Below, piece by piece: positions 1 to 64,000 of a DNA stretch of 64,000 nt. The stretch covers positions 1-64,000 of the forward strand of contig URZX01000011.1 in the NCBI GenBank assembly GCA_900552455.1. Reading direction: 5' to 3'. Made by a program: the position numbers and the translations under genes. How positions within the stretch are numbered: position 1 is the first letter of the stretch; each line of letters opens with the position of its first letter. Source of the stretch: an uncultured Peptococcaceae bacterium (GTDB taxonomy: Bacteria; Bacillota; Peptococcia; Peptococcales; Peptococcaceae). Below the pieces are notes generated by a model. It was not told the origin of the DNA, ran no database searches, and saw only the letters and a list, made by a program, of their open reading frames with translations.

Positions 1-32
1 GTTTGAAACAATATTTTTGTTATTTACCCTAT

Positions 33-986
33 CTACTTGACAGGGGGCGGTTCATCGAGCCAGGCCTGGAGGTTTTCCACGACGGTGTTCAAAAGCCGCG
101 CGCGGGTTTCGCGCGGTCCCCAGGCGATGTGCGGGGTGAGCACGACGTTCTCGCGTCCGACGAGGGGATGGCTGAGGTTGAACGGCTCTTCCACCATCAC
201 ATCGGTGGCGAATGCGGCGACGGTGCCGTCGTCCATGGCGCGCACGAGGGCGTCTTCGTCGATGAGGGCACCGCGGGCGGTGTTGATGAGGTAGACGCCG
301 CGTTTCATTTTCGCGAAGGCGTCGGCATTGATGAGGTTGCGCGAGCCGTCGTTGAGCGGCATGTGGAGGCTGACGACGTCGCTTTCGCGAAGCAGGGTGT
401 CGAGATCGACGTATTCTGCCCAGCGCCGCCCTTCCTCGCGCTCGCTGCGCGAATAGCCGAGGGTGCGCATACCGAAGGCCTGGGCCATGCGCGCGGCGTA
501 GATGGCGATGGTGCCGTAGCCAACGAAGCCGATGGTCTTGCCGGCGAGCTCGGTCATTTCCATCTGCCAGAGGCCGCGGTCGGGATTGGTGATGCTGGAC
601 CACTCGCCGCGCAGGATGCGTTCGTGGTTGGCGCAGGTGCGGTTGGTGAGTTCCAACAGCAGCGCCATGGTGTGCTGCGCAACGGCGATGCCGCCGTAAT
701 CAGGCACATTTGTGATGGCGATGCCGCGCCGGCGCACGGCCTCCATATCGATGTTGTCGTAGCCGGTGGCGAGGATGCCGATGTAGCGCACGCCTGGACA
801 GGCGGCGAGCACCTCTTCTGTGATCTGCGTTTTGTTGACGAAGATCACCTCTGCATCGCCAATGCGACCGCAGACATCCTCCTTCATGCTCGAAGGATAC
901 ACGCTGAGCGCGCCAAAGGGCGCCAGCACCTGCCAGTCAAGATCGCCAGGGTTCAGCGTGTAGCCGTCAAGAACCACCATCTTCAT
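33..986 (-). CDS. D-2-hydroxyacid dehydrogenase (glycerate dehydrogenase-like)
   Basis: A 317-residue NAD(P)-dependent 2-hydroxyacid dehydrogenase, which would reduce a 2-keto acid such as hydroxypyruvate in the cytoplasm. The Rossmann segment reads GFVGYGTIAIYAARMAQ, with Ala in place of the third glycine of the usual GxGxxG. It is followed by NTARGALIDEDAL and the catalytic-histidine segment HIAWGPRETRARL, which resembles glycerate dehydrogenases more than D-lactate dehydrogenases. I chose the ATG at 986 because GGAGAAAGG lies about 9 bases upstream; two in-frame ATGs at 992 and 995 are possible, and the frame is open to 1088. The gene stands apart from its neighbour behind a terminator. 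Substrate is inferred only. Confidence 0.85.
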   Translation of the reverse strand: MKMVVLDGYTLNPGDLDWQVLAPFGALSVYPSSMKEDVCGRIGDAEVIFVNKTQITEEVLAACPGVRYIGILATGYDNIDMEAVRRRGIAITNVPDYGGIAVAQHTMALLLELTNRTCANHERILRGEWSSITNPDRGLWQMEMTELAGKTIGFVGYGTIAIYAARMAQAFGMRTLGYSRSEREEGRRWAEYVDLDTLLRESDVVSLHMPLNDGSRNLINADAFAKMKRGVYLINTARGALIDEDALVRAMDDGTVAAFATDVMVEEPFNLSHPLVGRENVVLTPHIAWGPRETRARLLNTVVENLQAWLDEPPPVK

Positions 987-1054
987 GCTCATCATCCTTT
1001 CTCCGGAAAAATCATCTCCCACCATGATACGCCACTTTCGCCGCTCCCGCAAGC

Positions 1055-1091
1055 AAAAATGCCCGCCCTCGCGCTTGAGGACGGGCATTTT
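1055..1091 (-). terminator. Rho-independent terminator after the 129-residue membrane protein gene
   Basis: An inverted repeat AAAATGCCCGcCCTC / GAGGaCGGGCATTTT with a 6-base loop directly follows the stop codon of the gene ending at 1099. Its A/T flanks allow termination on either strand; the gene order makes minus the relevant one. Confidence 0.8.
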
Positions 1092-1098
1092 GCATTCG

Positions 1099-1488
1099 TC
1101 ACATATTCATGAGGCTGCTGCCGGTCATGAAGATACCTGCTGCACCGATGACGATGAGCACGCCGGCGGTGATCTTGGTCATCTTGGCGCGTTCCGGCAC
1201 GACGTACTTGACAGTGTAGAGGATCAAGCAGCCGGCGATGACGGTCAGCACATAGGCGATGATGACGGTGACTGCGTTGGAGACGTCGCCGTTCAAGGAG
1301 TTTGGCGAGATGAAGAGCAGGATCATCGCCACGAGCAGGAGCCCGATGGACGCATAGTTGGCGCGGCGGGCGTTCTTATAGAGCTTGATCTCCTGCTTGG
1401 TTGGCTCCGGCACAGCGTTGGTCTTGGTGCCCTGTGGACCGTATTCCGGTCTTTTTTTCTTCCCGGTGCGGGATTTTTTTACTGCCAT
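1099..1488 (-). CDS. Small three-helix membrane protein, function unknown
   Basis: A 129-residue protein with a basic N-terminus (MAVKKSRTGKKKRPEYG) and three predicted membrane helices at roughly residues 45-62, 70-90 and 105-125. I do not recognise a family. It starts 26 bases after the YhgE-type gene stops, with the binding site AAAGGGGGAGA ahead of ATG, so the two are probably cotranscribed. It is followed immediately by a terminator. A role beside the YhgE protein in the envelope is inferred from position only. Confidence 0.75.
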   Translation of the reverse strand: MAVKKSRTGKKKRPEYGPQGTKTNAVPEPTKQEIKLYKNARRANYASIGLLLVAMILLFISPNSLNGDVSNAVTVIIAYVLTVIAGCLILYTVKYVVPERAKMTKITAGVLIVIGAAGIFMTGSSLMNM

Positions 1489-1514
1489 GCATTCTCCCCC
1501 TTTCTGTTGAGATG

Positions 1515-3737
1515 TTACATTAAACCACTTTTCTTCATGGAGCGTTCAAAGAATACCACGAACCGTCGCAGGATCGGCCCGAAGAGGATGACGAGCGTCA
1601 CCGAGAGGATCGGCAACAGCGCCATCATCACAAGATCCTTCGCCAGCGCCGGCGCGTAGATGCCAAAGCAGATCTCCCGCATGGCGCCGATGCAATAGGT
1701 GAACGGCAACAGCGGATGGATCCACTGGAAAAAGGCTGGTGTCATTTCGATCGGAAACGTCCCGCCGCTGGCTGCGATCTGCAGCACCAGCACGATGATC
1801 GCCAGCGCCTTGCCGATCGCCGAGAAGGTGAAGACCAGCGAAAAGACGAAGATCGAAAAGATCTGCCCAATGAATATACATAATACCACAAAAAGCACCG
1901 GATGCCTACAGTCTACGTGCAAAATCATCAAATCTCCTAAGGCGATCACCGTCGACTGCAGCACAGAGATGCACTGGAAGAGCAACAGCCGAGAGAGATA
2001 CATCGGCGTCACACGCGCCCCTGGATAGGCCTCGAGGCCTTTTTCGTTGACTGTGCTGATCATCGCCATCATCAAGAGACAGCCGACCCAGATCGCCAGC
2101 GTTGTGTAAAACGGCGACATACCGCTGCCGTAGTTGGCAACGGGATAGAGCCGGTTTGTCTCAAGCTGCACAGGGCTTGCGAGGAAGGCGCTCTGCTTTT
2201 TCACATCCTGCTGCAAAAACTGCAGCACCTCCTCCAGCTGCTCATCCTCCGAAAGATCGCGCAGATCGCCTGTCTCCTTCTCCAGGAGCGACTGCGTATC
2301 CTCGATAATGCTCTTGTAGCGGTCCACCGTTTCGCTGCCCACAGGGCCCAGGCTGCGCACACTGCCGAGCACCCCATCGAGTTGCGGGATCAGGCCCGAT
2401 AGGCTCTGCAACAGCTTGTAGGAATCGTCCAGCGTCGTCGAAAGATCGTCGGCACTCTCAGAAAGCGCCGCGCCCACGCCGTCGTTGTACGCGTTCCACG
2501 CATCCGTCACATCGTCTGCAAGGCCTTCCGCCAGCGCCGCTGCGTCGTTTGCAGCATCCGCCACCTCCGTGCTCCCGTCTCCGACAGCATCCTTGAGATC
2601 CGAAAGCTGCGCAGAGCCATCGTCCAGCGCCTCTTCCAGCGCGTCCAGCCGGCTCACAAACGCGCTCAGCGCATCCAGCGGCTTCGGCAAAAGCTGGTTG
2701 AAGCGGTCGATGTTGTCAGCCAGCGTCGCCACATGGCTCTTCAGCTGCGCCACCGTGTCCATCATCTCCTGCAGCCGCTCCTCAGCCGCCGCGCTGTCCT
2801 CCGCGCTGGCGTCAGCAAGCTGATCCGCCTCGCGCGAAAGCGCGTCCGCATAGCCATTCAGCGCCAGCACATTCTGCTCCAGCAAGCGGCGAATGTCGCT
2901 CACCGTCGATTTCGACGATTGCAGCGTGTTCTGCGCATCCAGCGTCAGGTCCGACGCATCCTTCAGCGCCTGGCTCGCCTCTGGCAGGAGCTTTTCCGCA
3001 CTCTCTGTGAGATCGTTCATAGCGTCGAGGGTGTCCTCAAATTCGTCCATGTTTTTCACAAAAAGCGACATATTCTCCGACGCCAGATCCATCGTGTCCA
3101 GCATACGCATAAAGCTCGGCTCGTAGTCCGCATATTTATTGTCGACAACTTTCAGGCTGTCGAGGACGATCGTCGTCACCGTCTCCACAAACGTTTCATT
3201 GATCTCGCTGGACACCGTGTCCATGCCCGTGCCCATGATCTTCGTGGAGATCGCATTTTCCTTTTCGTTGATATAGTAGTCGATCGTCGCCTGCTTCGTG
3301 TCGCCATAGAGAAAGCCCGTGATCGTCTGCGTGAAATCCTTCGGGATCACCAGCGCCGCGTAATAGTCGCCGCCGTCCACCCCCTTCTGTCCCTCTTCGA
3401 AGGACACAAACTGCCAGCCGATCGCATCGTTCGCCTTCAGCGCCTCCACAATCTTGTCGCCGACATTCACACTCACCCCTTCGATCTCCGCGCCTGCGTC
3501 CTCGCTCGTCACAGCCACCTTGAGATTCTTCGTCAGATCATACGGCGACCAGTTCGCGCCAATGTTGAACCAGGCGTAAAGCGGCGGCAGCAAAAGCAGC
3601 CCCAAAAAGACCAGCGCCGCCGCCACATTTCCCCGCAGCGGCCTGATCTGCGCCAGAAACAGCAGCCGCGTCATGCGCAAAGTCTCGCGCAGGCTCGCCG
3701 GCTTCTGCAGAAACCATTTTGGTTTTTTCATAATCAT
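1515..3737 (-). CDS. YhgE/Pip family membrane protein
   Basis: A 740-residue envelope protein of the YhgE/Pip (phage infection protein) family, related to ABC-2-type membrane proteins and to ESX/T7SS-linked EsaA. One N-terminal membrane helix (about residues 30-55, VAAALVFLGLLLLPPLYAWF) is followed by roughly 480 extracellular residues rich in Ala, Asp, Ser and Leu heptads that look coiled coil, then about six C-terminal helices from about residue 545. The best-known member is a phage receptor in Lactococcus and Bacillus; the cellular role is unclear. The ATG at 3737 has AAGGAG 5 bases away; the ATG at 3731 is an alternative. An extended -10 promoter sits 33 bases upstream, and the 129-residue gene follows in the same transcript. 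Confidence 0.85.
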   Translation of the reverse strand: MIMKKPKWFLQKPASLRETLRMTRLLFLAQIRPLRGNVAAALVFLGLLLLPPLYAWFNIGANWSPYDLTKNLKVAVTSEDAGAEIEGVSVNVGDKIVEALKANDAIGWQFVSFEEGQKGVDGGDYYAALVIPKDFTQTITGFLYGDTKQATIDYYINEKENAISTKIMGTGMDTVSSEINETFVETVTTIVLDSLKVVDNKYADYEPSFMRMLDTMDLASENMSLFVKNMDEFEDTLDAMNDLTESAEKLLPEASQALKDASDLTLDAQNTLQSSKSTVSDIRRLLEQNVLALNGYADALSREADQLADASAEDSAAAEERLQEMMDTVAQLKSHVATLADNIDRFNQLLPKPLDALSAFVSRLDALEEALDDGSAQLSDLKDAVGDGSTEVADAANDAAALAEGLADDVTDAWNAYNDGVGAALSESADDLSTTLDDSYKLLQSLSGLIPQLDGVLGSVRSLGPVGSETVDRYKSIIEDTQSLLEKETGDLRDLSEDEQLEEVLQFLQQDVKKQSAFLASPVQLETNRLYPVANYGSGMSPFYTTLAIWVGCLLMMAMISTVNEKGLEAYPGARVTPMYLSRLLLFQCISVLQSTVIALGDLMILHVDCRHPVLFVVLCIFIGQIFSIFVFSLVFTFSAIGKALAIIVLVLQIAASGGTFPIEMTPAFFQWIHPLLPFTYCIGAMREICFGIYAPALAKDLVMMALLPILSVTLVILFGPILRRFVVFFERSMKKSGLM

Positions 3738-3769
3738 GGATCTCCTTCCCAATTCTCTCGATTATCCCC

Positions 3770-3778
3770 ATTATAGCA
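3770..3778 (-). promoter_or_regulatory. Extended -10 promoter for the YhgE gene
   Basis: On the minus strand the sequence TGCTATAAT gives a perfect -10 box with the TGn extension. No good -35 is present, as is common for extended -10 promoters. It lies about 33 bases ahead of the chosen ATG. Confidence 0.5.
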
Positions 3779-3879
3779 AGCCCACCAGGAAATTGCACTT
3801 AACAGATCGCCGCCAGTGTACAAAATCAGCCACGCGTCAAGCAAAAAACGGAACCTGGTTTTTCCAGACTCCGATAAGA

Positions 3880-3929
3880 TAAAAAAGCTACCAGCGATCA
3901 GACATGTTAGCGGTATGATCGCTGGTAGC
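3880..3929 (-). terminator. Terminator of the hom-thrB-lysC operon
   Basis: A perfect 14-base inverted repeat, GCTACCAGCGATCA (3887-3900) and its complement (3916-3929), separated by 15 bases, is followed on the minus strand by a run of T. It ends transcription from lysC. Confidence 0.85.
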
Positions 3930-3940
3930 CAACCTCAATT

Positions 3941-3961
3941 ACTCATTAAAAATTAATCATT
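3941..3961. repeat. AT-rich 21-base repeat, copy A
   Basis: This 21-base stretch differs at one position from 32414-32434. On the minus strand both copies lie at or just after a stop codon and ahead of a strong hairpin terminator. The stretch contains several stop codons. Confidence 0.55.
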
Positions 3962-3976
3962 ACTCACCAAAAAAAA

Positions 3977-5196
<1,220 letters not shown>

Positions 5197-5206
<10 letters not shown>

Positions 5207-6153
5207 AGTTTCAACTCCATTTCATTTTCAAAACACTGCACGCCGGTTGTGATCGGCGCGACTTCTATGAGCTCGGCGCTGTAGCCAAGCTTTTCCAGAG
5301 CGCCGGTGCAGGCGCTGAAATCCTTTGGTTCATCGGCGAGGATAAGCATGGTCGAGCCGGCACCGCTGACGAGGGCTGCGATGGCGCCGTGGGCGAGGGC
5401 GATCTGCTTTGCTTCCTCGATGCCAGGCATCAGCGGCAGGCGATACGGCTCATGCACGCGGTCGCGGAAGGCTGCAGCAAGCAGGCTCTTGTCGCCGGTG
5501 GCCAGCGCTGCCACGAGCAAACCGAGATGACCGAGGTTGTAGACGACGTCCTTGCGGCTGTAGCCATCGGGCATGGCTGCGCGGGCTTTCGAGGTCGGCA
5601 GCGGATAGTCGGGAACGAGGGCGTAGGCGTAGAGCCCGTCCAGCGGCGCCAGCTTTTTCGCGGTGACGCGGCCGTCGTCGCCGATGCAGCCGATGACGAT
5701 GCCGCCCAAGAGCGCCGGCAGCACGTTGTCGGGATGGCCGTCGATGGCGGTAGCCATCTGCATGAGGTCGTCTTCGCTGAAGGCGTGGTCGCTCATGATC
5801 TGCGCCAGCGCCAGCCCGCTCACGGCAGCTGCGGAGCTGGAGCCGAGCCCGCGCGCAAAAGGCACGCGATTGACGCAGTGCAGCGCCACTGGCACAGGCT
5901 CCTTGCCGGCTTTGGCCATCGCGTCGAGGTAGGTCTGGTAAATGAGATTGTCGAGGCTTTCTGCCTCCCCTGCGCCATAGCCTTCGACACTGATCTTGGA
6001 GGATTCACCCTCTGCCAGGCGTTTCACCCAAAGCTCGTTGTAAAGCGCCACCGCCATACCCAGGCAGTCAAAGCCAGGGCCCATGTTTGCCGAGGTGGCC
6101 GGTGTTTTGATCACAAGCGCCGGCGCTCCTGCAAAAAATGCTTCTCTGGTCAT
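5197..6153 (-). CDS. thrB: Homoserine kinase
   Basis: A 318-residue GHMP-family kinase that phosphorylates L-homoserine with ATP on the way to threonine. The substrate-binding N-terminus reads TPATSANMGPGFDCLG, the nucleotide loop RGLGSSSAAAVSG is at residues 101-113, and the C-terminal GHMP glycine motif appears as LVSGAGSTMLIL. Length is typical. It overlaps hom by the four bases ATGA upstream and lysC by 10 bases downstream, a tight translationally coupled operon. GGGAGG precedes the ATG. No threonine synthase gene is in the window. Confidence 0.96.
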
Positions 6154-7457
6154 TGTGGCAGCCTCCCATAGATGCGGATCACGTTTTCAACCTGGCGCAC
6201 CGAATCGGCGTTTTCCATGCGTGCGAGGGCTTCGTTGAATTTTTCCTCGAGGACCTCGTGGGTGATGATGACAAACTCCGCGTCCTCAGAATTGGACGAA
6301 TCCTTCTGCATCGCCTGGGCAATGCTGACGCCGCTGTCGCCGAAGAGCATCCCCACCTCGCCGAGCACGCCTGGTCTGTCTGGAATGCAGAGGCGCACGT
6401 AGAAACGGCTCTTCATCTTGCTCATCGGCTTGATCGGAATGTTTTCGTAGGTATAGTCGCCGATGCGTCCTTCGCAGCCATAGACAATATCGCGGCAGAT
6501 ATCGATGACATCGCCGACAACGGCGCTCGCCGTCGGCAGCTTGCCAGCGCCGCGGCCGTAGAACATCGCTTCGTCGATGGCGTCACCCTGCACAAACACT
6601 GCGTTGAACGAGCCGCCAACGCTGGCCAGCGGATGGCTCTTGGCGATGATCGCCGGATGCACGCTCAGGGAAAGCCCGTCCTCTTCCTTGCTGACAATGC
6701 CAAGGAGCTTGATCACGCAGCCGATGGATTCGGCGTAGGCCATGTCGAGCTTGGAGATCTTCGTGATCCCTTCCACGTGCACATCGTCGAACACAGCCGG
6801 CGTGTGGAATGCGATGTTTGCCAGGATCGCCACCTTGCGACCGGCGTCCAGCCCTTCCACGTCTGCCGTTGGGTCCGCTTCCGCATAGCCAAGGGCCGTC
6901 GCTTCTGCGAGCGCGTCCTCGTAGCTCATGCCATGCTCCGCCATATTTGTCAGGATGTAGTTCGTCGTGCCGTTCATGATGCCGACGATCTCAGAAAAAT
7001 GGTTGGCAGCGAGGTTTTCCTTCAGCGGCTGCACGATTGGGATCGCCCCAAGCGCCGACGCTTCGTAGCGGAAATCGCGCTTCATCTCGCTGGCGAGCGC
7101 TTCGAGCTCGCGCCCATGCACAGCGATCAGATCCTTGTTGGCGCTGACAATGTTCTTGCTGGCGCGCAGCGCTTCTGTGAGATAGGTGCGCGCTGGTTCG
7201 ATGCCACCCATCAGCTCGATGACGATGGAGATCTCGTCGTCGTTCAAAATATCCTGCCATTCCGTCGTCAGGGTCGTGTGCGGCATCACCTTGTCGGCGT
7301 ATTTTGCCGGCGTGCGCACCAATACACGCTTGACCTCCACATCTGCGCCAACCTTGTGCTTAAAATTGTCCTTCTGCAGCTTTTCGATCACTTCATACAC
7401 ACCGGAACCAACAGTCCCCATGCCCAGAAGCGCTACCTTAATCGTTTCTTTTCCCAT
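6150..7457 (-). CDS. hom: Homoserine dehydrogenase
   Basis: A 435-residue monofunctional homoserine dehydrogenase that reduces aspartate semialdehyde with NAD(P)H. The Rossmann motif GMGTVGSGVYEV is at residues 11-22, the catalytic core carries GIMNGTTNYILTNM and ALGYAEADPTADVEG, and an ACT domain occupies about residues 355-430 (CIPDRPGVLGEVGMLFGD), suggesting threonine feedback. The active-site segment reads YEASALGAIPIV, with Ala where many homologues have Gly. I chose the ATG at 7457 because GCGACGGAGG lies just upstream; the frame is open to 7499 but the extension would enter the preceding gene. It overlaps thrB by 4 bases. Confidence 0.96.
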   Translation of the reverse strand: MGKETIKVALLGMGTVGSGVYEVIEKLQKDNFKHKVGADVEVKRVLVRTPAKYADKVMPHTTLTTEWQDILNDDEISIVIELMGGIEPARTYLTEALRASKNIVSANKDLIAVHGRELEALASEMKRDFRYEASALGAIPIVQPLKENLAANHFSEIVGIMNGTTNYILTNMAEHGMSYEDALAEATALGYAEADPTADVEGLDAGRKVAILANIAFHTPAVFDDVHVEGITKISKLDMAYAESIGCVIKLLGIVSKEEDGLSLSVHPAIIAKSHPLASVGGSFNAVFVQGDAIDEAMFYGRGAGKLPTASAVVGDVIDICRDIVYGCEGRIGDYTYENIPIKPMSKMKSRFYVRLCIPDRPGVLGEVGMLFGDSGVSIAQAMQKDSSNSEDAEFVIITHEVLEEKFNEALARMENADSVRQVENVIRIYGRLPQ

Positions 7458-7476
7458 GCTTCGCCTCCGTCGCTTG

Positions 7477-7932
7477 TCAATTCTGACCGATCGGCTCAAC
7501 CTTGATCACGCCGGGAATATCGTAGAGAGATTCCAGCATCAGCTCAAGATTGTAGCGTTCGTCAGAACGGGATTCAAAGGAAATGGTCACGCGCGCGATG
7601 CCCTCGCTCGGGATGCCCTGATTGATCGTCAGGATATTGGCGCCGCAATCAGCGACGACGTTCAGACAGCGCGAGAGCACGCCCGCTTCGTTTTCCATAT
7701 TGATCTGGATGGTCACGATCTTTTCCTTCACCGCTTCGTAGAACGGAAAAATGCCATCTCTGTATTTATAAAACGCGCTGCGGCTGAGGCCAATCTGCTT
7801 GACCGCTTCGTTGATCGTCAGGCCAGGATTTTTCGCGAGCAGCTCTTTGGTCTGCGCAGTCTTCAGAATCGCTTCCGGCAAAATGGTCTCATCAACGATG
7901 TACCGCTTGTTCACAGCATTGTCTTTCATCAT
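7477..7932 (-). CDS. UPF0735 ACT-domain protein (PheB-like)
   Basis: A 151-residue protein with an N-terminal helix-turn-helix-like region (about residues 35-65, NEAVKQIGLSRSAFYKYR) and a C-terminal ACT domain (about 70-147, MENEAGVLSRCLNVVADCGAN). The family, called PheB in Bacillus, is often next to hom and thrB in Bacillota. A DNA-binding amino-acid sensor is the natural reading but is not proven for the family. It is the first gene of the operon and ends 19 bases before hom, so it may adjust the pathway it heads. The start ATG at 7932 has AAAGGA 6 bases upstream; a second ATG follows at once. Confidence 0.85.
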   Translation of the reverse strand: MMKDNAVNKRYIVDETILPEAILKTAQTKELLAKNPGLTINEAVKQIGLSRSAFYKYRDGIFPFYEAVKEKIVTIQINMENEAGVLSRCLNVVADCGANILTINQGIPSEGIARVTISFESRSDERYNLELMLESLYDIPGVIKVEPIGQN

Positions 7933-7956
7933 GCCACGTCCTTTCGTCTATTCTCG

Positions 7957-7972
7957 GCGGATTTTCATCCGC
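7957..7972 (-). other. 5'-terminal mRNA hairpin with GAAA tetraloop (threonine operon)
   Basis: On the minus strand GCGGAT-GAAA-ATCCGC forms a 6-pair stem closed by a GNRA tetraloop. It lies a few bases downstream of the predicted transcription start, where such hairpins often protect the mRNA 5' end. Confidence 0.4.
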
Positions 7973-7981
7973 TACATAAGG

Positions 7982-8010
7982 ATATTACTCGAAGATCGCG
8001 TCCTTGTCAA
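7982..8010 (-). promoter_or_regulatory. Sigma-A promoter of the pheB-hom-thrB-lysC operon
   Basis: The minus strand has a perfect -35 TTGACA (8005-8010), a 17-base spacer and the -10 TAATAT (7982-7987). The predicted start is about 45 bases ahead of the first ATG. Confidence 0.75.
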
Positions 8011-8084
8011 GAGGACTTGCAGGATATTCCCGCTTCCATTCATTTCACGGATTATTGTAAATTATCTGCAAAATCCCGCTGAAC

Positions 8085-8115
8085 ACAAAAACTGCAGCAC
8101 ATTGTGCTGCAGTTT
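8085..8115 (-). terminator. Terminator of the ilv operon
   Basis: A perfect 12-base stem, AAACTGCAGCAC (8089-8100) and its complement (8104-8115), has a 3-base loop and is followed by TTTTTGTG on the minus strand. It lies 13 bases after the distal acetolactate synthase gene. Confidence 0.85.
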
Positions 8116-8127
8116 GAGCGATAATCC

Positions 8128-9777
8128 TTAGCAATTGACCATATCGTTGATGTTCGCCCCACCGAGAGTAATTGGTGAACAATTATCCGGCATCGGAACG
8201 CGGCATTCGATCAGCGCGCAGCTTGGATCTGCGAGCGCTTCCTTGAGCACAGCCTCGATCTCGTCTTCCGATTCGATGCGATAGGTCTTAAACCCGTAGG
8301 CTTCGAAAATCTTCGAGAAATCGATGTCGCACTGGAAGAGCACGTTGGAATAGCGTTTGCCAACGTAGTGATACTGGAGCTGACGCACCATCCCCAGCGC
8401 CTGGTTGTTGAAGAGCAGGATCTTCACAGGGAGCTTCTGCTCCATGATCGTGCCCAGCTCATACATTCCCATCTGGAAGCTGCCATCACCGGTGACGGCA
8501 ACAACGGTGGCATCCGGGCAGGCGACCTGAGCGCCAACCGCTGCAGGAATGCCATAGCCCATGGTGCCAAGGCCGCAGGACGAAATGAATTGATGTGGTT
8601 TTTCACACTTCAGATAGTTGGCCGCCCAAACCTGGTGCTGACCGACGTCTGTGGTGAAGAAGCAGTTTTCCGGATCAACCAGATCGCTGAGCTTGTCGAG
8701 CACCTTCGGAACGATGCGGTCCGGTTCCGGCGCACCCTTCGCCTGTTCGAGATAGCCGCAGCCGACGAGACTTTCCGCCTTGCGCTGCAGCGCGTCTTCC
8801 AGCTGGAGCATGACCTGCTTCGCATCGCCAACGATCGGAATATCCGGAACAATGTTCTTGCCGATCTCGGCTGGGTCCACATCAACATGGATGACGAAGC
8901 TGTCTGGTGCGAACAAATTCGGCGCGTTGATGATGCGGTCGTCAAAGCGCGTGCCGATGGCAAGGATCACATCTGACTGACGGATCAGATCGTTTGCTTC
9001 CTGATTGCCATAGGTGCCGAGCATGCCGACCACATGCGGATCGCTGGCAGGGACACTGCCCAAGCCCATCATCGTGCAGACGATCGGGCAGTTTTTCTTT
9101 TCAGCGAGCGCCATGACTTCCTTTGTAGCGCCAGAGGTATTGACCCCGCCGCCAGCGATGATGACCATGCGCTCGGCTTCAGCGATGGCTTTGGCAGCGC
9201 GCTTGATCATGCCAGCATGGCCGTAGACCGTTGGCTTGTAGCTGCGGATGTCCACATGCTTCCATGGTTCGTACACAGCGACCTGCTGCTGGGAAACATC
9301 GCGAGGAATGTCGATCAGAACAGGACCAGGACGGCCAGTTCTGGCGATATAGAATGCTTCAGCGACGATGCGTGGAAGATCCTCCGCATCCTGTACGAGA
9401 ATATTGTGTTTGGTGATCGGTGTCGTGATGCCGGTGATGTCGGTTTCCTGGAACGCGTCGGTCCCGATGAGGTGCTTGGCAACCTGACCAGTGATCGCAA
9501 CAACCGGGATCGAATCCATATAGGCCGTGGCAATCCCGGTGACCAGATTGGTCGCCCCAGGGCCGCTCGTAGCAATGCAGACACCTACGGTGTTCTTTGC
9601 ACGTGCGTAGCCACTCGCTTCATGCACTGCCCCCTGTTCCTGACGGACAAGAACATTGTTGATCGGGCTCTTATCAAGAGCGTCAAATATTTCCAACAAG
9701 GCACCACCTGGATATCCGAAAATATCCGTTACGCCTTCATCTCGCAATGCCTGAACTAAAATTTCTGCGCCGTTCAA
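8128..9777 (-). CDS. ilvB: Acetolactate synthase catalytic subunit, divergent second copy
   Basis: A 549-residue thiamine-diphosphate enzyme that condenses two pyruvates, or pyruvate with 2-ketobutyrate. Visible landmarks are the catalytic-glutamate segment VRQEQGAVHEASGYAR, SGPGATNLVTGIATAYMDS and the ThDP/Mg segment GDGSFQMGMYELGT. The segment MVRQLQYHYVGK has Leu where the partner copy at 11383 and most anabolic enzymes have Trp. It is the last gene of the operon, 54 bases after ilvC across a hairpin, and has no regulatory subunit of its own. The likely start is TTG at 9777, 8 bases after AAGGAAGG; TTG 9783 and GTG 9786 are in frame but too close to that site. Confidence 0.92.
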   Translation of the reverse strand: MNGAEILVQALRDEGVTDIFGYPGGALLEIFDALDKSPINNVLVRQEQGAVHEASGYARAKNTVGVCIATSGPGATNLVTGIATAYMDSIPVVAITGQVAKHLIGTDAFQETDITGITTPITKHNILVQDAEDLPRIVAEAFYIARTGRPGPVLIDIPRDVSQQQVAVYEPWKHVDIRSYKPTVYGHAGMIKRAAKAIAEAERMVIIAGGGVNTSGATKEVMALAEKKNCPIVCTMMGLGSVPASDPHVVGMLGTYGNQEANDLIRQSDVILAIGTRFDDRIINAPNLFAPDSFVIHVDVDPAEIGKNIVPDIPIVGDAKQVMLQLEDALQRKAESLVGCGYLEQAKGAPEPDRIVPKVLDKLSDLVDPENCFFTTDVGQHQVWAANYLKCEKPHQFISSCGLGTMGYGIPAAVGAQVACPDATVVAVTGDGSFQMGMYELGTIMEQKLPVKILLFNNQALGMVRQLQYHYVGKRYSNVLFQCDIDFSKIFEAYGFKTYRIESEDEIEAVLKEALADPSCALIECRVPMPDNCSPITLGGANINDMVNC

Positions 9778-9805
9778 TAGCAACACCTTCCTTACTTGTT
9801 AAACC

Positions 9806-9826
9806 CAGGGGCGCTGGGCGCCCCTG
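9806..9826 (-). other. Intercistronic hairpin between ilvC and the second ilvB
   Basis: A perfect 9-base stem, CAGGGGCGC / GCGCCCCTG, has a 3-base loop. On the minus strand it is followed only by GGTTTAAC, so it is a weak terminator at best. It may stabilise upstream mRNA or lower expression of the distal synthase. Confidence 0.45.
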
Positions 9827-9840
9827 TCAGTGCTTTTGGA

Positions 9841-10863
<1,023 letters not shown>

Positions 10864-10907
10864 CTAGAAATTTGGATTATATTGATCACCCGTTGATACG
10901 GTGGATC

Positions 10908-11393
10908 TTACTTTTCTTTTGGGCTGCGAACCATTGCGCTCGCCCCAGTCTTAACGATTTCCTGAACGCCGAATGGGCGCAGGGTTTTGATGATCGCGTC
11001 GATCTTGTCGTCGTCGCCGGTGGCTTCGATGATCATGGAGCGACGGCCAACGTCGATGATGCGCGCATGGAAGATATCCATCAGCGTCTTGATCTCGCCG
11101 CGAGTCTCATGGTCGCAGGACACACGAACCATCAGAAGCTGACGCTCAACCGTGTCTTCATGGGTAATGTCGTTGACTTTGATGACATCAATGAGCTTGT
11201 GGAGCTGCTTGGTCACCTGTTCAATGGTCACCTCGTCGCCATGGACCACAATGGTCATGCGGGAGACTGTTGGATCTTCAGTATCACTAACGACAAGACT
11301 GTCAATGTTGTAGCCGCGTCTGGAGAACAGACCGGAAACACGTGACAAAACACCTGGGTTGTTTTCTACTGTTACTGCTAATTTATGCTTCAT
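10908..11393 (-). CDS. ilvN: Acetolactate synthase regulatory subunit
   Basis: A 161-residue small subunit that activates the catalytic subunit and confers valine sensitivity. The N-terminal ACT domain reads VENNPGVLSRVSGLFSRRG, with the conserved SLVVSDTEDPTVSRM; a second ACT-like half follows from about residue 85. The ATG at 11393 is preferred, with GGGGG 9 bases upstream; a TTG at 11399 is in frame. It overlaps the end of the upstream catalytic gene by 11 bases, which argues for a stoichiometric complex with that copy. It is the only regulatory subunit in the window. It is 59 bases from ilvC. Confidence 0.95.
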   Translation of the reverse strand: MKHKLAVTVENNPGVLSRVSGLFSRRGYNIDSLVVSDTEDPTVSRMTIVVHGDEVTIEQVTKQLHKLIDVIKVNDITHEDTVERQLLMVRVSCDHETRGEIKTLMDIFHARIIDVGRRSMIIEATGDDDKIDAIIKTLRPFGVQEIVKTGASAMVRSPKEK

Positions 11394-13068
11394 CTTCAAA
11401 TTCCCCCACTATTTCATCTAAGGAGCAGCCCGCTGGTATCATCGGATAAACATTCGACAGTCTGTTGATCTTGCATTCGATAAACAGAGGGCCATCCTGC
11501 TTGAGCAACGCCGGCAATTGTGCTTCTGCCTCATCCAGGGTGGTGATGCAGCGATATGGGATATCGTACGCACTCATCAGTTTTTCCCAATCCGGGCCAA
11601 CCTCCAGAGGCGTAGCCGCATAGTTGGCATCGTTGAACATTTCCTGCCACTGACGCACCATGCCAAGGTATCCATTGTTGAACATCACGATCTTCAGTGG
11701 AACGGAGAATTCCTTGACAATGCAGAGCTCCTGCTCGTTCATCTGGAAGCTGCCGTCACCGGTGATGAGAATGACACGTTCGTCCTTTTTCCCAAACTGA
11801 GCGCCGATCGCTGCCGGTAAGCCGTAACCCATCGTGCCAAGACCGCCGGAGGTCAGGAAATGACGAGGGCCCTTTGGATGCAGGAAAAGCGCCGCCCACA
11901 TCTGGTGCTGACCGACATCCGTCACAACGATGGTGTTTTCATCCAGTTCCTTGTTGATGATGTCGCAAAGCTCCATTGGTGGGAGCGAGTCTGGATCGCC
12001 ATGCTTGAGCGGGCGATAATGATCCGCGATCTCCTGGCGCCATGCGCTGTGATCAGCGTTTTCGTCAGCAACCTCGCCTGCCAGGAGCTCAAAGAACTCA
12101 GCAGCGTCACCGACGATAGGAATATCAACCTGAACGTTCTTCCCAATCTCGGAAGAATCGATGTCCACATGGATCTTTTTAGAATGCTGCGAGAATCTTG
12201 ACGTGTCGCTGGTCACGCGGTCGTCAAAACGCATCCCCACTGCCAGAAGCAGGTCGCAGTTCTGAATGGCGTAGTTGCCATCCGTCGTGCCGTGCATGCC
12301 GACCATGCCGACAAAATTCTTGTGGTCGCCAGGGATCACGCCGTTTGCCATCAGCGTCTGGCTGATTGGCACATCCAGCTGATCGACAACCGTCAGCACA
12401 TTCTTGCGTACCGCTTCGGTCGTGTTCACCCCGCCACCAATGATGATCAGCGGCTTTTTCGCTTCAGCCAACATGCGGCCAACCTTGCGGATCTGTTCGC
12501 GGGTGATCACGCTGTTTTTGAGTTTTCTTCTGTAACGTTCCGTTGGCTCAACATCCAGATCCGGATTCTTCACATCCTGCGTAAAGAGATCCTTTGGAAT
12601 GTCGACCAAAACCGGGCCTGGACGGCCATGGGAGGCAATGTAGAACGCATCCGCCAAAACCTGTGGGATCTGGCTGGCGTCGGTGACCATCACACTCGCC
12701 TTCGTCACAGCATCTGCCATCCCCGTTACGTACGCTTCCTGGAAGCTGTCCTTCCCGAGGAGGGAGCTTGCGACCTGGCCGCTGATCATAACCAGCGGGA
12801 TCGAGTCCATCGAGGCAGTGCCAAGACCCGTCATCATATTTGCCGCGCCTGGGCCGCTCGTTGCAAAGCAAACGCCGACCTTACCAGTCGCACGCGCATA
12901 GCCGTCGGCTGCGTGAACCGCGCCCTGTTCGTGGCGCATCAAAATATGTTTTACTCCAAAATGTTTTAGACGATCATACAATGGGATGACTGCGCCCCCT
13001 GGCAGTCCGAAAACAAGATCAACGCCCTGTTTTTCAAGGCAACTTAATAAGATATCTGCTCCAATCAC
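11383..13068 (-). CDS. ilvB: Acetolactate synthase catalytic subunit, primary copy
   Basis: A 561-residue thiamine-diphosphate synthase heading the ilv operon. It carries the usual catalytic segment MRHEQGAVHAADGYARATG, SGPGAANMMTGLGTASMDS and the cofactor segment GDGSFQMNEQELCI. The active-site segment MVRQWQEMFND keeps the Trp that in characterised enzymes favours 2-ketobutyrate and binds sulfonylureas. It is translationally coupled to ilvN through an 11-base overlap. Translation starts with GTG at 13068; an in-frame stop lies a few codons upstream, so no longer form is possible. A strong promoter is about 60 bases upstream. Confidence 0.95.
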   Translation of the reverse strand: MIGADILLSCLEKQGVDLVFGLPGGAVIPLYDRLKHFGVKHILMRHEQGAVHAADGYARATGKVGVCFATSGPGAANMMTGLGTASMDSIPLVMISGQVASSLLGKDSFQEAYVTGMADAVTKASVMVTDASQIPQVLADAFYIASHGRPGPVLVDIPKDLFTQDVKNPDLDVEPTERYRRKLKNSVITREQIRKVGRMLAEAKKPLIIIGGGVNTTEAVRKNVLTVVDQLDVPISQTLMANGVIPGDHKNFVGMVGMHGTTDGNYAIQNCDLLLAVGMRFDDRVTSDTSRFSQHSKKIHVDIDSSEIGKNVQVDIPIVGDAAEFFELLAGEVADENADHSAWRQEIADHYRPLKHGDPDSLPPMELCDIINKELDENTIVVTDVGQHQMWAALFLHPKGPRHFLTSGGLGTMGYGLPAAIGAQFGKKDERVILITGDGSFQMNEQELCIVKEFSVPLKIVMFNNGYLGMVRQWQEMFNDANYAATPLEVGPDWEKLMSAYDIPYRCITTLDEAEAQLPALLKQDGPLFIECKINRLSNVYPMIPAGCSLDEIVGEFEDEA

Positions 13069-13129
13069 GCCTATTCACACCTTCTTTTCTTTCAATCTAT
13101 AACTTGTTAGGTTCTGTACCGTTATCTAT

Positions 13130-13157
13130 ATTATAGCGATATTTCTGAAGATTTCAA
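13130..13157 (-). promoter_or_regulatory. Sigma-A promoter of the ilv operon
   Basis: The minus strand has -35 TTGAAA (13152-13157), a 16-base spacer and a perfect -10 TATAAT (13130-13135). The 5' leader is about 55 bases, too short for a T-box. Confidence 0.8.
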
Positions 13158-13174
13158 GCCTCAAATCGCATTTT

Positions 13175-13214
13175 GTGTTATAACAGAGCTTATATTTTTC
13201 ATCTGTTATAACAC
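13175..13214. promoter_or_regulatory. Paired palindromic operators upstream of the ilv promoter
   Basis: The 10-base perfect palindrome TGTTATAACA occurs twice, at 13176-13185 and 13204-13213, with centres 28 bases apart. Extended by a base on each side, the two copies are also mirror images (GTGTTATAACAG and CTGTTATAACAC). They lie near -57 and -85 of the predicted ilv start, where activators commonly bind. The regulator is not identifiable from sequence. Confidence 0.6.
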
Positions 13215-13465
13215 ACATTTTCTTATGGATCGATAACCAGAACTGATGGATGTCGGTGGCATTTTTCAGCGACCACGCTGCAGCGCCAAGTGTGTACGCT
13301 TTCACACATTTCTGCGCTCGATTTTATTTGCAACTGCTGATTTCAAACCATCTTTTTCCCGTCTTTGATCGGCAGACAAGCGTTCACGCTGTCAAACAAC
13401 AAGCAACTGTTATAGTTGCGCTGTATCCATCTGTGCCAATAAACGCTTTTTATAGTAAAAAAAAC
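13215..13465. other. Non-coding stretch between the ilv operators and the kinase terminator
   Basis: I see no supported gene here. It holds a degenerate third palindrome, CAACTGTTATAGTTG (13404-13418), sharing TGTTATA with the two ilv operators, and a weak inverted repeat GTGTG / CACAC near 13291-13307. Open frames crossing it lack ribosome binding sites. Confidence 0.5.
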
Positions 13466-13497
13466 CGGGCATCAGATGTCCTCACATCTGATACCCG
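13455..13497 (-). terminator. Terminator overlapping the sensor kinase stop codon
   Basis: The stem CGGGTATCAGATGT / ACATCTGATGCCCG (one mismatched position) with a 4-base loop is followed by eight T on the minus strand. The 5' arm contains the last codons and the TGA of the kinase gene. Confidence 0.85.
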
Positions 13498-14954
13498 TTG
13501 GTGTTTTCGTCGGACAGCGGCGCGCTCTCAAGATCGTAGGAATCTTCGTCGGTGGTGGTGTCTTCGTACGGAAGCACGACAGACACTTTCGTGCCGACGC
13601 CGCGGATGCTGTCGATGTAGAAGGTCCCGTTGTGGAGGGCGACGATCTCGTTGGCGATGGATAGCCCGAGACCGGTGCCGCTCTGTTTGCTGGACCCTTT
13701 ATAGAATTTTTCCTTGACGCGCACGAGCTCTTCGCTGGACATGCCCGGGCCGTTGTCTTCGATGGTCATGACGACCTGGTCGTCGAGCATGTGCGCCTGG
13801 ATCACGACCTCAGGATAGGCGCGCCCTTTGACGAACTTGAAGGCGTTGTCCAGAATGTTGACAAAAACCTGGCTGAGTCGGTTTTCGTCGGCCATGACCA
13901 TGACATCTGTGTTGCCGAGATGCAAGCGCAGCGCGATCTCTTCCTGAGAAGCGCGCGGCAGGAACTGGTTGTAGAGGCTCTCGAGAAAATCGTTCATCCA
14001 GATCGGCTCCAGCTCCAGCTCGATGCGATGGCTCTGCAACTTGGAAAAATCAAGAAGGTCGTTGACGAGACGGATCATGCGCTTGGTCTCGCGGGAGATG
14101 ATCTCCATCCCCATGCGCGTGGTCTCGACGTCCTCCGGCGAATCCTCGATGGTCTCGGCCCAGCCGTTGATGGAGGTCAGCGGCGTGCGCAGCTCATGAG
14201 AAATGCTGGAGATAAAATCGTTCTTCGTTTTATACGACTGCGCGATCTCATCGGTCATGCGGTTGATGGCCTTAGAAAGCTGGCCGATCTCGTCGTTGTT
14301 GTAGACGGTGGCCTTGGCTTCCAGATTGCCTTTGGTGATCTCGCGGGTGACGCGGATGAGGTTGCGGATCGGTTTCAGGATGAGCGAGCTCATGACGCGA
14401 CCAACGATGGTCGCCACAAGCAGGATCACCACGGCGATGATGGTGACGGCAACGACGTTGGATTTCACGAGCGCGTTGACCATCGACATACTGGAGACGT
14501 AGCGCAGCACGCCCACGACGATCTTTCCGTCGTAGATCGGCACGGAAACAGACATGACGGCCTCGCGGGTGTCAAGTCTGCCGCGCCAGGCGTCAACGTC
14601 TCCGGCGACGGCGCCGTTGTAATCGTCGGTCAGCTCGGTGGCGTTTTCGGTGTCGCCAATATTGTTGATCAGGAAATGGCCATTGGTGTCATACACTTCC
14701 ACGAGGGCTTTTTCCTGGCTGTCCATATTTTCAAAAATAAAGTCCTGTTTGTCTTCGATATCGCCGGAGGGCGCGTAGCGATTGAACATCGACGCGGCGG
14801 CTTCGGCATTGTTGGTGAGCGTCTGTTCAACGCCGGACACATAATACTGGTAAATGGCGAAAATGAACAGGCTTTCCATGATGATGAGCGTGATCAGGCT
14901 GATCAGCACATAACTCAAAGACAGCTTTGTGCCAAGACCTGATGCCACGATCAA
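13482..14954 (-). CDS. Sensor histidine kinase with HAMP domain
   Basis: A 490-residue membrane histidine kinase of the PhoR/WalK type. A first membrane helix (about residues 12-37) and a second (about 165-187) bracket an extracellular domain of about 125 residues. A HAMP linker (about 188-240), the phosphoacceptor motif SHELRTPL, the N box NILDNAFKF, DNGPGM and GTGLGLSIA follow. No PAS domain is evident, unlike classical WalK. Its start overlaps the regulator gene by 4 bases. The first codon appears to be TTG at 14954, or GTG at 14948. It is the last gene of a three-gene operon with the regulator and a lipoprotein; the signal is unknown. Confidence 0.9.
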   Translation of the reverse strand: MIVASGLGTKLSLSYVLISLITLIIMESLFIFAIYQYYVSGVEQTLTNNAEAAASMFNRYAPSGDIEDKQDFIFENMDSQEKALVEVYDTNGHFLINNIGDTENATELTDDYNGAVAGDVDAWRGRLDTREAVMSVSVPIYDGKIVVGVLRYVSSMSMVNALVKSNVVAVTIIAVVILLVATIVGRVMSSLILKPIRNLIRVTREITKGNLEAKATVYNNDEIGQLSKAINRMTDEIAQSYKTKNDFISSISHELRTPLTSINGWAETIEDSPEDVETTRMGMEIISRETKRMIRLVNDLLDFSKLQSHRIELELEPIWMNDFLESLYNQFLPRASQEEIALRLHLGNTDVMVMADENRLSQVFVNILDNAFKFVKGRAYPEVVIQAHMLDDQVVMTIEDNGPGMSSEELVRVKEKFYKGSSKQSGTGLGLSIANEIVALHNGTFYIDSIRGVGTKVSVVLPYEDTTTDEDSYDLESAPLSDENTNGYQM

Positions 14955-15649
14955 TCACCACCCCACCAACGATATCCATAGCCCCAGACTTTCTCGATGT
15001 ATTTTGGCTTCGATGGATCCTCTTCGATCTTCTGGCGGATGCGGCGGATGTTGACGTCGACGATCTTGAAATCGCCCACGTAGTTGTAGCCCCAGACGTT
15101 GTTGAGGATCTCGTCGCGATGCACGGCCTTGTTGGCGTTTTCCATGAAATATTTGACGAGGGAGAATTCGATCGGGGTGAGCTCGATCTCCTTGCCGTTT
15201 TTGAGGAAACGACGCTCGTCGATGTTCATGGTGAAAATACCGGTGGTGATCTCCTTGGCGTCTTCACCGGCTTCATCCACCTGGATGGAGAGGCGGCGCA
15301 AAAGCGCGTTGATGCGCGCGAGCAATTCTTTCGGGCTGAACGGCTTGACGATGTAGTCGTCGGCGCCGGCCTCCAGACCTTCGATCTTGTTTTCTTCCTG
15401 GCCTTTTGCGGTGAGGATGATGACCCCGAGCTGCGGGAAGGCTTCGCGCGCCTTCGCGCAAACTTCGAAGCCGTTGATGCCAGGCAGCATGACGTCTAAG
15501 AGCACAATGTCGACGCTGTCGTCAAGTTTTTCCAGCGCTTCTTCGCCGCTGCCCGCTTCGATGACGTCAAAATTATTGCGTTTGAGATTGACTTTTATGA
15601 AGCCGCGAATGGCTTCTTCGTCTTCTACTACCAAAATCTTATTAGTCAT
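14951..15649 (-). CDS. OmpR-family response regulator
   Basis: A 232-residue response regulator, cognate to the adjacent kinase. The receiver domain (about 1-115) has the acidic pair VEDEEA, the phosphoacceptor Asp in VDIVLLDVMLPG and the conserved Lys in YIVKPFSPKEL. The C-terminal winged helix (about 135-232) ends with VWGYGYRW, typical of the PhoB/OmpR group. I chose the ATG at 15649 because GAAGGAGG is 8 bases upstream; the frame is open to 15715 but that lies inside the lipoprotein gene. It overlaps the lipoprotein end by 8 bases and the kinase start by 4, so all three proteins are coupled. Confidence 0.95.
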   Translation of the reverse strand: MTNKILVVEDEEAIRGFIKVNLKRNNFDVIEAGSGEEALEKLDDSVDIVLLDVMLPGINGFEVCAKAREAFPQLGVIILTAKGQEENKIEGLEAGADDYIVKPFSPKELLARINALLRRLSIQVDEAGEDAKEITTGIFTMNIDERRFLKNGKEIELTPIEFSLVKYFMENANKAVHRDEILNNVWGYNYVGDFKIVDVNIRRIRQKIEEDPSKPKYIEKVWGYGYRWWGGD

Positions 15650-16949
15650 TTTGTTGTCCTCCTTCAATTTGGAAGAGTTGCTTGATACTGTCTGTATCGA
15701 TCTTTTGTCCTGCAAATCTCTCCGTATTGCACAACGCGTAGTACACGCGCTGAGAACTTGGGGATGTCCCGAGCGGGATGATCCCTCGTGTATTTTCTAT
15801 ATTCTCAGCCTCTGCCGCTGTCACAGCATAGAGGATGATGGCTGGTTCCGCGTTGTTCCCGTCATAGAGCCGCACCTGGCTGGAGCCTTTGTCGTTCACA
15901 AACTGATAGCGCACCGTATCCAGACAATACTGCGGCAGCACAAAGGTGTAGCCATCGGTGCTGTTTTCGAGCACACCGTAGATATTTTCCAGGGCGCTGT
16001 CGCCGTCCCAGGTTTTCCAGATGCGCAGATAGTCGCTTTCTTCGCGGCCGATCTTTTCGATCGGTTCGAGAACAGACTGCACATCCAGCACACCGTCGCC
16101 GGTGATATCTGCGATGATCGGATCGCGCGTAGCCACTCTGTTGATGAAATGCACCCGCGAGGTCATCTGTTCCTCGAAGCTGTTGTCCTCTGTCGGCAAA
16201 AGCAGCTCCACGTTCAGGTCGCTGTAGTTGTTCGAATGGACGAAATAAAGTCCGCGCTGCGAATCGCTGACGTTGCCAAAGGCCATCTCCAGGCAGTTTC
16301 CATCAAAGCTCTTTTCGTATACAGAGGTGACATCCTCTCCGCCTTCATAAACGGCCAGCGTCGTCGTCGGTGCTGTGTCTTCGTAATTGTTCAGGGCGCA
16401 GAGGATCGCCTCGTTGCCGTCGCCGTTAAGATCGGCCATTTCCAGGAAGGAATAGTTGATCTGCGTCATTTCTGTAAAGCCGTCGCTGTTCATGTGATAG
16501 ATCGAGAGCACGTTGTTGCCGCCGACGTCGACACCGACGCAGGCCTCGTCTGAGCCATCGCCGTCAATATCGAAGAGCCGGAAGAAATCGATGCCATTGC
16601 CGTACTGCTGGATCTGATCGAGAATGCTCCAGGTGCCTTCGTCATTCTGATGCATCAGCATCACGCCAACCTCATGGCCGTTGTTGTTGGACCAGAACGC
16701 AAGTTTTTCGTCCTGCTCGTCGCCATCGATGTCAAGGTCGATGATCGCTGCCGGATCTTCCATTTCCTCTGGCACCTGCAGATGGGCGCCGTCGTTCAAA
16801 AAGGAATTGATCAGCGTGCGCTCGACGTATTCCTCCTGGTCACTCGCCGGAGGCAAGATCAGCGCCGAAGGTTCCTCAAAAAGAATGGCGCAGCCAGAAA
16901 GCGGCAGCGTGCACAGGAGCAGCGCAAATATTAAAGCTAGTCTTTTCAT
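15642..16949 (-). CDS. Lipoprotein with DxDGDG calcium-binding-like repeats
   Basis: A 435-residue predicted lipoprotein. The signal peptide ends with the lipobox PLSGC, giving Cys20 as the lipidated residue. Acidic loops recur along the chain: DIDGDEQDE, DIDGDGSDEA, DLNGDGNEA and DITGDGVLD. They resemble the FG-GAP/VCBS calcium loops of integrin-like beta propellers. It is the first gene of the operon with the response regulator and kinase, overlapping the regulator by 8 bases. That order suggests an extracytoplasmic sensor or accessory to the kinase, which is inference. ATG follows GAATAGGAGG. A perfect -10 TATAAT lies at 16975-16980. Confidence 0.85.
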   Translation of the reverse strand: MKRLALIFALLLCTLPLSGCAILFEEPSALILPPASDQEEYVERTLINSFLNDGAHLQVPEEMEDPAAIIDLDIDGDEQDEKLAFWSNNNGHEVGVMLMHQNDEGTWSILDQIQQYGNGIDFFRLFDIDGDGSDEACVGVDVGGNNVLSIYHMNSDGFTEMTQINYSFLEMADLNGDGNEAILCALNNYEDTAPTTTLAVYEGGEDVTSVYEKSFDGNCLEMAFGNVSDSQRGLYFVHSNNYSDLNVELLLPTEDNSFEEQMTSRVHFINRVATRDPIIADITGDGVLDVQSVLEPIEKIGREESDYLRIWKTWDGDSALENIYGVLENSTDGYTFVLPQYCLDTVRYQFVNDKGSSQVRLYDGNNAEPAIILYAVTAAEAENIENTRGIIPLGTSPSSQRVYYALCNTERFAGQKIDTDSIKQLFQIEGGQQND

Positions 16950-16974
16950 ACTGCCTCCTATTCATTACCAATCT

Positions 16975-16980
16975 ATTATA
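16975..16980 (-). promoter_or_regulatory. Probable -10 box for the lipoprotein-regulator-kinase operon
   Basis: TATAAT on the minus strand lies 26 bases ahead of the lipoprotein ATG. A convincing -35 is not visible. The rest of 16981-17104 shows no gene or clear terminator. Confidence 0.4.
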
Positions 16981-17104
16981 TCATAGCTCATAACGCGCCA
17001 TCCGAAAAGGGCTCCGATGAAATTATCACCAAATATCAACAATGTCTCCACAATTTGACAACAGAAAAAAGCCGTTTAACGACATGCTTAGGTCGATCCT
17101 ACAA

Positions 17105-17839
17105 TCAAAGCCAGCGACAGCAGCGTTTTTCTACAAAATAGATGATCTCGTAGAGCAGCACGCCGAGCAGCGCCATGCCGATGATGCCGGCGAACATATC
17201 TGCATATTCGCGACGCTCCATACCGTCGAGGATGAGATAGCCGAGCCCGTCGAAGGACGCGAAGGTTTCAGCGAAAAAGAGCACCGCCACCGACGTGCCG
17301 ACAGAAATACGCAGGCTCGTCAAAACCTGTGGCAGACAGGCGGGCATCAGAAGATGGCGAAAAACATCCCAGGTGCGGCGGCTCATCGTGTGCATGGCGT
17401 CGACGCTCTCCTGCGGCAGCTGATGCGCGGCATCACAGACGACCACGAAGATCTGGAAGAAAATGATGAGCGTGATGAGCACGATCTTTGGCAGATTGCC
17501 GAGGCCGAAGAGCACGACCAGGATCGGCAGAAAAACGACCTTCGGCAGCGGATAGAGGATCGCCACCAGCGGCGTCGCGATGTGATAGAGCTTCTCCGAG
17601 CGCCCGCAGGCCAGCCCCAGCGGCACAGCCAGGAGCACACCGAGGGCTGTGCTCACGAGAACACGCAGTGCGCTGATGCCAAACTGCGGCCACATCTCGC
17701 CGTCGGCGCAGAGCGCGACAAAGGCTTTGAAGGAAGTCAGCGGTCCCGGCAGAAACGCTTTGTCCAGCGCCAGACTCGCCAGCTCCCAAAAAGCCAGCAG
17801 CGCCAGCGTGGCGATTACGATGGATACCCCTTTTTTCAT
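17105..17839 (-). CDS. ABC transporter permease (NitT/TauT type)
   Basis: A 244-residue inner-membrane permease of the SsuC/TauC/ThiX type with about six helices. The cytoplasmic coupling motif is recognisable as DAAHQLPQESVDAMHTM followed by RHLLMPACLPQVLTSLRI. The ATG at 17839 overlaps the ATPase stop as ATGA, so translation is coupled. The frame is open to 17881 but that is inside the ATPase gene. Together with the ATPase and lipoprotein upstream it forms a complete importer at the 3' end of a long minus-strand gene chain. The substrate could be a pyrimidine thiamine precursor, a sulfonate or a similar small anion; nothing here decides it. Confidence 0.9.
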   Translation of the reverse strand: MKKGVSIVIATLALLAFWELASLALDKAFLPGPLTSFKAFVALCADGEMWPQFGISALRVLVSTALGVLLAVPLGLACGRSEKLYHIATPLVAILYPLPKVVFLPILVVLFGLGNLPKIVLITLIIFFQIFVVVCDAAHQLPQESVDAMHTMSRRTWDVFRHLLMPACLPQVLTSLRISVGTSVAVLFFAETFASFDGLGYLILDGMERREYADMFAGIIGMALLGVLLYEIIYFVEKRCCRWL

Positions 17840-18576
17840 GCGCTCTCGCCTCCTTCCAGCATGGCCTTGACCCGCGCACACTGCGCAACGAACGCAGCGT
17901 CGTAGCGATCCTGCGGCGTCTTGGTGTTGTCGATGACCTGCGGCGTCTCGCTGTCCTTGCTGTAGACGAGCAGATGATCACAGACATAAACCGCTTCCTC
18001 AATGCTGTGCGTCACGAGCACAAGGGTGACGCCGCTCTCGATCGACAGCCGCAGCACTTCCTCCTGCAGCTTTTCGCGCGTCAGCGCATCGAGAGCGGAA
18101 AACGGCTCGTCCATCAGGAGCACCTCCGGCTCGTCGATGAGCGCGCGACCGATCGCCACGCGCTGACACTGCCCGCCGGAAAGCTGCGAAGGAAATTTAT
18201 CCTCCAGCCCTTCCAGCCCGAGCCGCGCCAGCTCCCGCGCCACACGCGCCTGGATCTCAGCGCGCGGCGTTTTTTTCAACAGAAGCGGCAGCGCCAGATT
18301 TTTGCGCACGGTCTTCCAGCGAAAAAGCCCGTATTGCTGCTGGATGAAGCTGACGCGATCCATCGGCGCCGCTGCTGGTTTTCCCTGACAGAGGACGCTG
18401 CCCTCCGTCGGGCTTTTGAGCCCGGCGAGAAGATAGAGCAGCGTCGTTTTGCCGCAGCCAGACGGACCGATCAGCGCCCAGCGCTCGCGGGAATTTATCT
18501 GCAAGTTAAAATGCGCCAACAAGGTGTTGGCGCTTTCCGGGTATTTGAACCCGACATTGTCTAATTGGTAGATCAC
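17836..18576 (-). CDS. ABC transporter ATPase (NitT/TauT type)
   Basis: A 246-residue nucleotide-binding subunit. All motifs are canonical: Walker A GPSGCGKTT, Q-loop FIQQQYGLFRW, signature LSGGQCQRVAIGRA, Walker B VLLMDEPFSALD and H-loop LVTHSIEEAVY. That contrasts with the two ATPases of the importer at 44973-49387. It starts with GTG at 18576, sharing GTGA with the lipoprotein stop, 7 bases after GGAGG. It overlaps the permease by 4 bases. One ATPase and one permease imply homodimers of each. Confidence 0.93.
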   Translation of the reverse strand: MIYQLDNVGFKYPESANTLLAHFNLQINSRERWALIGPSGCGKTTLLYLLAGLKSPTEGSVLCQGKPAAAPMDRVSFIQQQYGLFRWKTVRKNLALPLLLKKTPRAEIQARVARELARLGLEGLEDKFPSQLSGGQCQRVAIGRALIDEPEVLLMDEPFSALDALTREKLQEEVLRLSIESGVTLVLVTHSIEEAVYVCDHLLVYSKDSETPQVIDNTKTPQDRYDAAFVAQCARVKAMLEGGESA

Positions 18577-19613
18577 TCTTCTGCCTCCGTCACATAGGAG
18601 GTGTCAACGAGATCGTGATAGCTGTAGACCTTGTCCAGCAGCTGTTTTTCCACGAGCCAGGATTCCAGACGGGCAACCTGCTGCTCCGTTGGCACAGCGC
18701 CTGGCGTGTAGGTTGGCATTGGATAGGTATCGCGCAGCGTTTCCGGAACGTTGGCTTTTTCCATCAGCAGATCGCGATAGGTGTCTGGATTTTCGTTGAT
18801 ATCCGTCATGGCCTGGAAGAGCACATCCATGAAGGCATCAAGCGTTGGCTGATGATTGGTGATGAAATCGTCCGTTGCCAGGAAGACCGACTGGGAGAAA
18901 TTTTCATCCAGCGTGGTGTCGTCGATGACGCTGATGCCGCCCTGGGCGATGGCAAAGGACGCCAGTGGATCCGGCAGGATAGCAGCATCAATATCCTTGC
19001 CCTGGAGCAGGGTTTCAACGCGCAGCATCAGATCCGGCATGTTCACGAGCTCGATCGATTCGCTGTCGAGCTGGTAATAATCCTCGTACTGATCCATCAG
19101 ATATTCCATCATCGTGTTCGTGGAGATCGCCACGCGCTTGCCTTCGAGATCCTCCGGCTTGGTGATGCCGCTGTCTGGGGCAGCGACGACGACGAAGCGT
19201 CCTTCTTCAGGCGTTGCGCCGAAGGCCAGGCTGACGACCTTGGTGTCGGTCTCTGCTTTTTTCATCAGACTCTGCACGACCATGTCGTTCATCACGACAT
19301 CCAGCTCCCCGGCTTCCACAGCCTTGGACTGATCGGAGCTCGACGCGAACGGATAGATCTCAACGTTGAGCCCGGCGTCGGCGAACATGTTTTCCTGCTC
19401 AGCCGCAAAGATCGGCAGACTGTCTGCGATCGAGAGCACGCCGACACGGACCACATCGTTTCCTGGATCCTCTGCGGCTGGCGGCGCACTTTCCTGAACG
19501 GCGCTCGCTGCCGGCGCTTCTTCGCCTTCGCTGCTGTTGCCACAGGCCATAAGCCCAACTGTCATGGCACCACAAAGGAGCAGCGCACCTGCTTTTTTCA
19601 TCCACTTTCTCAT
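18573..19613 (-). CDS. ABC transporter substrate-binding lipoprotein (NMT1/THI5-like)
   Basis: A 346-residue binding protein. The signal peptide ends with the lipobox GLMAC, giving Cys24, followed by an Ala/Glu/Pro-rich linker. The mature part has the NMT1/THI5-like pattern VRVGVLSIADSLPIFAAEQ, then DVVMNDMVVQSLMK and LEGKRVAISTNTMMEYL, as in thiamine-precursor and sulfonate binders. The ATG at 19613 is preferred, about 10 bases after GGGAGG; an ATG at 19622 is only 2 bases from it. It lies 19 bases after the Nif3-like gene with no terminator, so it is probably read with the cydDC-pgeF-trmK chain. I saw no thiamine riboswitch upstream. Confidence 0.9.
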   Translation of the reverse strand: MRKWMKKAGALLLCGAMTVGLMACGNSSEGEEAPAASAVQESAPPAAEDPGNDVVRVGVLSIADSLPIFAAEQENMFADAGLNVEIYPFASSSDQSKAVEAGELDVVMNDMVVQSLMKKAETDTKVVSLAFGATPEEGRFVVVAAPDSGITKPEDLEGKRVAISTNTMMEYLMDQYEDYYQLDSESIELVNMPDLMLRVETLLQGKDIDAAILPDPLASFAIAQGGISVIDDTTLDENFSQSVFLATDDFITNHQPTLDAFMDVLFQAMTDINENPDTYRDLLMEKANVPETLRDTYPMPTYTPGAVPTEQQVARLESWLVEKQLLDKVYSYHDLVDTSYVTEAEE

Positions 19614-19632
19614 TTCAATCATTCCTCCCTGT

Positions 19633-20727
19633 TCATCGATACTGCAAAAAATTTTCTTCGTCTTCCGAGATCACCACATCGAGCGCTGTGCCAAAGCACT
19701 CCTGCAGATAAGCAGCGAGCTTTGCGAGCACCGGCCGCTCCCCTGCGTAGTGGGAAACATCGACCATCGGCAGGCCCATTTCCACAGCCTGCTGCGCGTC
19801 ATGGTATTTCATATCGCCGGTGACATACACATCGGCGCCAGCCGCTTTTGCCTGGGCGAGAAATTCTGTCGCGCTGCCACCGCAGAGCGCCACCCGCTCC
19901 ACGCGGCCCTGGGTCGGACCGGCAACAGCCAGCACAGAAATCCCCAGCGCCTGCTTCACACGCTCCAGCCACACATCAAAATCCAGCGGCTCCGGCAAAC
20001 GGCCAATGCGCCCGAGGCTTTCGATCGCTGCGCTCGCAAACACATCGTAGGCTGGTTCTTCGTATGGATGCGCCGCCACCAGCGCCTGCAGCACAGCGGC
20101 CAGCCTGTCGTGATCGACGAGCACCTCCAGTCGTGCTTCCTCCACCTGCTCCAGATGGCCCAACGTGCCGAGATATGGCGACGCGCCAGCCTGCGGACGG
20201 AACTGCCCCGTCCCCTGCACCGTCCAGGCGCAGGCTTCGTACGCGCCCTGGGCGCCGGCGCCGGCAGCAAAGAGCGCAGCCTTCACCTGCTCCAGATGGC
20301 TGAGCGGCACAAAAACCACCAGCTTATAGCGTGGTTTGCGCGCAGTTTCCGCCAAACCTTCGACATCCACCAGTCCCAGCCGCTCAGCGAGCACATCGTT
20401 GACACCGCCGCGCGCAATATCGAGGTTGGTGTGCGCAGAATAAATGGCGATGTCGTGCTTCAGGCAGAGCTGGCTCATGCGACCGATGGCAGAATCGGTG
20501 CGCAGCGATTTCACACCCTTGAAAATAAACGGATGGTGGCTGACGATGAGATCAGCCTCGCGACGCACAGCTTCCTCTGTCACCGCCAGCGACGGCGTCA
20601 GCGCCAGAAGCACGCGCCGCACCTCGGCGTTGGGATCACCGAGCTGCAGGCCGACGTTGTCCCAGTCTTCCTTGAGCTGCTGCGGCGCCAGTTTTTCCAG
20701 CGCCTGCATAATGTCTTTTACCTGCAT
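19633..20727 (-). CDS. Nif3-like dinuclear metal centre protein
   Basis: A 364-residue Nif3/YqfO family protein, formerly called GTP cyclohydrolase I type 2. The metal-binding segment SHHPFIFKG and the C-terminal GDMKYHDAQ are present, along with DWDNVGLQLGDP. Its length fits the family members carrying the inserted YqfO/PII-like domain (here about residues 130-235, LVVFVPLSHLEQVKAALFAA). Biochemical function is unsettled. The ATG at 20727 follows ATGGGAGGAGG and overlaps the trmK stop by 10 bases. The trmK-nif3 pair is conserved across Bacillota. Confidence 0.9.
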   Translation of the reverse strand: MQVKDIMQALEKLAPQQLKEDWDNVGLQLGDPNAEVRRVLLALTPSLAVTEEAVRREADLIVSHHPFIFKGVKSLRTDSAIGRMSQLCLKHDIAIYSAHTNLDIARGGVNDVLAERLGLVDVEGLAETARKPRYKLVVFVPLSHLEQVKAALFAAGAGAQGAYEACAWTVQGTGQFRPQAGASPYLGTLGHLEQVEEARLEVLVDHDRLAAVLQALVAAHPYEEPAYDVFASAAIESLGRIGRLPEPLDFDVWLERVKQALGISVLAVAGPTQGRVERVALCGGSATEFLAQAKAAGADVYVTGDMKYHDAQQAVEMGLPMVDVSHYAGERPVLAKLAAYLQECFGTALDVVISEDEENFLQYR

Positions 20728-21416
20728 GATCGTTCCTCCTCCCATTCTCTCCAAAGTGCGCTGAGCCTGTCGTAACGCTCTGCCACCTCGGCGCGGCGTG
20801 TGCGCACCGGCTCCCAGGCAGCAAGCAGCCGCTCGTCGTTTTCGCGGCGGGCGGCAAAATACGCCGTCGCAAGCGCGTCAGAGCGCGTGCGCAGCGTGAC
20901 GCCAAAATAGAGCGCAGTCTCGCTGTAGACCACCGGCGCTGCCGCCGGTTCCAGCGCAAACACTTCATAATAATGATCGTTTTCCAGGACCACCGTTTCC
21001 TCCACAACCGCAAAGCCATGGTCCATCGCCCAGCGGCGCAGGATCCACGGCGCCACGTTTGGCGAAACGATGATGCGCGCAAGGGCAGCCACCACCTCCG
21101 GCGCTGCCGAGAGGATCTCTGCCATCAGCCCGGCGCCCATGCCAGCCAGCGTCACCACGCTGACCTCGCCAGGCGCGAGCGCTGTCAGGCCGTCCCCCAG
21201 CCTGAGCGCGAGCTGCTCTGGCGAAATGCCGGCGCGGGCAGCGTTTTTGCGCGCCGCTTCCAGCGGTCCCTTATTGATATCACAGCCGATGGCGGCTGGC
21301 ACCTGACCACGCTCGATGAGCGCGATCGGCAGATACGCATGGTCGCAGCCGATATCTGCGACCTGCGCGCCCTGCGGCACCAGCTCCGCCACCGCTTCCA
21401 GTCGTTTTGACAGCAT
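20718..21416 (-). CDS. trmK: tRNA (adenine-22-N1)-methyltransferase
   Basis: A 232-residue SAM-dependent methyltransferase of the TrmK/YqfN family, which makes m1A22 in tRNA. Motif I reads VADIGCDHAYLPIALI, followed by IGCDINKGPLEAARKNA and the family segment VTLAGMGAGLMAEIL. Length is typical. It starts 9 bases after pgeF stops and overlaps the Nif3-like gene by 10 bases, matching the usual trmK-yqfO pairing. Confidence 0.93.
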   Translation of the reverse strand: MLSKRLEAVAELVPQGAQVADIGCDHAYLPIALIERGQVPAAIGCDINKGPLEAARKNAARAGISPEQLALRLGDGLTALAPGEVSVVTLAGMGAGLMAEILSAAPEVVAALARIIVSPNVAPWILRRWAMDHGFAVVEETVVLENDHYYEVFALEPAAAPVVYSETALYFGVTLRTRSDALATAYFAARRENDERLLAAWEPVRTRRAEVAERYDRLSALWREWEEERSCR

Positions 21417-21425
21417 GGCTCTCTC

Positions 21426-22241
21426 CTATCGCAGCATGATAAAGGCGGCCTGTCGCCCCACTTCTCCGCCAAAACGGCGGCGATGCGAGAAGAACAGATC
21501 GTCCCGGGCAAAGGTGGAGAGATCGACCAGCGTGATGTTTTCCTGCGGCACGCCAGCAGCACGCAGCTGATCGATGTTCGCCTGCCAGATATTGAAGAGA
21601 TATTTGCCATTTTTGCGCGGCACGAGCAAGCGCTCCGGCTTCACGGCGTGTGGACGGACAGCGTCAACGACCTCTTTACCAACCTCGAAATGCTCCGGAT
21701 CGATCGCCGGGCCAACGGCCACGAGGAGATCCTCTGGATTGGTGCCATAATTTTCCTGCATGGCGCGCACCGTTTCCATCGCAATGCCAGCCACCGTTCC
21801 GCGCCAGCCGGCGTGGCAGGCGCCGATGGCCTGATGCGCCGGATCGTAGAAAAGCACCGGCACACAGTCGGCGTAGGTGACAAAGAGCGCGCGTCGCGGC
21901 ACGTTGGTGATCATGCCGTCGGCATCGCCGAGCGCGTCGCTGGCACTGTGAAATCCGCGGCCGCCGTCCTTTTCACCAGCCACGAGCACCTTGTTGGAGT
22001 GGATGAAGTGCAGGCTTACCACCTCGCTCGGACTGATGCCAAAATTTGTCACAAAACGGTCGCGGTTGGCGCGCACCGTCATGATGTCGTCCTTTGTGTG
22101 CAGACCCAGATTCAGGGACTGATAAGGAAAATCACTGCGGCCGCCGTGGCGCGTTGAAAAAGCGTGGACGATGCCGGATTGAGCAGCCAGCGCGTCGGCT
22201 TCCACCCAGACCAGGCCATTGTTCGTTTGCAAATGATACAT
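21426..22241 (-). CDS. pgeF: Peptidoglycan editing factor PgeF (laccase-domain, YlmD/YfiH family)
   Basis: A 271-residue laccase-domain protein of the YfiH/YlmD group, annotated as peptidoglycan editing factor or polyphenol oxidase. The metal-site segments are SLHFIHSNKV, TYADCVPVLFYDP and ACHAGWRGTVAGIAME, with the conserved His, Cys and His. The ATG at 22241 has GAGGAGG 7 bases upstream; the frame is open to 22268. It sits 11 bases after cydC and 9 bases before trmK, in one transcript. Confidence 0.92.
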   Translation of the reverse strand: MYHLQTNNGLVWVEADALAAQSGIVHAFSTRHGGRSDFPYQSLNLGLHTKDDIMTVRANRDRFVTNFGISPSEVVSLHFIHSNKVLVAGEKDGGRGFHSASDALGDADGMITNVPRRALFVTYADCVPVLFYDPAHQAIGACHAGWRGTVAGIAMETVRAMQENYGTNPEDLLVAVGPAIDPEHFEVGKEVVDAVRPHAVKPERLLVPRKNGKYLFNIWQANIDQLRAAGVPQENITLVDLSTFARDDLFFSHRRRFGGEVGRQAAFIMLR

Positions 22242-22252
22242 GATCTTCCTCC

Positions 22253-23983
22253 TCAAAATTGTGAACATTCAATGTCATACAGGGCGCGATAATGACCGCC
22301 GCGCTGTTTGAGGAGCGCAGCGTGCGACCCCTGCTCAATGATTTTACCATACGAGACCACGTATGAAAAGTCAAGCTTTTCCAATAGCGTCAGGCTGTGG
22401 CTGATAATGATCACAGTACGCCCTTCGCCCCAGGCCAGAAGCCGCGCGAAAATCCGCTCAGCCAGCCGTTTGTCGAGCTTCTGCAGCGCTTCGTCGAGGA
22501 TCGCGATCCTTGGCTCCTGCACGATCATGCGCGCGATCGCCAGGCGCTGCCGCTGGCCGCCGGAAAACGCCCGCGCATTTTCCGAGAGGATGGTGTCCAA
22601 TCCCTGCGGCAGCGCGCGCACGATCTCGTCCAGCTCAACCATTTCCAGCGCCTGCCAGATGGCGTCGTCGCTCACGCGCACGTTCGCCAGCTGCATATTT
22701 TCACGGATCGAGGTGTAGAAGAAATAGCTTTCCTGATCGACACTGGCCACAATGCGATGCAGCGTTGCTTCGTCAAGCGTCGCGATATCCACGCCGCCGA
22801 TCCGCACAGAGCCGCCGTCCGGCTGCCAGAGTCCGGAGAAGAGCCGCGCCAGCGAGGATTTTCCGCTGCCGCTCTCGCCGACGATGGCGACGTGCTGTCC
22901 CGCTGGGATCTCCAGATTGAGATCCTCGATAAAACGCCGTCCCTCCTGATGATAATTGAAGCGCACATGCTCCGCCGTCAGTGTGAACGATTGCGGCAGC
23001 GTGTCGCTTTTTATTTTGCGCTGCGGCGTCGGCGTCTCGTAAACCTGGCGCATTTCCTCGGCAGCTGCGAGGGATTCATCCATCTGCAGCACCGCCTCCG
23101 GCATCTGCAGGATCGCTTCGTAGCTGGCCAGCACCAAAAGCGCCAGCATCGCCACATACACACCTGCCAGTGCCCCATCCTGCACCGCCGGCACCATCAG
23201 CCAGAGCGCAGCGAGCATGCTGAGATGGCTGAGGGCAAAGGTCAGTCGACTCACGAGCTTTTTCTTCAAACTCATGCGCGCGTGCAGGAGCGTCAGCTGC
23301 TCGGCTTTTTCTGTGAGCGCCTGCTGCACCGCTTCCAGTCTGCCGAAAAGATGCAGATCCGCCAGGCCGTGCTTAGCGTCGAGAAATTGCTCCGACAGCG
23401 CCGTCTGCAGCAGCGCTGCTTCATGCTTGTGCGCGCGTCCGCCGGAAAGCGCCAGCGCCGGCACAACGATCCCTGCCAGGATCTGACCGACGAGCAGAAG
23501 CGGGATCAGCACCGGCTGATAAAACGCCAGAAAGAGCGCGCAGACTGTGTAGATGATGAGGCTGCCCAGCGGCACCGAGACGGCCTTGAGATAAAAATAT
23601 TGCAGCACGTTGATGTCCGTGACAAATTGGTTGTAGAGCTTTCCCTCGGCGTAATCCGGCAGCGCGTCCGGGACCAGCGGCTCAAGATGGTCGTAGAAAT
23701 CTCGCCGCAGATGGCCGAGGATGCGAAACGCGACGCTGTGATTGAGCAGCCGCTCCACATAGCGCACGACTGCGCGCCCGATGCCGAAAAAACGCACACC
23801 GGTGATGAGCGGCATGAGCAGGAGCACCTCCGGCGTCAGCGCCGCTTTCGAGAGCAAGAGTCCCGACGTCGCCAAAAGCCCGGCGTTGCCGAGCACCGTC
23901 AACGCCACGAGCAGACTTCCCAGCAGCACGCGCCAACGATACGGCGCCAACAGCCGCAATAACCAACGGATCGTATCAGACAT
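22253..23983 (-). CDS. cydC: Thiol exporter subunit CydC (ABC transporter, cytochrome bd assembly)
   Basis: A 576-residue fused membrane and ATPase half-transporter. Six helices occupy about residues 15-300, then Walker A GESGSGKSS, signature FSGGQRQRLAIARM, Walker B IAILDEALQKLD and H-loop IISHSLTLL. In characterised bacteria CydDC exports glutathione or cysteine to the periplasm and is needed for bd oxidase assembly. The ATG at 23983 overlaps the cydD stop by 8 bases; the frame runs open to 24085. Being beside cydD and just downstream of cydAB supports the assignment over a generic exporter. Confidence 0.9.
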   Translation of the reverse strand: MSDTIRWLLRLLAPYRWRVLLGSLLVALTVLGNAGLLATSGLLLSKAALTPEVLLLMPLITGVRFFGIGRAVVRYVERLLNHSVAFRILGHLRRDFYDHLEPLVPDALPDYAEGKLYNQFVTDINVLQYFYLKAVSVPLGSLIIYTVCALFLAFYQPVLIPLLLVGQILAGIVVPALALSGGRAHKHEAALLQTALSEQFLDAKHGLADLHLFGRLEAVQQALTEKAEQLTLLHARMSLKKKLVSRLTFALSHLSMLAALWLMVPAVQDGALAGVYVAMLALLVLASYEAILQMPEAVLQMDESLAAAEEMRQVYETPTPQRKIKSDTLPQSFTLTAEHVRFNYHQEGRRFIEDLNLEIPAGQHVAIVGESGSGKSSLARLFSGLWQPDGGSVRIGGVDIATLDEATLHRIVASVDQESYFFYTSIRENMQLANVRVSDDAIWQALEMVELDEIVRALPQGLDTILSENARAFSGGQRQRLAIARMIVQEPRIAILDEALQKLDKRLAERIFARLLAWGEGRTVIIISHSLTLLEKLDFSYVVSYGKIIEQGSHAALLKQRGGHYRALYDIECSQF

Positions 23984-25706
23984 AAGAAGCCGCCTCCCTT
24001 CCTGTCGCTTCCAGAAAATGCCCGGCATCGTCGACAATCTCTTCGTAGCTGCCGCTGGCTGTGATGCGTCCATGGCGCATGACAACGATGCGGTCCACCT
24101 GGCGCAGCGTCTGCAGACGATGCGCGATGATCCAGGTGGCGCGTCCGCGCGTCAGAGGATCGAGGGCATCGACCAGCGCGCGTTCGCTCTCCACATCGAG
24201 GTTGTCGGTCATCTCGTCGAGAAAGAGCACGTCACTCTCGCGATATAGAGCGCGCGCCACCAAAAGCAGCGCCGTCTGCCCGCCGGAAAGCTGTTGTCCG
24301 CCCTGACCGATGAGCGTATCCAGCCCCGTCGGCAGCGTGCGCAACAGCGCCGTCAGCCCAACCTGGTCAGCGATCTTCGCCGCGCGCGCAGCTGCTTCCG
24401 CTGAAAGATCGCCGGCAAAGGCGATGTTCTCGCGCACCGTTCCCTGGAAAATGTACGGCGTCTGCAGCACCGCCGCCAGTCGTGCGTGATACGCGTCACG
24501 CCGCCACTTTTTGAGGGGCACCTCGTTGACAAAGATCGTGCCGGCAGTCGGCGTGAGAAATCCCATCGCCAGCATCATCAGCGTCGTCTTGCCGCTGCCG
24601 CTGTCGCCAACGAAGGCCAGCGACTGGCCGGCAGAAAGCGTGAGCGACACATCGTGCACCGCATCCTCCGCTGCGTCTGGATAACGATAGCTGACGTGCT
24701 CAAAGCGGATCGACGTGACCTTTTCTTCCGCGTGATCGCCGCCAGGCATTGGCCACGGCTCTATTTCAAGAAAGGCGTAGATGCTCTTCGCCGCTTCCTG
24801 CGCGTTGATGCCAGAGTGAAAATACTGGCCGAGGGTGCGCATCGGCTGGTAATATTCCGGCGCCAGAAGCAGGATGTAAAATCCAATGAGAAACGTCAGC
24901 GTGCCATTGCAGAGCCGCAGCCCCAGCCCGACCGCCACCATGGCGATCGAGATCGTCGCCACAAGCTCCAGCGCCAGCGACGAAATGAAGGCCCATTTCT
25001 GCACAGAAAACGTCGCCTTGCGATAGGCTTCGCTGATCTCGCCGATCTTTTCTCCCTGCTGACGGCTGCGGCCAAGAGATTTCAGCGTCACGAGCCCAGC
25101 GAGCACATCCTGCAGAAAAGCGGCGAAACGCGTCAACAGCACCCACTGGCGCACGCTCTCGCGCTGTGTCCACTTGCCGATGAGGATCATGAAAACCGGG
25201 ATCAGCGGCAGCGTCACCAGCATCACCACCGCGCTCAGCGGATCGCGCGGAAAGATCACGATGAGAAAGAGCACTGGAATGAACACCGCTTTGAAGAGCT
25301 GCGGCAGATAGCCGCTGAAATAATTTTCCAGCGTGTCGATCCCGTCGTAGAGCAGATTCAGCAGCTTGCCAGCCTGCAGCGTTTCCAGCTGCGCCGGCGA
25401 AAGCTGCGCGAGCTTTTCGACGAGCCGCGCCCGCAGATCCATTTTGACGCGCGTGGCCAGCCGCAGGCTGCACATTTCTTCGGCGCAATCGAGCGCAATG
25501 CGCAGCGCCAGCGCCACCAGCGCTGTGAGAAAACTCGCTGCGAGCGCTGCCCGCGATGCGCTGCCCATAAAGATCCCGTCGACGATCACCGCCACCGACC
25601 AGGTCTGCCAGAGGATCGCTGCCGCCGCGCCGAGACTCGCCAGCACCGATCCTGCGAAAAGCAGCCGCTGCCTGCGCGCTTCTCTGAGAAGCTTCTTGTC
25701 AACCAT
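23976..25706 (-). CDS. cydD: Thiol exporter subunit CydD (ABC transporter, cytochrome bd assembly)
   Basis: A 576-residue half-transporter, partner of CydC. The membrane domain includes the cytoplasmic loop motif GLVTLKSLGRS typical of CydD. The ATPase domain has Walker A GDSGSGKTTL, signature LSGGQTALLLVARAL, Walker B VLFLDEMTDNLD and H-loop IIAHRLQTL. Together with CydC it would form the heterodimer that supplies reduced thiols for bd oxidase maturation. ATG follows GGAAAGGAGG. A terminator-like hairpin lies between cydB and this gene, so its expression is probably set below that of cydAB or from read-through. Confidence 0.9.
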   Translation of the reverse strand: MVDKKLLREARRQRLLFAGSVLASLGAAAAILWQTWSVAVIVDGIFMGSASRAALAASFLTALVALALRIALDCAEEMCSLRLATRVKMDLRARLVEKLAQLSPAQLETLQAGKLLNLLYDGIDTLENYFSGYLPQLFKAVFIPVLFLIVIFPRDPLSAVVMLVTLPLIPVFMILIGKWTQRESVRQWVLLTRFAAFLQDVLAGLVTLKSLGRSRQQGEKIGEISEAYRKATFSVQKWAFISSLALELVATISIAMVAVGLGLRLCNGTLTFLIGFYILLLAPEYYQPMRTLGQYFHSGINAQEAAKSIYAFLEIEPWPMPGGDHAEEKVTSIRFEHVSYRYPDAAEDAVHDVSLTLSAGQSLAFVGDSGSGKTTLMMLAMGFLTPTAGTIFVNEVPLKKWRRDAYHARLAAVLQTPYIFQGTVRENIAFAGDLSAEAAARAAKIADQVGLTALLRTLPTGLDTLIGQGGQQLSGGQTALLLVARALYRESDVLFLDEMTDNLDVESERALVDALDPLTRGRATWIIAHRLQTLRQVDRIVVMRHGRITASGSYEEIVDDAGHFLEATGREAASYV

Positions 25707-25730
25707 GAGGGCCTCCTTTCCACAACTATC

Positions 25731-25758
25731 AAAAAAGCGCCTCCCTTGCGAGAGGCGC
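25731..25758 (-). terminator. Terminator between cydAB and cydDC
   Basis: The stem GCGCCTC / GAGGCGC with an 8-base loop is followed by six T on the minus strand. It lies directly after cydB, and no promoter is visible between it and cydD. Confidence 0.7.
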
Positions 25759-25767
25759 CTGCGCCTG

Positions 25768-26775
25768 TTAGTATTTGAGTTTCTTCTTCGTCACGCGTGC
25801 ACGGAACACATAGAAGGACCAGATCTGATAAGCCAGCACAACCGGCACCAGTGTCAGAGCAACCTTCGTCATGAAGCTCAGCGTTTTTGGCGAAGAGGCT
25901 GCGTTGTAAATGTCAAGGCTGTACGCAGGATCGATCGTCGAGATCATGATGTTCGGGAACATCCCTGCGAACACACCAGCGACACAGCAGGCGATCGCCA
26001 GCCCGATGCAGATGAACGCTTTGCCGGACGCGTGCTTCTTCGTGAAGAGCACCGACAGGATCATCAGCACAGCCGCCAGCGCGACAAAAACGATGGCGAG
26101 CACATTTTCAAACATGGTGCTGGCGAAAAATGCCCAGACCACCCAGACAACCGTGACCACGATCATCGGAATGCCCAGCTTTTCCGCAACGCCCTGTGCG
26201 CGTTCGAGCACAGCCTGGTCGCCAGCCTTGAGCATCAGATAGCAGGCCCCGTGATAGAGGAAAATCAGCGCCAGCATCACGCCGCCGACGAGACAGAACG
26301 GACGGAGCAGCGTAAAGAAGCTGCCAGCGTACTGCATCTCTGCGTCGATCGGCACGCCGATGACCAGGTTCGAGACAGCGACGCCCCAGAGGATCGCCGA
26401 CAGGATCGAGGAAATAGCGATGACCGCATCCCATTTTTTACGCCAGGAGAGACTTGGCTTCTGACTGCGGAATTCGATCCCAGTCGCGCGCAGGATCAGC
26501 GCCAAAAGGATCAGGAAGAGCGCCAGATACCAGCCGCTGAACATCGTCGCGTAAACGTGTGGGAACGCAGCGAACATCGCGCCGCCGGCAGTGATCAGCC
26601 AGACTTCGTTGCCGTCCCAGAAAGGCCCGATCGTGTTCAACACAACGCGGCGTTCGTCGTCGTCCTTGCCGAGGATCGGCACCAGCGCGCCGACACCGTA
26701 GTCAAACCCTTCCAGGAAGAAGAAGCCAATGAAGAGTACGGTGATGAGAATGAACCAGAGAATATTTAAATCCAT
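25768..26775 (-). CDS. cydB: Cytochrome bd ubiquinol oxidase subunit II
   Basis: A 335-residue polytopic membrane protein with eight or nine helices. It opens with NILWFILITVLFIGFFFLEG and FDYGVGALVPILG, the CydB signature. The segment TIGPFWDGNEVWLITAG, with conserved Trp, Asp and Glu, is also diagnostic. With CydA it forms the bd-type quinol oxidase that reduces oxygen to water with high affinity. It overlaps the end of cydA by 10 bases. It implies tolerance or use of low oxygen in an otherwise anaerobe-like gene set. Confidence 0.96.
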   Translation of the reverse strand: MDLNILWFILITVLFIGFFFLEGFDYGVGALVPILGKDDDERRVVLNTIGPFWDGNEVWLITAGGAMFAAFPHVYATMFSGWYLALFLILLALILRATGIEFRSQKPSLSWRKKWDAVIAISSILSAILWGVAVSNLVIGVPIDAEMQYAGSFFTLLRPFCLVGGVMLALIFLYHGACYLMLKAGDQAVLERAQGVAEKLGIPMIVVTVVWVVWAFFASTMFENVLAIVFVALAAVLMILSVLFTKKHASGKAFICIGLAIACCVAGVFAGMFPNIMISTIDPAYSLDIYNAASSPKTLSFMTKVALTLVPVVLAYQIWSFYVFRARVTKKKLKY

Positions 26776-28145
26776 AACGAGCCCTCCTCTGCCGCTTTCG
26801 GCTTCTTGTCTTCATCGTCCACTTTCTTTGCAGCGCGTGCCAGAAGCCCCACGTCGATGATCGCGAGGATCAGGTACACAAGCGTGAAGCCGACCAGCGT
26901 GATCAGCACCTCGCCACCGCTGACGACCTGCGAAACAGCGTCAGAGGTTTTCTGCAAACCGTAGACGATCCATGGCTGACGTCCGACTTCCGTGAGGATC
27001 CAGCCAAAGGAATTGGCCAGATAAGGGAAGGCCATCAGTGGCAGGAACAAAAGCATCAGCTTCGAGCCCTTGACCTCGCGTTTGGTCTTGACCATGAAGC
27101 AGGCGATGAGCGCGCCCAGCACAAGCAGGCTGCCAGCGCCGACCATGATGCGGAAGCTCCAGAACATCAGCGGAACATCAGGAATGTAATTGCCTTCACC
27201 GTATTCCTGCTCATACTGTTCTTGGAGATCGTTGATCCCCTGCACAGGATCGGTGAAATTATTATGCGCCATGAAGCTCAACAGCCCCGGAATGGCGATC
27301 TCAGAAGTGTTTTCGTGATTTTCAGTGTCGATATTTGCGTACAGTGCCAGTGGTGCGCTGTCTTCGGTTTCCCAAAGCGCTTCCATAGCGGCCATCTTCA
27401 TTGGCACTTCGTCGGTCAGATACTGGCCCTGCATGTGGCCAACGCCAGCGACAGCGATCGAAGCGATGAGCCCCATGATGGCTGCAAATTTGAACGACGA
27501 TTTCATGACCGGCACATTTTTCTTACGCACCAGATGCCAGGCGCTGATGCCCAGCATGAAAAATGCTGCCGTCGTCAGCCCGGCTGTGAACACATGGGCG
27601 AATTGATGGAAGAAATACGAATTGCCGACGATCTCAGCAAAATTATCCATCTCAACGCGTCCGTTGTTGAGCACATAGCCCTGTGGGTGCTGCATGAACG
27701 AGTTCGCGACCAGGATCCACATTGCAGACAGGTTGGACGCGATCGCGACCAGCCAGATGCTCGCCAGGTGCACCGCCTTTGGCAGCTTATCCCAGCCGAA
27801 GATCCACACGCCCAGGAACGTCGATTCGATGAAGAATGCCAACAGCGCTTCAATCGCCAGCGGCGCGCCAAAGATATCGCCCATGAAACGTGCGTACTCG
27901 GACCAGTTCATCCCGAACTGGAATTCCTGAACAAGACCAGTGACGACCCCCATGACAAAGTTAATAAGGAAGAGTTTTCCCCAGAATTTCGTCATCGTTT
28001 TATATTTTGGATCGCCAGTTCTATAATACTTTGTTTGAATCATTGCTGTCATGATGGACAAGCCAAGGGTCAACGGCACAAACAGAAAATGATAGACCGT
28101 TGTGATGGCGAACTGCCAACGTGCCAACAGTAATGCATCGAGCAT
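26766..28145 (-). CDS. cydA: Cytochrome bd ubiquinol oxidase subunit I
   Basis: A 459-residue haem-bearing subunit. The N-terminus LLLARWQFAITTVYHFLFVP contains the conserved axial His near residue 17, and TEVGRQPWIVYG is the haem/quinol signature. Length suggests the short Q-loop form usual in Gram-positive bacteria. The ATG at 28145 has AGGAGG 6 bases upstream; the ATG at 28151 abuts that site. It overlaps cydB by 10 bases and lies 31 bases after ridA in the same direction. Confidence 0.96.
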   Translation of the reverse strand: MLDALLLARWQFAITTVYHFLFVPLTLGLSIMTAMIQTKYYRTGDPKYKTMTKFWGKLFLINFVMGVVTGLVQEFQFGMNWSEYARFMGDIFGAPLAIEALLAFFIESTFLGVWIFGWDKLPKAVHLASIWLVAIASNLSAMWILVANSFMQHPQGYVLNNGRVEMDNFAEIVGNSYFFHQFAHVFTAGLTTAAFFMLGISAWHLVRKKNVPVMKSSFKFAAIMGLIASIAVAGVGHMQGQYLTDEVPMKMAAMEALWETEDSAPLALYANIDTENHENTSEIAIPGLLSFMAHNNFTDPVQGINDLQEQYEQEYGEGNYIPDVPLMFWSFRIMVGAGSLLVLGALIACFMVKTKREVKGSKLMLLFLPLMAFPYLANSFGWILTEVGRQPWIVYGLQKTSDAVSQVVSGGEVLITLVGFTLVYLILAIIDVGLLARAAKKVDDEDKKPKAAEEGSLWI

Positions 28146-28176
28146 AACCATCCTCCTTTTTCATAATCTCCTATTC

Positions 28177-28560
28177 TCAGCGTACAGCGATCGCTTCGAT
28201 TTCCACCTGCATATCCTTCGGCAGACGTGCCACTTCCACACAGCCGCGCGCCGGCGCGTCTTTTTCGAAGTAGCTGCCGTAGGCTTCGTTGACCACGGCG
28301 AAATCGTTCATATCCTTGAGGTAGATCGTCGTCTTAACGATATCCTCCACGCTCGCGCCTGCTTCTGCCAGGATGGCTGCGATGTTGTCCATGCACTGTC
28401 TGGTCTGGGCAGCGATGTCACCTTCTGCGACGTTGCCCGTTGCCGGGTTGATCGGAATCTGCCCGGAGACAAAGATCATCTCTCCGCTCGCGGCCACGCC
28501 CTGAGAATATGGGCCCAAGGCAGCCGGCGCTTTTTCTGTTGCCAGGATCTTTTTGCTCAT
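28177..28560 (-). CDS. ridA: RidA family reactive enamine/imine deaminase
   Basis: A 127-residue RidA/YjgF/TdcF family protein. Landmarks are GPYSQGVAASGEMIFVSGQ, the conserved Arg in AAQTRQCMDNI, and GCVEVARLPKDMQVEIEAI at the C-terminus. RidA hydrolyses reactive enamines such as 2-aminoacrylate released by PLP enzymes, protecting pathways such as branched-chain synthesis. It lies between a metallophosphoesterase gene and cydA in the same direction, with short gaps and no terminator. Confidence 0.95.
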   Translation of the reverse strand: MSKKILATEKAPAALGPYSQGVAASGEMIFVSGQIPINPATGNVAEGDIAAQTRQCMDNIAAILAEAGASVEDIVKTTIYLKDMNDFAVVNEAYGSYFEKDAPARGCVEVARLPKDMQVEIEAIAVR

Positions 28561-28593
28561 TATGATTCACCTCCATTCGCAATCATTCCCTAT

Positions 28594-29319
28594 TCAGTCA
28601 TGATTATATTGATAATTATAGACTGCCAGCGGCGAAAAATCAATATAATCTGCACTCGCCAAGACATATTTAATATTGTTTTTTTCTATCGATCGGAATC
28701 GCGCCGCTTCCTCGCCGTGCAAATGGCCAAACACACAGAGATCGACGCGATATTTTTCGAGCAGCACCGCCACCTCTAGCGCCAATCCTGCGTCGTCAAA
28801 CGGCGGAAAATGCAAGAGCGCGATGCGGTAGCGCGCGTCCGCCGACATCGCCGCAAGCGACGCTTCCAGCCGCGCAAATTCGCGGCGCAGCATTTTTTCC
28901 TGATGCGCCGGCCCCTCCGGATCTGCAAACGTCCAGCCGCGCGCGCCGCTGATCGCGACATCGTCCAGCAGGAGCGCGTCGTTCTGGATGGCGTACATGC
29001 CCGGCGGCAACGCCGCGCGCACCTTGCCGATGCTCTGCCACCAGTTGTCGTGGTTGCCGCGCACCAGCACCTTGCGCCCCGGCAGACAGCCCAGCCAGTT
29101 CAGCGCGAACCGCGCCTCCTCGACACGATTTCCCCAGAAAATATCCCCCGCCAAGAGCACAATATCCTGCGCCTTCACACGCTCGCACCAGCTGCGCGCG
29201 ATCTTCGCCGTGTGCTGCACCCAGGATGCGCCAAACTGATCCATCGGTTTCTGTTTCTCACTTTCCAGGCCGATTGACAAATGCAGATCGCCAATCGCCC
29301 AGACCGTCGTCGTCGCCAT
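28594..29319 (-). CDS. Calcineurin-like metallophosphoesterase
   Basis: A 241-residue cytoplasmic phosphoesterase. The five metal-ligand motifs are visible: AIGDLHLS, LLAGDIFWG, LVRGNHDNWW, IALLHFPPFD and CVFGHLHGEEA. The substrate is unknown; members of this subgroup are usually annotated only as metallophosphoesterases. The ATG at 29319 follows CGAAGGAGGG; the frame is open to 29352. Its own promoter diverges from that of uppP. Gene order suggests it may lead a transcript running into ridA and cydAB. Confidence 0.9.
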   Translation of the reverse strand: MATTTVWAIGDLHLSIGLESEKQKPMDQFGASWVQHTAKIARSWCERVKAQDIVLLAGDIFWGNRVEEARFALNWLGCLPGRKVLVRGNHDNWWQSIGKVRAALPPGMYAIQNDALLLDDVAISGARGWTFADPEGPAHQEKMLRREFARLEASLAAMSADARYRIALLHFPPFDDAGLALEVAVLLEKYRVDLCVFGHLHGEEAARFRSIEKNNIKYVLASADYIDFSPLAVYNYQYNHD

Positions 29320-29354
29320 CCGCCGCCCTCCTTCGCAATTTTTCTCGTACATCC

Positions 29355-29383
29355 ATTATATCGGATACGTACGCCCGCGCCAA
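29355..29383 (-). promoter_or_regulatory. Promoter of the metallophosphoesterase gene
   Basis: The minus strand has -35 TTGGCG (29378-29383), a 17-base spacer and a perfect -10 TATAAT (29355-29360), 36 bases ahead of the ATG. Confidence 0.6.
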
Positions 29384-29442
29384 CTCCTGGCGCAAAAAAG
29401 CCTTGTGAAATATAAAATTTTCATAAATTCTTCCCCCTTCCC

Positions 29443-29471
29443 TTGCGGCGGTCCCGCTTATCCAGTAGAAT
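29443..29471 (+). promoter_or_regulatory. Promoter of uppP
   Basis: -35 TTGCGG (29443-29448), a 17-base spacer and -10 TAGAAT (29466-29471) lie 33 bases ahead of the uppP ATG. Confidence 0.55.
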
Positions 29472-29503
29472 AGGTACGATCACAATTTTTATGGAGGAAT
29501 AGC

Positions 29504-30319
29504 ATGTTAATCGAATATCTAAAAGTGCTGATACTCGGTATCGTCGAAGGGATCACCGAGTGGCTGCCAATCTCCAGCACGGGGCACATGATCCTCGTAG
29601 AAAATTTTCTGCGACTCGATGTCTCCCGCGATTTCTGGGAAATGTTCCTTGTCGTCATTCAGCTCGGCGCGATCATGGCCGTCGTCGTCATCTATTTCCA
29701 CAAGCTGAACCCGTTCTCGCCGCGCAAATCCGCCAAGGAAAAATCTGACACCTGGCAGATCTGGGGCAAAGTCATCATCGGCTGCCTGCCAGCAGCGATC
29801 ATCGGCCTGCCGCTCAACGACTGGCTCGACGAGCATTTCTACAACTACGTCGTCGTCGCCATCGCCCTCATCGTCTATGGTATCATCTTCATCTGGATCG
29901 AAACGAGATACAACTATAAACCAACCGTCCAGGATTTTGACCAGATGAGCTATCTCACCGCCTTCAAGATCGGCTGCTTCCAGGTGCTCTCGCTCATCCC
30001 TGGGACCTCCCGCTCCGGCTCCACCATCATCGGTGGTATGCTCGTCGGCACCTCCCGCACCGTCGCCACGGAATTCTCCTTCTTCATGAGCATTCCGATC
30101 ATGTTCGGTGCCAGCCTCTTAAAGCTCGTCAAGTTTGGCTTCGGCTTCACAGCCTACGAAGCCTGCATCCTGCTTTTCGGCATGGTCGTCGCCTTCTTCG
30201 TGTCGATCCTCGCCATCAAGTTCCTCGTCTCCTACGTCTCCAAGAACGACTTCAAGATCTTCGGTTATTACCGCATCGTTCTCGGCGTGATCGTTCTCGC
30301 CTATTTCTTCCTCAGCTAG
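29504..30319 (+). CDS. uppP: Undecaprenyl-diphosphatase
   Basis: A 271-residue BacA/UppP integral membrane phosphatase. It removes the terminal phosphate of undecaprenyl diphosphate so the lipid carrier can be reused for peptidoglycan and other envelope polymers; overproduction gives bacitracin resistance. The two active-site motifs are [17 protein letters not shown] at about residues 12-28 and [10 protein letters not shown] at about 166-175. ATG follows ATGGAGGAATAGC. The M20 amidohydrolase gene begins 12 bases after the stop, so the two are cotranscribed. Confidence 0.97.
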
Positions 30320-30331
30320 GAGGCCGCTTCA

Positions 30332-31480
30332 ATGAACATCTACGAAGAAGCGCTGGCGCTCCAGCCAACGCTCGTCAATTGGCGTCGTGCGCTCCATCGC
30401 CACGCCGAAGGCGGCTACGATCTGCCACAAACTCTTGATCTCATCCGCGCCGTGCTCACCGAGCACGGCGTCGCTTTTACAGAACCAGCGACCAGCACCA
30501 TCGTCTGCGAGATCGGCCACGGCCCCGCAGGGCTCATCCTGCGCGCCGACACCGACGCCCTGCCCATGCAGGAAGAAAGCGGCGAAGATTTTTCCACAGA
30601 GACCGCCTGGGCGCACAACTGCGGCCACGATCTCCACACAGCCATGCTCCTTGGCGCCGCCGTTCTGCTCAAGTGCCACGAAAGCGCGCTCACTCACCGC
30701 ACCCGCATCCTCTTCCAGCCCGACGAAGAAGGCGCCACCGGCGCCCTCCACGTTCTGCAAAACGGCATCATCAGCGCCGACTACCGCGGCGCCTTCGCGC
30801 TCCATGTTTCGCCAGTGCTGGAAAGCGGCGTGCTCTACCAATCCGACGGACCGCTCTACGCATCCGCCAACGAATTCGTCACCAGCGTGCACGGCACCAG
30901 CGCCCACGGCGCAGCGCCCCACACCGGCCACGATCCCATCTTCTGCGCCGTGCAGATCTACAACGCCCTGCAGGGGCTCATCAGCCGCGAAACGCCCGCC
31001 TTTGAAACCGCAGTGCTTTCCGTCTGCGCCATCACAGCCGGCACCACCTACAACGTCGTGCCCGCCGACGCCCAGCTTCGCGGCACCCTGCGCACCTACG
31101 ACGACGGCCTGCGCGATCAGCTCAAAAGCCGCATCGTCGCGCTCAGCGAAAATCTCGCGCCCCTCTTCGGCTGCAGCGCCGAAACGCGCTTCGTCACCGG
31201 CGTGCCCGCTGTCGTCAACGACAGCGCCCTGAACCAGAGCATCCTCGCCGCCCTCGCCGCACACGCGCCGCGTGTGCGCACCGCGCCCCACGCCGAGCCC
31301 TTCAGCTGGAGCGAGGATTTCGGCTATTTCAAAGAAATCCTCCCCCTCACCATGATGACCCTCGGCGCCCAGGTGCCCGGCTGCTCCGCCGGCATCCACA
31401 ACGCCGCCGTCCGCTTCAACGAAAGCGCCATGCCAGCCGGCGTCTGCGCCCACATCTGCGCAGCGCTCAGCGTCGAGTGA
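30332..31480 (+). CDS. M20-family amidohydrolase (N-acyl-amino acid / hippurate hydrolase type)
   Basis: A 382-residue M20D metallopeptidase-like amidohydrolase. Metal-site segments are HRHAEGGYDLPQT, LRADTDALPMQEE, HNCGHDLHTAMLLGAA and FQPDEEGATGA, the last holding the catalytic Glu pair. Typical members cleave N-acetyl or N-benzoyl amino acids in the cytoplasm. It follows uppP by 12 bases, with AGGAGG ahead of ATG, and ends before a plus-strand terminator. The substrate is not predictable; a cell-wall-derived amide is possible given the neighbour but is speculation. Confidence 0.9.
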   Translation: MNIYEEALALQPTLVNWRRALHRHAEGGYDLPQTLDLIRAVLTEHGVAFTEPATSTIVCEIGHGPAGLILRADTDALPMQEESGEDFSTETAWAHNCGHDLHTAMLLGAAVLLKCHESALTHRTRILFQPDEEGATGALHVLQNGIISADYRGAFALHVSPVLESGVLYQSDGPLYASANEFVTSVHGTSAHGAAPHTGHDPIFCAVQIYNALQGLISRETPAFETAVLSVCAITAGTTYNVVPADAQLRGTLRTYDDGLRDQLKSRIVALSENLAPLFGCSAETRFVTGVPAVVNDSALNQSILAALAAHAPRVRTAPHAEPFSWSEDFGYFKEILPLTMMTLGAQVPGCSAGIHNAAVRFNESAMPAGVCAHICAALSVE

Positions 31481-31505
31481 CGCTTTTCCCACACATACAG
31501 AACAG

Positions 31506-31545
31506 CAGCCAGCCTTCCAGTTTCGGAATGCTGGCTGTTTTTTTA
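31506..31545 (+). terminator. Terminator of the uppP-amidohydrolase operon
   Basis: A 13-position stem with one mismatch, starting CAGCCAGC and closing GCTGGCTG, with a 6-base loop is followed by seven T. It faces the minus-strand fic gene. Confidence 0.85.
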
Positions 31546-31554
31546 TATGCGCGC

Positions 31555-32292
31555 TCACGCTCCCGCAAACGCTGCGAGATATTCATCCAGCCGCGCTTCC
31601 TCAAGCGCAGCCACCATTTCTGTAAACGGCGCCAGCTCGCCACGAACGGCGTAGGCCTCCAGCGCTTCGTAATACGCCAGCCGCTCTTCCTTCGCGATCG
31701 AGATCGGCTGAAACCCCTCCGTCAACAGCTGCAGATTCATCAGCATCCGCGCCGTGCGCCCGTTGCCGTCCGGGAACGGATGAATGCGCACAAATTCCGC
31801 GTGCGTCCAGGCCGCCCATTCGATCGCGTTCAGTTTTTCGCGCTGGCGCGGCATATCCGCGAAAAACCAGCGCATCTGCTGGAACATCTCCTGCGGCGCT
31901 GGCGGACGAAATCCCGCGCCCGTGATGCGCACCTCCACACTGCGATAGACACCACCGACCATGATGTTTTCCATGAGCAGCGCGTGGATATCCTTGAGCA
32001 TCTCTTCATCCAACAGCCGCCCTTCCGCCACCGCCCGCTTCACATAAGAAAACGCGCGGTCGTGGTTCGCCACCTCGTAGATCTCGCGCAGCGCCTTGCC
32101 GCCAACCGACAGCCCATCCTCAAGGATCACCTTCGTCTGGATCAGCGACAGCGTGTTGCCCTCGATCGCCGTCGAGTTGTGCGCGTATTCCACATCAAAG
32201 CTGCGCGCAAATCGCGCCACCACCTCCGTCGGCGCTTCGCCCAGCAGCGCAGCAACCCGCCGCCGTTTGTCGTCAAGCCGTATCCTGTCCAT
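31555..32292 (-). CDS. Fic-domain protein with N-terminal inhibitory motif
   Basis: A 245-residue Fic protein, a family that usually transfers AMP or another nucleotide moiety to hydroxyl side chains. The active-site loop HPFPDGNGRTAR has the catalytic His near residue 171. An N-terminal alpha-inh motif [S/T]xxxE[G/N] is present as STAIEG near residue 40, so the enzyme is predicted to be self-inhibited (class II). No antitoxin gene adjoins it, consistent with the inhibitory helix being internal. The ATG at 32292 is 8 bases from GAGAGG; a GTG at 32301 is in frame. Target unknown. Confidence 0.92.
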   Translation of the reverse strand: MDRIRLDDKRRRVAALLGEAPTEVVARFARSFDVEYAHNSTAIEGNTLSLIQTKVILEDGLSVGGKALREIYEVANHDRAFSYVKRAVAEGRLLDEEMLKDIHALLMENIMVGGVYRSVEVRITGAGFRPPAPQEMFQQMRWFFADMPRQREKLNAIEWAAWTHAEFVRIHPFPDGNGRTARMLMNLQLLTEGFQPISIAKEERLAYYEALEAYAVRGELAPFTEMVAALEEARLDEYLAAFAGA

Positions 32293-32350
32293 CTCACTCA
32301 CCTCTCAAGTTCAGTTTAATTGATTATACCACACAACAGAAAACAGCGCC

Positions 32351-32396
32351 AAAAAATAAACGGCTTGCGACGAATGCAGCACATTCGTCGCAAGCC
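32351..32396 (-). terminator. Terminator of the SLH protein gene
   Basis: A perfect 15-base inverted repeat, GGCTTGCGACGAATG (32362-32376) and its complement (32382-32396), with a 5-base loop is followed by a T-rich tract on the minus strand. It lies about 30 bases after the stop codon. Confidence 0.9.
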
Positions 32397-32413
32397 ATCA
32401 TTAATTAATCATT

Positions 32414-32434
32414 ACTCATTAAACATTAATCATT
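32414..32434. repeat. AT-rich 21-base repeat, copy B
   Basis: It matches 3941-3961 at 20 of 21 positions and contains the stop codon of the SLH protein gene. On the minus strand, further TAATGA/TTAAT units and then the terminator hairpin follow, as after lysC. Confidence 0.55.
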
Positions 32435-35400
32435 TACTGAAAGATACCGCTGCAGGATCGCTGCGACCTGGGCGCGGGTGGCGCTGCCCTGTGGCTGCAG
32501 TTCGTCGGCGGTCATGCCGCTGATCAATCCTTCCGCCACGGCCCACTGCATCACGTCCGTCGCCCAGCTGGAAATCTCTGCTGCGTCGCTGTAGCGCGAG
32601 AGATCGGCGCGGGCGCTGGTGTCCTCGCCCTTCCAGGCGGAATAATTGCAGAGGATCGCTGCCAGCTGCTCGCGGGTGATGGCCTCGTTTGGTCGGAACG
32701 ACTCGTCCTCAAACCCAGCGACAATCCCTTCGCGCGCCGCCCAGTTCACAGCCGTGGCGTACCAGTCGCCAGCCGCCACGTCGGTAAATCCTGCGTCCTC
32801 AGCGCTGGTCACATTTTCCTGTCGCGCCAGGATGCTGACGATCATCGCGCGCGTCGTTGTCGCGTTTGGCGCAAAGGTCGTCGCGCTGGTGCCCGTCATC
32901 AGGCCTTCGCGATAGACATAGCAGACCGGATCAAAGAACCAGTCGTTTGCATGCACATCGACAAACGGCAGCGCGCATTCCGGTTCGTCGGCTTCTGCGA
33001 AAGTCGCCGTGATCGTCACGTCTCCGCTCGGCATTATGAAGGTGATCGTGCCGTCGCCATTATCGACGAAATCGATTGCTTCGCCGTGCTTGTCGGTGAT
33101 CACGATCTCATCCAGCGCATAGCCGTCGTCAGGCAGCACAGTGATCGTCACCTTCTCGCCTTCTGTGGCGTAGCGGTCCACATCCAGCGCGCCGTGCTCG
33201 CTGTCATCGGTGAAGATCTCGTAGCTGTATTTGCCAGTGTATGGTGGTTCCGGGATTTTCTCCCACTGGGCATAGAGCGTCGTGTCTGCGCTGTACACCT
33301 TGTCCAGCGTCACCTGCTCGCCACCGCTCGCCGCTGTAAACCAGCCGCGGAACGTGTAGCCATCGCGGGACGCATCCGGCAGCGCGGAAATCTTACCGTC
33401 GAGATCCGTGCGCGCACTCGCCGTAGCGCAATCGCCGCCGGCGGCGTTGAAGGTGATCGTGTAGCCGATCGTTGCGTCGCATTCGTCGCAAATGCCGCCG
33501 CCATCAGCGTCGGTGTGTTTTTCGTAGCCCGGCATATCCTCCGTAAACAACGGACATCCGTCGGCCGTGCAGCCATGCCAGTGGTGCATTTCATCAGAAG
33601 CCCACTTACTTTCATCAAAATTGTGCGTGTGCGTCGTCGTTTTAAACGTTACAGTGATCTTCAGATTATCGCCGTCCACGATCGCGCTCGACACGCTTTC
33701 GACAAAACCCATGTTCACGCCGTCAAGCGTAATCTTGACCTCATCTGCGAAAGAATATTTATTATCCGGTTTGACGCGAAAAATCGCTGTATAGGATTTA
33801 TCTTTCTCAAAGACTTCAGATGGTGACCACTCTACCTGTCCAATAGTGTCATCGCTTCCTACGCCCAACGCACAATAGTGGGCATCTTTTGGCACAGAAA
33901 ATGACGTCGCATGGTTTTCTCCTACAACTGGCACTTTCAAACCATCGATCACCACAGAAGAAATCTTTTCAGCGACAACGTTAAACTGATAAGACGTTGA
34001 CGCTTGCAGATAGTCATCATTTCCCGCTTTTGTCACGGTAACAACAACTGGTCCCGCAGCATCTTCCTTCAATGTGATCGTTCCGGTGGCGCTGTCAATC
34101 TCAGCAATATCCTGCCCCGTCGTGATCGACCAGGTCACAGCGCCATTGCCAGAACCGCCCGTCACGCCCAGCGTGAATGGCTGAGAACCTTGCAGCACAC
34201 TATTTCCCTCTGGCGTGTTCGTAATCGTTAAAGCTGCTTGCGCTTGTTTATCCTGCACGCGCTCCAGCGTTGGCGCTGGCGACTGTGCGTTATTTTTCAA
34301 CGTTGGCAGATAGCCGATCCATTTTCCGTCCTGCTGCGCTGTCGGATTTTGCTTTTTCGACCAAACTTCTTCACTCAGACCAAGATTCGTCGACCACGAA
34401 TCATCTTCTGTCATCTCGTTCGCCGTTTTGCTGTCGCCGACGCCAGACAGATTTCCGCTCAAATAGGAGCAATTCGTCAGGCTGGCCTGATTGCTGTTGT
34501 CTTTTCCGACAATAGCACCAGCTTCCTTGGTTCCAGAGATCGCGCCGACATTATAGCTGCTGCTGAGTGAAATATTTTTTTCATTTTCACTGGTATTGAG
34601 CGTTCTCACAAGGCCAATCAATCCGCCAGTGATAATATTATATTGTGTGTCGTCGTTCAGTGATCCTGTATTGTAGCAATTTTCTACAGTCATTTTTGCA
34701 TCGCAGCTTACAACACCAACAAGACCGCCCATGCCATCGTTTTCAGCAGAAGCCTGTGACGGATCAGCACTGGCGGTAATTTTAAGCGTCCCAGCATTAT
34801 AGCATTCTGATAACTTCAGCGATACACCTCTATCTACATGAGAAGCGACAATCCCGCCAATTCTCGGAGTATTTCTAACCGGTGAACTCACCGTCAAAGC
34901 TTCTGAATTATCGCATCGTTCTATTGTCACTTCGTCATTTGCGTCGCCTTTAATCGCCCCTACAATTCCACCAGTGAAAGCTTCATTGCTGAGAGCGCCA
35001 CTTACCGTCGGAGTAGCGTTTGTGCTGGAAATCGCCCCAGTATTTTCACAGTTCTTAATCGCTACGCCGTCAGCCTCCTCAATAAGCCCGACAATACCAC
35101 CAATATCAGAACCATTTTTAATCATGATCACATCATCGTTTTTACATTCATCAATGACAGATTTCTCATGCGCGACACCGACAATACCGCCAGTGTGCCG
35201 CGCCTGGCCGCTAATGCCACCAGAATTTTCGCAGTTGTTAATCTCACCATAATTTTCCGCTACGATTCCACCAACAATCGCCGATGCGTAATCGCTGGTT
35301 GGGTAAATCGCACCTTCATTTGTGCAGTCGTCAATCGTGTTATTACCGTTCAAATTGCCGTTACAACCTGCAATCCCACCTAATTGTGTAGCGAGCCCAC

Positions 35401-36184
35401 TGCTCAACGTTCCAGAATTTGTACAATCACTAATCTTACTGTAATACTTCGTGTTCGATCCACTCGATCCGCTCACGCCAACGATCCCGCCTGCATAAGA
35501 ATCTGCGGAAAATCCCTTTGCATAGACAACCAGAATCTTGCCATCGAACGAGCAGCTTTCAATGCTGCCACTGTAATTAGTCGTGTCGTCATTTATCTGC
35601 TGCCCAAGCAAAACGCCGACGATCCCGCCAGCGCCACCGTTTTGTTCCAAGCTGGTGGAAATATAAGCGTCGTCAACTTTGACATTCTTTATCGTGCCTT
35701 CTCTGACATAACCAAACAGACCAACATATTTTTCTGATGTCTGTTTGTTGATCGTCAGATTGCTGATCGTTACATTGTTGCCGTCAAAGGTTCCTGCGAA
35801 ATAAGAATCTGACGCGTTACCAATCGGCGTCCACTGTTTGTCTTTCAGATCGATCGTGGAACCAGATTTTAACGTGATCGTATCGCCGGAGAAATTATCT
35901 TTGATGGTTGTGCCATTGTTCGTCGCTGTGCCATTCACGATCGCCGCTAGACCAGCGAGATCAGCAGCATCTTCCAGCTCAAATTCCGTCGCTGATGGAT
36001 TATTTGTATACCAGTCAATCTCATAACTCCCGTCATCCGTCCACGATCCAGTCGTCGTTGGTGCATCTGGAACCTGCCAATCATCAATCGTTCCGCCCGT
36101 TCCATCTGCCGCCCAGCCTGCAGTTGGCAGCATGGTCAGGCAGAGCGCGGCGATCATGGTGATGCTCAATAACTTTCGTTTCAT
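32426..36184 (-). CDS. Large surface protein with GLUG-type repeats, InlB B-repeat and three SLH domains
   Basis: A roughly 1252-residue exported protein. A Sec signal peptide ends near PTAGWAADG. Residues about 40-640 contain around ten glycine-rich GLUG-like units (GGIVGVLLGQ, AGGIVGVSGS, LGGIAGCNGN). A bacterial Ig-like stretch (about 660-770) and an InlB B-repeat (YTFRGWFTAASGGEQV, TTLYAQWEK) follow. Three C-terminal SLH domains (FVDVHANDWFF, FTDVAAGDWYA, YSDAAEISSWA) would anchor it to the cell wall. An adhesin or S-layer role is likely. ATGs at 36184, 36193, 36199 and 36208 compete; 36184 has GGAG 9 bases upstream. By eye the N-terminal two thirds is AT-richer than the SLH part, which suggests modular origin. 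Confidence 0.88.
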   Translation of the reverse strand: MKRKLLSITMIAALCLTMLPTAGWAADGTGGTIDDWQVPDAPTTTGSWTDDGSYEIDWYTNNPSATEFELEDAADLAGLAAIVNGTATNNGTTIKDNFSGDTITLKSGSTIDLKDKQWTPIGNASDSYFAGTFDGNNVTISNLTINKQTSEKYVGLFGYVREGTIKNVKVDDAYISTSLEQNGGAGGIVGVLLGQQINDDTTNYSGSIESCSFDGKILVVYAKGFSADSYAGGIVGVSGSSGSNTKYYSKISDCTNSGTLSSGLATQLGGIAGCNGNLNGNNTIDDCTNEGAIYPTSDYASAIVGGIVAENYGEINNCENSGGISGQARHTGGIVGVAHEKSVIDECKNDDVIMIKNGSDIGGIVGLIEEADGVAIKNCENTGAISSTNATPTVSGALSNEAFTGGIVGAIKGDANDEVTIERCDNSEALTVSSPVRNTPRIGGIVASHVDRGVSLKLSECYNAGTLKITASADPSQASAENDGMGGLVGVVSCDAKMTVENCYNTGSLNDDTQYNIITGGLIGLVRTLNTSENEKNISLSSSYNVGAISGTKEAGAIVGKDNSNQASLTNCSYLSGNLSGVGDSKTANEMTEDDSWSTNLGLSEEVWSKKQNPTAQQDGKWIGYLPTLKNNAQSPAPTLERVQDKQAQAALTITNTPEGNSVLQGSQPFTLGVTGGSGNGAVTWSITTGQDIAEIDSATGTITLKEDAAGPVVVTVTKAGNDDYLQASTSYQFNVVAEKISSVVIDGLKVPVVGENHATSFSVPKDAHYCALGVGSDDTIGQVEWSPSEVFEKDKSYTAIFRVKPDNKYSFADEVKITLDGVNMGFVESVSSAIVDGDNLKITVTFKTTTHTHNFDESKWASDEMHHWHGCTADGCPLFTEDMPGYEKHTDADGGGICDECDATIGYTITFNAAGGDCATASARTDLDGKISALPDASRDGYTFRGWFTAASGGEQVTLDKVYSADTTLYAQWEKIPEPPYTGKYSYEIFTDDSEHGALDVDRYATEGEKVTITVLPDDGYALDEIVITDKHGEAIDFVDNGDGTITFIMPSGDVTITATFAEADEPECALPFVDVHANDWFFDPVCYVYREGLMTGTSATTFAPNATTTRAMIVSILARQENVTSAEDAGFTDVAAGDWYATAVNWAAREGIVAGFEDESFRPNEAITREQLAAILCNYSAWKGEDTSARADLSRYSDAAEISSWATDVMQWAVAEGLISGMTADELQPQGSATRAQVAAILQRYLSVND

Positions 36185-36235
36185 CTTATTCATCTCCATT
36201 TCTGTCATTTTCCTTCATTAATATTGGCACCACAT

Positions 36236-36283
36236 AAAAAGGGCGCATCACGCCCGCAGAAAAACTGCGGACGCAATGCGCCC
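36236..36283 (-). terminator. Premature terminator (attenuator) ahead of the SLH protein gene
   Basis: On the minus strand two 19-base arms (36283-36265 and 36259-36241) pair fully if G-U wobbles are allowed, closing a TTTTT loop, and are followed by TTTTT (36240-36236). It sits between the predicted promoter and the SLH gene, so transcripts must pass it. It is also the first terminator-like structure after the methyltransferase gene. Confidence 0.75.
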
Positions 36284-36333
36284 TTGGTGCAACTATGAAA
36301 ATATGCGGTTACGGCAAAATGGACAGACTTACG

Positions 36334-36390
36334 CTATGCGTGCGTGCGTGCGTGCGTGCGTGCGTTAGCGATTATCGTCCAGATCTGCAT
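36334..36390 (-). CDS. Putative 18-residue leader peptide spanning the tetranucleotide repeat
   Basis: ATG at 36390 is 9 bases from the strong site AAGGAGG (36400-36406). The reading frame gives MQIWTIIANARTHARTHA and stops at TAG directly after the repeat. With six repeat units the frame would instead run to a TAA near 36309; with eight it would stop two codons past the repeat. It can be translated only from a promoter upstream of 36405, such as the extended -10 TGATATAAT at 36446-36454. It may be fortuitous. Confidence 0.35.
   Translation of the reverse strand: MQIWTIIANARTHARTHA
36337..36364. repeat. Tetranucleotide tract (TGCG)7 in the SLH gene 5' leader
   Basis: Seven perfect tandem TGCG units (CGCA on the minus strand) span 28 bases. 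The first base on the minus strand coincides with the transcription start predicted from the promoter at 36371-36399. Such tracts change length by slipped-strand mispairing. Confidence 0.9.
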
Positions 36391-36399
36391 GGCTGTCAA
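36371..36399 (-). promoter_or_regulatory. Promoter of the SLH protein gene
   Basis: The minus strand has a perfect -35 TTGACA (36394-36399), an ideal 17-base spacer and -10 GATAAT (36371-36376). The predicted start is at about 36364. Confidence 0.7.
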
Positions 36400-36634
36400 C
36401 CTCCTTTTCGACTTACAATGGCTTCTGCCACTGCTTATTTCTGATATTATATCATATTGTCAAGTGTTTTTTCTTACCAATTTTGCTCAAAATCGACCAG
36501 TTTTGCTTGTTTTTGATTTTTCACTTATTTCTCAGCGCTCATTTTCACACGAAAGAAAAACCTCCTACCTGCCAGCAAGCGAAGCGCGCTGGTCCGCGAA
36601 GCGGCTACCTCCTCCCTCCTACCTGAGCGCTAGC
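36400..36634. other. Non-coding stretch between the methyltransferase and SLH genes
   Basis: It contains the RBS-like AAGGAGG (36400-36406), an AT-rich part with the extended -10 TGATATAAT (36446-36454), and two direct copies of CAGGTAGGAGG on the minus strand (36561-36571 and 36615-36625). Two small hairpins (CCGCTTCGCGG, and arms CCAGC / GCTGG) lie between the copies. I see no gene. Confidence 0.5.
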
Positions 36635-37315
36635 TCATTTCTCCCACAGCAGACAGACGAACGCGCCGACGGCGCCGCGCTTTCGGTAAATATCATCCAG
36701 CGTGCGGGTGGCGGCGAGGTCTGGTGTGTTGTATGGAAAGAATACGCTCTCGCGGCTGGCGAGAAGTTTTTCCGGCGCAAGGGCGCGCATCTCGTCGGCG
36801 GTTTTGAAAGCGGCGTGGTGGAAAACGGAATCCTCGCGCGGCATGTGGCTCTGATACTCGAGGCCCCAGTCGGAATCTGCGGTGATGGTGCCGATGAGGA
36901 CGTGGCCGCCGGGCCGCACGACGCGCAGAAATTCGTCGAGGGCGCGCTGGTCGTCGTGGATGAATTCAAAGGCGGCCATGGAGAGCACGGCATCGAAGGA
37001 CTCATCGGGAAACGGCAGCTGGTAGAGATCGCCGAGCTGGAAATGGAGCTGGTCGGCATACTCCGAGGCAGCGGCTTTTTCCTGGGCGTAGCCGATCATG
37101 GGCGCGGAAAGGTCGATGCCTTCGACATGCGCGCCGAGGGCGGCCATTTTCAGGGAAAAATTTCCTGTGCCGCAGCCGGCGTCCAGCACACGCATGCCGG
37201 GCGCGGGGGTGAAGAGAGAAAATGCGCATTCTGTTTCGAGGGCGTCGACGAGGGCGCCTTTTTGTGTTTTATACCAGGCGTCGTACTCGGGCGCCTTTTT
37301 ATCAAAATCTGCCAT
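36635..37315 (-). CDS. Class I SAM-dependent methyltransferase
   Basis: A 226-residue Rossmann-fold methyltransferase. Motif I is VLDAGCGTGNFSLKMA (about residues 43-58), followed by VEGIDLSAPMIGYAQ and the motif IV region FDAVLSMAAFEFI. The substrate is not evident; relatives act on small molecules such as quinones or biotin precursors. ATG follows GCACAAAGGAGCG. It is a single gene divergent from the MATE transporter gene. Confidence 0.88.
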   Translation of the reverse strand: MADFDKKAPEYDAWYKTQKGALVDALETECAFSLFTPAPGMRVLDAGCGTGNFSLKMAALGAHVEGIDLSAPMIGYAQEKAAASEYADQLHFQLGDLYQLPFPDESFDAVLSMAAFEFIHDDQRALDEFLRVVRPGGHVLIGTITADSDWGLEYQSHMPREDSVFHHAAFKTADEMRALAPEKLLASRESVFFPYNTPDLAATRTLDDIYRKRGAVGAFVCLLWEK

Positions 37316-37473
37316 GAAAATTCGCTCCTTTGTGCAGGTGATTTGCTCTCTTCATTATCCCGCGGCGCTGGCTGTTTGTCAACGCGGGGACGATTGACAG
37401 GGCGCGGCGGAAGTTTTTATAATAGGGGTGGTGCCGTCGCAAGACGATTGGGCACTGGTCTGGAGGAAGGTTT

Positions 37474-38820
37474 ATGCAGGAGAGCACGTTGCTTTCTGGA
37501 AATATCACGAAGAGTCTGCTGATCTTCGCGCTGCCGATGATCGCGGGGAATCTGCTGCAGCAATGCTACAACATTGCGGACACGATCATTGTGGGGCGAT
37601 TTTTGGGCGCGAATGCGCTGGCGGCGGTAGGCTCGGCCTACACGCTGATGGTTTTTCTGACGTCGATCATGCTGGGGCTGTGCATGGGCAGCGGAGCGTC
37701 GTTTTCGATCAGCTACGGGCGCGGCGACCGCGACCGGCTGCGCACGGGGATTTTCCAGTCGTTTGTGTTTATCGGGCTGGTGACGCTGGTGATCAATGTG
37801 CTGGTGTTTGTGGGCTGTGATTTCATCATCTGGTTTCTGCGCGTTGGCGACGCGGAGGTGGCGGGATTGATGAAAACGTATCTGCTGGTGATCTTTGCGG
37901 GGATCGCGGCGACGTTTTTGCAAAATTATTTTTCCTGTCTGCTGCGCGCGCTGGGCAATTCGAAAGTGCCGCTGGTTTTTCTGGCGGTGAGCGCGGTGAT
38001 GAATATTGTGCTGGATCTGCTCTTTGTCTGTGTGTTTTACTGGGGGGTGGCTGGCGCGGCGCTGGCGACGATCCTTTCGCAGTGGGTGTCGGGGATTGGG
38101 CTGGCGCTGTACACGCTGCGCGCGTTTGCGGAGCTACGGCCGGAGCGCCGGCACATGCGCTGGGACGGCGAGATCTTCCACGAGATCACGAGCTTTTCAT
38201 TTCTCACGTGCATCCAGCAATCGGTGATGAATTTTGGCATTTTGCTGGTGCAGGGGCTGGTCAACAGCTTTGGTCCGGTGATCATGGCGGCGTTTGCAGC
38301 GGCTGTGAAGATTGACACCTTTGCCTACAACCCTGTGCAGGATTTTGGCAATGCGTTTTCGACGTTCATTGCGCAGAATTATGGCGCGGGAAAGGCGGAG
38401 CGCATTCGCCGCGGAGTGCGGAGCGCGTTTCTCACGGCGGCTGTGTTCAGCATTCTTGTCAGCGCGGTGGTGGTGCTTTTCGCGGAGCCGCTGATGACGA
38501 TCTTCATCGACGAGAGCGAGACGGAGATCATCGCGGCGGGTGTGCATTATCTGCGCGTGGAAGGCGCGTTCTATGTGGGCATTGGGATCCTCTTTTTGCT
38601 CTACGGGCTCTATCGCGCGGTGGCGCGGCCGGGGGTGAGCGTGGTGCTGACGGTGATCTCGCTGGGCACGCGCGTTGTGCTGGCGTATGCGCTGTCGGCG
38701 ATCCCGGCGATCGGCGTCACGGGGATCTGGGCAGCTGTGCCGATCGGCTGGGCGCTGGCAGATATCGCCGGCATCTGGTACTGGCGCAAGCTCTCCCGCC
38801 GCGGCGAAACGCTGTTGTGA
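37474..38820 (+). CDS. MATE-family multidrug/Na+ (or H+) antiporter
   Basis: A 448-residue membrane protein with about 12 helices and the two-fold internal repeat of the MATE family. The first half opens with LLIFALPMIAGNLLQQCYN and IVGRFLGANALAAVGSA; the second half contains NFGILLVQGLVNSFGPVIM and FISQNYG-like FIAQNYGAGKAERI. Such proteins export cationic drugs, dyes or metabolites. ATG follows GGAGGAAGG. A small membrane protein gene starts 18 bases after the stop and probably shares the transcript. Confidence 0.94.
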   Translation: MQESTLLSGNITKSLLIFALPMIAGNLLQQCYNIADTIIVGRFLGANALAAVGSAYTLMVFLTSIMLGLCMGSGASFSISYGRGDRDRLRTGIFQSFVFIGLVTLVINVLVFVGCDFIIWFLRVGDAEVAGLMKTYLLVIFAGIAATFLQNYFSCLLRALGNSKVPLVFLAVSAVMNIVLDLLFVCVFYWGVAGAALATILSQWVSGIGLALYTLRAFAELRPERRHMRWDGEIFHEITSFSFLTCIQQSVMNFGILLVQGLVNSFGPVIMAAFAAAVKIDTFAYNPVQDFGNAFSTFIAQNYGAGKAERIRRGVRSAFLTAAVFSILVSAVVVLFAEPLMTIFIDESETEIIAAGVHYLRVEGAFYVGIGILFLLYGLYRAVARPGVSVVLTVISLGTRVVLAYALSAIPAIGVTGIWAAVPIGWALADIAGIWYWRKLSRRGETLL

Positions 38821-38838
38821 TTTTTTCGGAGGCGCATT

Positions 38839-39294
38839 ATGAAAAAGAAAGCATCCATCAACTATTTTTTCCCAACGCTCCTATTCATCATCTTTATTTT
38901 CGCAGGGCTGACCTCTTTTTTGCAGCTCTTCGGATTCTGCGCTGCGCATTTTGATGTGCTGGCGGATTCTCTGGTATTGGCGATCGTGTTTTGCCTGGTA
39001 TATATGTTTGCGTGCGTGGAGCTTGCCAAAGCTGCAGAGCGCTACATCGACGACAGCTGGTGGCTGACGGAGAAATATGGCGTCAGCGATCCGCGCGTGG
39101 TGACAAGCGCCCGTGTGCTGACGCTGATCGGCGCGCTGCTCTGCGCAGGGCTGGCGGCGTCGGGATTGTTTTTGCTGTACTTCGGCGCGCTGCCAAGGCT
39201 GCTCCTCTTTTTCGCCGGGCTCGCTGTGAGCGTGCTCTTGATCCTGCGCCCCTGCGCGTGGCTGAGAAGATCGTGCAATAAAGAGCGCTTGTAA
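38839..39294 (+). CDS. Small four-helix membrane protein, function unknown
   Basis: A 151-residue protein with predicted membrane helices near residues 10-30, 38-60, 88-110 and 113-133 and a basic C-terminus. A cytoplasmic or extracellular loop contains ERYIDDSWWLTEKYG. I do not recognise a family. It follows the MATE gene by 18 bases, with GGAGG before ATG, and ends at a strong terminator, so it is expressed with the pump. A link to transport is guilt by association only. Confidence 0.7.
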   Translation: MKKKASINYFFPTLLFIIFIFAGLTSFLQLFGFCAAHFDVLADSLVLAIVFCLVYMFACVELAKAAERYIDDSWWLTEKYGVSDPRVVTSARVLTLIGALLCAGLAASGLFLLYFGALPRLLLFFAGLAVSVLLILRPCAWLRRSCNKERL

Positions 39295-39336
39295 AAATAA
39301 GAGCACTTTCGTTTTCCGCGAAAGTGCTCTTATTTT
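39294..39336. terminator. Bidirectional terminator between convergent genes
   Basis: A perfect inverted repeat (AAATAAGAGCACTTTCG and its complement) with a 7-base loop and T runs on both strands serves the MATE operon and the convergent flavoprotein gene. Confidence 0.9.
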
Positions 39337-39337
39337 T

Positions 39338-40009
39338 TCACATGCCGAGAAACGCGACGTATTCTTCCACGCTCATCAATGGTGCGGCGAGCGCGGCACG
39401 CATTTCTACGGAAACCTCGCCACCCACTGCCAATTCTTGGCCAGCACGCTCGACGTCGGACAGCCATTTTTCAACGCGTTCACGCGCGAGGGGCTGCTTA
39501 CTCGTCAGGAGCTTGCCACAGTTGCGATAGATCTCGAGCGTCGGATTGGCGCAAGCCATTGCGGCACGCAGCACATCGAAATTGTTTTCTCCCGGGAAAC
39601 CGCAATTTGCCAGTGCGACGAACGTCTGCGTTTTCGGCTGCGCGTTCTCAAGATCAAAATGCCCCTGTTGCTCTGTCATGCGTGGCGCTTTCAGCGGTGC
39701 CAGACGATCGACAAAATTTTTCAAGAGCGCAGTCATGTTCCAAGTGTAGACAGGCGTGCCAAAAACGATGATGTCCGACGCTTGATACGCGGCGATCAGA
39801 TCCGCCATGTCATCTTGAATAATGCAGCGCCCTGGCGTTTTGAACCAACAGGCGAAGCAGCCCTGACACTGGCGGATGTTTTTCTCCGCGAGGAAAATTT
39901 CTTCCACCTCTGCGCCAGCGCGAGCTGCACCGCGCAGAAAAGCGTCTGCCATCACATGGGTGGCGCTCTGCGCCGCAGCAGGGCTGCCATTAAAAACAGT
40001 CACCTTCAT
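39338..40009 (-). CDS. Flavodoxin-fold NAD(P)H-dependent oxidoreductase
   Basis: A 223-residue FMN-binding protein of the NADPH-dependent FMN reductase / iron-sulfur flavoprotein group. It opens with VTVFNGSPAAAQSATHVM, the FMN phosphate loop. The cysteine cluster CQGCFACWFKTPGRC follows near residue 48 and could bind a 4Fe-4S cluster, as in Isf proteins. FGTPVYTWNMTALLKNF is the isoalloxazine-side loop. ATG follows CTAAAGGAGAG. It is monocistronic and divergent from htpG. A role in redox balance is likely; the substrate is unknown. Confidence 0.88.
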   Translation of the reverse strand: MKVTVFNGSPAAAQSATHVMADAFLRGAARAGAEVEEIFLAEKNIRQCQGCFACWFKTPGRCIIQDDMADLIAAYQASDIIVFGTPVYTWNMTALLKNFVDRLAPLKAPRMTEQQGHFDLENAQPKTQTFVALANCGFPGENNFDVLRAAMACANPTLEIYRNCGKLLTSKQPLARERVEKWLSDVERAGQELAVGGEVSVEMRAALAAPLMSVEEYVAFLGM

Positions 40010-40129
40010 TTACATCTCTCCTTTAGAAAATCTCTGCGCTCAGGATACCACGCCGCAAACGTTTACAAAACCTACGTGCCGTAGACTCTGCGTAGCGTAG
40101 AGAAATCCCGTCATTTTTCCCGTCTCCGC

Positions 40130-40157
40130 TTGACAACGGCGGCAAACGTGCTACAAT
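40130..40157 (+). promoter_or_regulatory. Promoter of htpG
   Basis: A perfect -35 TTGACA (40130-40135), a 16-base spacer and -10 TACAAT (40152-40157). The predicted start falls inside the CIRCE element. Confidence 0.8.
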
Positions 40158-40161
40158 AATA

Positions 40162-40188
40162 TTAGCACTCGGCTAGCATGAGTGCTAA
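40162..40188 (+). promoter_or_regulatory. CIRCE operator (HrcA binding site)
   Basis: The sequence is TTAGCACTC, nine bases, then GAGTGCTAA, identical to the CIRCE consensus. It overlaps the htpG transcription start, so HrcA would repress htpG until heat stress. No hrcA gene is in the window. Confidence 0.95.
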
Positions 40189-40210
40189 TATCTCTACGAG
40201 GTGACCAACA

Positions 40211-42103
40211 ATGGCTAAGAAAGCCTTCAAAGCAGAATCCCAACGACTCATGGATCTGATGATCCATTCCATTTACACCAACCGTGAAATTTTCCTGCGC
40301 GAGCTGATCAGTAACGCCAGCGACGCCATCGACAAGGTTTATTACCAGACGCTCAGCGACGAAAACCGCACCTTCAACAAGGACGATTACTACATCCGTC
40401 TGACGCCAAACCGCGACGCGCGCACCATCACCATTGAAGACACAGGCGTCGGCATGACGGCGGAGGAGCTGGAAAACAACCTTGGCACCATCGCCAAGAG
40501 CGGCAGCTTTGATTTCAAAGCCGATCAGGAGATCGACGACGACCACAACATCATCGGTCAGTTCGGCGTCGGTTTTTATTCGGCGTTTATGGTGGCGAAG
40601 GAAGTCACCGTCGAATCCAAGACCTGGGGCGACGAGCCAGCAGCGATGTGGCATTCCGACGGCACCGACGGCTACACGATCTCTGAAAGCGACCGCACAA
40701 AACCAGGCACGAAGATCACCCTGGTGCTGCGCGACAACACGGAAGAAGAAAACTACGACGAATTCCTTGATCCATATCTGCTGAAAAGCCTCGTCAAGCG
40801 CTACTCTGATTACATCCGCTATCCGATCGTGATGCTGATGGAAAAGCAGCGCATGAAGGAAGGCACCGAGGAACATCCAGAATACGAAACCTACTACGAA
40901 GACGAAACACTGAACTCGATGGTGCCTCTCTGGCGTAAAAACAAAAACGAGCTCACAGATGAAGACTACGAAAACTTCTACCATGAACGCCGTTTCGGTT
41001 TTGACAAACCGCTGCGCCACCTGCACCTCAACGCCGAAGGTGCTGCGCTCAGTTATCGCGCCATCCTTTACATCCCAAGCCAGCCACCATTCGACTATTA
41101 CACCAACGACTACAAACGCGGCTTGGCGCTGTATTCCAACGGCGTGCTGATCATGGACAGCTGCGAAGATCTGCTGCCGGAATACTACAACTTCGTCAAG
41201 GGCGTTGTCGACAGCGAGGATCTCTCGCTGAATATTTCCCGCGAGCTTTTGCAGCACGACCGCCAGCTCGCCACGATCCGCCACAAGATCGACGAGCGCA
41301 TCACCCGCGAGCTGAACCAGATGCGCGACAACGACCGCGAGCAGTACGAAGAATTTTTCAAAGCCTTCGGCCGCCACATCAAGATCAGCCTCTACAACAG
41401 CTACGGCGCGCTTAAGGACAAGCTGCAGGATTTCCTGCTCTTCTACTCCTCCACAGAAAACAAGCTCGTCACGCTGAAGGAATACGTCGAGCGCATGCCT
41501 GAGGATCAGAAATACATCTACTACGCTGCCGGTGCCAGCGCCGACCAGATCGACAGCCTGCCACAGGTTGGCATCATCAAGAACAAGGGCTACGAAATGC
41601 TCTATCTCACCGACGCCTTCGACGAATTTGTGCTGCGCACCCTCGGCGCATACAGCGAAAAAGAATTCCGCTCTGTCTCCGGCGACGATCTCGGTCTGGA
41701 GGACGACGCTGAAAAGAGCGACGACGAAAAAGAAGCCGATAACGCCTTCTTCGAAAAGCTCGCCGGTCTGCTCTCCAGCGAAGTTGTGCGCGTGAAAGCC
41801 ACCGATCTCCTCGCCGACGAAGATGCTGTCTACCTCTCCACCGAGGGACAGATCTCCGTCGATATGGAAAAACTCTACGCCGCCATGCCAAACGGCGGCG
41901 CCATCAAAGCGCAGAAAGTCCTCGAGATCAACAAGAACCATCCGGTTTACGCCAAACTCGAGAAGCTCTACAAAGCCGAGGACGACGACGCCCTCAAAGA
42001 ATACACCAACCTGCTCTATCAGCAGGCGCGCCTCATCGCCGGGCTGCCAGTCGAAGATCCAACCGCTTTCGCCCGCTCCATGAGCGCTATGATGACAAAA
42101 TAA
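40211..42103 (+). CDS. htpG: Chaperone protein HtpG (Hsp90)
   Basis: A 630-residue cytoplasmic Hsp90. The N-terminal GHKL ATPase is complete: NREIFLRELISNASDAIDK, then DTGVGM and GQFGVGFYSAF. The middle domain has the catalytic Arg region SLNISRELLQHDRQLATI, and the C-terminal dimerisation domain ends without MEEVD, as in bacteria. Length is typical. ATG follows ACGAGGTGACC. It is monocistronic, with a sigma-A promoter and a perfect CIRCE, so it belongs to the HrcA regulon here, and a GC-rich terminator follows. Confidence 0.98.
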   Translation: MAKKAFKAESQRLMDLMIHSIYTNREIFLRELISNASDAIDKVYYQTLSDENRTFNKDDYYIRLTPNRDARTITIEDTGVGMTAEELENNLGTIAKSGSFDFKADQEIDDDHNIIGQFGVGFYSAFMVAKEVTVESKTWGDEPAAMWHSDGTDGYTISESDRTKPGTKITLVLRDNTEEENYDEFLDPYLLKSLVKRYSDYIRYPIVMLMEKQRMKEGTEEHPEYETYYEDETLNSMVPLWRKNKNELTDEDYENFYHERRFGFDKPLRHLHLNAEGAALSYRAILYIPSQPPFDYYTNDYKRGLALYSNGVLIMDSCEDLLPEYYNFVKGVVDSEDLSLNISRELLQHDRQLATIRHKIDERITRELNQMRDNDREQYEEFFKAFGRHIKISLYNSYGALKDKLQDFLLFYSSTENKLVTLKEYVERMPEDQKYIYYAAGASADQIDSLPQVGIIKNKGYEMLYLTDAFDEFVLRTLGAYSEKEFRSVSGDDLGLEDDAEKSDDEKEADNAFFEKLAGLLSSEVVRVKATDLLADEDAVYLSTEGQISVDMEKLYAAMPNGGAIKAQKVLEINKNHPVYAKLEKLYKAEDDDALKEYTNLLYQQARLIAGLPVEDPTAFARSMSAMMTK

Positions 42104-42131
42104 TCCCCACTCATTTTCATACACCCCACCC

Positions 42132-42165
42132 AGCCGCCGGAGCCGCCACTCCGGCGGCTATTTTT
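42132..42165 (+). terminator. Terminator of htpG
   Basis: A perfect 11-base stem, AGCCGCCGGAG / CTCCGGCGGCT, with a 6-base loop is followed by ATTTTTC. Confidence 0.9.
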
Positions 42166-42299
42166 CGCTGTCAAAGAATCTTTGCGCGCCGTTTTCGCGC
42201 GATCAAGCGCAGGTTGCTTTATTTTTTGCCGCGCTCCTGCGATAATAGAGCCATGGAAAACCGATGCGCATCATCCTCCATGAACGAAAGGACAGACCC

Positions 42300-43142
42300 A
42301 TGAAACTCGGAAAAGAAATCGCACAGATCAGAAAAGACAACAGCATGACCCAGGAAGCCTTCGGTCAGATTTTTCACATCACGCGCCAGACGGTGTCGAA
42401 TTGGGAAAACGAAAAATCCTATCCCGATCTCGAAACGCTGGTGGCGATCAGCGACCGTTTCGGCATTTCCCTGGACACGCTGCTCAAGGAGGACGAGCAT
42501 ATGATCCAGACCATCGACAAAGAACGCCGCAGAGGAAAACGCTTGCTCAAGATCGTCATCGCCGCGCTCAGCGTCGTCGTTATCGCCTGCGCCAGCTACA
42601 GCGGCTACTGGTATTATCAGAAAACGAGCTTTGAGGAACGATTTGAGAGCACGCTGGCACGATATGATTTCACACAGATGACCGCCATCGACGAGGCCGG
42701 CAACGAATCTTTCTCCGGCCGTTACGGTTCTCAACAACCAGAAGGCTACTTTTTCATCGAACCGCCGGACTTCCCATCGCTACTCTCGTTTAACACCACC
42801 GTTCCTGACGACGTGCAAAGTATGTACGCCATCATCAACGTTGACGGGCACAAAATATTGCGCCTGTACATCCGGCCCGCCCAAACCATCAACAATAGCG
42901 GCGACATCATTACCGATTTTGCCTTCACAACCATCGCCCTCGTCGACAGCGTGAAAAAATATGAAGGCGGCACCATTGAATGGGAAGGCTCGCAAGAATA
43001 TCGCCTCGACGAAGACGGCAATCTCGAGGCTTTGGAAGCTGCGCCGGAAGCCGATTTTCTCGATGCGTACGAAGCTCACAAATCTGACGTCAGGTCCGCC
43101 ATCGCCAGCATGCGCGAGATGCTGAACGCATTCTACGCATAA
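42300..43142 (+). CDS. Membrane-anchored XRE-family HTH protein
   Basis: A 280-residue protein with an N-terminal XRE/Cro helix-turn-helix (about residues 1-62; MTQEAFGQIFHITRQTVSNW), a basic stretch ERRRGKRLLK, a single membrane helix (about 80-102, IVIAALSVVVIACASYSGYW) and a roughly 175-residue extracytoplasmic domain I do not recognise. The layout suggests a one-component regulator or a membrane-tethered sensor. The ATG at 42300 has AAAGGA about 8 bases upstream; the frame is open to 42264. No operon partner is evident, and a hairpin terminator follows the stop. Confidence 0.85.
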   Translation: MKLGKEIAQIRKDNSMTQEAFGQIFHITRQTVSNWENEKSYPDLETLVAISDRFGISLDTLLKEDEHMIQTIDKERRRGKRLLKIVIAALSVVVIACASYSGYWYYQKTSFEERFESTLARYDFTQMTAIDEAGNESFSGRYGSQQPEGYFFIEPPDFPSLLSFNTTVPDDVQSMYAIINVDGHKILRLYIRPAQTINNSGDIITDFAFTTIALVDSVKKYEGGTIEWEGSQEYRLDEDGNLEALEAAPEADFLDAYEAHKSDVRSAIASMREMLNAFYA

Positions 43143-43146
43143 AAAT

Positions 43147-43187
43147 CGCGCGCTCGCAAAGCTTTTTCTTGCGAGCGCGCGTTCATT
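43147..43187. terminator. Bidirectional terminator between convergent genes
   Basis: A perfect 13-base stem, CGCGCGCTCGCAA / TTGCGAGCGCGCG, with a 9-base loop has a T-rich tail on the plus side and an A tract on the other. Confidence 0.8.
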
Positions 43188-43204
43188 TTTACGAGCACTT
43201 TTAT

Positions 43205-43891
43205 TCAGCGATAAGATTTTAAGAGCACTTTCTGCTCCGGCGAAATGCGGCGGCTCTCCACCGCTTTCTGGATGCTCTTGCGATGCACCCACTCTGGCAT
43301 CCGGCGCTCGGCGATCCACGGCAGCGTGGCCCCCCACTGCTTCACCAGCGCCACGCTGAAATACCAGGCGACGCCCATGTTCACATAATACTCGTCGCAG
43401 GCGCAATCCGCCACCGCCGCGAGCTGTTCCGGGCGAAATTCAGCATCCAGGCAGTGCTCCATGAGCATATTGATGCCGAAGCGCACGGTGTAGGGCTGCG
43501 ATTTTTCCTGCATCCACGCCAGCGCCGGCGCTTCCACGAGCTCCGGATGCTTTTTGAAAAGCTTCGGCGAAAAGGAATCGCAGTTCGCCCAGTTGTCGAT
43601 CATCGGCAGGAAATGGTTGATCTGTGCCAGGCAGGCGCCAGCATCCAGGATCTCTGCGACGAGGAATCCGTGCACATTGATCTCCTCCACATAATCGTGC
43701 GCCGTCATCGCGAGAAATTCCGGCAGCCGCTCATCCTTTTTGAACGCTTTCGCGACGGCGCGCTGCGCCGGCAACCGCACGCCAAGAATCCGCGCCGGAT
43801 CGATCGTCGGCACGAGCTTGGCGTGAAAATCTTTGTAACCCTCGTCGATATTTGCGACCAGCGCCGAGCATATCTCTTCAGCAATCGTCAT
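43205..43891 (-). CDS. DNA alkylation repair protein (AlkD-like HEAT-repeat glycosylase)
   Basis: A 228-residue all-helical protein of the DNA alkylation repair family (AlkC/AlkD), which excises N3- and N7-alkyl purines without base flipping. The aromatic and acidic pattern near the centre, INHFLPMIDNWANCDSFSPK, matches the conserved WDxxD-like region, here with Asn-Trp-Ala-Asn-Cys-Asp. EWVHRKSIQKAVESRRIS closes the C-terminal HEAT units. It overlaps the upstream phospholipase-like gene by ATGA, an unexpected operon partner. Whether the active-site residues are all intact needs an alignment. Confidence 0.88.
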   Translation of the reverse strand: MTIAEEICSALVANIDEGYKDFHAKLVPTIDPARILGVRLPAQRAVAKAFKKDERLPEFLAMTAHDYVEEINVHGFLVAEILDAGACLAQINHFLPMIDNWANCDSFSPKLFKKHPELVEAPALAWMQEKSQPYTVRFGINMLMEHCLDAEFRPEQLAAVADCACDEYYVNMGVAWYFSVALVKQWGATLPWIAERRMPEWVHRKSIQKAVESRRISPEQKVLLKSYR

Positions 43892-44709
43892 TGTTTTTCC
43901 TCCTCCGGTTCTGTTTCAAAATCGCGCAAAAAATAATCGTCCAGCGCTGCGCCGCAGAAAACATGCTGCCAATAATTTTCCACCAGCTTCTGATAACGCG
44001 CCTGCCCTTCTGCAAAGAGCGCAAGCATCCGCGGATTGGTCACGTCTGAGAGTGTATCCTTTGGCCCCATAAAGATGCCAGCGATCGACCGCGCCCCTAC
44101 CAGGGTGAGTATTTTCTGTACGACCGCATAGGTCCAGTCGCTTTTCAGGCTCGTGTGACTCTTGATCCAGCGAAAATCTCGCCACAGCGCCGCGATGTCG
44201 TGCGCATCGCCCAATCCCGCCTTCTCGTACAGCCGCCCTACCAGCAGCCGCTCACGCCACGACACCGCGATCACATCGCCAAGTGCAAAACGGCGGGGAT
44301 CGAATCCCCTTCTCTCCAACAAATAACGGTCAAATTCCGTCTCCAGACGATGATGGTCATACGTCAGCTCCATCACCCAGCGCTCGATCGCCGGGTGCGC
44401 TGTGCTGTCCAGCGCAAAATGGCCGATCAGCCCAAAGAGATACGCCAGCTCCGCGCTCGTCGGTCTGCGCCCACCCTCGCCCTCCAGTGCCAGCAGCAAT
44501 TTCTCAGAGCTCCCATGGTGCAGCGCTGATCCTGTTTTGGAATAATGCTTTCCTCTCAGCGCCTGAAACTGGTCAAAAAAATAAAAATCCGGCCCCTGCA
44601 AGCCAAGATCAAACAGTCCACGGTGCGCGCAGACAATACGCCGCATCGGCGCCGCAAAATCCGCGAGCGCTTCCGCGCCAAATATATAATGAGCAAAAAT
44701 CGCCGGCAT
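43888..44709 (-). CDS. Zinc-dependent phospholipase C-like protein
   Basis: A 273-residue protein with the fold of the zinc-dependent phospholipase C / S1-P1 nuclease group. Potential metal ligands include HYIFG at the N-terminus, GPDFYFFDQF, LHHGSSEK, LIGHFALDSTAHPAIE and LTYDHHRLETEFD. It has no signal peptide, unlike secreted PLC toxins. Such intracellular homologues are common and uncharacterised in Clostridia. ATG follows GAAGGAGAGG. It has its own promoter at 44742-44770 and is coupled by ATGA to the AlkD-like gene. Confidence 0.8.
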   Translation of the reverse strand: MPAIFAHYIFGAEALADFAAPMRRIVCAHRGLFDLGLQGPDFYFFDQFQALRGKHYSKTGSALHHGSSEKLLLALEGEGGRRPTSAELAYLFGLIGHFALDSTAHPAIERWVMELTYDHHRLETEFDRYLLERRGFDPRRFALGDVIAVSWRERLLVGRLYEKAGLGDAHDIAALWRDFRWIKSHTSLKSDWTYAVVQKILTLVGARSIAGIFMGPKDTLSDVTNPRMLALFAEGQARYQKLVENYWQHVFCGAALDDYFLRDFETEPEEEKQ

Positions 44710-44741
44710 GAGATCCTCTCCTTCACGAATAGTCTACGCCC

Positions 44742-44770
44742 ATCATAGCACAAGCGCCAAGCGCTGCCAA
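44742..44770 (-). promoter_or_regulatory. Promoter of the phospholipase-like / AlkD-like operon
   Basis: The minus strand has -35 TTGGCA (44765-44770), a 17-base spacer and -10 TATGAT (44742-44747), 32 bases ahead of the ATG. Confidence 0.65.
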
Positions 44771-44780
44771 TTCTGAGCAC

Positions 44781-44812
44781 AAAAAATCTCGGGCCGAAAC
44801 CCGAGATTTTTT
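44781..44812 (-). terminator. Terminator of the two-ATPase importer operon
   Basis: A perfect 13-base stem, AAAAAATCTCGGG / CCCGAGATTTTTT, with a 6-base loop lies 3 bases after the 45-residue membrane protein gene. It can act in both directions. Confidence 0.9.
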
Positions 44813-44815
44813 CGC

Positions 44816-44953
44816 TTATCTATCGTCCTTACCTAAGAAGCGCTCTGATAGATAGAACACCGTCTTACGGATCACGATGAAGAGGACCGCTAATCCAACA
44901 CAGGCTGTGAAGAAAAACGCCCATTCCATCGGGATCAATGCGCCGATCATCAT
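44816..44953 (-). CDS. 45-residue single-helix membrane protein in the importer operon
   Basis: A short gene with a strong binding site, AAAGGAGG, 8 bases before ATG. The product has an N-terminal MMIGALIPMEW, one hydrophobic helix (about residues 10-29, AFFFTACVGLAVLFIVIR) and a charged C-terminus ERFLGKDDR. It is the last gene of the importer operon, 19 bases after the ATPase stop and 3 bases before the terminator. I know of no family for it. A small accessory or stabilising subunit of the transporter is the natural hypothesis. Confidence 0.7.
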   Translation of the reverse strand: MMIGALIPMEWAFFFTACVGLAVLFIVIRKTVFYLSERFLGKDDR

Positions 44954-44972
44954 CAGAGAACGCCTCCTTTCA

Positions 44973-45728
44973 TTAAAGCACGAGACTCATCGAATCGGTG
45001 ATCTTTTTACGCAGTTCGAGGAAGTCATGACCGGTCAGGTTGCGAGGACGAGGTAGGTCGACGACGTATTCACCGGCGAGATGGCTAGGCAGCTTACCAT
45101 CGAGGATGATAATGCGGTCAGCCAGATAAATAGCTTCGTCGATGTTGGACGTTACGAAGAGAATCGTACGTTTTTCTTCCTGCCATACGCGCTCAATCTC
45201 AATTTCCATGAGGATACGGGTCTGAGCGTCGAGCTGACCGAATGGTTCGTCGAGGATGAGGAGCGTTGGTTCGTTGACGTATGCACGCGCAATACCAACA
45301 CGCTGTTTCATACCACCGGAAAGCTGGTTTGGATAGCTGTTTTCAAAGCCAGTCAGACCAACGAGGTCGATGTATTTCTGCGCCATTTTGCGGCGTTCTT
45401 CCTTGCCGATCCCTTTGAGCTTTGGCCCCATTTCGACGTTACCCATAACGGTACGCCAGAAGAACAGGGTGTAGCGCTGGAATACGAAACCAACTTTATC
45501 ACTAGGGCCATCCACTTCTTCACCGTTAACGTAAACGTGACCGGTAGTTGGCGCTTCGAAGCCTGCGATGAGACGCATCAGGGTACTCTTACCAGACTGC
45601 CCTGGTCCAAGGATGACGACAAATTCGTTTTCCTTTGCATGGAAGTTCATCGTCGACAAAACCTTCTTGTCGCCAAAGTTTTTGGAGATATCCACGCATT
45701 CAATTATATTTGTGTGTTTCTCGTCCAT
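44973..45728 (-). CDS. ABC transporter ATPase with Ser in place of the H-loop His
   Basis: A 251-residue NitT/TauT-type ATPase. Walker A is GPGQSGKST, the Q-loop region is [14 protein letters not shown], the signature [14 protein letters not shown] is canonical and Walker B is [12 protein letters not shown]. The H-loop, however, reads [11 protein letters not shown], with Ser (TCC, 45147-45149) where the switch His should be. A second ATPase heads the same operon with the complementary defect. The ATG at 45728 follows AAAGGGGG; a TTG at 45734 is in frame. It overlaps the end of the permease gene by about 25 bases. Confidence 0.92.
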
Positions 45729-46519
45729 GGACAAAGCCCCCTTTCAATCAGAGTCAGTGCGAAGGATGTCAGGAAGGATACGAGGCAGATGACGAGCATC
45801 CCGGCGATACACATCGCGGTGTTGTCAATTCTCATACCCTGGTTGATAACGAACCCGAGACCGCTGCGGGCACCGACCAGCTCAGCTGCGACCACGCAGG
45901 TCCAGGATGTGGACAGCGCGATCTGCAGACCTGCGAAGATAGCAGGGATACAGGATGGTGCAGTAACCTGGAGATGTTCCTGCCAATAGGTGGCGCCGAG
46001 GTTACGGATGCAGTCATAAAGTTCAGGGTCAACGAGACGGATCCCGTTGTAAGAGTTCAGAATAAGCGGTACCAAAGCACCGATGAAGATGATGAAGATC
46101 TTGGAAGCTTCGCCGATACCAAACCAGAGGATGGAAATGGAGATCCATGCGATAGGTGGCATTGGTTTGAAGAATTCGAAGATCGGACGTACGATCGCAT
46201 TAGCAGTTTTGTTGAAGCCCATCAGCACCCCAAGAGGAATACCGATGACAGCTGCCAAGAGAAACGCGATCATAACGCGGCGGAAACTGATCCAAGTGTG
46301 CATGAGCAGTGTGTAGCCAGCCAAACGAGACTGGAACATGTCGATCAGTTCAGTAACAACCTCCCAAGGGCGAGGCATCATCGTGGCATTACCAACGACG
46401 ACGATCAGATCCCAGATGCCCAAGAAGAGAACAATAGAGATAACGTTCAGAACACGTTTGTTGCGCAAGGCTTTTTGTAAAACATTACCGCCTCTAGCTT
46501 CAGAAATTGTTTCACTCAT
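45704..46519 (-). CDS. ABC transporter permease, second of two (NitT/TauT type)
   Basis: A 271-residue six-helix permease of the SsuC/TauC type. The coupling-helix region reads NSYNGIRLVDPELYDCI and YWQEHLQVTAPSCIPAIFAG. It is clearly related to, but distinct from, the permease encoded just upstream, so the channel is probably a heterodimer. ATG follows AGGAGGTGCC; the gap to the upstream permease is 14 bases. Its 3' end overlaps the ATPase gene. Confidence 0.92.
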   Translation of the reverse strand: MSETISEARGGNVLQKALRNKRVLNVISIVLFLGIWDLIVVVGNATMMPRPWEVVTELIDMFQSRLAGYTLLMHTWISFRRVMIAFLLAAVIGIPLGVLMGFNKTANAIVRPIFEFFKPMPPIAWISISILWFGIGEASKIFIIFIGALVPLILNSYNGIRLVDPELYDCIRNLGATYWQEHLQVTAPSCIPAIFAGLQIALSTSWTCVVAAELVGARSGLGFVINQGMRIDNTAMCIAGMLVICLVSFLTSFALTLIERGLCPWTRNTQI

Positions 46520-46533
46520 AGATAGGCACCTCC

Positions 46534-47343
46534 TTACTGACCTTTTCTGCTGCCCTTAACGAGCTGTTTTTCAATCAAGCCAACGATAACGGTGATGACG
46601 ACACCAGTCAGCGCAGTCAGAACCATCCCGAGGATGATCATGTCTGGCATCAGGAGACGACGGCCCATTTCGATGAAGAAACCAAGACCTCTATCGGCGC
46701 CGACCATTTCAGCGGCAACGAGGCAGGTCCATGCAGTTGCCAGAGCAACCTGCAGACCACCAAATACCATTGGTAATGCGGATGGTACGCAGACATTTCT
46801 AAAGATTTCCCAGCTGCCTGCGCCATAGGTTTTCGCCATGCGGATGTAGGTAGGGTTTGTCATCTTTACACCAGAGCAGGAGTTGATGACGCAAGGTACC
46901 AACGCACCGACAAAGATGATAAAGATCTTACTGAACAAACCAGTACCAAACCAGATAATGCAAAGAGGAATCCATGCAACGGATGGGATAGGGCGAACGA
47001 TTTCGAAGATAGGACGAACGAGACCGTCAAACGTCGTGAACCAGCCCATTGCCAAGCCAAGAGGAATACCAATGACCAGTGCGAGAATGTAACCGATCAG
47101 AGCTTCTTCCAAGCTGATACCGATATGCCCCCAAATGATCGTGCCATCAGGGTTCGGGTTGGATAATTTATCAATGAATAGCGAGATAACCTGTGTTGGC
47201 GACGCTAACAGATGAGGAGAAATCAGACCTGCGCGTACGATGCCTTCCCAGAATACGAGGAATACGCAGACAGAAACTACAGAGATCGCTGTATAGAAGC
47301 TTTGCTTCTTTTCTGTGCGTTTTAATTTTTTATTACTCGCCAT
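46534..47343 (-). CDS. ABC transporter permease, first of two (NitT/TauT type)
   Basis: A 269-residue permease with about six helices. The coupling region is NSCSGVKMTNPTYIRMAK followed by WEIFRNVCVPSALPMVFGG. It parallels the second permease along its length, including RPIFEIVRPIPSVAWIPL against RPIFEFFKPMPPIAWISI, which indicates an old duplication. The ATG at 47343 follows GGAGGTGTAAG; the frame is open to 47361. It lies 134 bases after the binding-protein gene, beyond an intercistronic hairpin. Confidence 0.92.
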   Translation of the reverse strand: MASNKKLKRTEKKQSFYTAISVVSVCVFLVFWEGIVRAGLISPHLLASPTQVISLFIDKLSNPNPDGTIIWGHIGISLEEALIGYILALVIGIPLGLAMGWFTTFDGLVRPIFEIVRPIPSVAWIPLCIIWFGTGLFSKIFIIFVGALVPCVINSCSGVKMTNPTYIRMAKTYGAGSWEIFRNVCVPSALPMVFGGLQVALATAWTCLVAAEMVGADRGLGFFIEMGRRLLMPDMIILGMVLTALTGVVITVIVGLIEKQLVKGSRKGQ

Positions 47344-47424
47344 ACTTACACCTCCACTCAAGAATTTTTTGCCTTCATCTCAGAAAGCAGGAGTGTTTTT
47401 GTTTCATGTCACGTCTTTAACAAA

Positions 47425-47460
47425 GAGGGGGAGTCTATTTTGTTTAACAGACTCCCCTCC
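47425..47460 (-). terminator. Intercistronic attenuator after the binding-protein gene
   Basis: The minus-strand stem GGAGGGGAGTCT / AGACTCCCCCTC (one imperfect position) with a 12-base loop is followed by TTTGTTAAAG. It is a leaky terminator or 3' stabiliser that would give more binding protein than permease. Confidence 0.55.
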
Positions 47461-47477
47461 ACCTTACAAATTAAATC

Positions 47478-48581
47478 TTAGTTCTTTTCGCCTTTAATTT
47501 CGATGGCTCTTTCGAGGAAGGAAGAATCAATGCAGAAGCCCTTGTCTTCGAGCTGCTGGCGTTCATCAGCAGTGTACTGACCCTGAGTTACAAAGTAGTC
47601 AGCAGACTTCTGGAGGTCTTCGAGCAGTTCGCCGCTCTGCAGCATTTCGAGCTGATCTTCAAGGCTTGGAATATCGTGGGATTCGATATCCAGTGCAGCA
47701 TTTTCTTCGCTAACGTCCATTGCGGCCCAATCGGTGAAGAAGCTGGAGATTTCAGCAGCCATATCGGTGCCTTCATCGTTGAAGCGGTCAGCGCCTTCGC
47801 TCATCATAGCGAGCATGCTTGCGATCGCGTCAGGATTTTCTTCAGCCATCTTAGGGTCAGCAACCCACAGCATCAGGCAGGTAGAGCCGACCTGTTCTGC
47901 AGTAGCAACTTCCTGCCAGCCTTTTTCCAGACCGGTGTAGAGGAATGGAGCCCAGAGAACGAGGTAGTCGCCTTCGCCGGATTCGAATGCAGCGATAGCC
48001 TGAGCCTGTTCAAGGTTACGAACGGTTACATCGTTTTCAGTGAGACCAAACTGTGCCAGGTAGCCGGACAGGGTGTAAGTACCGGTAGATACAGTCGTGG
48101 TCAGGAAAGTCTTACCTTTGATGTCTTCAGCAGTACCAAAGGTGCCGTTTTCGTTTTCAGTGTTAAAGACGACATCGCCTTCACGTGCCAGAACGGCGTT
48201 TGCACGGGATTCGTTGGAGGATACGCCAACGATTGGGGTGTCATAACGCAGTGCAGACATCAGAGTTGGTACGGAACCATTACTCATGATGGCGAGCTGG
48301 TTAGCAGGAACAGTCTGGACCATAGGCATCCCGGAGTCAAAATACTGCATGGTCATGTTGATGCCGTATTTTTCCTGGATGGATGGATCGGTCATGGTAG
48401 CATAGTACGCTGGCCAAGCATCGATCTGGCCCTGGAACCCGCCTTCTACAGAGATGACTTCGCCCTCACTGCTCGCGGATCCGCCACCGCCACCGCCGCC
48501 GCAGCCGGCGAGGGTGCCCAGTAAAGCGACTGATAAAACGACAGCTGTTGCGACTTTCCAAGATTTTCTGTGACGTTTCAT
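47478..48581 (-). CDS. ABC transporter substrate-binding lipoprotein (NMT1/TauA-like) with poly-Gly linker
   Basis: A 367-residue binding lipoprotein. The lipobox is TLAGC with Cys27, followed by seven glycines and a Ser/Glu linker (GSASSEGE). The mature domain has the NitT/TauT pattern INMTMQYFDSGMPMVQTV, IVGVSSNESRANAV and IKGKTFLTTTVSTGTYTL. The hinge and pocket residues do not identify the ligand; an anion, sulfonate or aromatic acid is possible. ATG at 48581 is 10 bases after GGGAG; an in-frame GTG is at 48590. It lies between the first ATPase and the first permease. Confidence 0.92.
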   Translation of the reverse strand: MKRHRKSWKVATAVVLSVALLGTLAGCGGGGGGGSASSEGEVISVEGGFQGQIDAWPAYYATMTDPSIQEKYGINMTMQYFDSGMPMVQTVPANQLAIMSNGSVPTLMSALRYDTPIVGVSSNESRANAVLAREGDVVFNTENENGTFGTAEDIKGKTFLTTTVSTGTYTLSGYLAQFGLTENDVTVRNLEQAQAIAAFESGEGDYLVLWAPFLYTGLEKGWQEVATAEQVGSTCLMLWVADPKMAEENPDAIASMLAMMSEGADRFNDEGTDMAAEISSFFTDWAAMDVSEENAALDIESHDIPSLEDQLEMLQSGELLEDLQKSADYFVTQGQYTADERQQLEDKGFCIDSSFLERAIEIKGEKN

Positions 48582-48634
48582 ATGAAACACACTCCCTTCA
48601 ATTTTTTACCTTTTATTCTTATGCCCAAGTGTTC

Positions 48635-49387
48635 TTACCACCACTTGATGGCATCGGTAACATAGTTACGAAGTTCTACGAAATCATCTGCCAACGCATC
48701 GCGTGGTCTTGGCAGATTGATCGGAATCGATTCCTTGATCGTCGTTGGTTTGTTGGTGAGTACCAAAATACGTTCTGCAATGTAGACCGCTTCTTCGACG
48801 TTATGCGTGATGAAGATAACGGTGTTGTGCAGTTCAGACCAGATACGTACGAGCTCATCTTCGAGATAGAAGCGGAGCTTAACGTCCAGCTGACCATAAG
48901 GTTCGTCCATGAGGAGCAAGTCAGGGTCAGTTGCAAACGCTCTCGCGATTGCCACGCGCTGCTCCATACTGGAGGAGATCTGTGCTGGATAGAGATCCTG
49001 GGTCTGTGTCAGACCAACGAGCTCCATAACTTCCTGCACTTTCTTTTCGATCTTGTCCTTTGGCCATTTTTTAATTTCCATACCATAAGCGATGTTTTCT
49101 TTGACTGTACGCCAAGGCAAGCAGGATGGTTCCTGGAATACGAAGGAAATACTGTGCTTTCTTGGGTCAGCCGGTTCACCGTCGATGAGAACTTCGCCTT
49201 CGCTTGGTACATACAAGGTTGACAGCAGGTTTAAGAACGTCGTCTTCCCGCAGCCTGTAGGACCTACGATAACGAGGAACTCACCTTTTTTAACGGTGAA
49301 GTTGATGTCATTCAGTACGAGCAGATCGCCGAAGCGTTTCGTCAGATGATTGACAACAACTTTGTCTTGTCTCGTGTCTTCTCCCAT
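48635..49387 (-). CDS. ABC transporter ATPase with degenerate signature motif
   Basis: A 250-residue NitT/TauT-type ATPase and first gene of the importer operon. Walker A GPTGCGKTT, Q-loop FVFQEPSCLPW, Walker B LLLMDEPYGQLD and H-loop FITHNVEEAVY are intact. The signature motif, normally LSGGxxQR, is ISSSMEQR (48968-48979 holds the ISSS codons), so both glycines are lost. The other ATPase of the operon has a perfect signature but lacks the H-loop His. A heterodimer is therefore strongly suggested. ATG at 49387 follows GGAAGTGG; the frame is open to 49456. The 5' leader is about 160 bases. Confidence 0.93.
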   Translation of the reverse strand: MGEDTRQDKVVVNHLTKRFGDLLVLNDINFTVKKGEFLVIVGPTGCGKTTFLNLLSTLYVPSEGEVLIDGEPADPRKHSISFVFQEPSCLPWRTVKENIAYGMEIKKWPKDKIEKKVQEVMELVGLTQTQDLYPAQISSSMEQRVAIARAFATDPDLLLMDEPYGQLDVKLRFYLEDELVRIWSELHNTVIFITHNVEEAVYIAERILVLTNKPTTIKESIPINLPRPRDALADDFVELRNYVTDAIKWW

Positions 49388-49557
49388 ACGTCCACTTCCA
49401 TTCTTTTGTAGTATTAGAAAATGAGTGCTACGATTGTTACGAATAGCAACAAGCAAGTCCCGGAAATAAAGCCGATTTATTTTTCCAATAAACCTTTATC
49501 AAACAATGATTGCGAAACTACCGACATTAACTTTGCTTATCGTTATCCTTTGTTTTA
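49388..49557 (-). other. Long 5' leader of the two-ATPase importer operon
   Basis: About 160 bases separate the predicted transcription start from the first ATG. A weak A/T hairpin (GGAAATAAA / TTTATTTTTCC) lies near 49459-49484. I recognise no riboswitch class and no clear terminator, but the length leaves room for one. Confidence 0.4.
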
Positions 49558-49585
49558 ATTATATCTTATTACAGACAACTGTCAA
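49558..49585 (-). promoter_or_regulatory. Consensus promoter of the two-ATPase importer operon
   Basis: The minus strand has a perfect -35 TTGACA (49580-49585), a 16-base spacer and a perfect -10 TATAAT (49558-49563). Both hexamers are consensus, so the operon can be strongly expressed. Confidence 0.85.
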
Positions 49586-49810
49586 TAAAATCCTAATATT
49601 TTTCCATTTATTATAGGAATATATATAGTTATTGCAATCTTTTTGTGAGGAAAGTTTTGTTTTACTCTGGACAAACCGAACGAAATGTGTTACGCAAAAG
49701 TCGCCACCAAGAAAATCACAGCCGTTTCTGAACTCCTGCTGTCAGCAGGAAAACGCTTCGCACATTTCACGCCAATTGTCAAGTGTCTGTGCTTGCAATC
49801 GTGCAAAAAT
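49586..49810. other. Non-coding stretch upstream of the importer promoter
   Basis: AT-rich sequence with no supported gene. It holds a small perfect palindrome, CCTGCTG-T-CAGCAGG (49735-49749). Open frames here lack credible start sites. Confidence 0.45.
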
Positions 49811-49849
49811 CGCAAAAAAAGAGCATTCCGCTTGTCGGAACGCTCTTTT
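49811..49849 (-). terminator. Terminator of the fumarase genes
   Basis: A 14-base stem with one mismatch (AAAAGAGCaTTCCG) and a 5-base loop is followed on the minus strand by a T run. It lies 52 bases after the fumarase beta gene. Confidence 0.8.
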
Positions 49850-49900
49850 GCGTCATCAATGATCTGCCAGCTGCTTTGGCAAATGGCTGGAGGTCAAAGT

Positions 49901-50461
49901 TCAGTCGTCAATTTCTGCGTACTGGGCGCGGCCGGTCTCGAAGAGATTGCCGCCGTGGGCATCGATGGCGACGATGGCTGCAAGGTTTTCAATCTCAAGA
50001 CGGCGGATGGCTTCTGTGCCAAGATCGTCGTAGGCGATGACTTCTGCTTTTTTGACGCTCTTGGAAATGGCTGCGCCGGTGCCGCCGATGGCGACCATAT
50101 ATACAGCGCCGTTGCGCGTGATGGCCTCGCAGACCGCCTGGCTGCGAGGTCCTTTTCCGAGCATGCCCTTGAGCCCAGCCTCATCCATGAGACGTGGCGC
50201 AAAAGCGTCCATGCGGCTGGAGGTCGTCGGCCCGATGGAGCCAATGGCCTGGCCTGGTTTTGCCGGTGTTGGGCCGGCGTAATAGATGAGCTGGTCGTGC
50301 CAGTCAACAGGCAGCGCTTCGCCGCGGTCGAGGGTTTCGACCATGCGCTTGTGTGCCTTATCGCGCGACGTATAGATCACGCCAGAGAGCATCACGGTGT
50401 CACCAGCGCGCAGATCGGCGAGTTCTTCTGCAATGAAAGGAACGTGAATGTGTTTTTCCAT
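49901..50461 (-). CDS. fumB: Fumarate hydratase class I, beta (C-terminal) subunit
   Basis: A 186-residue subunit of the two-part, iron-sulfur fumarase/tartrate dehydratase family. Landmarks are GDTVMLSGVIYTSRDKAH, the GPTTSSRMDAF substrate-binding loop and YMVAIGGTGAAISKSVK. With the alpha subunit it interconverts fumarate and malate. The ATG at 50461 is chosen because GAGGAGG lies upstream, within the end of the alpha gene; the frame is open to 50554. The two genes are 2 bases apart. A tartrate dehydratase function cannot be excluded. The symbol is tentative, since E. coli FumB is a fused enzyme. Confidence 0.9.
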   Translation of the reverse strand: MEKHIHVPFIAEELADLRAGDTVMLSGVIYTSRDKAHKRMVETLDRGEALPVDWHDQLIYYAGPTPAKPGQAIGSIGPTTSSRMDAFAPRLMDEAGLKGMLGKGPRSQAVCEAITRNGAVYMVAIGGTGAAISKSVKKAEVIAYDDLGTEAIRRLEIENLAAIVAIDAHGGNLFETGRAQYAEIDD

Positions 50462-50463
50462 GA

Positions 50464-51324
50464 TCAGTCCTCCTCTCCTTCGAGCACGATGCGCGCGTGC
50501 CGCGCTGCGTGGCAGTTGATGTTGACAGCCACTGGCAGCGACGCGATATGACATGGATAGGTGTTGATGTGCACGGCCAATGCCGTCACACGACCACCCA
50601 ATCCCTGCGGTCCAATGCCAAGCTTGTTCACACGCGCAAGGATCTTCTGCTCCATGTCGGCGTAGCGTGGATCGGCGTGATGGCTGCCGATCTCACGCGC
50701 CAGCGCTTCCTTGGCGATGGCGGTGGCTTTTTCCATGGTACCGCCGATGCCAACGCCGACGATGATCGGTGGGCACGGATTACCGCCTGCTTTTGAAACG
50801 GCGTCCACGACAAAATCGATGACGCCTTCTCTGCCGGCAGTCGGTTTGAGCATGCCGAGCGCACCCATATTTTCTGCGCCGCCGCCCTTTGGCATGAGAA
50901 TGAGCTCGCACTGATCGCCGGGAACGATGTTGTAATGGATCACTGCCGGCGTATTGTCACCGGTATTGGTGCGCTCAAACACTGGCTCTTCGACGATACT
51001 CCGGCGCAGATAGCCTTCGTCATAGCCAAGCCGCACTCCTTCGTTGATGGCCTGCGTGACATCGCCGCCAACGAGGTGCAGATCCTGACCAACGTTGCAG
51101 TAAACGACCATGGTGCCGGTATCCTGACACATGGCCTGATGTTCCTCGCGCGCCAGCTTGGCATTGGCGAGGATCTGATCGAAGCAGTAAATGCCGAATG
51201 GCGATTCTTCCTGAGCGCGTCCCTGCTCCAGCGCCTGCTCCACATCCTTTGGCAGATCGGTGTTCACCTGCACCGCCCAGGTGCGGATGGCCTCGGTAAT
51301 TTTTTTCACGTCTAAAGTTTTCAT
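50464..51324 (-). CDS. fumA: Fumarate hydratase class I, alpha (N-terminal) subunit
   Basis: A 286-residue catalytic subunit carrying the 4Fe-4S cluster. The three cluster cysteines are expected in MCQDTGTMVVYCN, MPKGGGAENMG-adjacent sequence and the segment around GNPCPPIIVGVGIGG; CQDTG and GGNPCPP are both visible. Hydration of fumarate feeds the C4 dicarboxylate branch. It starts with ATG after CAAGAGGAGCG. The pyrophosphatase terminator ends only 17 bases upstream of the ATG, so a separate fum promoter would have to lie within or above that hairpin. Confidence 0.93.
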   Translation of the reverse strand: MKTLDVKKITEAIRTWAVQVNTDLPKDVEQALEQGRAQEESPFGIYCFDQILANAKLAREEHQAMCQDTGTMVVYCNVGQDLHLVGGDVTQAINEGVRLGYDEGYLRRSIVEEPVFERTNTGDNTPAVIHYNIVPGDQCELILMPKGGGAENMGALGMLKPTAGREGVIDFVVDAVSKAGGNPCPPIIVGVGIGGTMEKATAIAKEALAREIGSHHADPRYADMEQKILARVNKLGIGPQGLGGRVTALAVHINTYPCHIASLPVAVNINCHAARHARIVLEGEED

Positions 51325-51340
51325 ATTGTCGCTCCTCTTG

Positions 51341-51371
51341 AAAAAAGAGACTGCCTGGCAGTCTCTTTTTT
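51341..51371 (-). terminator. Terminator between the pyrophosphatase and fumarase genes
   Basis: The perfect inverted repeat AAAAAAGAGACTGCC / GGCAGTCTCTTTTTT lies 4 bases after the pyrophosphatase stop and just ahead of the fumarase RBS. Confidence 0.85.
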
Positions 51372-51374
51372 CAT

Positions 51375-52310
51375 TTAACCTTCGTATGCCTTGGTGAGTG
51401 GTGGCACAACCTGTTTCTTTCTCGAGACCACGCCAGCGAGTTCTGCTGTGCCGTCGACGGCGGTGACACCGAAGGCAGTTTCAACCTTGGCGCTGTTGCC
51501 GACGATGAGACCGGTGGAATTGCTGTCGAGAATGTTGGTGATCAGGAGCAGATAGAGATCGTACCCTTCTTTTGCGCTGGCATCCTGCATGAGCGCTGTG
51601 AGCTCATCCTTGCGAGCGAGCACGTCGTTCACATCAACGGTATTGACCTGTGCGATGCGCACGGTGTTGCCGCCCATCGGGAAGCTCTTGGCATCCATGT
51701 TGAGCAGCTCGTCGCAGCTTTTTGCAGAAAGATTGGTGCCAGCCTTGAGCAGATCGAGGCCGTAGGTGTTGTAATCAACGCCAGCCAGCGCAGCGAGCGC
51801 GATGATGGCTGCTTCGTCTTCTTCGGTGCAGGTTGGCGATTTCATCAGCAGGGTATCGCTGATGACGGCGGAAAGCATGAGGCCTGCGATATCCTGTGGA
51901 ATATCGACGCCCTGCTCGTTGTACATTTTATAGAGAATGGTGCTGGTGCAGCCAACGGTTTCTGCGCGATAGTTCAGCGGCTCAACGGTTTCAATGTTGG
52001 CGATGCGATGATGGTCAACAACGCTCCAGATGCGATAGTCTGCGCGATCTGGCAGAGACTGCTGCGCTTCGTTGTGGTCGACGAGAGCGAGCACATCGCC
52101 TTCGCCGATAACATCCGCAGCCTTGGCGATGACCTGCGGCGCGCTGACGCCGAAATGATCAAGGGCAAATTGGGTTTCTTCAGATGGCGCACCGAGTGCA
52201 TAAGCGGTGGCTTCGAAACCGGTCTGGTTCAGAAGATAAGCATAACTGATGGCACTGACAATGGAGTCGGTGTCTGGATTGGCATGGCCAAAAACAAGAA
52301 CTTTACTCAT
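51375..52310 (-). CDS. ppaC: Manganese-dependent inorganic pyrophosphatase (family II)
   Basis: A 311-residue DHH-superfamily pyrophosphatase that hydrolyses PPi to phosphate in the cytoplasm. The metal motifs are FGHANPDTDS at residues 7-16, LVDHNEAQQS near 75 and VDHHRIAN near 98. The C-terminal DHHA2 domain ends with VSRKKQVVPPL, the conserved substrate-binding Arg-Lys-Lys. There are no CBS inserts, so it lacks nucleotide control. ATG follows GGAAAGAGGAAG. It lies 108 bases after the CLC gene. Confidence 0.97.
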   Translation of the reverse strand: MSKVLVFGHANPDTDSIVSAISYAYLLNQTGFEATAYALGAPSEETQFALDHFGVSAPQVIAKAADVIGEGDVLALVDHNEAQQSLPDRADYRIWSVVDHHRIANIETVEPLNYRAETVGCTSTILYKMYNEQGVDIPQDIAGLMLSAVISDTLLMKSPTCTEEDEAAIIALAALAGVDYNTYGLDLLKAGTNLSAKSCDELLNMDAKSFPMGGNTVRIAQVNTVDVNDVLARKDELTALMQDASAKEGYDLYLLLITNILDSNSTGLIVGNSAKVETAFGVTAVDGTAELAGVVSRKKQVVPPLTKAYEG

Positions 52311-52418
52311 GGTAGATCTTCCTCTTTCCTATTAATAATGTATTGACAGCGACGATGTCGCCTGATGACTTGTTGGTCCATTCATTATAGTAGCAAATTT
52401 TCGCGTGCTTGCCTAGGG

Positions 52419-53741
52419 TTATTTCTGCCGTTCGGCACCACGCAGATATTTCTGTTTCGTGTAGATGCCATAATGGCCGCTGACCAGAAAAGCGACAATG
52501 GCGACCAGCGCAAAAAACGGCATGCCCTGCGCGCCGAAAACCTCGACGCCGATAAAAAGCGGCGCGAACATCGTCTTCGTGGCTGCGCCAAAAACAGCGA
52601 CGCTGCCCATGGCTGCAAAAAGCGCCACCGGAAGTCCCAACGAAAGCGCCAGAAAGGAGCCAAGGGTTGCGCCGATGACAAAGAGCGGCGTCAGTTCCCC
52701 GCCCTGAAAACCGCAGGCCAGCGTGATCGCTGTGAGCGTGAGCTTTGCGAGCCAGTCGTACCAGTAAATGTCTCCGCCAGTAAACGCCCCCGCGAAAAGG
52801 CCGTCGCTGAGACCGGAATAACGGCCATCCCAGGCAAACAGAAAAACGATCGCGAGCAGGCTGCCGATGATGAAGATGCGCAGTCGCGGATCGTCAATGA
52901 GCAACGCGAAATACACACGCAGGTGGTTGAGCATCCAGGAAAATCCCCAGCCAACGATCCCGAAGACAAGTCCCGCGAGGATTGTTAGCAGCATAAACCG
53001 GCCGCTCATATCCGGCACGGGTCCGATCGGCATGGCCATCGCGTGCAGACCGAGCGCGCGCGCCGTATAAGACGCGGTATACGCAGCGATGAGCGCTGGC
53101 GCCAGCGCGTCGTAGTAGATCGAGCCGACGACCATCACCTCCAGCGCAAAGAATGTGGCGGCGATCGGCGTCCCAAACAGACCAGCGAAGCCAGCAGCCA
53201 TGCCGCTGGCAAGAATGATGTGGCGCTCGAGACTGGCTGGCGCAATGCGCGCAAACTGCATCGACAGCGTCGCGCCGATCTGTACTGCCACCCCCTCACG
53301 CCCTGCGCTGCCGCCGAAAAGATGTGTCATCCAGGTGGAAAAGATCGTCAGCGGCACCATGCGCAGCGGGATCGAGCCTTCCTTGCCGAGCCCGACATCA
53401 AAAACCAGCCCCATGCCACGTTGGGCGCGTCCGCCCCAGTGCATGTTCACGCTCATGATCACAAGTCCGGCAACGCCGAGAAAAGGCACAAACCAGAAAA
53501 GATGCTCCGCGCGAAATTCGTTCAGCCAGAGCAGGCCATGGCCAAACACCGCCGTCACCACACCGACGACAGCGCCGATCGCCACAGCCAGCACGCTGTA
53601 GCAGGTGTAGCGCTTCACCAGCTGCCACAGCGCTCGCCACTGAAATTTTTCCAGCGAGCTGCTGCTGCGTCCGGCGTCTCGCTGAAACGTTCGCGCGCGG
53701 CGCACGAGCGAGCGCCAGAAGCGCGCGCCAAATTCTTTCAT
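52419..53741 (-). CDS. CLC-family transporter resembling CLC-F fluoride/proton antiporters
   Basis: A 440-residue CLC membrane protein with about 10 or more helices. The gating-glutamate motif is GREGVAVQIGA. Where chloride CLCs have GSGIP, this protein has GMGLV, with Met replacing the chloride-coordinating Ser. The later filter reads GFQGGELTPLFVIGA instead of GxFxP, and the C-terminal segment is SGHYGIYTKQ. From memory of characterised CLC-F proteins, the Ser-to-Met change and intact Glu favour fluoride export. The ATG at 53741 is 9 bases from GGAGGAGG; the frame is open to 53783. No fluoride riboswitch was recognised upstream. Confidence 0.88.
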   Translation of the reverse strand: MKEFGARFWRSLVRRARTFQRDAGRSSSSLEKFQWRALWQLVKRYTCYSVLAVAIGAVVGVVTAVFGHGLLWLNEFRAEHLFWFVPFLGVAGLVIMSVNMHWGGRAQRGMGLVFDVGLGKEGSIPLRMVPLTIFSTWMTHLFGGSAGREGVAVQIGATLSMQFARIAPASLERHIILASGMAAGFAGLFGTPIAATFFALEVMVVGSIYYDALAPALIAAYTASYTARALGLHAMAMPIGPVPDMSGRFMLLTILAGLVFGIVGWGFSWMLNHLRVYFALLIDDPRLRIFIIGSLLAIVFLFAWDGRYSGLSDGLFAGAFTGGDIYWYDWLAKLTLTAITLACGFQGGELTPLFVIGATLGSFLALSLGLPVALFAAMGSVAVFGAATKTMFAPLFIGVEVFGAQGMPFFALVAIVAFLVSGHYGIYTKQKYLRGAERQK

Positions 53742-53773
53742 CTCAATAAACCTCCTCCATTCAAACTGTTTCC

Positions 53774-53802
53774 ATTCTACCACGGCCTTAATCCTGCGAC
53801 AA
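53774..53802 (-). promoter_or_regulatory. Promoter of the CLC-type transporter gene
   Basis: The minus strand has -35 TTGTCG (53797-53802), a 17-base spacer and -10 TAGAAT (53774-53779). It is divergent from the galU promoter. Confidence 0.55.
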
Positions 53803-53815
53803 GCGTGCCAATGGC

Positions 53816-53845
53816 TTTACACCGGTAAATTCCTAGTGATATAAT
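53816..53845 (+). promoter_or_regulatory. Promoter of galU
   Basis: -35 TTTACA (53816-53821), an 18-base spacer and a perfect -10 TATAAT (53840-53845), 36 bases before the ATG. Confidence 0.65.
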
Positions 53846-53881
53846 AGCAGCATGACTTTACGAACCCATCGGAGGATCATC

Positions 53882-54760
53882 ATGAAAAAAATAAAGAAAG
53901 CCGTCATTCCGGCAGCTGGTCTCGGCACACGATTTTTGCCGGTGACCAAAGCCATTCCTAAAGAGCTTTTGCCGATCGTCGACGTGCCAACCCTCGAGAT
54001 CATTCTCGAAGAGGCTGCTGCCAGCGGCATTGAAGAAGTGCTGCTCGTGGTGAGCGAGAAGAAGCAAGCCATCCGCGATCATTTTGCACCGGCTGCTGAG
54101 CTCGAAGCATTTCTCCACGCCCACGGCAAGGACGCACTGGCCGATCGCATCAAAGACATTCCAAACATTGTGAAGCTCTCCTATATTGTGCAGGAAGAGC
54201 CACGCGGTCTTGGCCACGCTGTCTCGCTGGCGCGCGATTTTGCCGCCGGTGAACCGATCGCTGTGCTCCTCGGCGACGATGTCGTCGCTGCTGAACCACC
54301 AGCGCTGGCCCAACTCATTCACGTCTACGAAAACTGCGGCGCTTCCGTTATCGGCGTGCAGCCGGTGGCAGAATCTGTCATCCATAAATATGGCATCGTC
54401 GCACCGGCCGAAGCTGTCTCTGGCGACCATTGCCGCATCCAGAGCCTCGTCGAAAAGCCAGCGGCTGCTGATGCGCCAAGCAACCTCGCCATTTTAGGCC
54501 GCTACATCATCACGCCGCCGATCTTCGACATTCTCGCTGAGACAGCGCCGGGAAAAGGCGGCGAGATCCAGCTCACCGACGCCCTTAACACACTGGCTGC
54601 GCAGGAATCCATGCAGGCCTGCATTTTCAGCGGCCGCCGCTACGACGTCGGCGACCAGCTCGGCTTCATCGAAGCCAACATCGAATTTGGTCTGCGCCGC
54701 GACGATATTGGCGCCGCCCTCGCTGATTATTTGAAGGAACTGGTGAAAACATTCAACTAA
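53882..54760 (+). CDS. galU: UTP-glucose-1-phosphate uridylyltransferase
   Basis: A 292-residue nucleotidyltransferase that makes UDP-glucose for glycolipids and surface polysaccharides. The nucleotide-binding signature AAGLGTRFLPVTKAIPKE is at residues 8-25, with EEPRGLGHAVSLA and VLLGDDVV following; the Lys of EKPA and GEIQLTDAL complete the active site. The ATG at 53882 has CGGAGG 6 bases upstream; an in-frame ATG at 53852 would sit almost on the -10 box. The rarA gene begins 33 bases later in the same direction. Confidence 0.96.
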   Translation: MKKIKKAVIPAAGLGTRFLPVTKAIPKELLPIVDVPTLEIILEEAAASGIEEVLLVVSEKKQAIRDHFAPAAELEAFLHAHGKDALADRIKDIPNIVKLSYIVQEEPRGLGHAVSLARDFAAGEPIAVLLGDDVVAAEPPALAQLIHVYENCGASVIGVQPVAESVIHKYGIVAPAEAVSGDHCRIQSLVEKPAAADAPSNLAILGRYIITPPIFDILAETAPGKGGEIQLTDALNTLAAQESMQACIFSGRRYDVGDQLGFIEANIEFGLRRDDIGAALADYLKELVKTFN

Positions 54761-54793
54761 TCGGCACGATCCAGACAAAGAAAGGTGATGGAT

Positions 54794-56224
54794 ATGTCTG
54801 ATCAAATGAATCTGTTTTCCGCCGCTGCCAGCGCCGGCGGCCATTCACACGCACCGCTGGCCGACCGCATGCGGCCGCAAACCCTCGACGAGATCGTCGG
54901 TCAGGATGCGCTCATCGGCAAAGGAAAATTGCTGCGCCGCGCCATCGAGACAAACCGCCTCTCCTCGATCATCCTCTGGGGCAGCGCCGGCTGCGGCAAA
55001 ACAACCCTCGCTTCTGTCATCGCAAAAGTGACGAAGCGTCCCTTTGCACGCCTCAACGCCGTCACTGAAGGATTACCGGAATTGCGCAAGCTGATCAAAA
55101 AAGCCGAAGAAGAGCAGCAGCTTTACGGCCGCCAGACCATTCTCTTCATCGACGAAGTGCATCGCTTCAACAAAGCGCAGCAGGACGGGCTCCTGCCATC
55201 TGTTGAAAACGGCACCATCATCCTCATCGGCGCCACCACTCAGAATCCATATTTCAGCATCAACCGCGCCCTGCTCTCGCGCTCGCTGATCTTCCAGCTG
55301 CAGCCGCTCACGAAAGCCGACATCACCAGCCTGATGCAGCGCGCGCTCACCGATCGCGAGCGCGGCCTCGGTGCCTACCACGTCGAGATCAGCGAAGAAG
55401 CCCTCGACCATTTCGCGAATTTTTCTCAGGGCGACGCCCGCATGGCGCTGAATGCCCTGGAGCTTTCCGTGCTCTCAAGCCCGGCAGACGAAAATGGTAC
55501 CATCCACGTCGATCTCGCCGTCGCCGAGGAAAGCATCCAGCGTCCAGCAGTGAGCTACGACGGCACCGGCGACGAACATTACGATATCATCTCCGCTTTC
55601 ATCAAAAGCATGCGCGGTAGCGATGTCGACGCTGCCCTCTATTATCTCGCGCGCATGCTCGACGCCGGCGAAGATCCGCTCTTCATCGCTCGCCGCATCG
55701 TCATCCTCTCCTGCGAAGACATCGGCATGGCCGATCCACAGGCGCTGGTGATCGCGCAGAGCGCCGCCGACGCGCTGCAATTCGTAGGCATGCCAGAAGG
55801 TCGCATCATCCTCGGCCAGGCTGTCACCTACATGGCCTCCGCGCCGAAGAGCAACTGTGCCTACATGGGCATTGAGCGCGCGCTGGCCGACGTGCGCCAC
55901 GGCAAAAACGGCGCCGTGCCAAAGCACCTGCGCGACAGCCATTATCCCGGCGCAAAAGAACTCGGCCACGGCATCGGCTACAAATATCCACACGATTATC
56001 CAATGCACCAGGTTGAGCAGCAATATCTGCCGGATAATCTGGTCGGCACCAGATATTATTTTGAAGACGATACCGTCACCGCGAGAAAAATCGGAGACGC
56101 CACCTGCTCTGCGCACAAACATAGGAGCGAAGCCAACACCATCGCCGCGCACCAGAGCGAAGACGATACCGTCACCGCAAGGAAAATCGGAGATGCCTAC
56201 AAGAAAGGACCTGCTCATGAGTAA
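54794..56224 (+). CDS. rarA: Replication-associated recombination ATPase RarA (MgsA) with C-terminal duplication
   Basis: A 476-residue AAA+ ATPase related to clamp loaders that acts at stalled replication forks. Walker A is GSAGCGKTT, Walker [10 protein letters not shown], sensor 1 GATTQNP, and the C-terminal tetramerisation domain includes [19 protein letters not shown]. Family members usually end soon after this point. Here about 45 extra residues follow, with the 13-residue block [13 protein letters not shown] present twice, 32 codons apart. The ATG at 54794 is 8 bases after AAGG; ATGs at 54785 and 54788 are possible. The gene overlaps mnmA by 8 bases. Confidence 0.94.
56063..56197. repeat. 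In-frame direct repeat at the 3' end of rarA
   Basis: A 39-base unit at 56063-56101 recurs at 56159-56197, a period of 96 bases. The copies differ at three positions, all synonymous (GCG/GCA, AGA/AGG, GAC/GAT). Confidence 0.85.
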
Positions 56225-57263
56225 AGTTGCCCTCGGACTCAGCGGCGGTGTTGACAGCTCCGTCGCCGTCCATCTTTTGCAAGCAGCTGGCCACGAAGTG
56301 GTCGGCATCCACATGCGTCTCGTGCCTGAAAGCGGCCGCGACAGCCAGGCTGCCGCAGACGCGCGCCGTGTGGCGGAACAATTCGGCATCGATTTTCACA
56401 TCCTCGACGCCCGTGAAGCCTTTGCCCACGAAGTGATGCAGCCGTTCGCCGATGCCTATCTGCGTGGTCAGACACCGAATCCCTGCGTGCGCTGCAATGC
56501 ACAGATCAAATTCGGCGTGCTCTGGCAGGAAGCACAGCGGCTCGGCTGCGACAAGCTTGCGACCGGTCACTATGTGCGCATCCTCCACGACGAAAATGGC
56601 GACGCCCTCAGTTGCGCCGTCGATGCCGTCAAGGATCAGTCCTATTTTCTCTGGGGCATTCCGCGCGAAATGCTCGCGCACATTCTCTGCCCACTTGGCG
56701 ATCACACCAAGGAAGAAGCGCGCGCCATTGCCGCTTCCCTCGGGCTCATCACCGCCGGTAAAAAAGAATCTCAGGAAATCTGCTTCATCCCTGGCGACGA
56801 CTATGCCGCTTTTCTCCAGGATTTTTGTCCGGACAAGCTGCCTGGCGCAGGCCGTTTCATCGACGCCGACGGAAACACCCTCGGCGAACACAACGGCGCC
56901 TGGCGCTACACCATCGGCCAACGCCGGGGACTCGGCCTCGCTCTCGGCTATCCCGCGTACGTCACCGCCACCGATCCCGTCCAGAACACCGTCAGCGTCG
57001 GCACAAACGACACCCTTTTCGCAAACGGCCTCATCGCCACCGGCGTGAACCTGCTTGCGCCGGATGCGCAGAGTGGCCGCGCCCGCATCAAGATCCGCTC
57101 CCGCGACCGCGGCACGCCGGGCAGCTGGCAGCTCGATGGCGATCGTCTCAGCGTGCAGTTTAACGAGCCCGTGCGCGCGATCACCCCCGGGCAAAGCGTC
57201 GTCCTCTACGACGGTGACCGCGTCATCGGCGGCGGCATCATCCAGCACGCAGTACATTTATGA
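56217..57263 (+). CDS. mnmA: tRNA 2-thiouridine(34) synthase
   Basis: A 348-residue PP-loop thiolase (MnmA/TrmU) that thiolates U34 of Lys, Glu and Gln tRNAs. The ATP-binding PP-loop is GLSGGVDSSVAV at residues 7-18. The two catalytic cysteines lie in NPCVRCNAQIKFG (with an extra Cys two residues on the N side) and QEICFIPGDD. The tRNA-binding segment TGHYVRI and the C-terminal beta-barrel (QRRGLGLALGYPAYV) are present. ATG at 56217 follows AAAGGA and overlaps the rarA end by 8 bases. Confidence 0.96.
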   Translation: MSKVALGLSGGVDSSVAVHLLQAAGHEVVGIHMRLVPESGRDSQAAADARRVAEQFGIDFHILDAREAFAHEVMQPFADAYLRGQTPNPCVRCNAQIKFGVLWQEAQRLGCDKLATGHYVRILHDENGDALSCAVDAVKDQSYFLWGIPREMLAHILCPLGDHTKEEARAIAASLGLITAGKKESQEICFIPGDDYAAFLQDFCPDKLPGAGRFIDADGNTLGEHNGAWRYTIGQRRGLGLALGYPAYVTATDPVQNTVSVGTNDTLFANGLIATGVNLLAPDAQSGRARIKIRSRDRGTPGSWQLDGDRLSVQFNEPVRAITPGQSVVLYDGDRVIGGGIIQHAVHL

Positions 57264-57279
57264 TATGAAAGGAACTTCT

Positions 57280-58938
57280 ATGATAACAAGCGAACAAAAA
57301 GAGGAGCTCTACCGCTTTCTCTGTAAAAAGATCAATTACGGCGTCCATCCCATCAACGACATCGCCCAGCTTCTGGCAGACAACCACATCTCCAGCCGCG
57401 ACTTCGGCTACGGCCGTCTCAAGACCATGCTGCGCGATATCCCAGAATTTCTGAACCTGCTGCCGCCGGAAACCGGCAGCGAGGAAATGCGTGTACGTTT
57501 TTCCATCTGGCAGCCGCCAAAAGCCGCCAAGCCAAAGCAAAAACAACCACAAAAGCAGCAGCCAAAAGCACCGCAGAAAACCAAAACCGTCGTGCTCGCC
57601 GGCAAAACCCGCCGTGCCCGCGCTGTATCCCAGGGACATGCCGCCGCAAAGTCAAAAACCGGCACCACACCGCATCAGTCCCTCACGCCAAAGCTGCCGG
57701 AGCCGCCAGAATCGCTGCTCGCTCACACCCAGCTCGACAGCCACATGCTGCATCTCCTCGCTCTCAAGACAGGTCGTGTCCAGGCCTCGTTGCCAGGGCT
57801 CCTCGAATCGAGCTACCAGCAGGCCAAAGCCTCCTCTACTTTAGATTATTCCCGAGATAAGATTGGGTTCCGTCTCGACGTGCCGGCGAAAAACGGCAAG
57901 CCGATCTATCTCACCTTTAAGCGTCCGCCAAAAAACGCAGGACACCTCGCGCCGTTTGCCCTCATTTATATCGACGACAACGACGCGCCATCCTCCAATC
58001 TCGAGGTCAACAAGATCAAAGGCGACAATCCCGCGCAAGCCCTCGAAACCTTCGCCTTTCTCGGCCGCTGGGAAGATTTTCTCCAATCCCTCGCCGATAT
58101 GGCCACGCCAGAAGACTGGGATTTTCCAAACGCTGAGAAAAAGAATTTCTACATCCTCAAAAAATACATCCAGTACACCTTCTACCGCATCCAGCTCGAA
58201 GGCAAGGTACTCCTAAGCCAGGATGGCCGACTCGCCGCTTTCAACACCGGCCTTGTCGACCGCCATTTTGACGAGATCTACGCCTGCTTTGTGCCAAACA
58301 CCGCCGGCGAATCGCCATGGCTCTTCAAAGAATTCTGCATCGCCGGTCATTTCGGCATGGGCAAACAGCTCGTGCAGAATTTCAATCCGCTGCCGCAGCC
58401 AGCCACTTATTTTCTCCACCAAGGCGATCTGCTCTTCGATCTCACCCAGGAGATCCACTGCGACTACGAGCACATCCTCATCGAAAACATCGACCGCTTT
58501 CCGCTCTTCTATCTCAAGAGCCAGTTCTACGATCACAAGAAAGCGATGAAGATCTTGAGCGAGATCGAGCACGCCAAAGACGACAGTCAACGCGCACATC
58601 TTTTCAGCAAGATCCAGCGGCTTCTGGAAGACGACATGCTTCTCTACAACCGCCTGAAAAATCGCCTTGACGACGCCGTGCTGCTCTCACGCAAGGAAGT
58701 ACGCTGGAATTATCACACCGCCATCCCATCCTACTACCCATCGCGCAACACGATGAATTTCATGCTGCCGCTGCATCTGTCCAGCGACGACGCCGTCGAC
58801 ATCGTTCTCGTCGTCGAGCTCACGCCAGCCGGCAACTACCAGGGCCAGACCATTCTCACCTGCGATCAGGCCTATATTGATGCCCGTCTCGTCTGCAGCC
58901 TCAAGAGCCACTGGCTCGATCTGCGGACGATCGGATAA
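57280..58938 (+). CDS. DUF3825-domain protein with N-terminal LOTUS/OST-HTH-like domain
   Basis: A 552-residue protein. Residues about 1-65 resemble the LOTUS/OST-HTH fold, with the characteristic FGYGRLKTMLRDIPEFLNLL. A basic, Gln/Pro/Lys-rich linker follows (about 80-130, KQKQPQKQQPKAPQK and TRRARAV), then a large C-terminal region (about 185-552) that I match to DUF3825 (RWNYHTAIPSYYPSRN, MLPLHLSSDDAVDIVLVVEL). LOTUS domains bind RNA, including G-quadruplexes, so a role in RNA handling is inferred. ATG at 57280 follows AAAGGA; an ATG at 57265 is in frame. It lies 16 bases after mnmA, so it may be linked to tRNA modification. Confidence 0.7.
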   Translation: MITSEQKEELYRFLCKKINYGVHPINDIAQLLADNHISSRDFGYGRLKTMLRDIPEFLNLLPPETGSEEMRVRFSIWQPPKAAKPKQKQPQKQQPKAPQKTKTVVLAGKTRRARAVSQGHAAAKSKTGTTPHQSLTPKLPEPPESLLAHTQLDSHMLHLLALKTGRVQASLPGLLESSYQQAKASSTLDYSRDKIGFRLDVPAKNGKPIYLTFKRPPKNAGHLAPFALIYIDDNDAPSSNLEVNKIKGDNPAQALETFAFLGRWEDFLQSLADMATPEDWDFPNAEKKNFYILKKYIQYTFYRIQLEGKVLLSQDGRLAAFNTGLVDRHFDEIYACFVPNTAGESPWLFKEFCIAGHFGMGKQLVQNFNPLPQPATYFLHQGDLLFDLTQEIHCDYEHILIENIDRFPLFYLKSQFYDHKKAMKILSEIEHAKDDSQRAHLFSKIQRLLEDDMLLYNRLKNRLDDAVLLSRKEVRWNYHTAIPSYYPSRNTMNFMLPLHLSSDDAVDIVLVVELTPAGNYQGQTILTCDQAYIDARLVCSLKSHWLDLRTIG

Positions 58939-58983
58939 AGTCGCCCGTTGCAAAAGGAATTTACAAACTGAAAGGGGAAACCA

Positions 58984-60357
58984 ATGTCCACCAAACCACA
59001 ACCGAATATGCTGATCAAGCTCTTCCCGCTCCTTGGCGAAAAGAGCGTCAATCTGCGCACCGAGCTTCTCGCCGGACTCACCACCTTCCTGACCATGGCC
59101 TATATCATTGCCATCAATCCGAGCATTCTCTCGGAAGCAGGAATGGACGCCGGCGCGCTCGTCACAGGCACCTGTCTGGCTGCTGCGCTTGGCTGTTTTC
59201 TCATGGGCTTCATCGCCAATCTGCCATTCGGCCTGGCCAGCGGCATGGGACTCAACGCATTCTTCGCCTACAGCGTTGTGCTCGCTTATGACATCCCATG
59301 GCAGGTCGCGCTGACCGCCGTCTTTGTCGAAGGCATCATCTTCATCCTGCTCACCGCCTGCAAAGTGCGTGAAGCCGTCGTCAATGCCATTCCGCTCAAT
59401 ATGAAGCTCGCCGTCACCGGCGGTATCGGCCTTTTCATCGCTTTTCTCGGGCTCATCAACGGCGGCATCGTTGTCGGCGACGACGCCACCCTCGTCGGAC
59501 TGAACCATTTTGCGCTGCCAGCCGTCATCACCTGCTTTGGCGTCGTCGTCATCGCCGCTCTTGACAAGCGCGGCGTGCGCGGCTCCATCCTCATCGGCAT
59601 CGTCCTTTGCTCCCTCGTCGCCTGGGGCTACGCCCTGATCGCGCCGGAAGCAGCAGCCGCCCTTGGCATCACCCTGCCAGATGGCATCATCCGCTTCGAA
59701 TCTGTTGCACCGATCGCCGGTAAGATCGATTTCGGTTATCTGCTCCATCCTGAGCAGCTCTCGAATTTCATCGTCATCATGCTGACCTTCCTCTTCGTCG
59801 ATTTCTTCGACACCGTCGGCACCCTCGTCGGCGTCTGCTCCAAAGCAGGCATGCTCGATGAAAACGGCAATGTACCAAACGCCGGCCGCGCACTCATGGC
59901 TGACGCCCTCGCAACCACCGCTGGTGCCTGCCTCGGCGTTTCCACCGTCACAACCTACGTAGAAAGCTCCACCGGCGTCAGCGTTGGCGGCCGCAGCGGC
60001 TACACCGCCGTCACCGTCGGCGTGCTCTTCCTCGCCGCCATGTTTTTCTCGCCGCTCTTCATCGCCATCCCAAGCTGTGCCACCGCGCCAGCACTGATCT
60101 ACGTCGGCTATCTCATGCTCAGCGCAGTTAAAGACATCGACTTCGCCAACATCACTGAGGGCCTGCCAGCGTTCGTCACCATCCTCGCCATGCCGCTCAC
60201 TTACTCCATCGGCGACGGCCTCACCCTCGGCGTTCTCAGCTACGTTTTCGTCAACCTCATCTACAACCTCTTCGCACCAGCCGACAAACGCAAAAAAGTC
60301 TCGATCGTCATGATCGTCCTCGCCGTGCTGTTTATTTTGAAGCTGATCTTTATCTAA
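58984..60357 (+). CDS. NCS2/AzgA-family purine permease
   Basis: A 457-residue transporter with about 13 helices, of the AzgA-like branch that imports hypoxanthine, guanine or adenine with protons. It opens with LRTELLAGLTTFLTMAYII and contains GFIANLPFGLASGMGLNAFF and FLFVDFFDTVGTLVGV, the substrate-site segments. Length is usual. ATG follows GAAAGGGGAAACC. It follows the DUF3825 gene by 45 bases and ends at a strong bidirectional terminator. Confidence 0.94.
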   Translation: MSTKPQPNMLIKLFPLLGEKSVNLRTELLAGLTTFLTMAYIIAINPSILSEAGMDAGALVTGTCLAAALGCFLMGFIANLPFGLASGMGLNAFFAYSVVLAYDIPWQVALTAVFVEGIIFILLTACKVREAVVNAIPLNMKLAVTGGIGLFIAFLGLINGGIVVGDDATLVGLNHFALPAVITCFGVVVIAALDKRGVRGSILIGIVLCSLVAWGYALIAPEAAAALGITLPDGIIRFESVAPIAGKIDFGYLLHPEQLSNFIVIMLTFLFVDFFDTVGTLVGVCSKAGMLDENGNVPNAGRALMADALATTAGACLGVSTVTTYVESSTGVSVGGRSGYTAVTVGVLFLAAMFFSPLFIAIPSCATAPALIYVGYLMLSAVKDIDFANITEGLPAFVTILAMPLTYSIGDGLTLGVLSYVFVNLIYNLFAPADKRKKVSIVMIVLAVLFILKLIFI

Positions 60358-60359
60358 GA

Positions 60360-60408
60360 AAAATGGTACGCATCACGCAGATTTTCTCTGTATGATGCGT
60401 ACCATTTT
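60360..60408. terminator. Bidirectional terminator between the purine permease and acetyltransferase genes
   Basis: A perfect 16-base inverted repeat, AAAATGGTACGCATCA and its complement, with a 17-base loop lies between convergent genes. Confidence 0.9.
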
Positions 60409-60420
60409 CTCGTTTTGCCC

Positions 60421-60918
60421 TCACAGCTCCTTGATATAAAACCGATCCATCGTTGTGTGGATGGTCGGCACGGGCTGGGGGATGCTTTTGTAGCCGTGTT
60501 TTTCGTAGAGGGCGATGGCGACGCGCAGGCTGGTGTGAGTTTCGAGATAGAGTTTTTTGTAGCCAGCTGCTTTTGCGCCGCGCTCGACGGCTGCCATGAG
60601 CTCGTGGCTGTAGCCGCGGCCTTTCACTGTGTCATCAAGATAGAGCTTTTGCAGCTCAGCGCAATTTTCTACGCCGGGAAATTCTGCGTAGCCGACGCCG
60701 CCGATGACGGTGCCATTTTCATCGGCAGCGATATAATAGCGGCGACGCTGGGGCTCGGCGTTATAGAAATCGCTCAGATGATCGAGCTCTGGATCAAAAT
60801 ACGCCGTGCCGGGAATATCCAGATGTGCGGCGCGCAGATTGTCGCGAATGATAGCGGCGATCGCCGCGTCGTCGTCAGCGGTGATCGGGCGGATGATAAA
60901 TTTTCTCTGATTGTCCAT
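60421..60918 (-). CDS. GNAT-family N-acetyltransferase
   Basis: A 165-residue GNAT acetyltransferase. The acetyl-CoA motif A appears as LQKLYLDDTVKGRGYSHELM (Arg/Gln-x-x-Gly-x-Gly/Ala is read here as VKGRGYS), with the motif B segment LYLETHTSLRVAIALYEKHG. The acceptor substrate is not predictable. ATG follows CGAGAAGGAGAGG. It is the downstream partner of a small zinc-ribbon gene, 61 bases away, on the minus strand. Confidence 0.9.
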   Translation of the reverse strand: MDNQRKFIIRPITADDDAAIAAIIRDNLRAAHLDIPGTAYFDPELDHLSDFYNAEPQRRRYYIAADENGTVIGGVGYAEFPGVENCAELQKLYLDDTVKGRGYSHELMAAVERGAKAAGYKKLYLETHTSLRVAIALYEKHGYKSIPQPVPTIHTTMDRFYIKEL

Positions 60919-60979
60919 GGTGATCCTCTCCTTCTCGTTTGTCTTCTATTATAACGCACGCTGACGAAAAGCCGCAGCA

Positions 60980-61219
60980 TTATTTATTCCGTTTTGTCCC
61001 GTTGTAGAGAAAGGCGTTGGGATCCATTTTATAGAAAGTTCCTTTGTCGATGCCGATGGGGCGTTTGCAGTTTGGGCAGACGATCTTGTCGCCCTGCATT
61101 TCGACGGGCACGTACCATTTGCTGATGCGCGCTTTGTGGCAGCGCAGGACTTCGCCGTGGCCGATCTTGTCGTATTTCCAGAGTTTTGTTTTGCAGGTGG
61201 CGCAGCGGATGGTGAGCAT
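60980..61219 (-). CDS. Small zinc-ribbon protein
   Basis: A 79-residue protein with two CxxC knuckles, CATC near the N-terminus and CPNC near residue 49, plus a further Cys-His at RCHKARI. It is basic in the middle (HKARISKW) and at the C-terminus (GTKRNK), consistent with nucleic acid binding. I do not recognise a named family. The ATG at 61219 is 10 bases from AAAGGAG; the frame is open to 61285. Confidence 0.75.
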   Translation of the reverse strand: MLTIRCATCKTKLWKYDKIGHGEVLRCHKARISKWYVPVEMQGDKIVCPNCKRPIGIDKGTFYKMDPNAFLYNGTKRNK

Positions 61220-61321
61220 GAGCGATTGTCTCCTTTCTGAGTGTCCGGCAGCTGCGCACGAATAATTATAAACGCGTGGCTGCATATTTATAAAAAATTT
61301 GCCAAAAATATTCGTTGGCGC

Positions 61322-61350
61322 TTTACAACTGTCAGGAAATGTGATATTCT
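61322..61350 (+). promoter_or_regulatory. Promoter of the aro leader and operon
   Basis: -35 TTTACA (61322-61327), a 17-base spacer and -10 TATTCT (61345-61350). The predicted start is about 25 bases ahead of the leader peptide ATG. Confidence 0.6.
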
Positions 61351-61381
61351 TTAGAAAACTTTTACCACACAGGTGATGAAA

Positions 61382-61489
61382 ATGTCAACCAATACTGTTC
61401 TTCAGGCAACCCAATATTACTTTAGCTACTTTACCTTTACTGTTTTCAGTAAGGGTTATTTGGGTTATCCTGAAAACAGCACGATCTGA
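61382..61489 (+). CDS. Tyr/Phe-rich leader peptide of the aro operon
   Basis: A 35-residue leader peptide. ATG at 61382 is 6 bases after AGGTG (an in-frame ATG at 61376 abuts it), and TGA is at 61487. The core YYFSYFTFTVF (codons 12-22) and two further Tyr (26 and 29) give five Tyr and four Phe, with no Trp. Starvation for charged tRNA-Tyr or tRNA-Phe would stall the ribosome at 61415-61447, over the first arm of the next hairpin. It is the sensor of the attenuator that follows, ahead of DAHP synthase. Confidence 0.85.
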   Translation: MSTNTVLQATQYYFSYFTFTVFSKGYLGYPENSTI

Positions 61490-61549
61490 CATTTTATATG
61501 TTATGAGAGTGAACCTGCACGGAGGATAATCCCCGTGCAGGTTTTTTTA
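61440..61549 (+). promoter_or_regulatory. Transcription attenuator of aroF
   Basis: Three structures are visible. A pause-type hairpin pairs CTGTTTTCAG (61440-61449) with CTGAAAACAG (61470-61479). An intrinsic terminator pairs AACCTGCACGG (61512-61522) with CCGTGCAGGTT (61533-61543) before a T run. An antiterminator can pair GGGTTATCC (61462-61470) with GGATAATCCC (61524-61533), one bulged base, which uses the terminator loop and the base of its 3' arm. A ribosome stalled on the Tyr/Phe codons would hold open the first arm and favour the antiterminator. Confidence 0.8.
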
Positions 61550-61590
61550 TTATCATTCATCATCCACCAATTTGAAAGGAGCACTTATCC

Positions 61591-62607
61591 ATGATTATCA
61601 AAGTAAGAAGAGGCGCAGATCAAACTCAGGTACAACAGCTCACCGACTGGCTCAAAGAGCAGGGCCTCCAGCTCTACTTCTCCGAGGGGGACTCCTACTC
61701 GATCATCGGCCTTGTCGGCGACACTTCCCGCGTAGACATCGAGCTCATCGAAGCGCTGGAAGTTGTCGAGAGCGTCACCCGTATCCAGGAACCATACAAA
61801 AACGCGAACCGCAAATTCCATCCGCAGGATACGATCATCAAAGTCGGCGACGCGCAGATCGGCGGCGGCACACTGACGCTGATCGCTGGTCCATGCTCGG
61901 TTGAAAGCGAAGCGCAGATCATCGAGGTGGCACAGCGCGTCAAGGCTGCCGGCGCAACGATCCTGCGCGGCGGCGCGTTCAAGCCTCGCACCTCGCCATA
62001 CTCCTTCCAGGGCATGGGCGCTGAAGGCATCCAGCTGCTCCTGAAAGCAAAGGAAGCCACGGGCCTGCCGATCATCTCCGAGGTCATGGATATTTCCCAG
62101 CTGCCATTGTTCGAGGATGTCGACATTCTGCAGATCGGCGCACGCAATATGCAGAACTTCAACCTACTCAAGGAAGTCGGCAAGATGAACAAGCCAGTGC
62201 TGCTCAAGCGCGGTCTCTCTGCAACCTACCAGGAATGGCTGATGAGCGCCGAATACATCATGGCTGGCGGCAACATGGAGGTCATTCTCTGCGAACGCGG
62301 CATCCGCACATTTGAAACAAAAACGCGCAACACGCTGGATATTTCTGCAGTGCCAATGCTGCGCGAACTCACCCATCTGCCGATCGTCATCGACCCTAGC
62401 CACGCTGCCGGCATCCGCCGCATGGTGCGTCCGCTTTCGATGGCGGCTGTCGCCATTGGCGCTGACGGCCTGATGATCGAAGTACACAACGACCCTGAAC
62501 ACGCAAAATGCGACGGTCCACAGTGCCTGCGTCCGGAAACCTTCGACGAAGTCGCTGCTGACGCGCTGAAGCTGCATGCATTCTGCCAGAAGGAACTGCA
62601 CCAATGA
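61591..62607 (+). CDS. aroF: 3-deoxy-7-phosphoheptulonate (DAHP) synthase with N-terminal ferredoxin-like domain
   Basis: A 338-residue DAHP synthase of the AroA-I-beta class, which joins phosphoenolpyruvate and erythrose 4-phosphate as the first step of aromatic synthesis. Residues about 1-70 form the ferredoxin-like regulatory domain that in Thermotoga mediates Tyr/Phe feedback. The barrel has [36 protein letters not shown] and [11 protein letters not shown] with the metal ligands. ATG follows TTGAAAGGAGC. Expression is controlled by the upstream leader. It overlaps aroB by ATGA. Confidence 0.96.
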
Positions 62608-63680
62608 TCGCCTCAAGCATCGAGGTGCGCACCGGCAAGCCGTACAAGGTCCACATCGGCCACGGTCTGCTCGATGAAGTGGGCGTGATGCTCTCGGTGC
62701 TGCACCGTCCCTGCCAGGCGATGGTCGTCAGTGATACGAACGTGGCGCCGCTTTATCTGGCGCGACTGCGCACAAGTTTGGAAGCTGCCGGGTTCCGCGT
62801 GCTGGAAAGCGTTGTTCCTGCTGGCGAAGCAAGCAAAAGTTTCGCTGTGCTGGAACGTCTGATGAACGACTGGAGCCTGGCCGGGATGCACCGCTCAGAT
62901 CTCGTCATCGCCCTCGGCGGCGGCGTGGTCGGTGATCTCGCTGGTTTTGCCGCCAGCTGCTACCAACGCGGGATTCCTTTCGTACAGGTGCCAACGACGC
63001 TGCTCGCCGCGGTGGATTCTTCTGTCGGTGGCAAAACGGCGATCGACATCGCGGCCGGCAAAAATCTCGTCGGCGCTTTCTACCAGCCGCTGGCGGTCTA
63101 TTGCGATGTGGATCTCATCCAGACGATGGACGACGCATTCTTTGCCGACGGCGTCGCTGAAAGCATCAAATACGGCGTGCTCATGGATGCCGCCCTCTTC
63201 GACCGGCTCGCTGACAAACGTCTGACGAAAGACGCTGCAGATCTTGCAGAGATCGCCAGCGCCTGCGTGAGTCACAAGAACAAAATCGTCAGCGAGGACG
63301 AATTTGAAAAAGGCACGCGCCAGCTCTTGAATCTCGGCCACACCTTTGCCCACGCGATCGAACAGCTCTCAGATTTTGCCACGAGCCACGGCCACGCCGT
63401 CGCGATCGGTCTCGCCATGATGGCCCGGGCAAGCATGCGCAAAGGCTGGTGCAGCCAACGCACAGCCCAGCGTATCGAATGGGCGCTCGCTGAAAATGCG
63501 CTGCCGGCAAACACCGACTACGACGCCGACGCCATCCTCGAAATCTGTCGCCGCGACAAAAAAGCCGGCGCGAGCGCCATCACCATCGTCGTGCCTCACG
63601 CCATCGGCGACTGTGTGCTGCGCACCGTCAGCTACGACGATTTGCGCGAGCTGATCATCCTCGGAAAGGAGCCGCTCTGA
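62604..63680 (+). CDS. aroB: 3-dehydroquinate synthase
   Basis: A 358-residue NAD- and metal-dependent enzyme that cyclises DAHP to 3-dehydroquinate. The cofactor segment is [18 protein letters not shown]; the active site includes [19 protein letters not shown], with Lys and Asp, and the zinc ligands in GHTFAHAIE and SHGHAVAIG. Length is typical. It is coupled to aroF by a 4-base overlap and is followed 1 base later by the aroA start. Confidence 0.97.
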
Positions 63681-63681
63681 T

Positions 63682-64000
63682 ATGATTGAGAACCCTGCCA
63701 TTTCCATACACCCTGCCACTCTCGGCGGCAGCATCTCGGCCATTCCGTCGAAATCGGCGGCACACCGGCTCTTCATCGCTGCCAGCCTGGCGGACCGGCC
63801 ATCGCAGTGGCACTTGCCGACGAGCTCCATCGACATCGACACCACCCTCGCCTGCATGCAAGCACTGGGCGCCGAGATCGCGCGCGACGGTGAAACGGTA
63901 TCGATCACACCCATTGACCAAGCCTGGCGCGCAGCCACCATCGACTGTCAGGAAAGCGGCTCGACACTGCGCTTTCTCCTGCCAGTGAGCGCAGCCCTCG
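63682..64000 (+). CDS. aroA: EPSP synthase (3-phosphoshikimate 1-carboxyvinyltransferase), 5' part only
   Basis: The first 106 codons of aroA, cut by the window end. The N-terminal signature is SISAIPSKSAAHRLFIAAS, with the shikimate-phosphate-binding Lys-Ser and Arg, followed by DIDTTLACMQALGAEI and DCQESGSTLRFLLP, which corresponds to the LGNAGT-region of the enzyme (here QESGST, as in class II enzymes that tend to tolerate glyphosate). ATG at 63682 is about 11 bases after AAAGGAG and 1 base after the aroB stop. It continues the aromatic operon. Confidence 0.93.
   Translation, partial: MIENPAISIHPATLGGSISAIPSKSAAHRLFIAASLADRPSQWHLPTSSIDIDTTLACMQALGAEIARDGETVSITPIDQAWRAATIDCQESGSTLRFLLPVSAAL

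Follow-up and report, generated by a model that had tools for sequence, protein, structure and literature searches.

A NitT/TauT-type ABC importer operon whose two ATPases carry complementary motif changes, predicted to form a heterodimer with one degenerate ATP site

Gene content of the operon

We analyzed a stretch of 64,000 nucleotides from an uncultured gut Peptococcaceae bacterium (the window). An operon on its minus strand encodes, in order, ATPase 1 (48635..49387), a TauA/SsuA-like substrate-binding lipoprotein (47478..48590), permease 1 (46534..47361), permease 2 (45704..46519), ATPase 2 (44973..45728) and a 45-amino-acid membrane ORF (44816..44953). The preliminary description of this DNA had listed the same two ATPases, two permeases and single binding protein, and its positions were correct. 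Pfam searches identified PF00005 in the ABC ATPases, PF00528 (BPD_transp_1) in both permeases, and PF09084 and PF13379 in the binding protein, an NMT1-type protein whose lipoprotein signal (LAGC) was recognized by eye. Permease 1 and permease 2 each form one group in the permease tree, which includes five outgroup rows and has long branches. The best NCBIfam models for the ATPases, all below threshold, include SaoA, ntrCD and TauB. By its ATPases, permeases and binding protein, the operon belongs to the NitT/TauT class of type I ABC importers.

Several small elements accompany these genes on the minus strand. Upstream of ATPase 1 lies a promoter-like sequence (TTGACA-16-TATAAT, 49558..49585) that matches the consensus at 12 of 12 positions; eight promoter-like sites were found in the region against 5.9 expected. 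A stem-loop of 12 pairs (47428..47457), likewise a consensus match, occupies the gap between the binding-protein and first permease genes and may stop or retain a share of transcripts. The 45-amino-acid ORF that follows ATPase 2 is preceded by AAAGGAGG and has a single predicted transmembrane segment. The 46-codon stretch containing it (44816-44956) had no match in Pfam or NCBIfam. By eye, a comparable ORF lies downstream of ATPase 2 at a related locus (L218) and perhaps at a second (L217), and the ORF likely encodes an accessory protein of the operon.

Motif changes fall in one composite ATP site

ATPase 1 has consensus Walker A (GPTGCGKT), Walker B (LLLMDEP), Q-loop and H-loop (THN; His codon at 48803..48805, minus strand) motifs, and its signature is degenerate, with ISSSMEQ replacing LSGGxxQ (48959..48979, minus strand). 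ATPase 2 shows the complementary pattern. Its signature, LSGGMKQ, is intact (45303..45323, minus strand) and its Walker B is LLILDEP, while its H-loop reads TSN, with a Ser codon at the His position (45147..45149, minus strand). The ruined signature and intact His of the first ATPase, and the perfect signature and H-loop Ser of the second, are thus seen in the sequence as first described. Moreover, the Walker A of ATPase 2 (GPGQSGKS, 45585..45608, minus strand) has Gln in place of the fourth Gly, with the Lys kept.

Each ATP site of an ABC dimer is built from the Walker A, Walker B and H-loop motifs of one subunit and the signature of the other. When the two ATPases are paired in this way, one composite site takes all three changes (Walker A Gly, H-loop and signature) and the other stays fully consensus, a confinement that places the pair among transporters with a degenerate site. 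The preliminary description was right that one site is consensus; the other, which it called doubly degenerate, is triply so because Gln replaces the fourth Walker A Gly in ATPase 2. If either ATPase paired with itself, both sites of the homodimer would be defective; only the heterodimer would have a complete one, so the motifs argue for a heterodimer. The asymmetric heterodimer proposed at the outset is supported by this pattern as a predicted complex.

The predicted models of both ATPases show the nucleotide-binding domain (NBD) fold. The AlphaFold2 model of ATPase 2 has a mean pLDDT of 89.6, and that of P0001, a 250-amino-acid homologue with a 100% BLASTP match to ATPase 1, has a mean pLDDT of 89.9; the top Foldseek matches are CmpD/NrtD for the former and NrtD/CmpD for the latter. 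Among solved structures, the ATPases of NrtBCD/CmpBCD are the top match for ATPase 2 by sequence and fold alike. For ATPase 1, two sugar-transport ATPases outrank the NrtBCD/CmpBCD chains by sequence.

In the mechanism we propose, ATPase 1 would supply Walker A/B, the Q-loop and the His of the complete site and ATPase 2 its LSGGM, and this site would be expected to hydrolyze ATP. The degenerate site would combine Walker A, Walker B and the H-loop of ATPase 2 with the ISSSM of ATPase 1; it would have lost the H-loop His, the fourth Gly of Walker A and the two Gly of the signature, while retaining Lys in Walker A, Gln in the Q-loop and Asp/Glu in Walker B. Such a site would probably bind ATP and hydrolyze it slowly or not at all. 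Because of this, one ATP would drive each cycle and the second would act as a lasting clamp. We infer heterodimer assembly, one-site hydrolysis and the clamp role from the gene set and motif conservation. On this basis, the operon very probably encodes a type I importer in which the ATPases form an obligate heterodimer, with two permeases and one hydrolysis-competent site.

If instead the H-loop Asn/Ser and the S-x-S signature were functional alternatives, both sites could hydrolyze ATP. In favor of that reading, both subunits retain, wherever the sequence is readable, the catalytic Glu, the Walker A Lys and the Q-loop Gln. We nevertheless consider it unlikely, because neutral alternatives would not be expected to gather, all three, in one composite site and to leave the other untouched.

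Conservation of the mismatched pair in relatives

Loss of the signature in one ATPase and of the H-loop His in its partner occur together in 60 of 60 operons, the window's included, counting those with both ATPases inside the fetched stretch. The two changes were never found apart in these operons, so the check for independent occurrence supported the original pairing. Residues were tallied in 57 main-clade operons; three sister (p-type) operons have a single permease gene and a milder form of the complementary pair, the SAG/His-to-Asn state. All 60 trace to one or two origins and are related by descent, and the count therefore records long conservation and not 60 independent events.

Within the main clade, every ATPase 1 with a partner has an S-x-S signature (57/57); the third signature position is always Ser, and the second varies (A, V, S, T or I). 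The H-loop His of ATPase 1 is present in 57/57 main-clade and 3/3 p-type operons. The signature SGG of ATPase 2 is likewise kept in 57/57 main-clade proteins, whose H-loop residue is Asn in 54, Ser in three and His in none. The fourth Walker A Gly of ATPase 2 is gone in all 55 readable main-clade sequences (Q in 50, H in two, and L, E and R in one each; two more are unreadable). The Walker B Glu is retained in 57/57 of both ATPase 1 and ATPase 2.

These patterns bear on whether the second site has a role. The heterodimer could be real and its second site a product of tolerated decay, a neutral ratchet of no mechanistic consequence; this differs from our best explanation only in the role given to that site. 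The variability of the second signature position and of the fourth Walker A residue fits such decay, as do the fewer changes of the sister operons, which would be expected if it proceeded stepwise. However, the signature Ser and the H-loop Asn/Ser hold in 57/57, and the Lys, Gln and Glu are kept where readable, a degree of conservation that suggests an ATP-binding site under constraint. We regard neutral decay as a credible possibility that falls somewhat short of probable.

The related ABC ATPases in the fetched set provide the contrast. None of the changes occurs in 97 others, counted as rows scoring >150 bits to the ATPase 1 profile; three further non-canonical rows above that score turned out to be ATPase 2, with two near-duplicates and one gene on a split contig. 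A cruder regular expression detected a non-GG signature in three of the more distant ABC proteins at these loci (L042, L050 and L059). The outgroup loci L026-L080 were chosen, among the matches listed, with MDEPYGQ and VGPTGCGK as peptide patterns, a selection that partly accounts for their intact Walker A. No such bias affects the ATPases retrieved through the ATPase 2 profile, and those that are neither ATPase 1 nor ATPase 2 are also canonical. Two match listings were used (the best 120 of 7995 and the best 120 of 8000). In the genome-group screens, 9, 6 and 13 candidate stretches were scored per genome and each central genome was a known carrier, so the carrier fractions are not unbiased frequencies.

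We also considered whether either ATPase occurs as a partnerless gene. Among 66 distinct ATPase 1 genes, six lack ATPase 2 in the fetched stretch (L003, L016, L081, L095, L104 and L109), and all but L016 end at a contig edge within the operon. L081, L095, L104 and L109 were refetched at greater length as L219, L220, L202 and L208, and the genome of L109 has an ATPase 2 on another contig (L145). At L016, where the ATPase 1 signature is LLASM, a 146-amino-acid piece of ATPase 2 with TNN lies close to the contig start. We found no true single gene in the set. One of 240 listed proteins, P0239, has Gln in Walker A together with His in the H-loop and looks like a hybrid of two genes.

Carriers are labeled Clostridia, Desulfobacteraceae, Brachyspira, Treponema and Planctomycetota (one MAG). 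The window's other ABC importer (17105-19613) was initially described as canonical, and its ATPase (17836-18576) indeed has intact motifs (GPSGCGKT, SGGQ and THS). Carriers in several phyla and this canonical second importer rule out a sequencing or lineage quirk. As relatives in several bacterial phyla keep the mismatch, the mismatched ATPase pair, an arrangement known above all from exporters, appears to be a stable design in the NitT/TauT-type family too.

Sister operons and origins of the pair

The p-type operons, viewed in stretches of 6-12 kb, bear on how the ATPases pair. Two permease genes and two ATPase genes could indicate two transporters that share a binding protein, each ATPase forming a homodimer with its own permease. 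The p-type operons have two such ATPases but a single permease gene, no pair among the 60 contains a member canonical in both motifs, and each homodimer would hold two defective sites. We judge separate homodimers to be very improbable.

In two trees, the p-type ATPase 2 clusters with ATPase 1 (support 100/100), and forcing it to group with ATPase 2 was disfavored (AU p = 0.0216, for a group named after the tree was seen). Its placement as an early ATPase 2 branch is thus unsupported. In the wider ATPase tree, branching within the group of ATPase 1 and p-type sequences is partly unsettled, and the bootstrap had not converged. One tentative proposal is that importers with a single engine are a distinct, selected design, and that the pair arose twice, in the main clade, whose operons have two permease genes, and in the p-type operons with their single one; we consider this possible rather than probable. 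Gene conversion between tandem ATPase genes could yield the same p-type tree as two origins. If the proposal is true, a degenerate site would give importers a mechanistic advantage of their own, as has been discussed for exporters.

Comparison with known ABC transporters

The closest solved importers with two different ATPases are the cyanobacterial nitrate and bicarbonate transporters NrtBCD and CmpBCD (PDB 8wm7, 8wm8, 8w9m, 9u9z, 9ua0 and 9ua1), which are likewise of the NitT/TauT class. Unlike the window pair, the three chains covered by our alignments (CmpC, CmpD and NrtD) are intact at Walker A, SGG and the His. The NrtC and CmpC chains are 665-690 residues long, whereas each ATPase of the window pair is a single domain of about 250 residues. 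The binding protein, permeases and ATPases are also related to those of E. coli TauABC/SsuABC, with all scores below the equivalog cut-offs. The E. coli taurine importer is described as having one protein each for the transmembrane domain (TauC) and the NBD (TauB) (PMC6906117).

Heterodimeric or fused exporters, including TM287/288, TAP, Pdr5 and ABCG5/G8, have one consensus and one degenerate site, and the changes of the latter can lie in both NBDs (PMC7756269). The usual hallmark of a degenerate site in exporters is loss of the Walker B Glu (PMC7756269, PMC7544095). The exporter-like arrangement originally suggested for this importer holds as a likeness, but, compared with the exporters as these sources present them, the window pair lacks the hallmark: it keeps the Walker B Glu and the Walker A Lys, and is altered instead at the Walker A Gly, the H-loop and the signature. 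For Pdr5, restoring four motifs to consensus is reported in review to alter coupling or block transport (PMC7756269).

The preliminary description knew of no well-described type I importer with such an arrangement. This stands for the NitT/TauT class: in titles and the starts of abstracts of the open-access PMC literature, we recognized no description of a NitT/TauT importer with a degenerate site. For importers in general it does not, as RbsA and NupO, classed as type II, have one of two ATP sites degenerate: a signature is lost and so is the Lys of the second Walker A, joined in NupO by Walker B acidic residues (PMC11466899). Their NBDs, as described there, are fused in one chain, whereas the window importer has separate subunits and keeps the Lys and Glu. 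Because RbsA and NupO were already described, the novelty is confined to separate subunits in the NitT/TauT class.

Probable substrate

Among solved structures, TauA (6ssy, E = 4.3e-12) is the best relative of the binding protein, and SsuA (2x26) matched with E = 1.7e-6. Scores were below the NCBIfam equivalog cut-offs for all three Tau models: 57 bits against 304 for TauA, 190 and 204 against 357 for the ATPases with TauB, and 172 and 162 against 342 for the permeases with TauC. With an inferred numbering offset, the amine-binding Asp205 of TauA aligns with Met in the window protein, and the equivalent of Gln30 is kept in the window protein and not across the family.

At a related locus (L216), the transporter is followed by a class-III aminotransferase, Xsc (898 bits against a cut-off of 676), an MFS gene and alanine dehydrogenase. 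The nearest relative found, G057, has ATPases 92 and 94% identical and stood in for the window's species; there Xsc (774 bits, over the cut-off) adjoins an aminotransferase gene on a contig other than the transporter's. Judging from the TauA match and such gene content, the substrate in the window's lineage is probably taurine or another alkanesulfonate.

Elsewhere the surroundings differ. Xsc exceeded the cut-off in only 3 of 8 transporter-carrying genomes, aminotransferase genes lie near the transporter at 9 of 27 clustered loci and a sulfatase at 10 of 26, and the p-type neighbors (carbon-nitrogen hydrolase, URO-D and amidohydrolase) do not point to sulfonates. With neighbors this variable, the substrate is not fixed family-wide. 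In a Clostridia/Spirochaete branch the transporter often has sulfatases, probably cytosolic, as neighbors and may take up sulfate esters.

Implications

Why some ABC transporters evolve an ATP site that is dead or slow is an open question, pursued chiefly in exporters, of which many are large eukaryotic proteins. The operon offers a small bacterial importer whose binding protein has a predictable class of ligand, and which has canonical relatives and a partly changed sister group. In it, the changes could be measured singly for what each does to coupling (ATP per substrate), directionality and idling. Annotated one at a time, its ATPase subunits would be taken as defective. Our results suggest that some sulfonate and sulfate-ester uptake by anaerobes, gut bacteria included, uses a lopsided importer.

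Operon content and annotation

Read along the minus strand (49387 to 44816), the importer operon encodes ATPase 1 (48635-49387), a binding lipoprotein, permease 1, permease 2, ATPase 2 (44973-45728) and a 45-residue membrane ORF, in that order. Pfam places ABC_tran in both ATPases, BPD_transp_1 in both permeases and NMT1-type families in the binding protein, and returned no match for the small ORF. The NCBIfam matches (SaoA, ntrCD and TauB for the ATPases, considering the best 25 of 186 for each; TauC and SaoP for the permeases; SsuA and TauA for the binding protein) are all sub-threshold, so the system is claimed by none of those curated families. By consensus match, a promoter-like site (12 of 12) lies at 49585-49558 and a hairpin of 12 pairs at 47457-47428, between the binding-protein and permease genes. 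The small ORF (44816-44953, minus strand) directly follows ATPase 2, with a strong ribosome-binding site and a single transmembrane segment, and is a possible accessory subunit of the importer. By eye, a relative's locus, L218, has a similar ORF after its ATPase 2, and L217 may have another further downstream.

Elsewhere on the minus strand, 22253-28151 holds cydC, which scores above its NCBIfam cut-off, and a homologue of cytochrome bd subunit I, which scores below its own; the CydDC ABC exporter has two subunits. At 8128-9786 and 11383-13068 (minus strand), 1.6 kb apart, lie two genes for an acetolactate synthase large subunit, both of which exceed the TIGR00118 cut-off.

Complementary changes in the two ATPases

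The two ATPases are 40% identical. ATPase 1 carries GPTGCGKT, ISSSMEQ, DEPYGQLD and THN, and ATPase 2 carries LSGGMKQ, DEPFGQLD and TSN. The preliminary description had read the signatures and H-loops of both correctly but overlooked a third change, in the ATPase 2 Walker A (GPGQSGKS), where Gln replaces the fourth Gly. It had also called the window's other importer canonical, as the ATPase of that importer (17836-18576) bears out.

Each ATP site is described as combining Walker A/B, Q-loop and H-loop of one subunit with the signature of its partner (PMC7756269). One complete site would thus join the ATPase 1 Walker motifs and His to the ATPase 2 LSGGM, and the degenerate site, holding all three changes, would join the ATPase 2 Walker motifs and H-loop to the ATPase 1 ISSSM. 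A homodimer of either ATPase would have two defective sites. Because the three changes fall in one composite site and leave the other complete, a single-engine heterodimer is the best reading of these sequences. Single-chain models of both were confident (mean pLDDT 89.9 for ATPase 1 and 89.6 for ATPase 2) and most closely resembled the ATPases of NrtBCD and CmpBCD.

Co-occurrence across relatives

Pooled searches gave 66 distinct ATPase 1 genes, the window's included. For 60 of them, again counting the window's, the fetched stretch also contains an ATPase 2 partner; for the other six a contig edge cuts the operon or a fragment is present. The signature and H-loop changes, whose family-wide co-occurrence had been proposed as a check, occur together in all 60 pairs (ATPase 1 with degenerate signature and His, ATPase 2 with SGG and no His), many of which are close kin: an 80% identity cut leaves 37 ATPase 1 and 30 ATPase 2 rows for the first tree. 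Identity of paired relatives to the window proteins falls as low as 56% (ATPase 1) and 51% (ATPase 2). The same set contains 97 other ABC ATPases above 150 bits, canonical at all three motif places; three further rows above 150 bits are ATPase 2 genes themselves. Canonical ATPases fetched with an ATPase 2 profile, which does not select for Walker A, agree with the 97.

In 57 main-clade pairs (two-permease operons), ATPase 1 always has S-x-S (x = A in 35, V in 9, S in 8, T in 4 and I in 1), His and the fourth Walker A Gly. ATPase 2 always has SGG, with Asn (54) or Ser (3) in the H-loop, and its fourth Walker A place is Q in 50, H in 2, and L, E and R in one each (2 unreadable). Since it retains the Walker A Lys (55/55 readable), the Q-loop Gln (56/56 readable) and the Walker B Asp and Glu (57/57), ATPase 2 is, judged by these residues, not a decayed gene, and the degenerate site probably still binds ATP, with hydrolysis impaired.

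In each of the top 120 proteins matched by ATPase 1, the GG pair is missing and the His is kept (SAS 66, SSS 53, SGS 1). At the H-loop, the top 120 matched by ATPase 2 have Ser (115), Asn (4) or His (1). The sole His protein, P0239, looks like a hybrid, its N-terminal half equal to the window's ATPase 2 and its C-terminal part different. P0055 has an N-terminal part from ATPase 1 (SASM, THN) followed by a C-terminal part from ATPase 2 (SGGM, TNN) and is probably a chimera from assembly or deletion.

A genome-contig scan placed at least 26 loci in the ATPase 1 clade at ~56-70% identity, the next among the matches listed being at 45% and lower. Whole-genome searches of four groups, with a known carrier at the centre of each, found matches at E <= 1e-75 in 4/46, 13/297, 5/391 and 13/198 genomes. 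L115, one of the 13 in the 297-genome group, was rejected as a clade member, being a canonical ATPase.

Origin of the pair

Trees were built without the motif columns. In a wider tree whose bootstrap had not settled, the 44 sampled asymmetric ATPases formed one group against 32 canonical rows (support 96/89), within which ATPase 1 (100/99) and ATPase 2 (95/94) were separate groups, as in the first tree. Three sister operons of a milder kind, p-type (L213, L214 and L215), have one permease gene within the 6-12 kb seen; one ATPase has SAGM and His, the other SGGM and Asn, with Walker A intact. Both p-type ATPases cluster with ATPase 1 (100/100), and placing the His-less one with ATPase 2 was disfavoured (p-AU 0.0216, for a group named after the fact). 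The complementary pair would therefore have either two origins or one origin that gene conversion between the tandem genes has obscured. Under either, the signature and H-loop changes need neither the Walker A change nor a second permease gene to accompany them.

Gene neighbourhood and substrates

The best solved relatives of the binding protein are TauA (4.3e-12) and SsuA (1.7e-6). At L216, the transporter is followed by genes for a class-III aminotransferase, Xsc (sulfoacetaldehyde acetyltransferase; 898 bits, cut-off 676), an MFS protein and alanine dehydrogenase (560 bits, cut-off 392). The taurine pathway of Taurinivorans muris is given as Tpa-Ald-Xsc, with TRAP transporters seemingly used instead (PMC10507020). 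BLAST grouping puts class-III aminotransferase genes in 9/27 loci, with the family identified for 6 of 11 genes; the L004 member exceeds the cut-off of a phosphonate ammonia-lyase model. Xsc exceeded its cut-off in 3/8 carrier genomes searched (G040, G046 and G057, the last being the window's nearest relative found); in G057 and G046 a PRK06062-model aminotransferase lies near Xsc, and the transporter is on other contigs.

On another branch, transporter neighbours include the sulfatase family (10/26 loci), anaerobic sulfatase maturase (5) and a TauE/SafE exporter (4), with one or two members per group scanned and the others grouped by BLAST. Eleven sulfatases have the motif C-x-P-[SA]-R and, by eye, no evident N-terminal signal peptide, so they are probably cytosolic, acting on imported sulfate esters. 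L015 (2472-16466) and L017 (2497-15723) have a LarA-like gene near the transporter and share nearby genes, one for a transketolase C-terminal half; neither stretch has a sulfatase of the common group, and the substrate there may differ. The p-type operons probably also differ in substrate, given their neighbours: L213 has a carbon-nitrogen hydrolase, L214 a URO-D family protein, and L215 an amidohydrolase with a molybdopterin-dehydrogenase FAD subunit. At L217 (6885-13446), in the relative G046, a single transporter is surrounded by three genes for binding proteins, which share 43, 35 and 31% identity with that of the window; this suggests that the transporter serves several substrates.

Relation to known systems

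Unlike the window ATPases, CmpC, CmpD and NrtD show the canonical residues at each of the three motif places in the alignments of these chains. Titles and abstract openings in the open-access PMC literature yielded no description of a NitT/TauT importer with this arrangement. RbsA and NupO are described as fused-NBD importers with one degenerate site (PMC11466899). Degenerate-site importers are thus already known, and the novelty is the arrangement within the NitT/TauT class.
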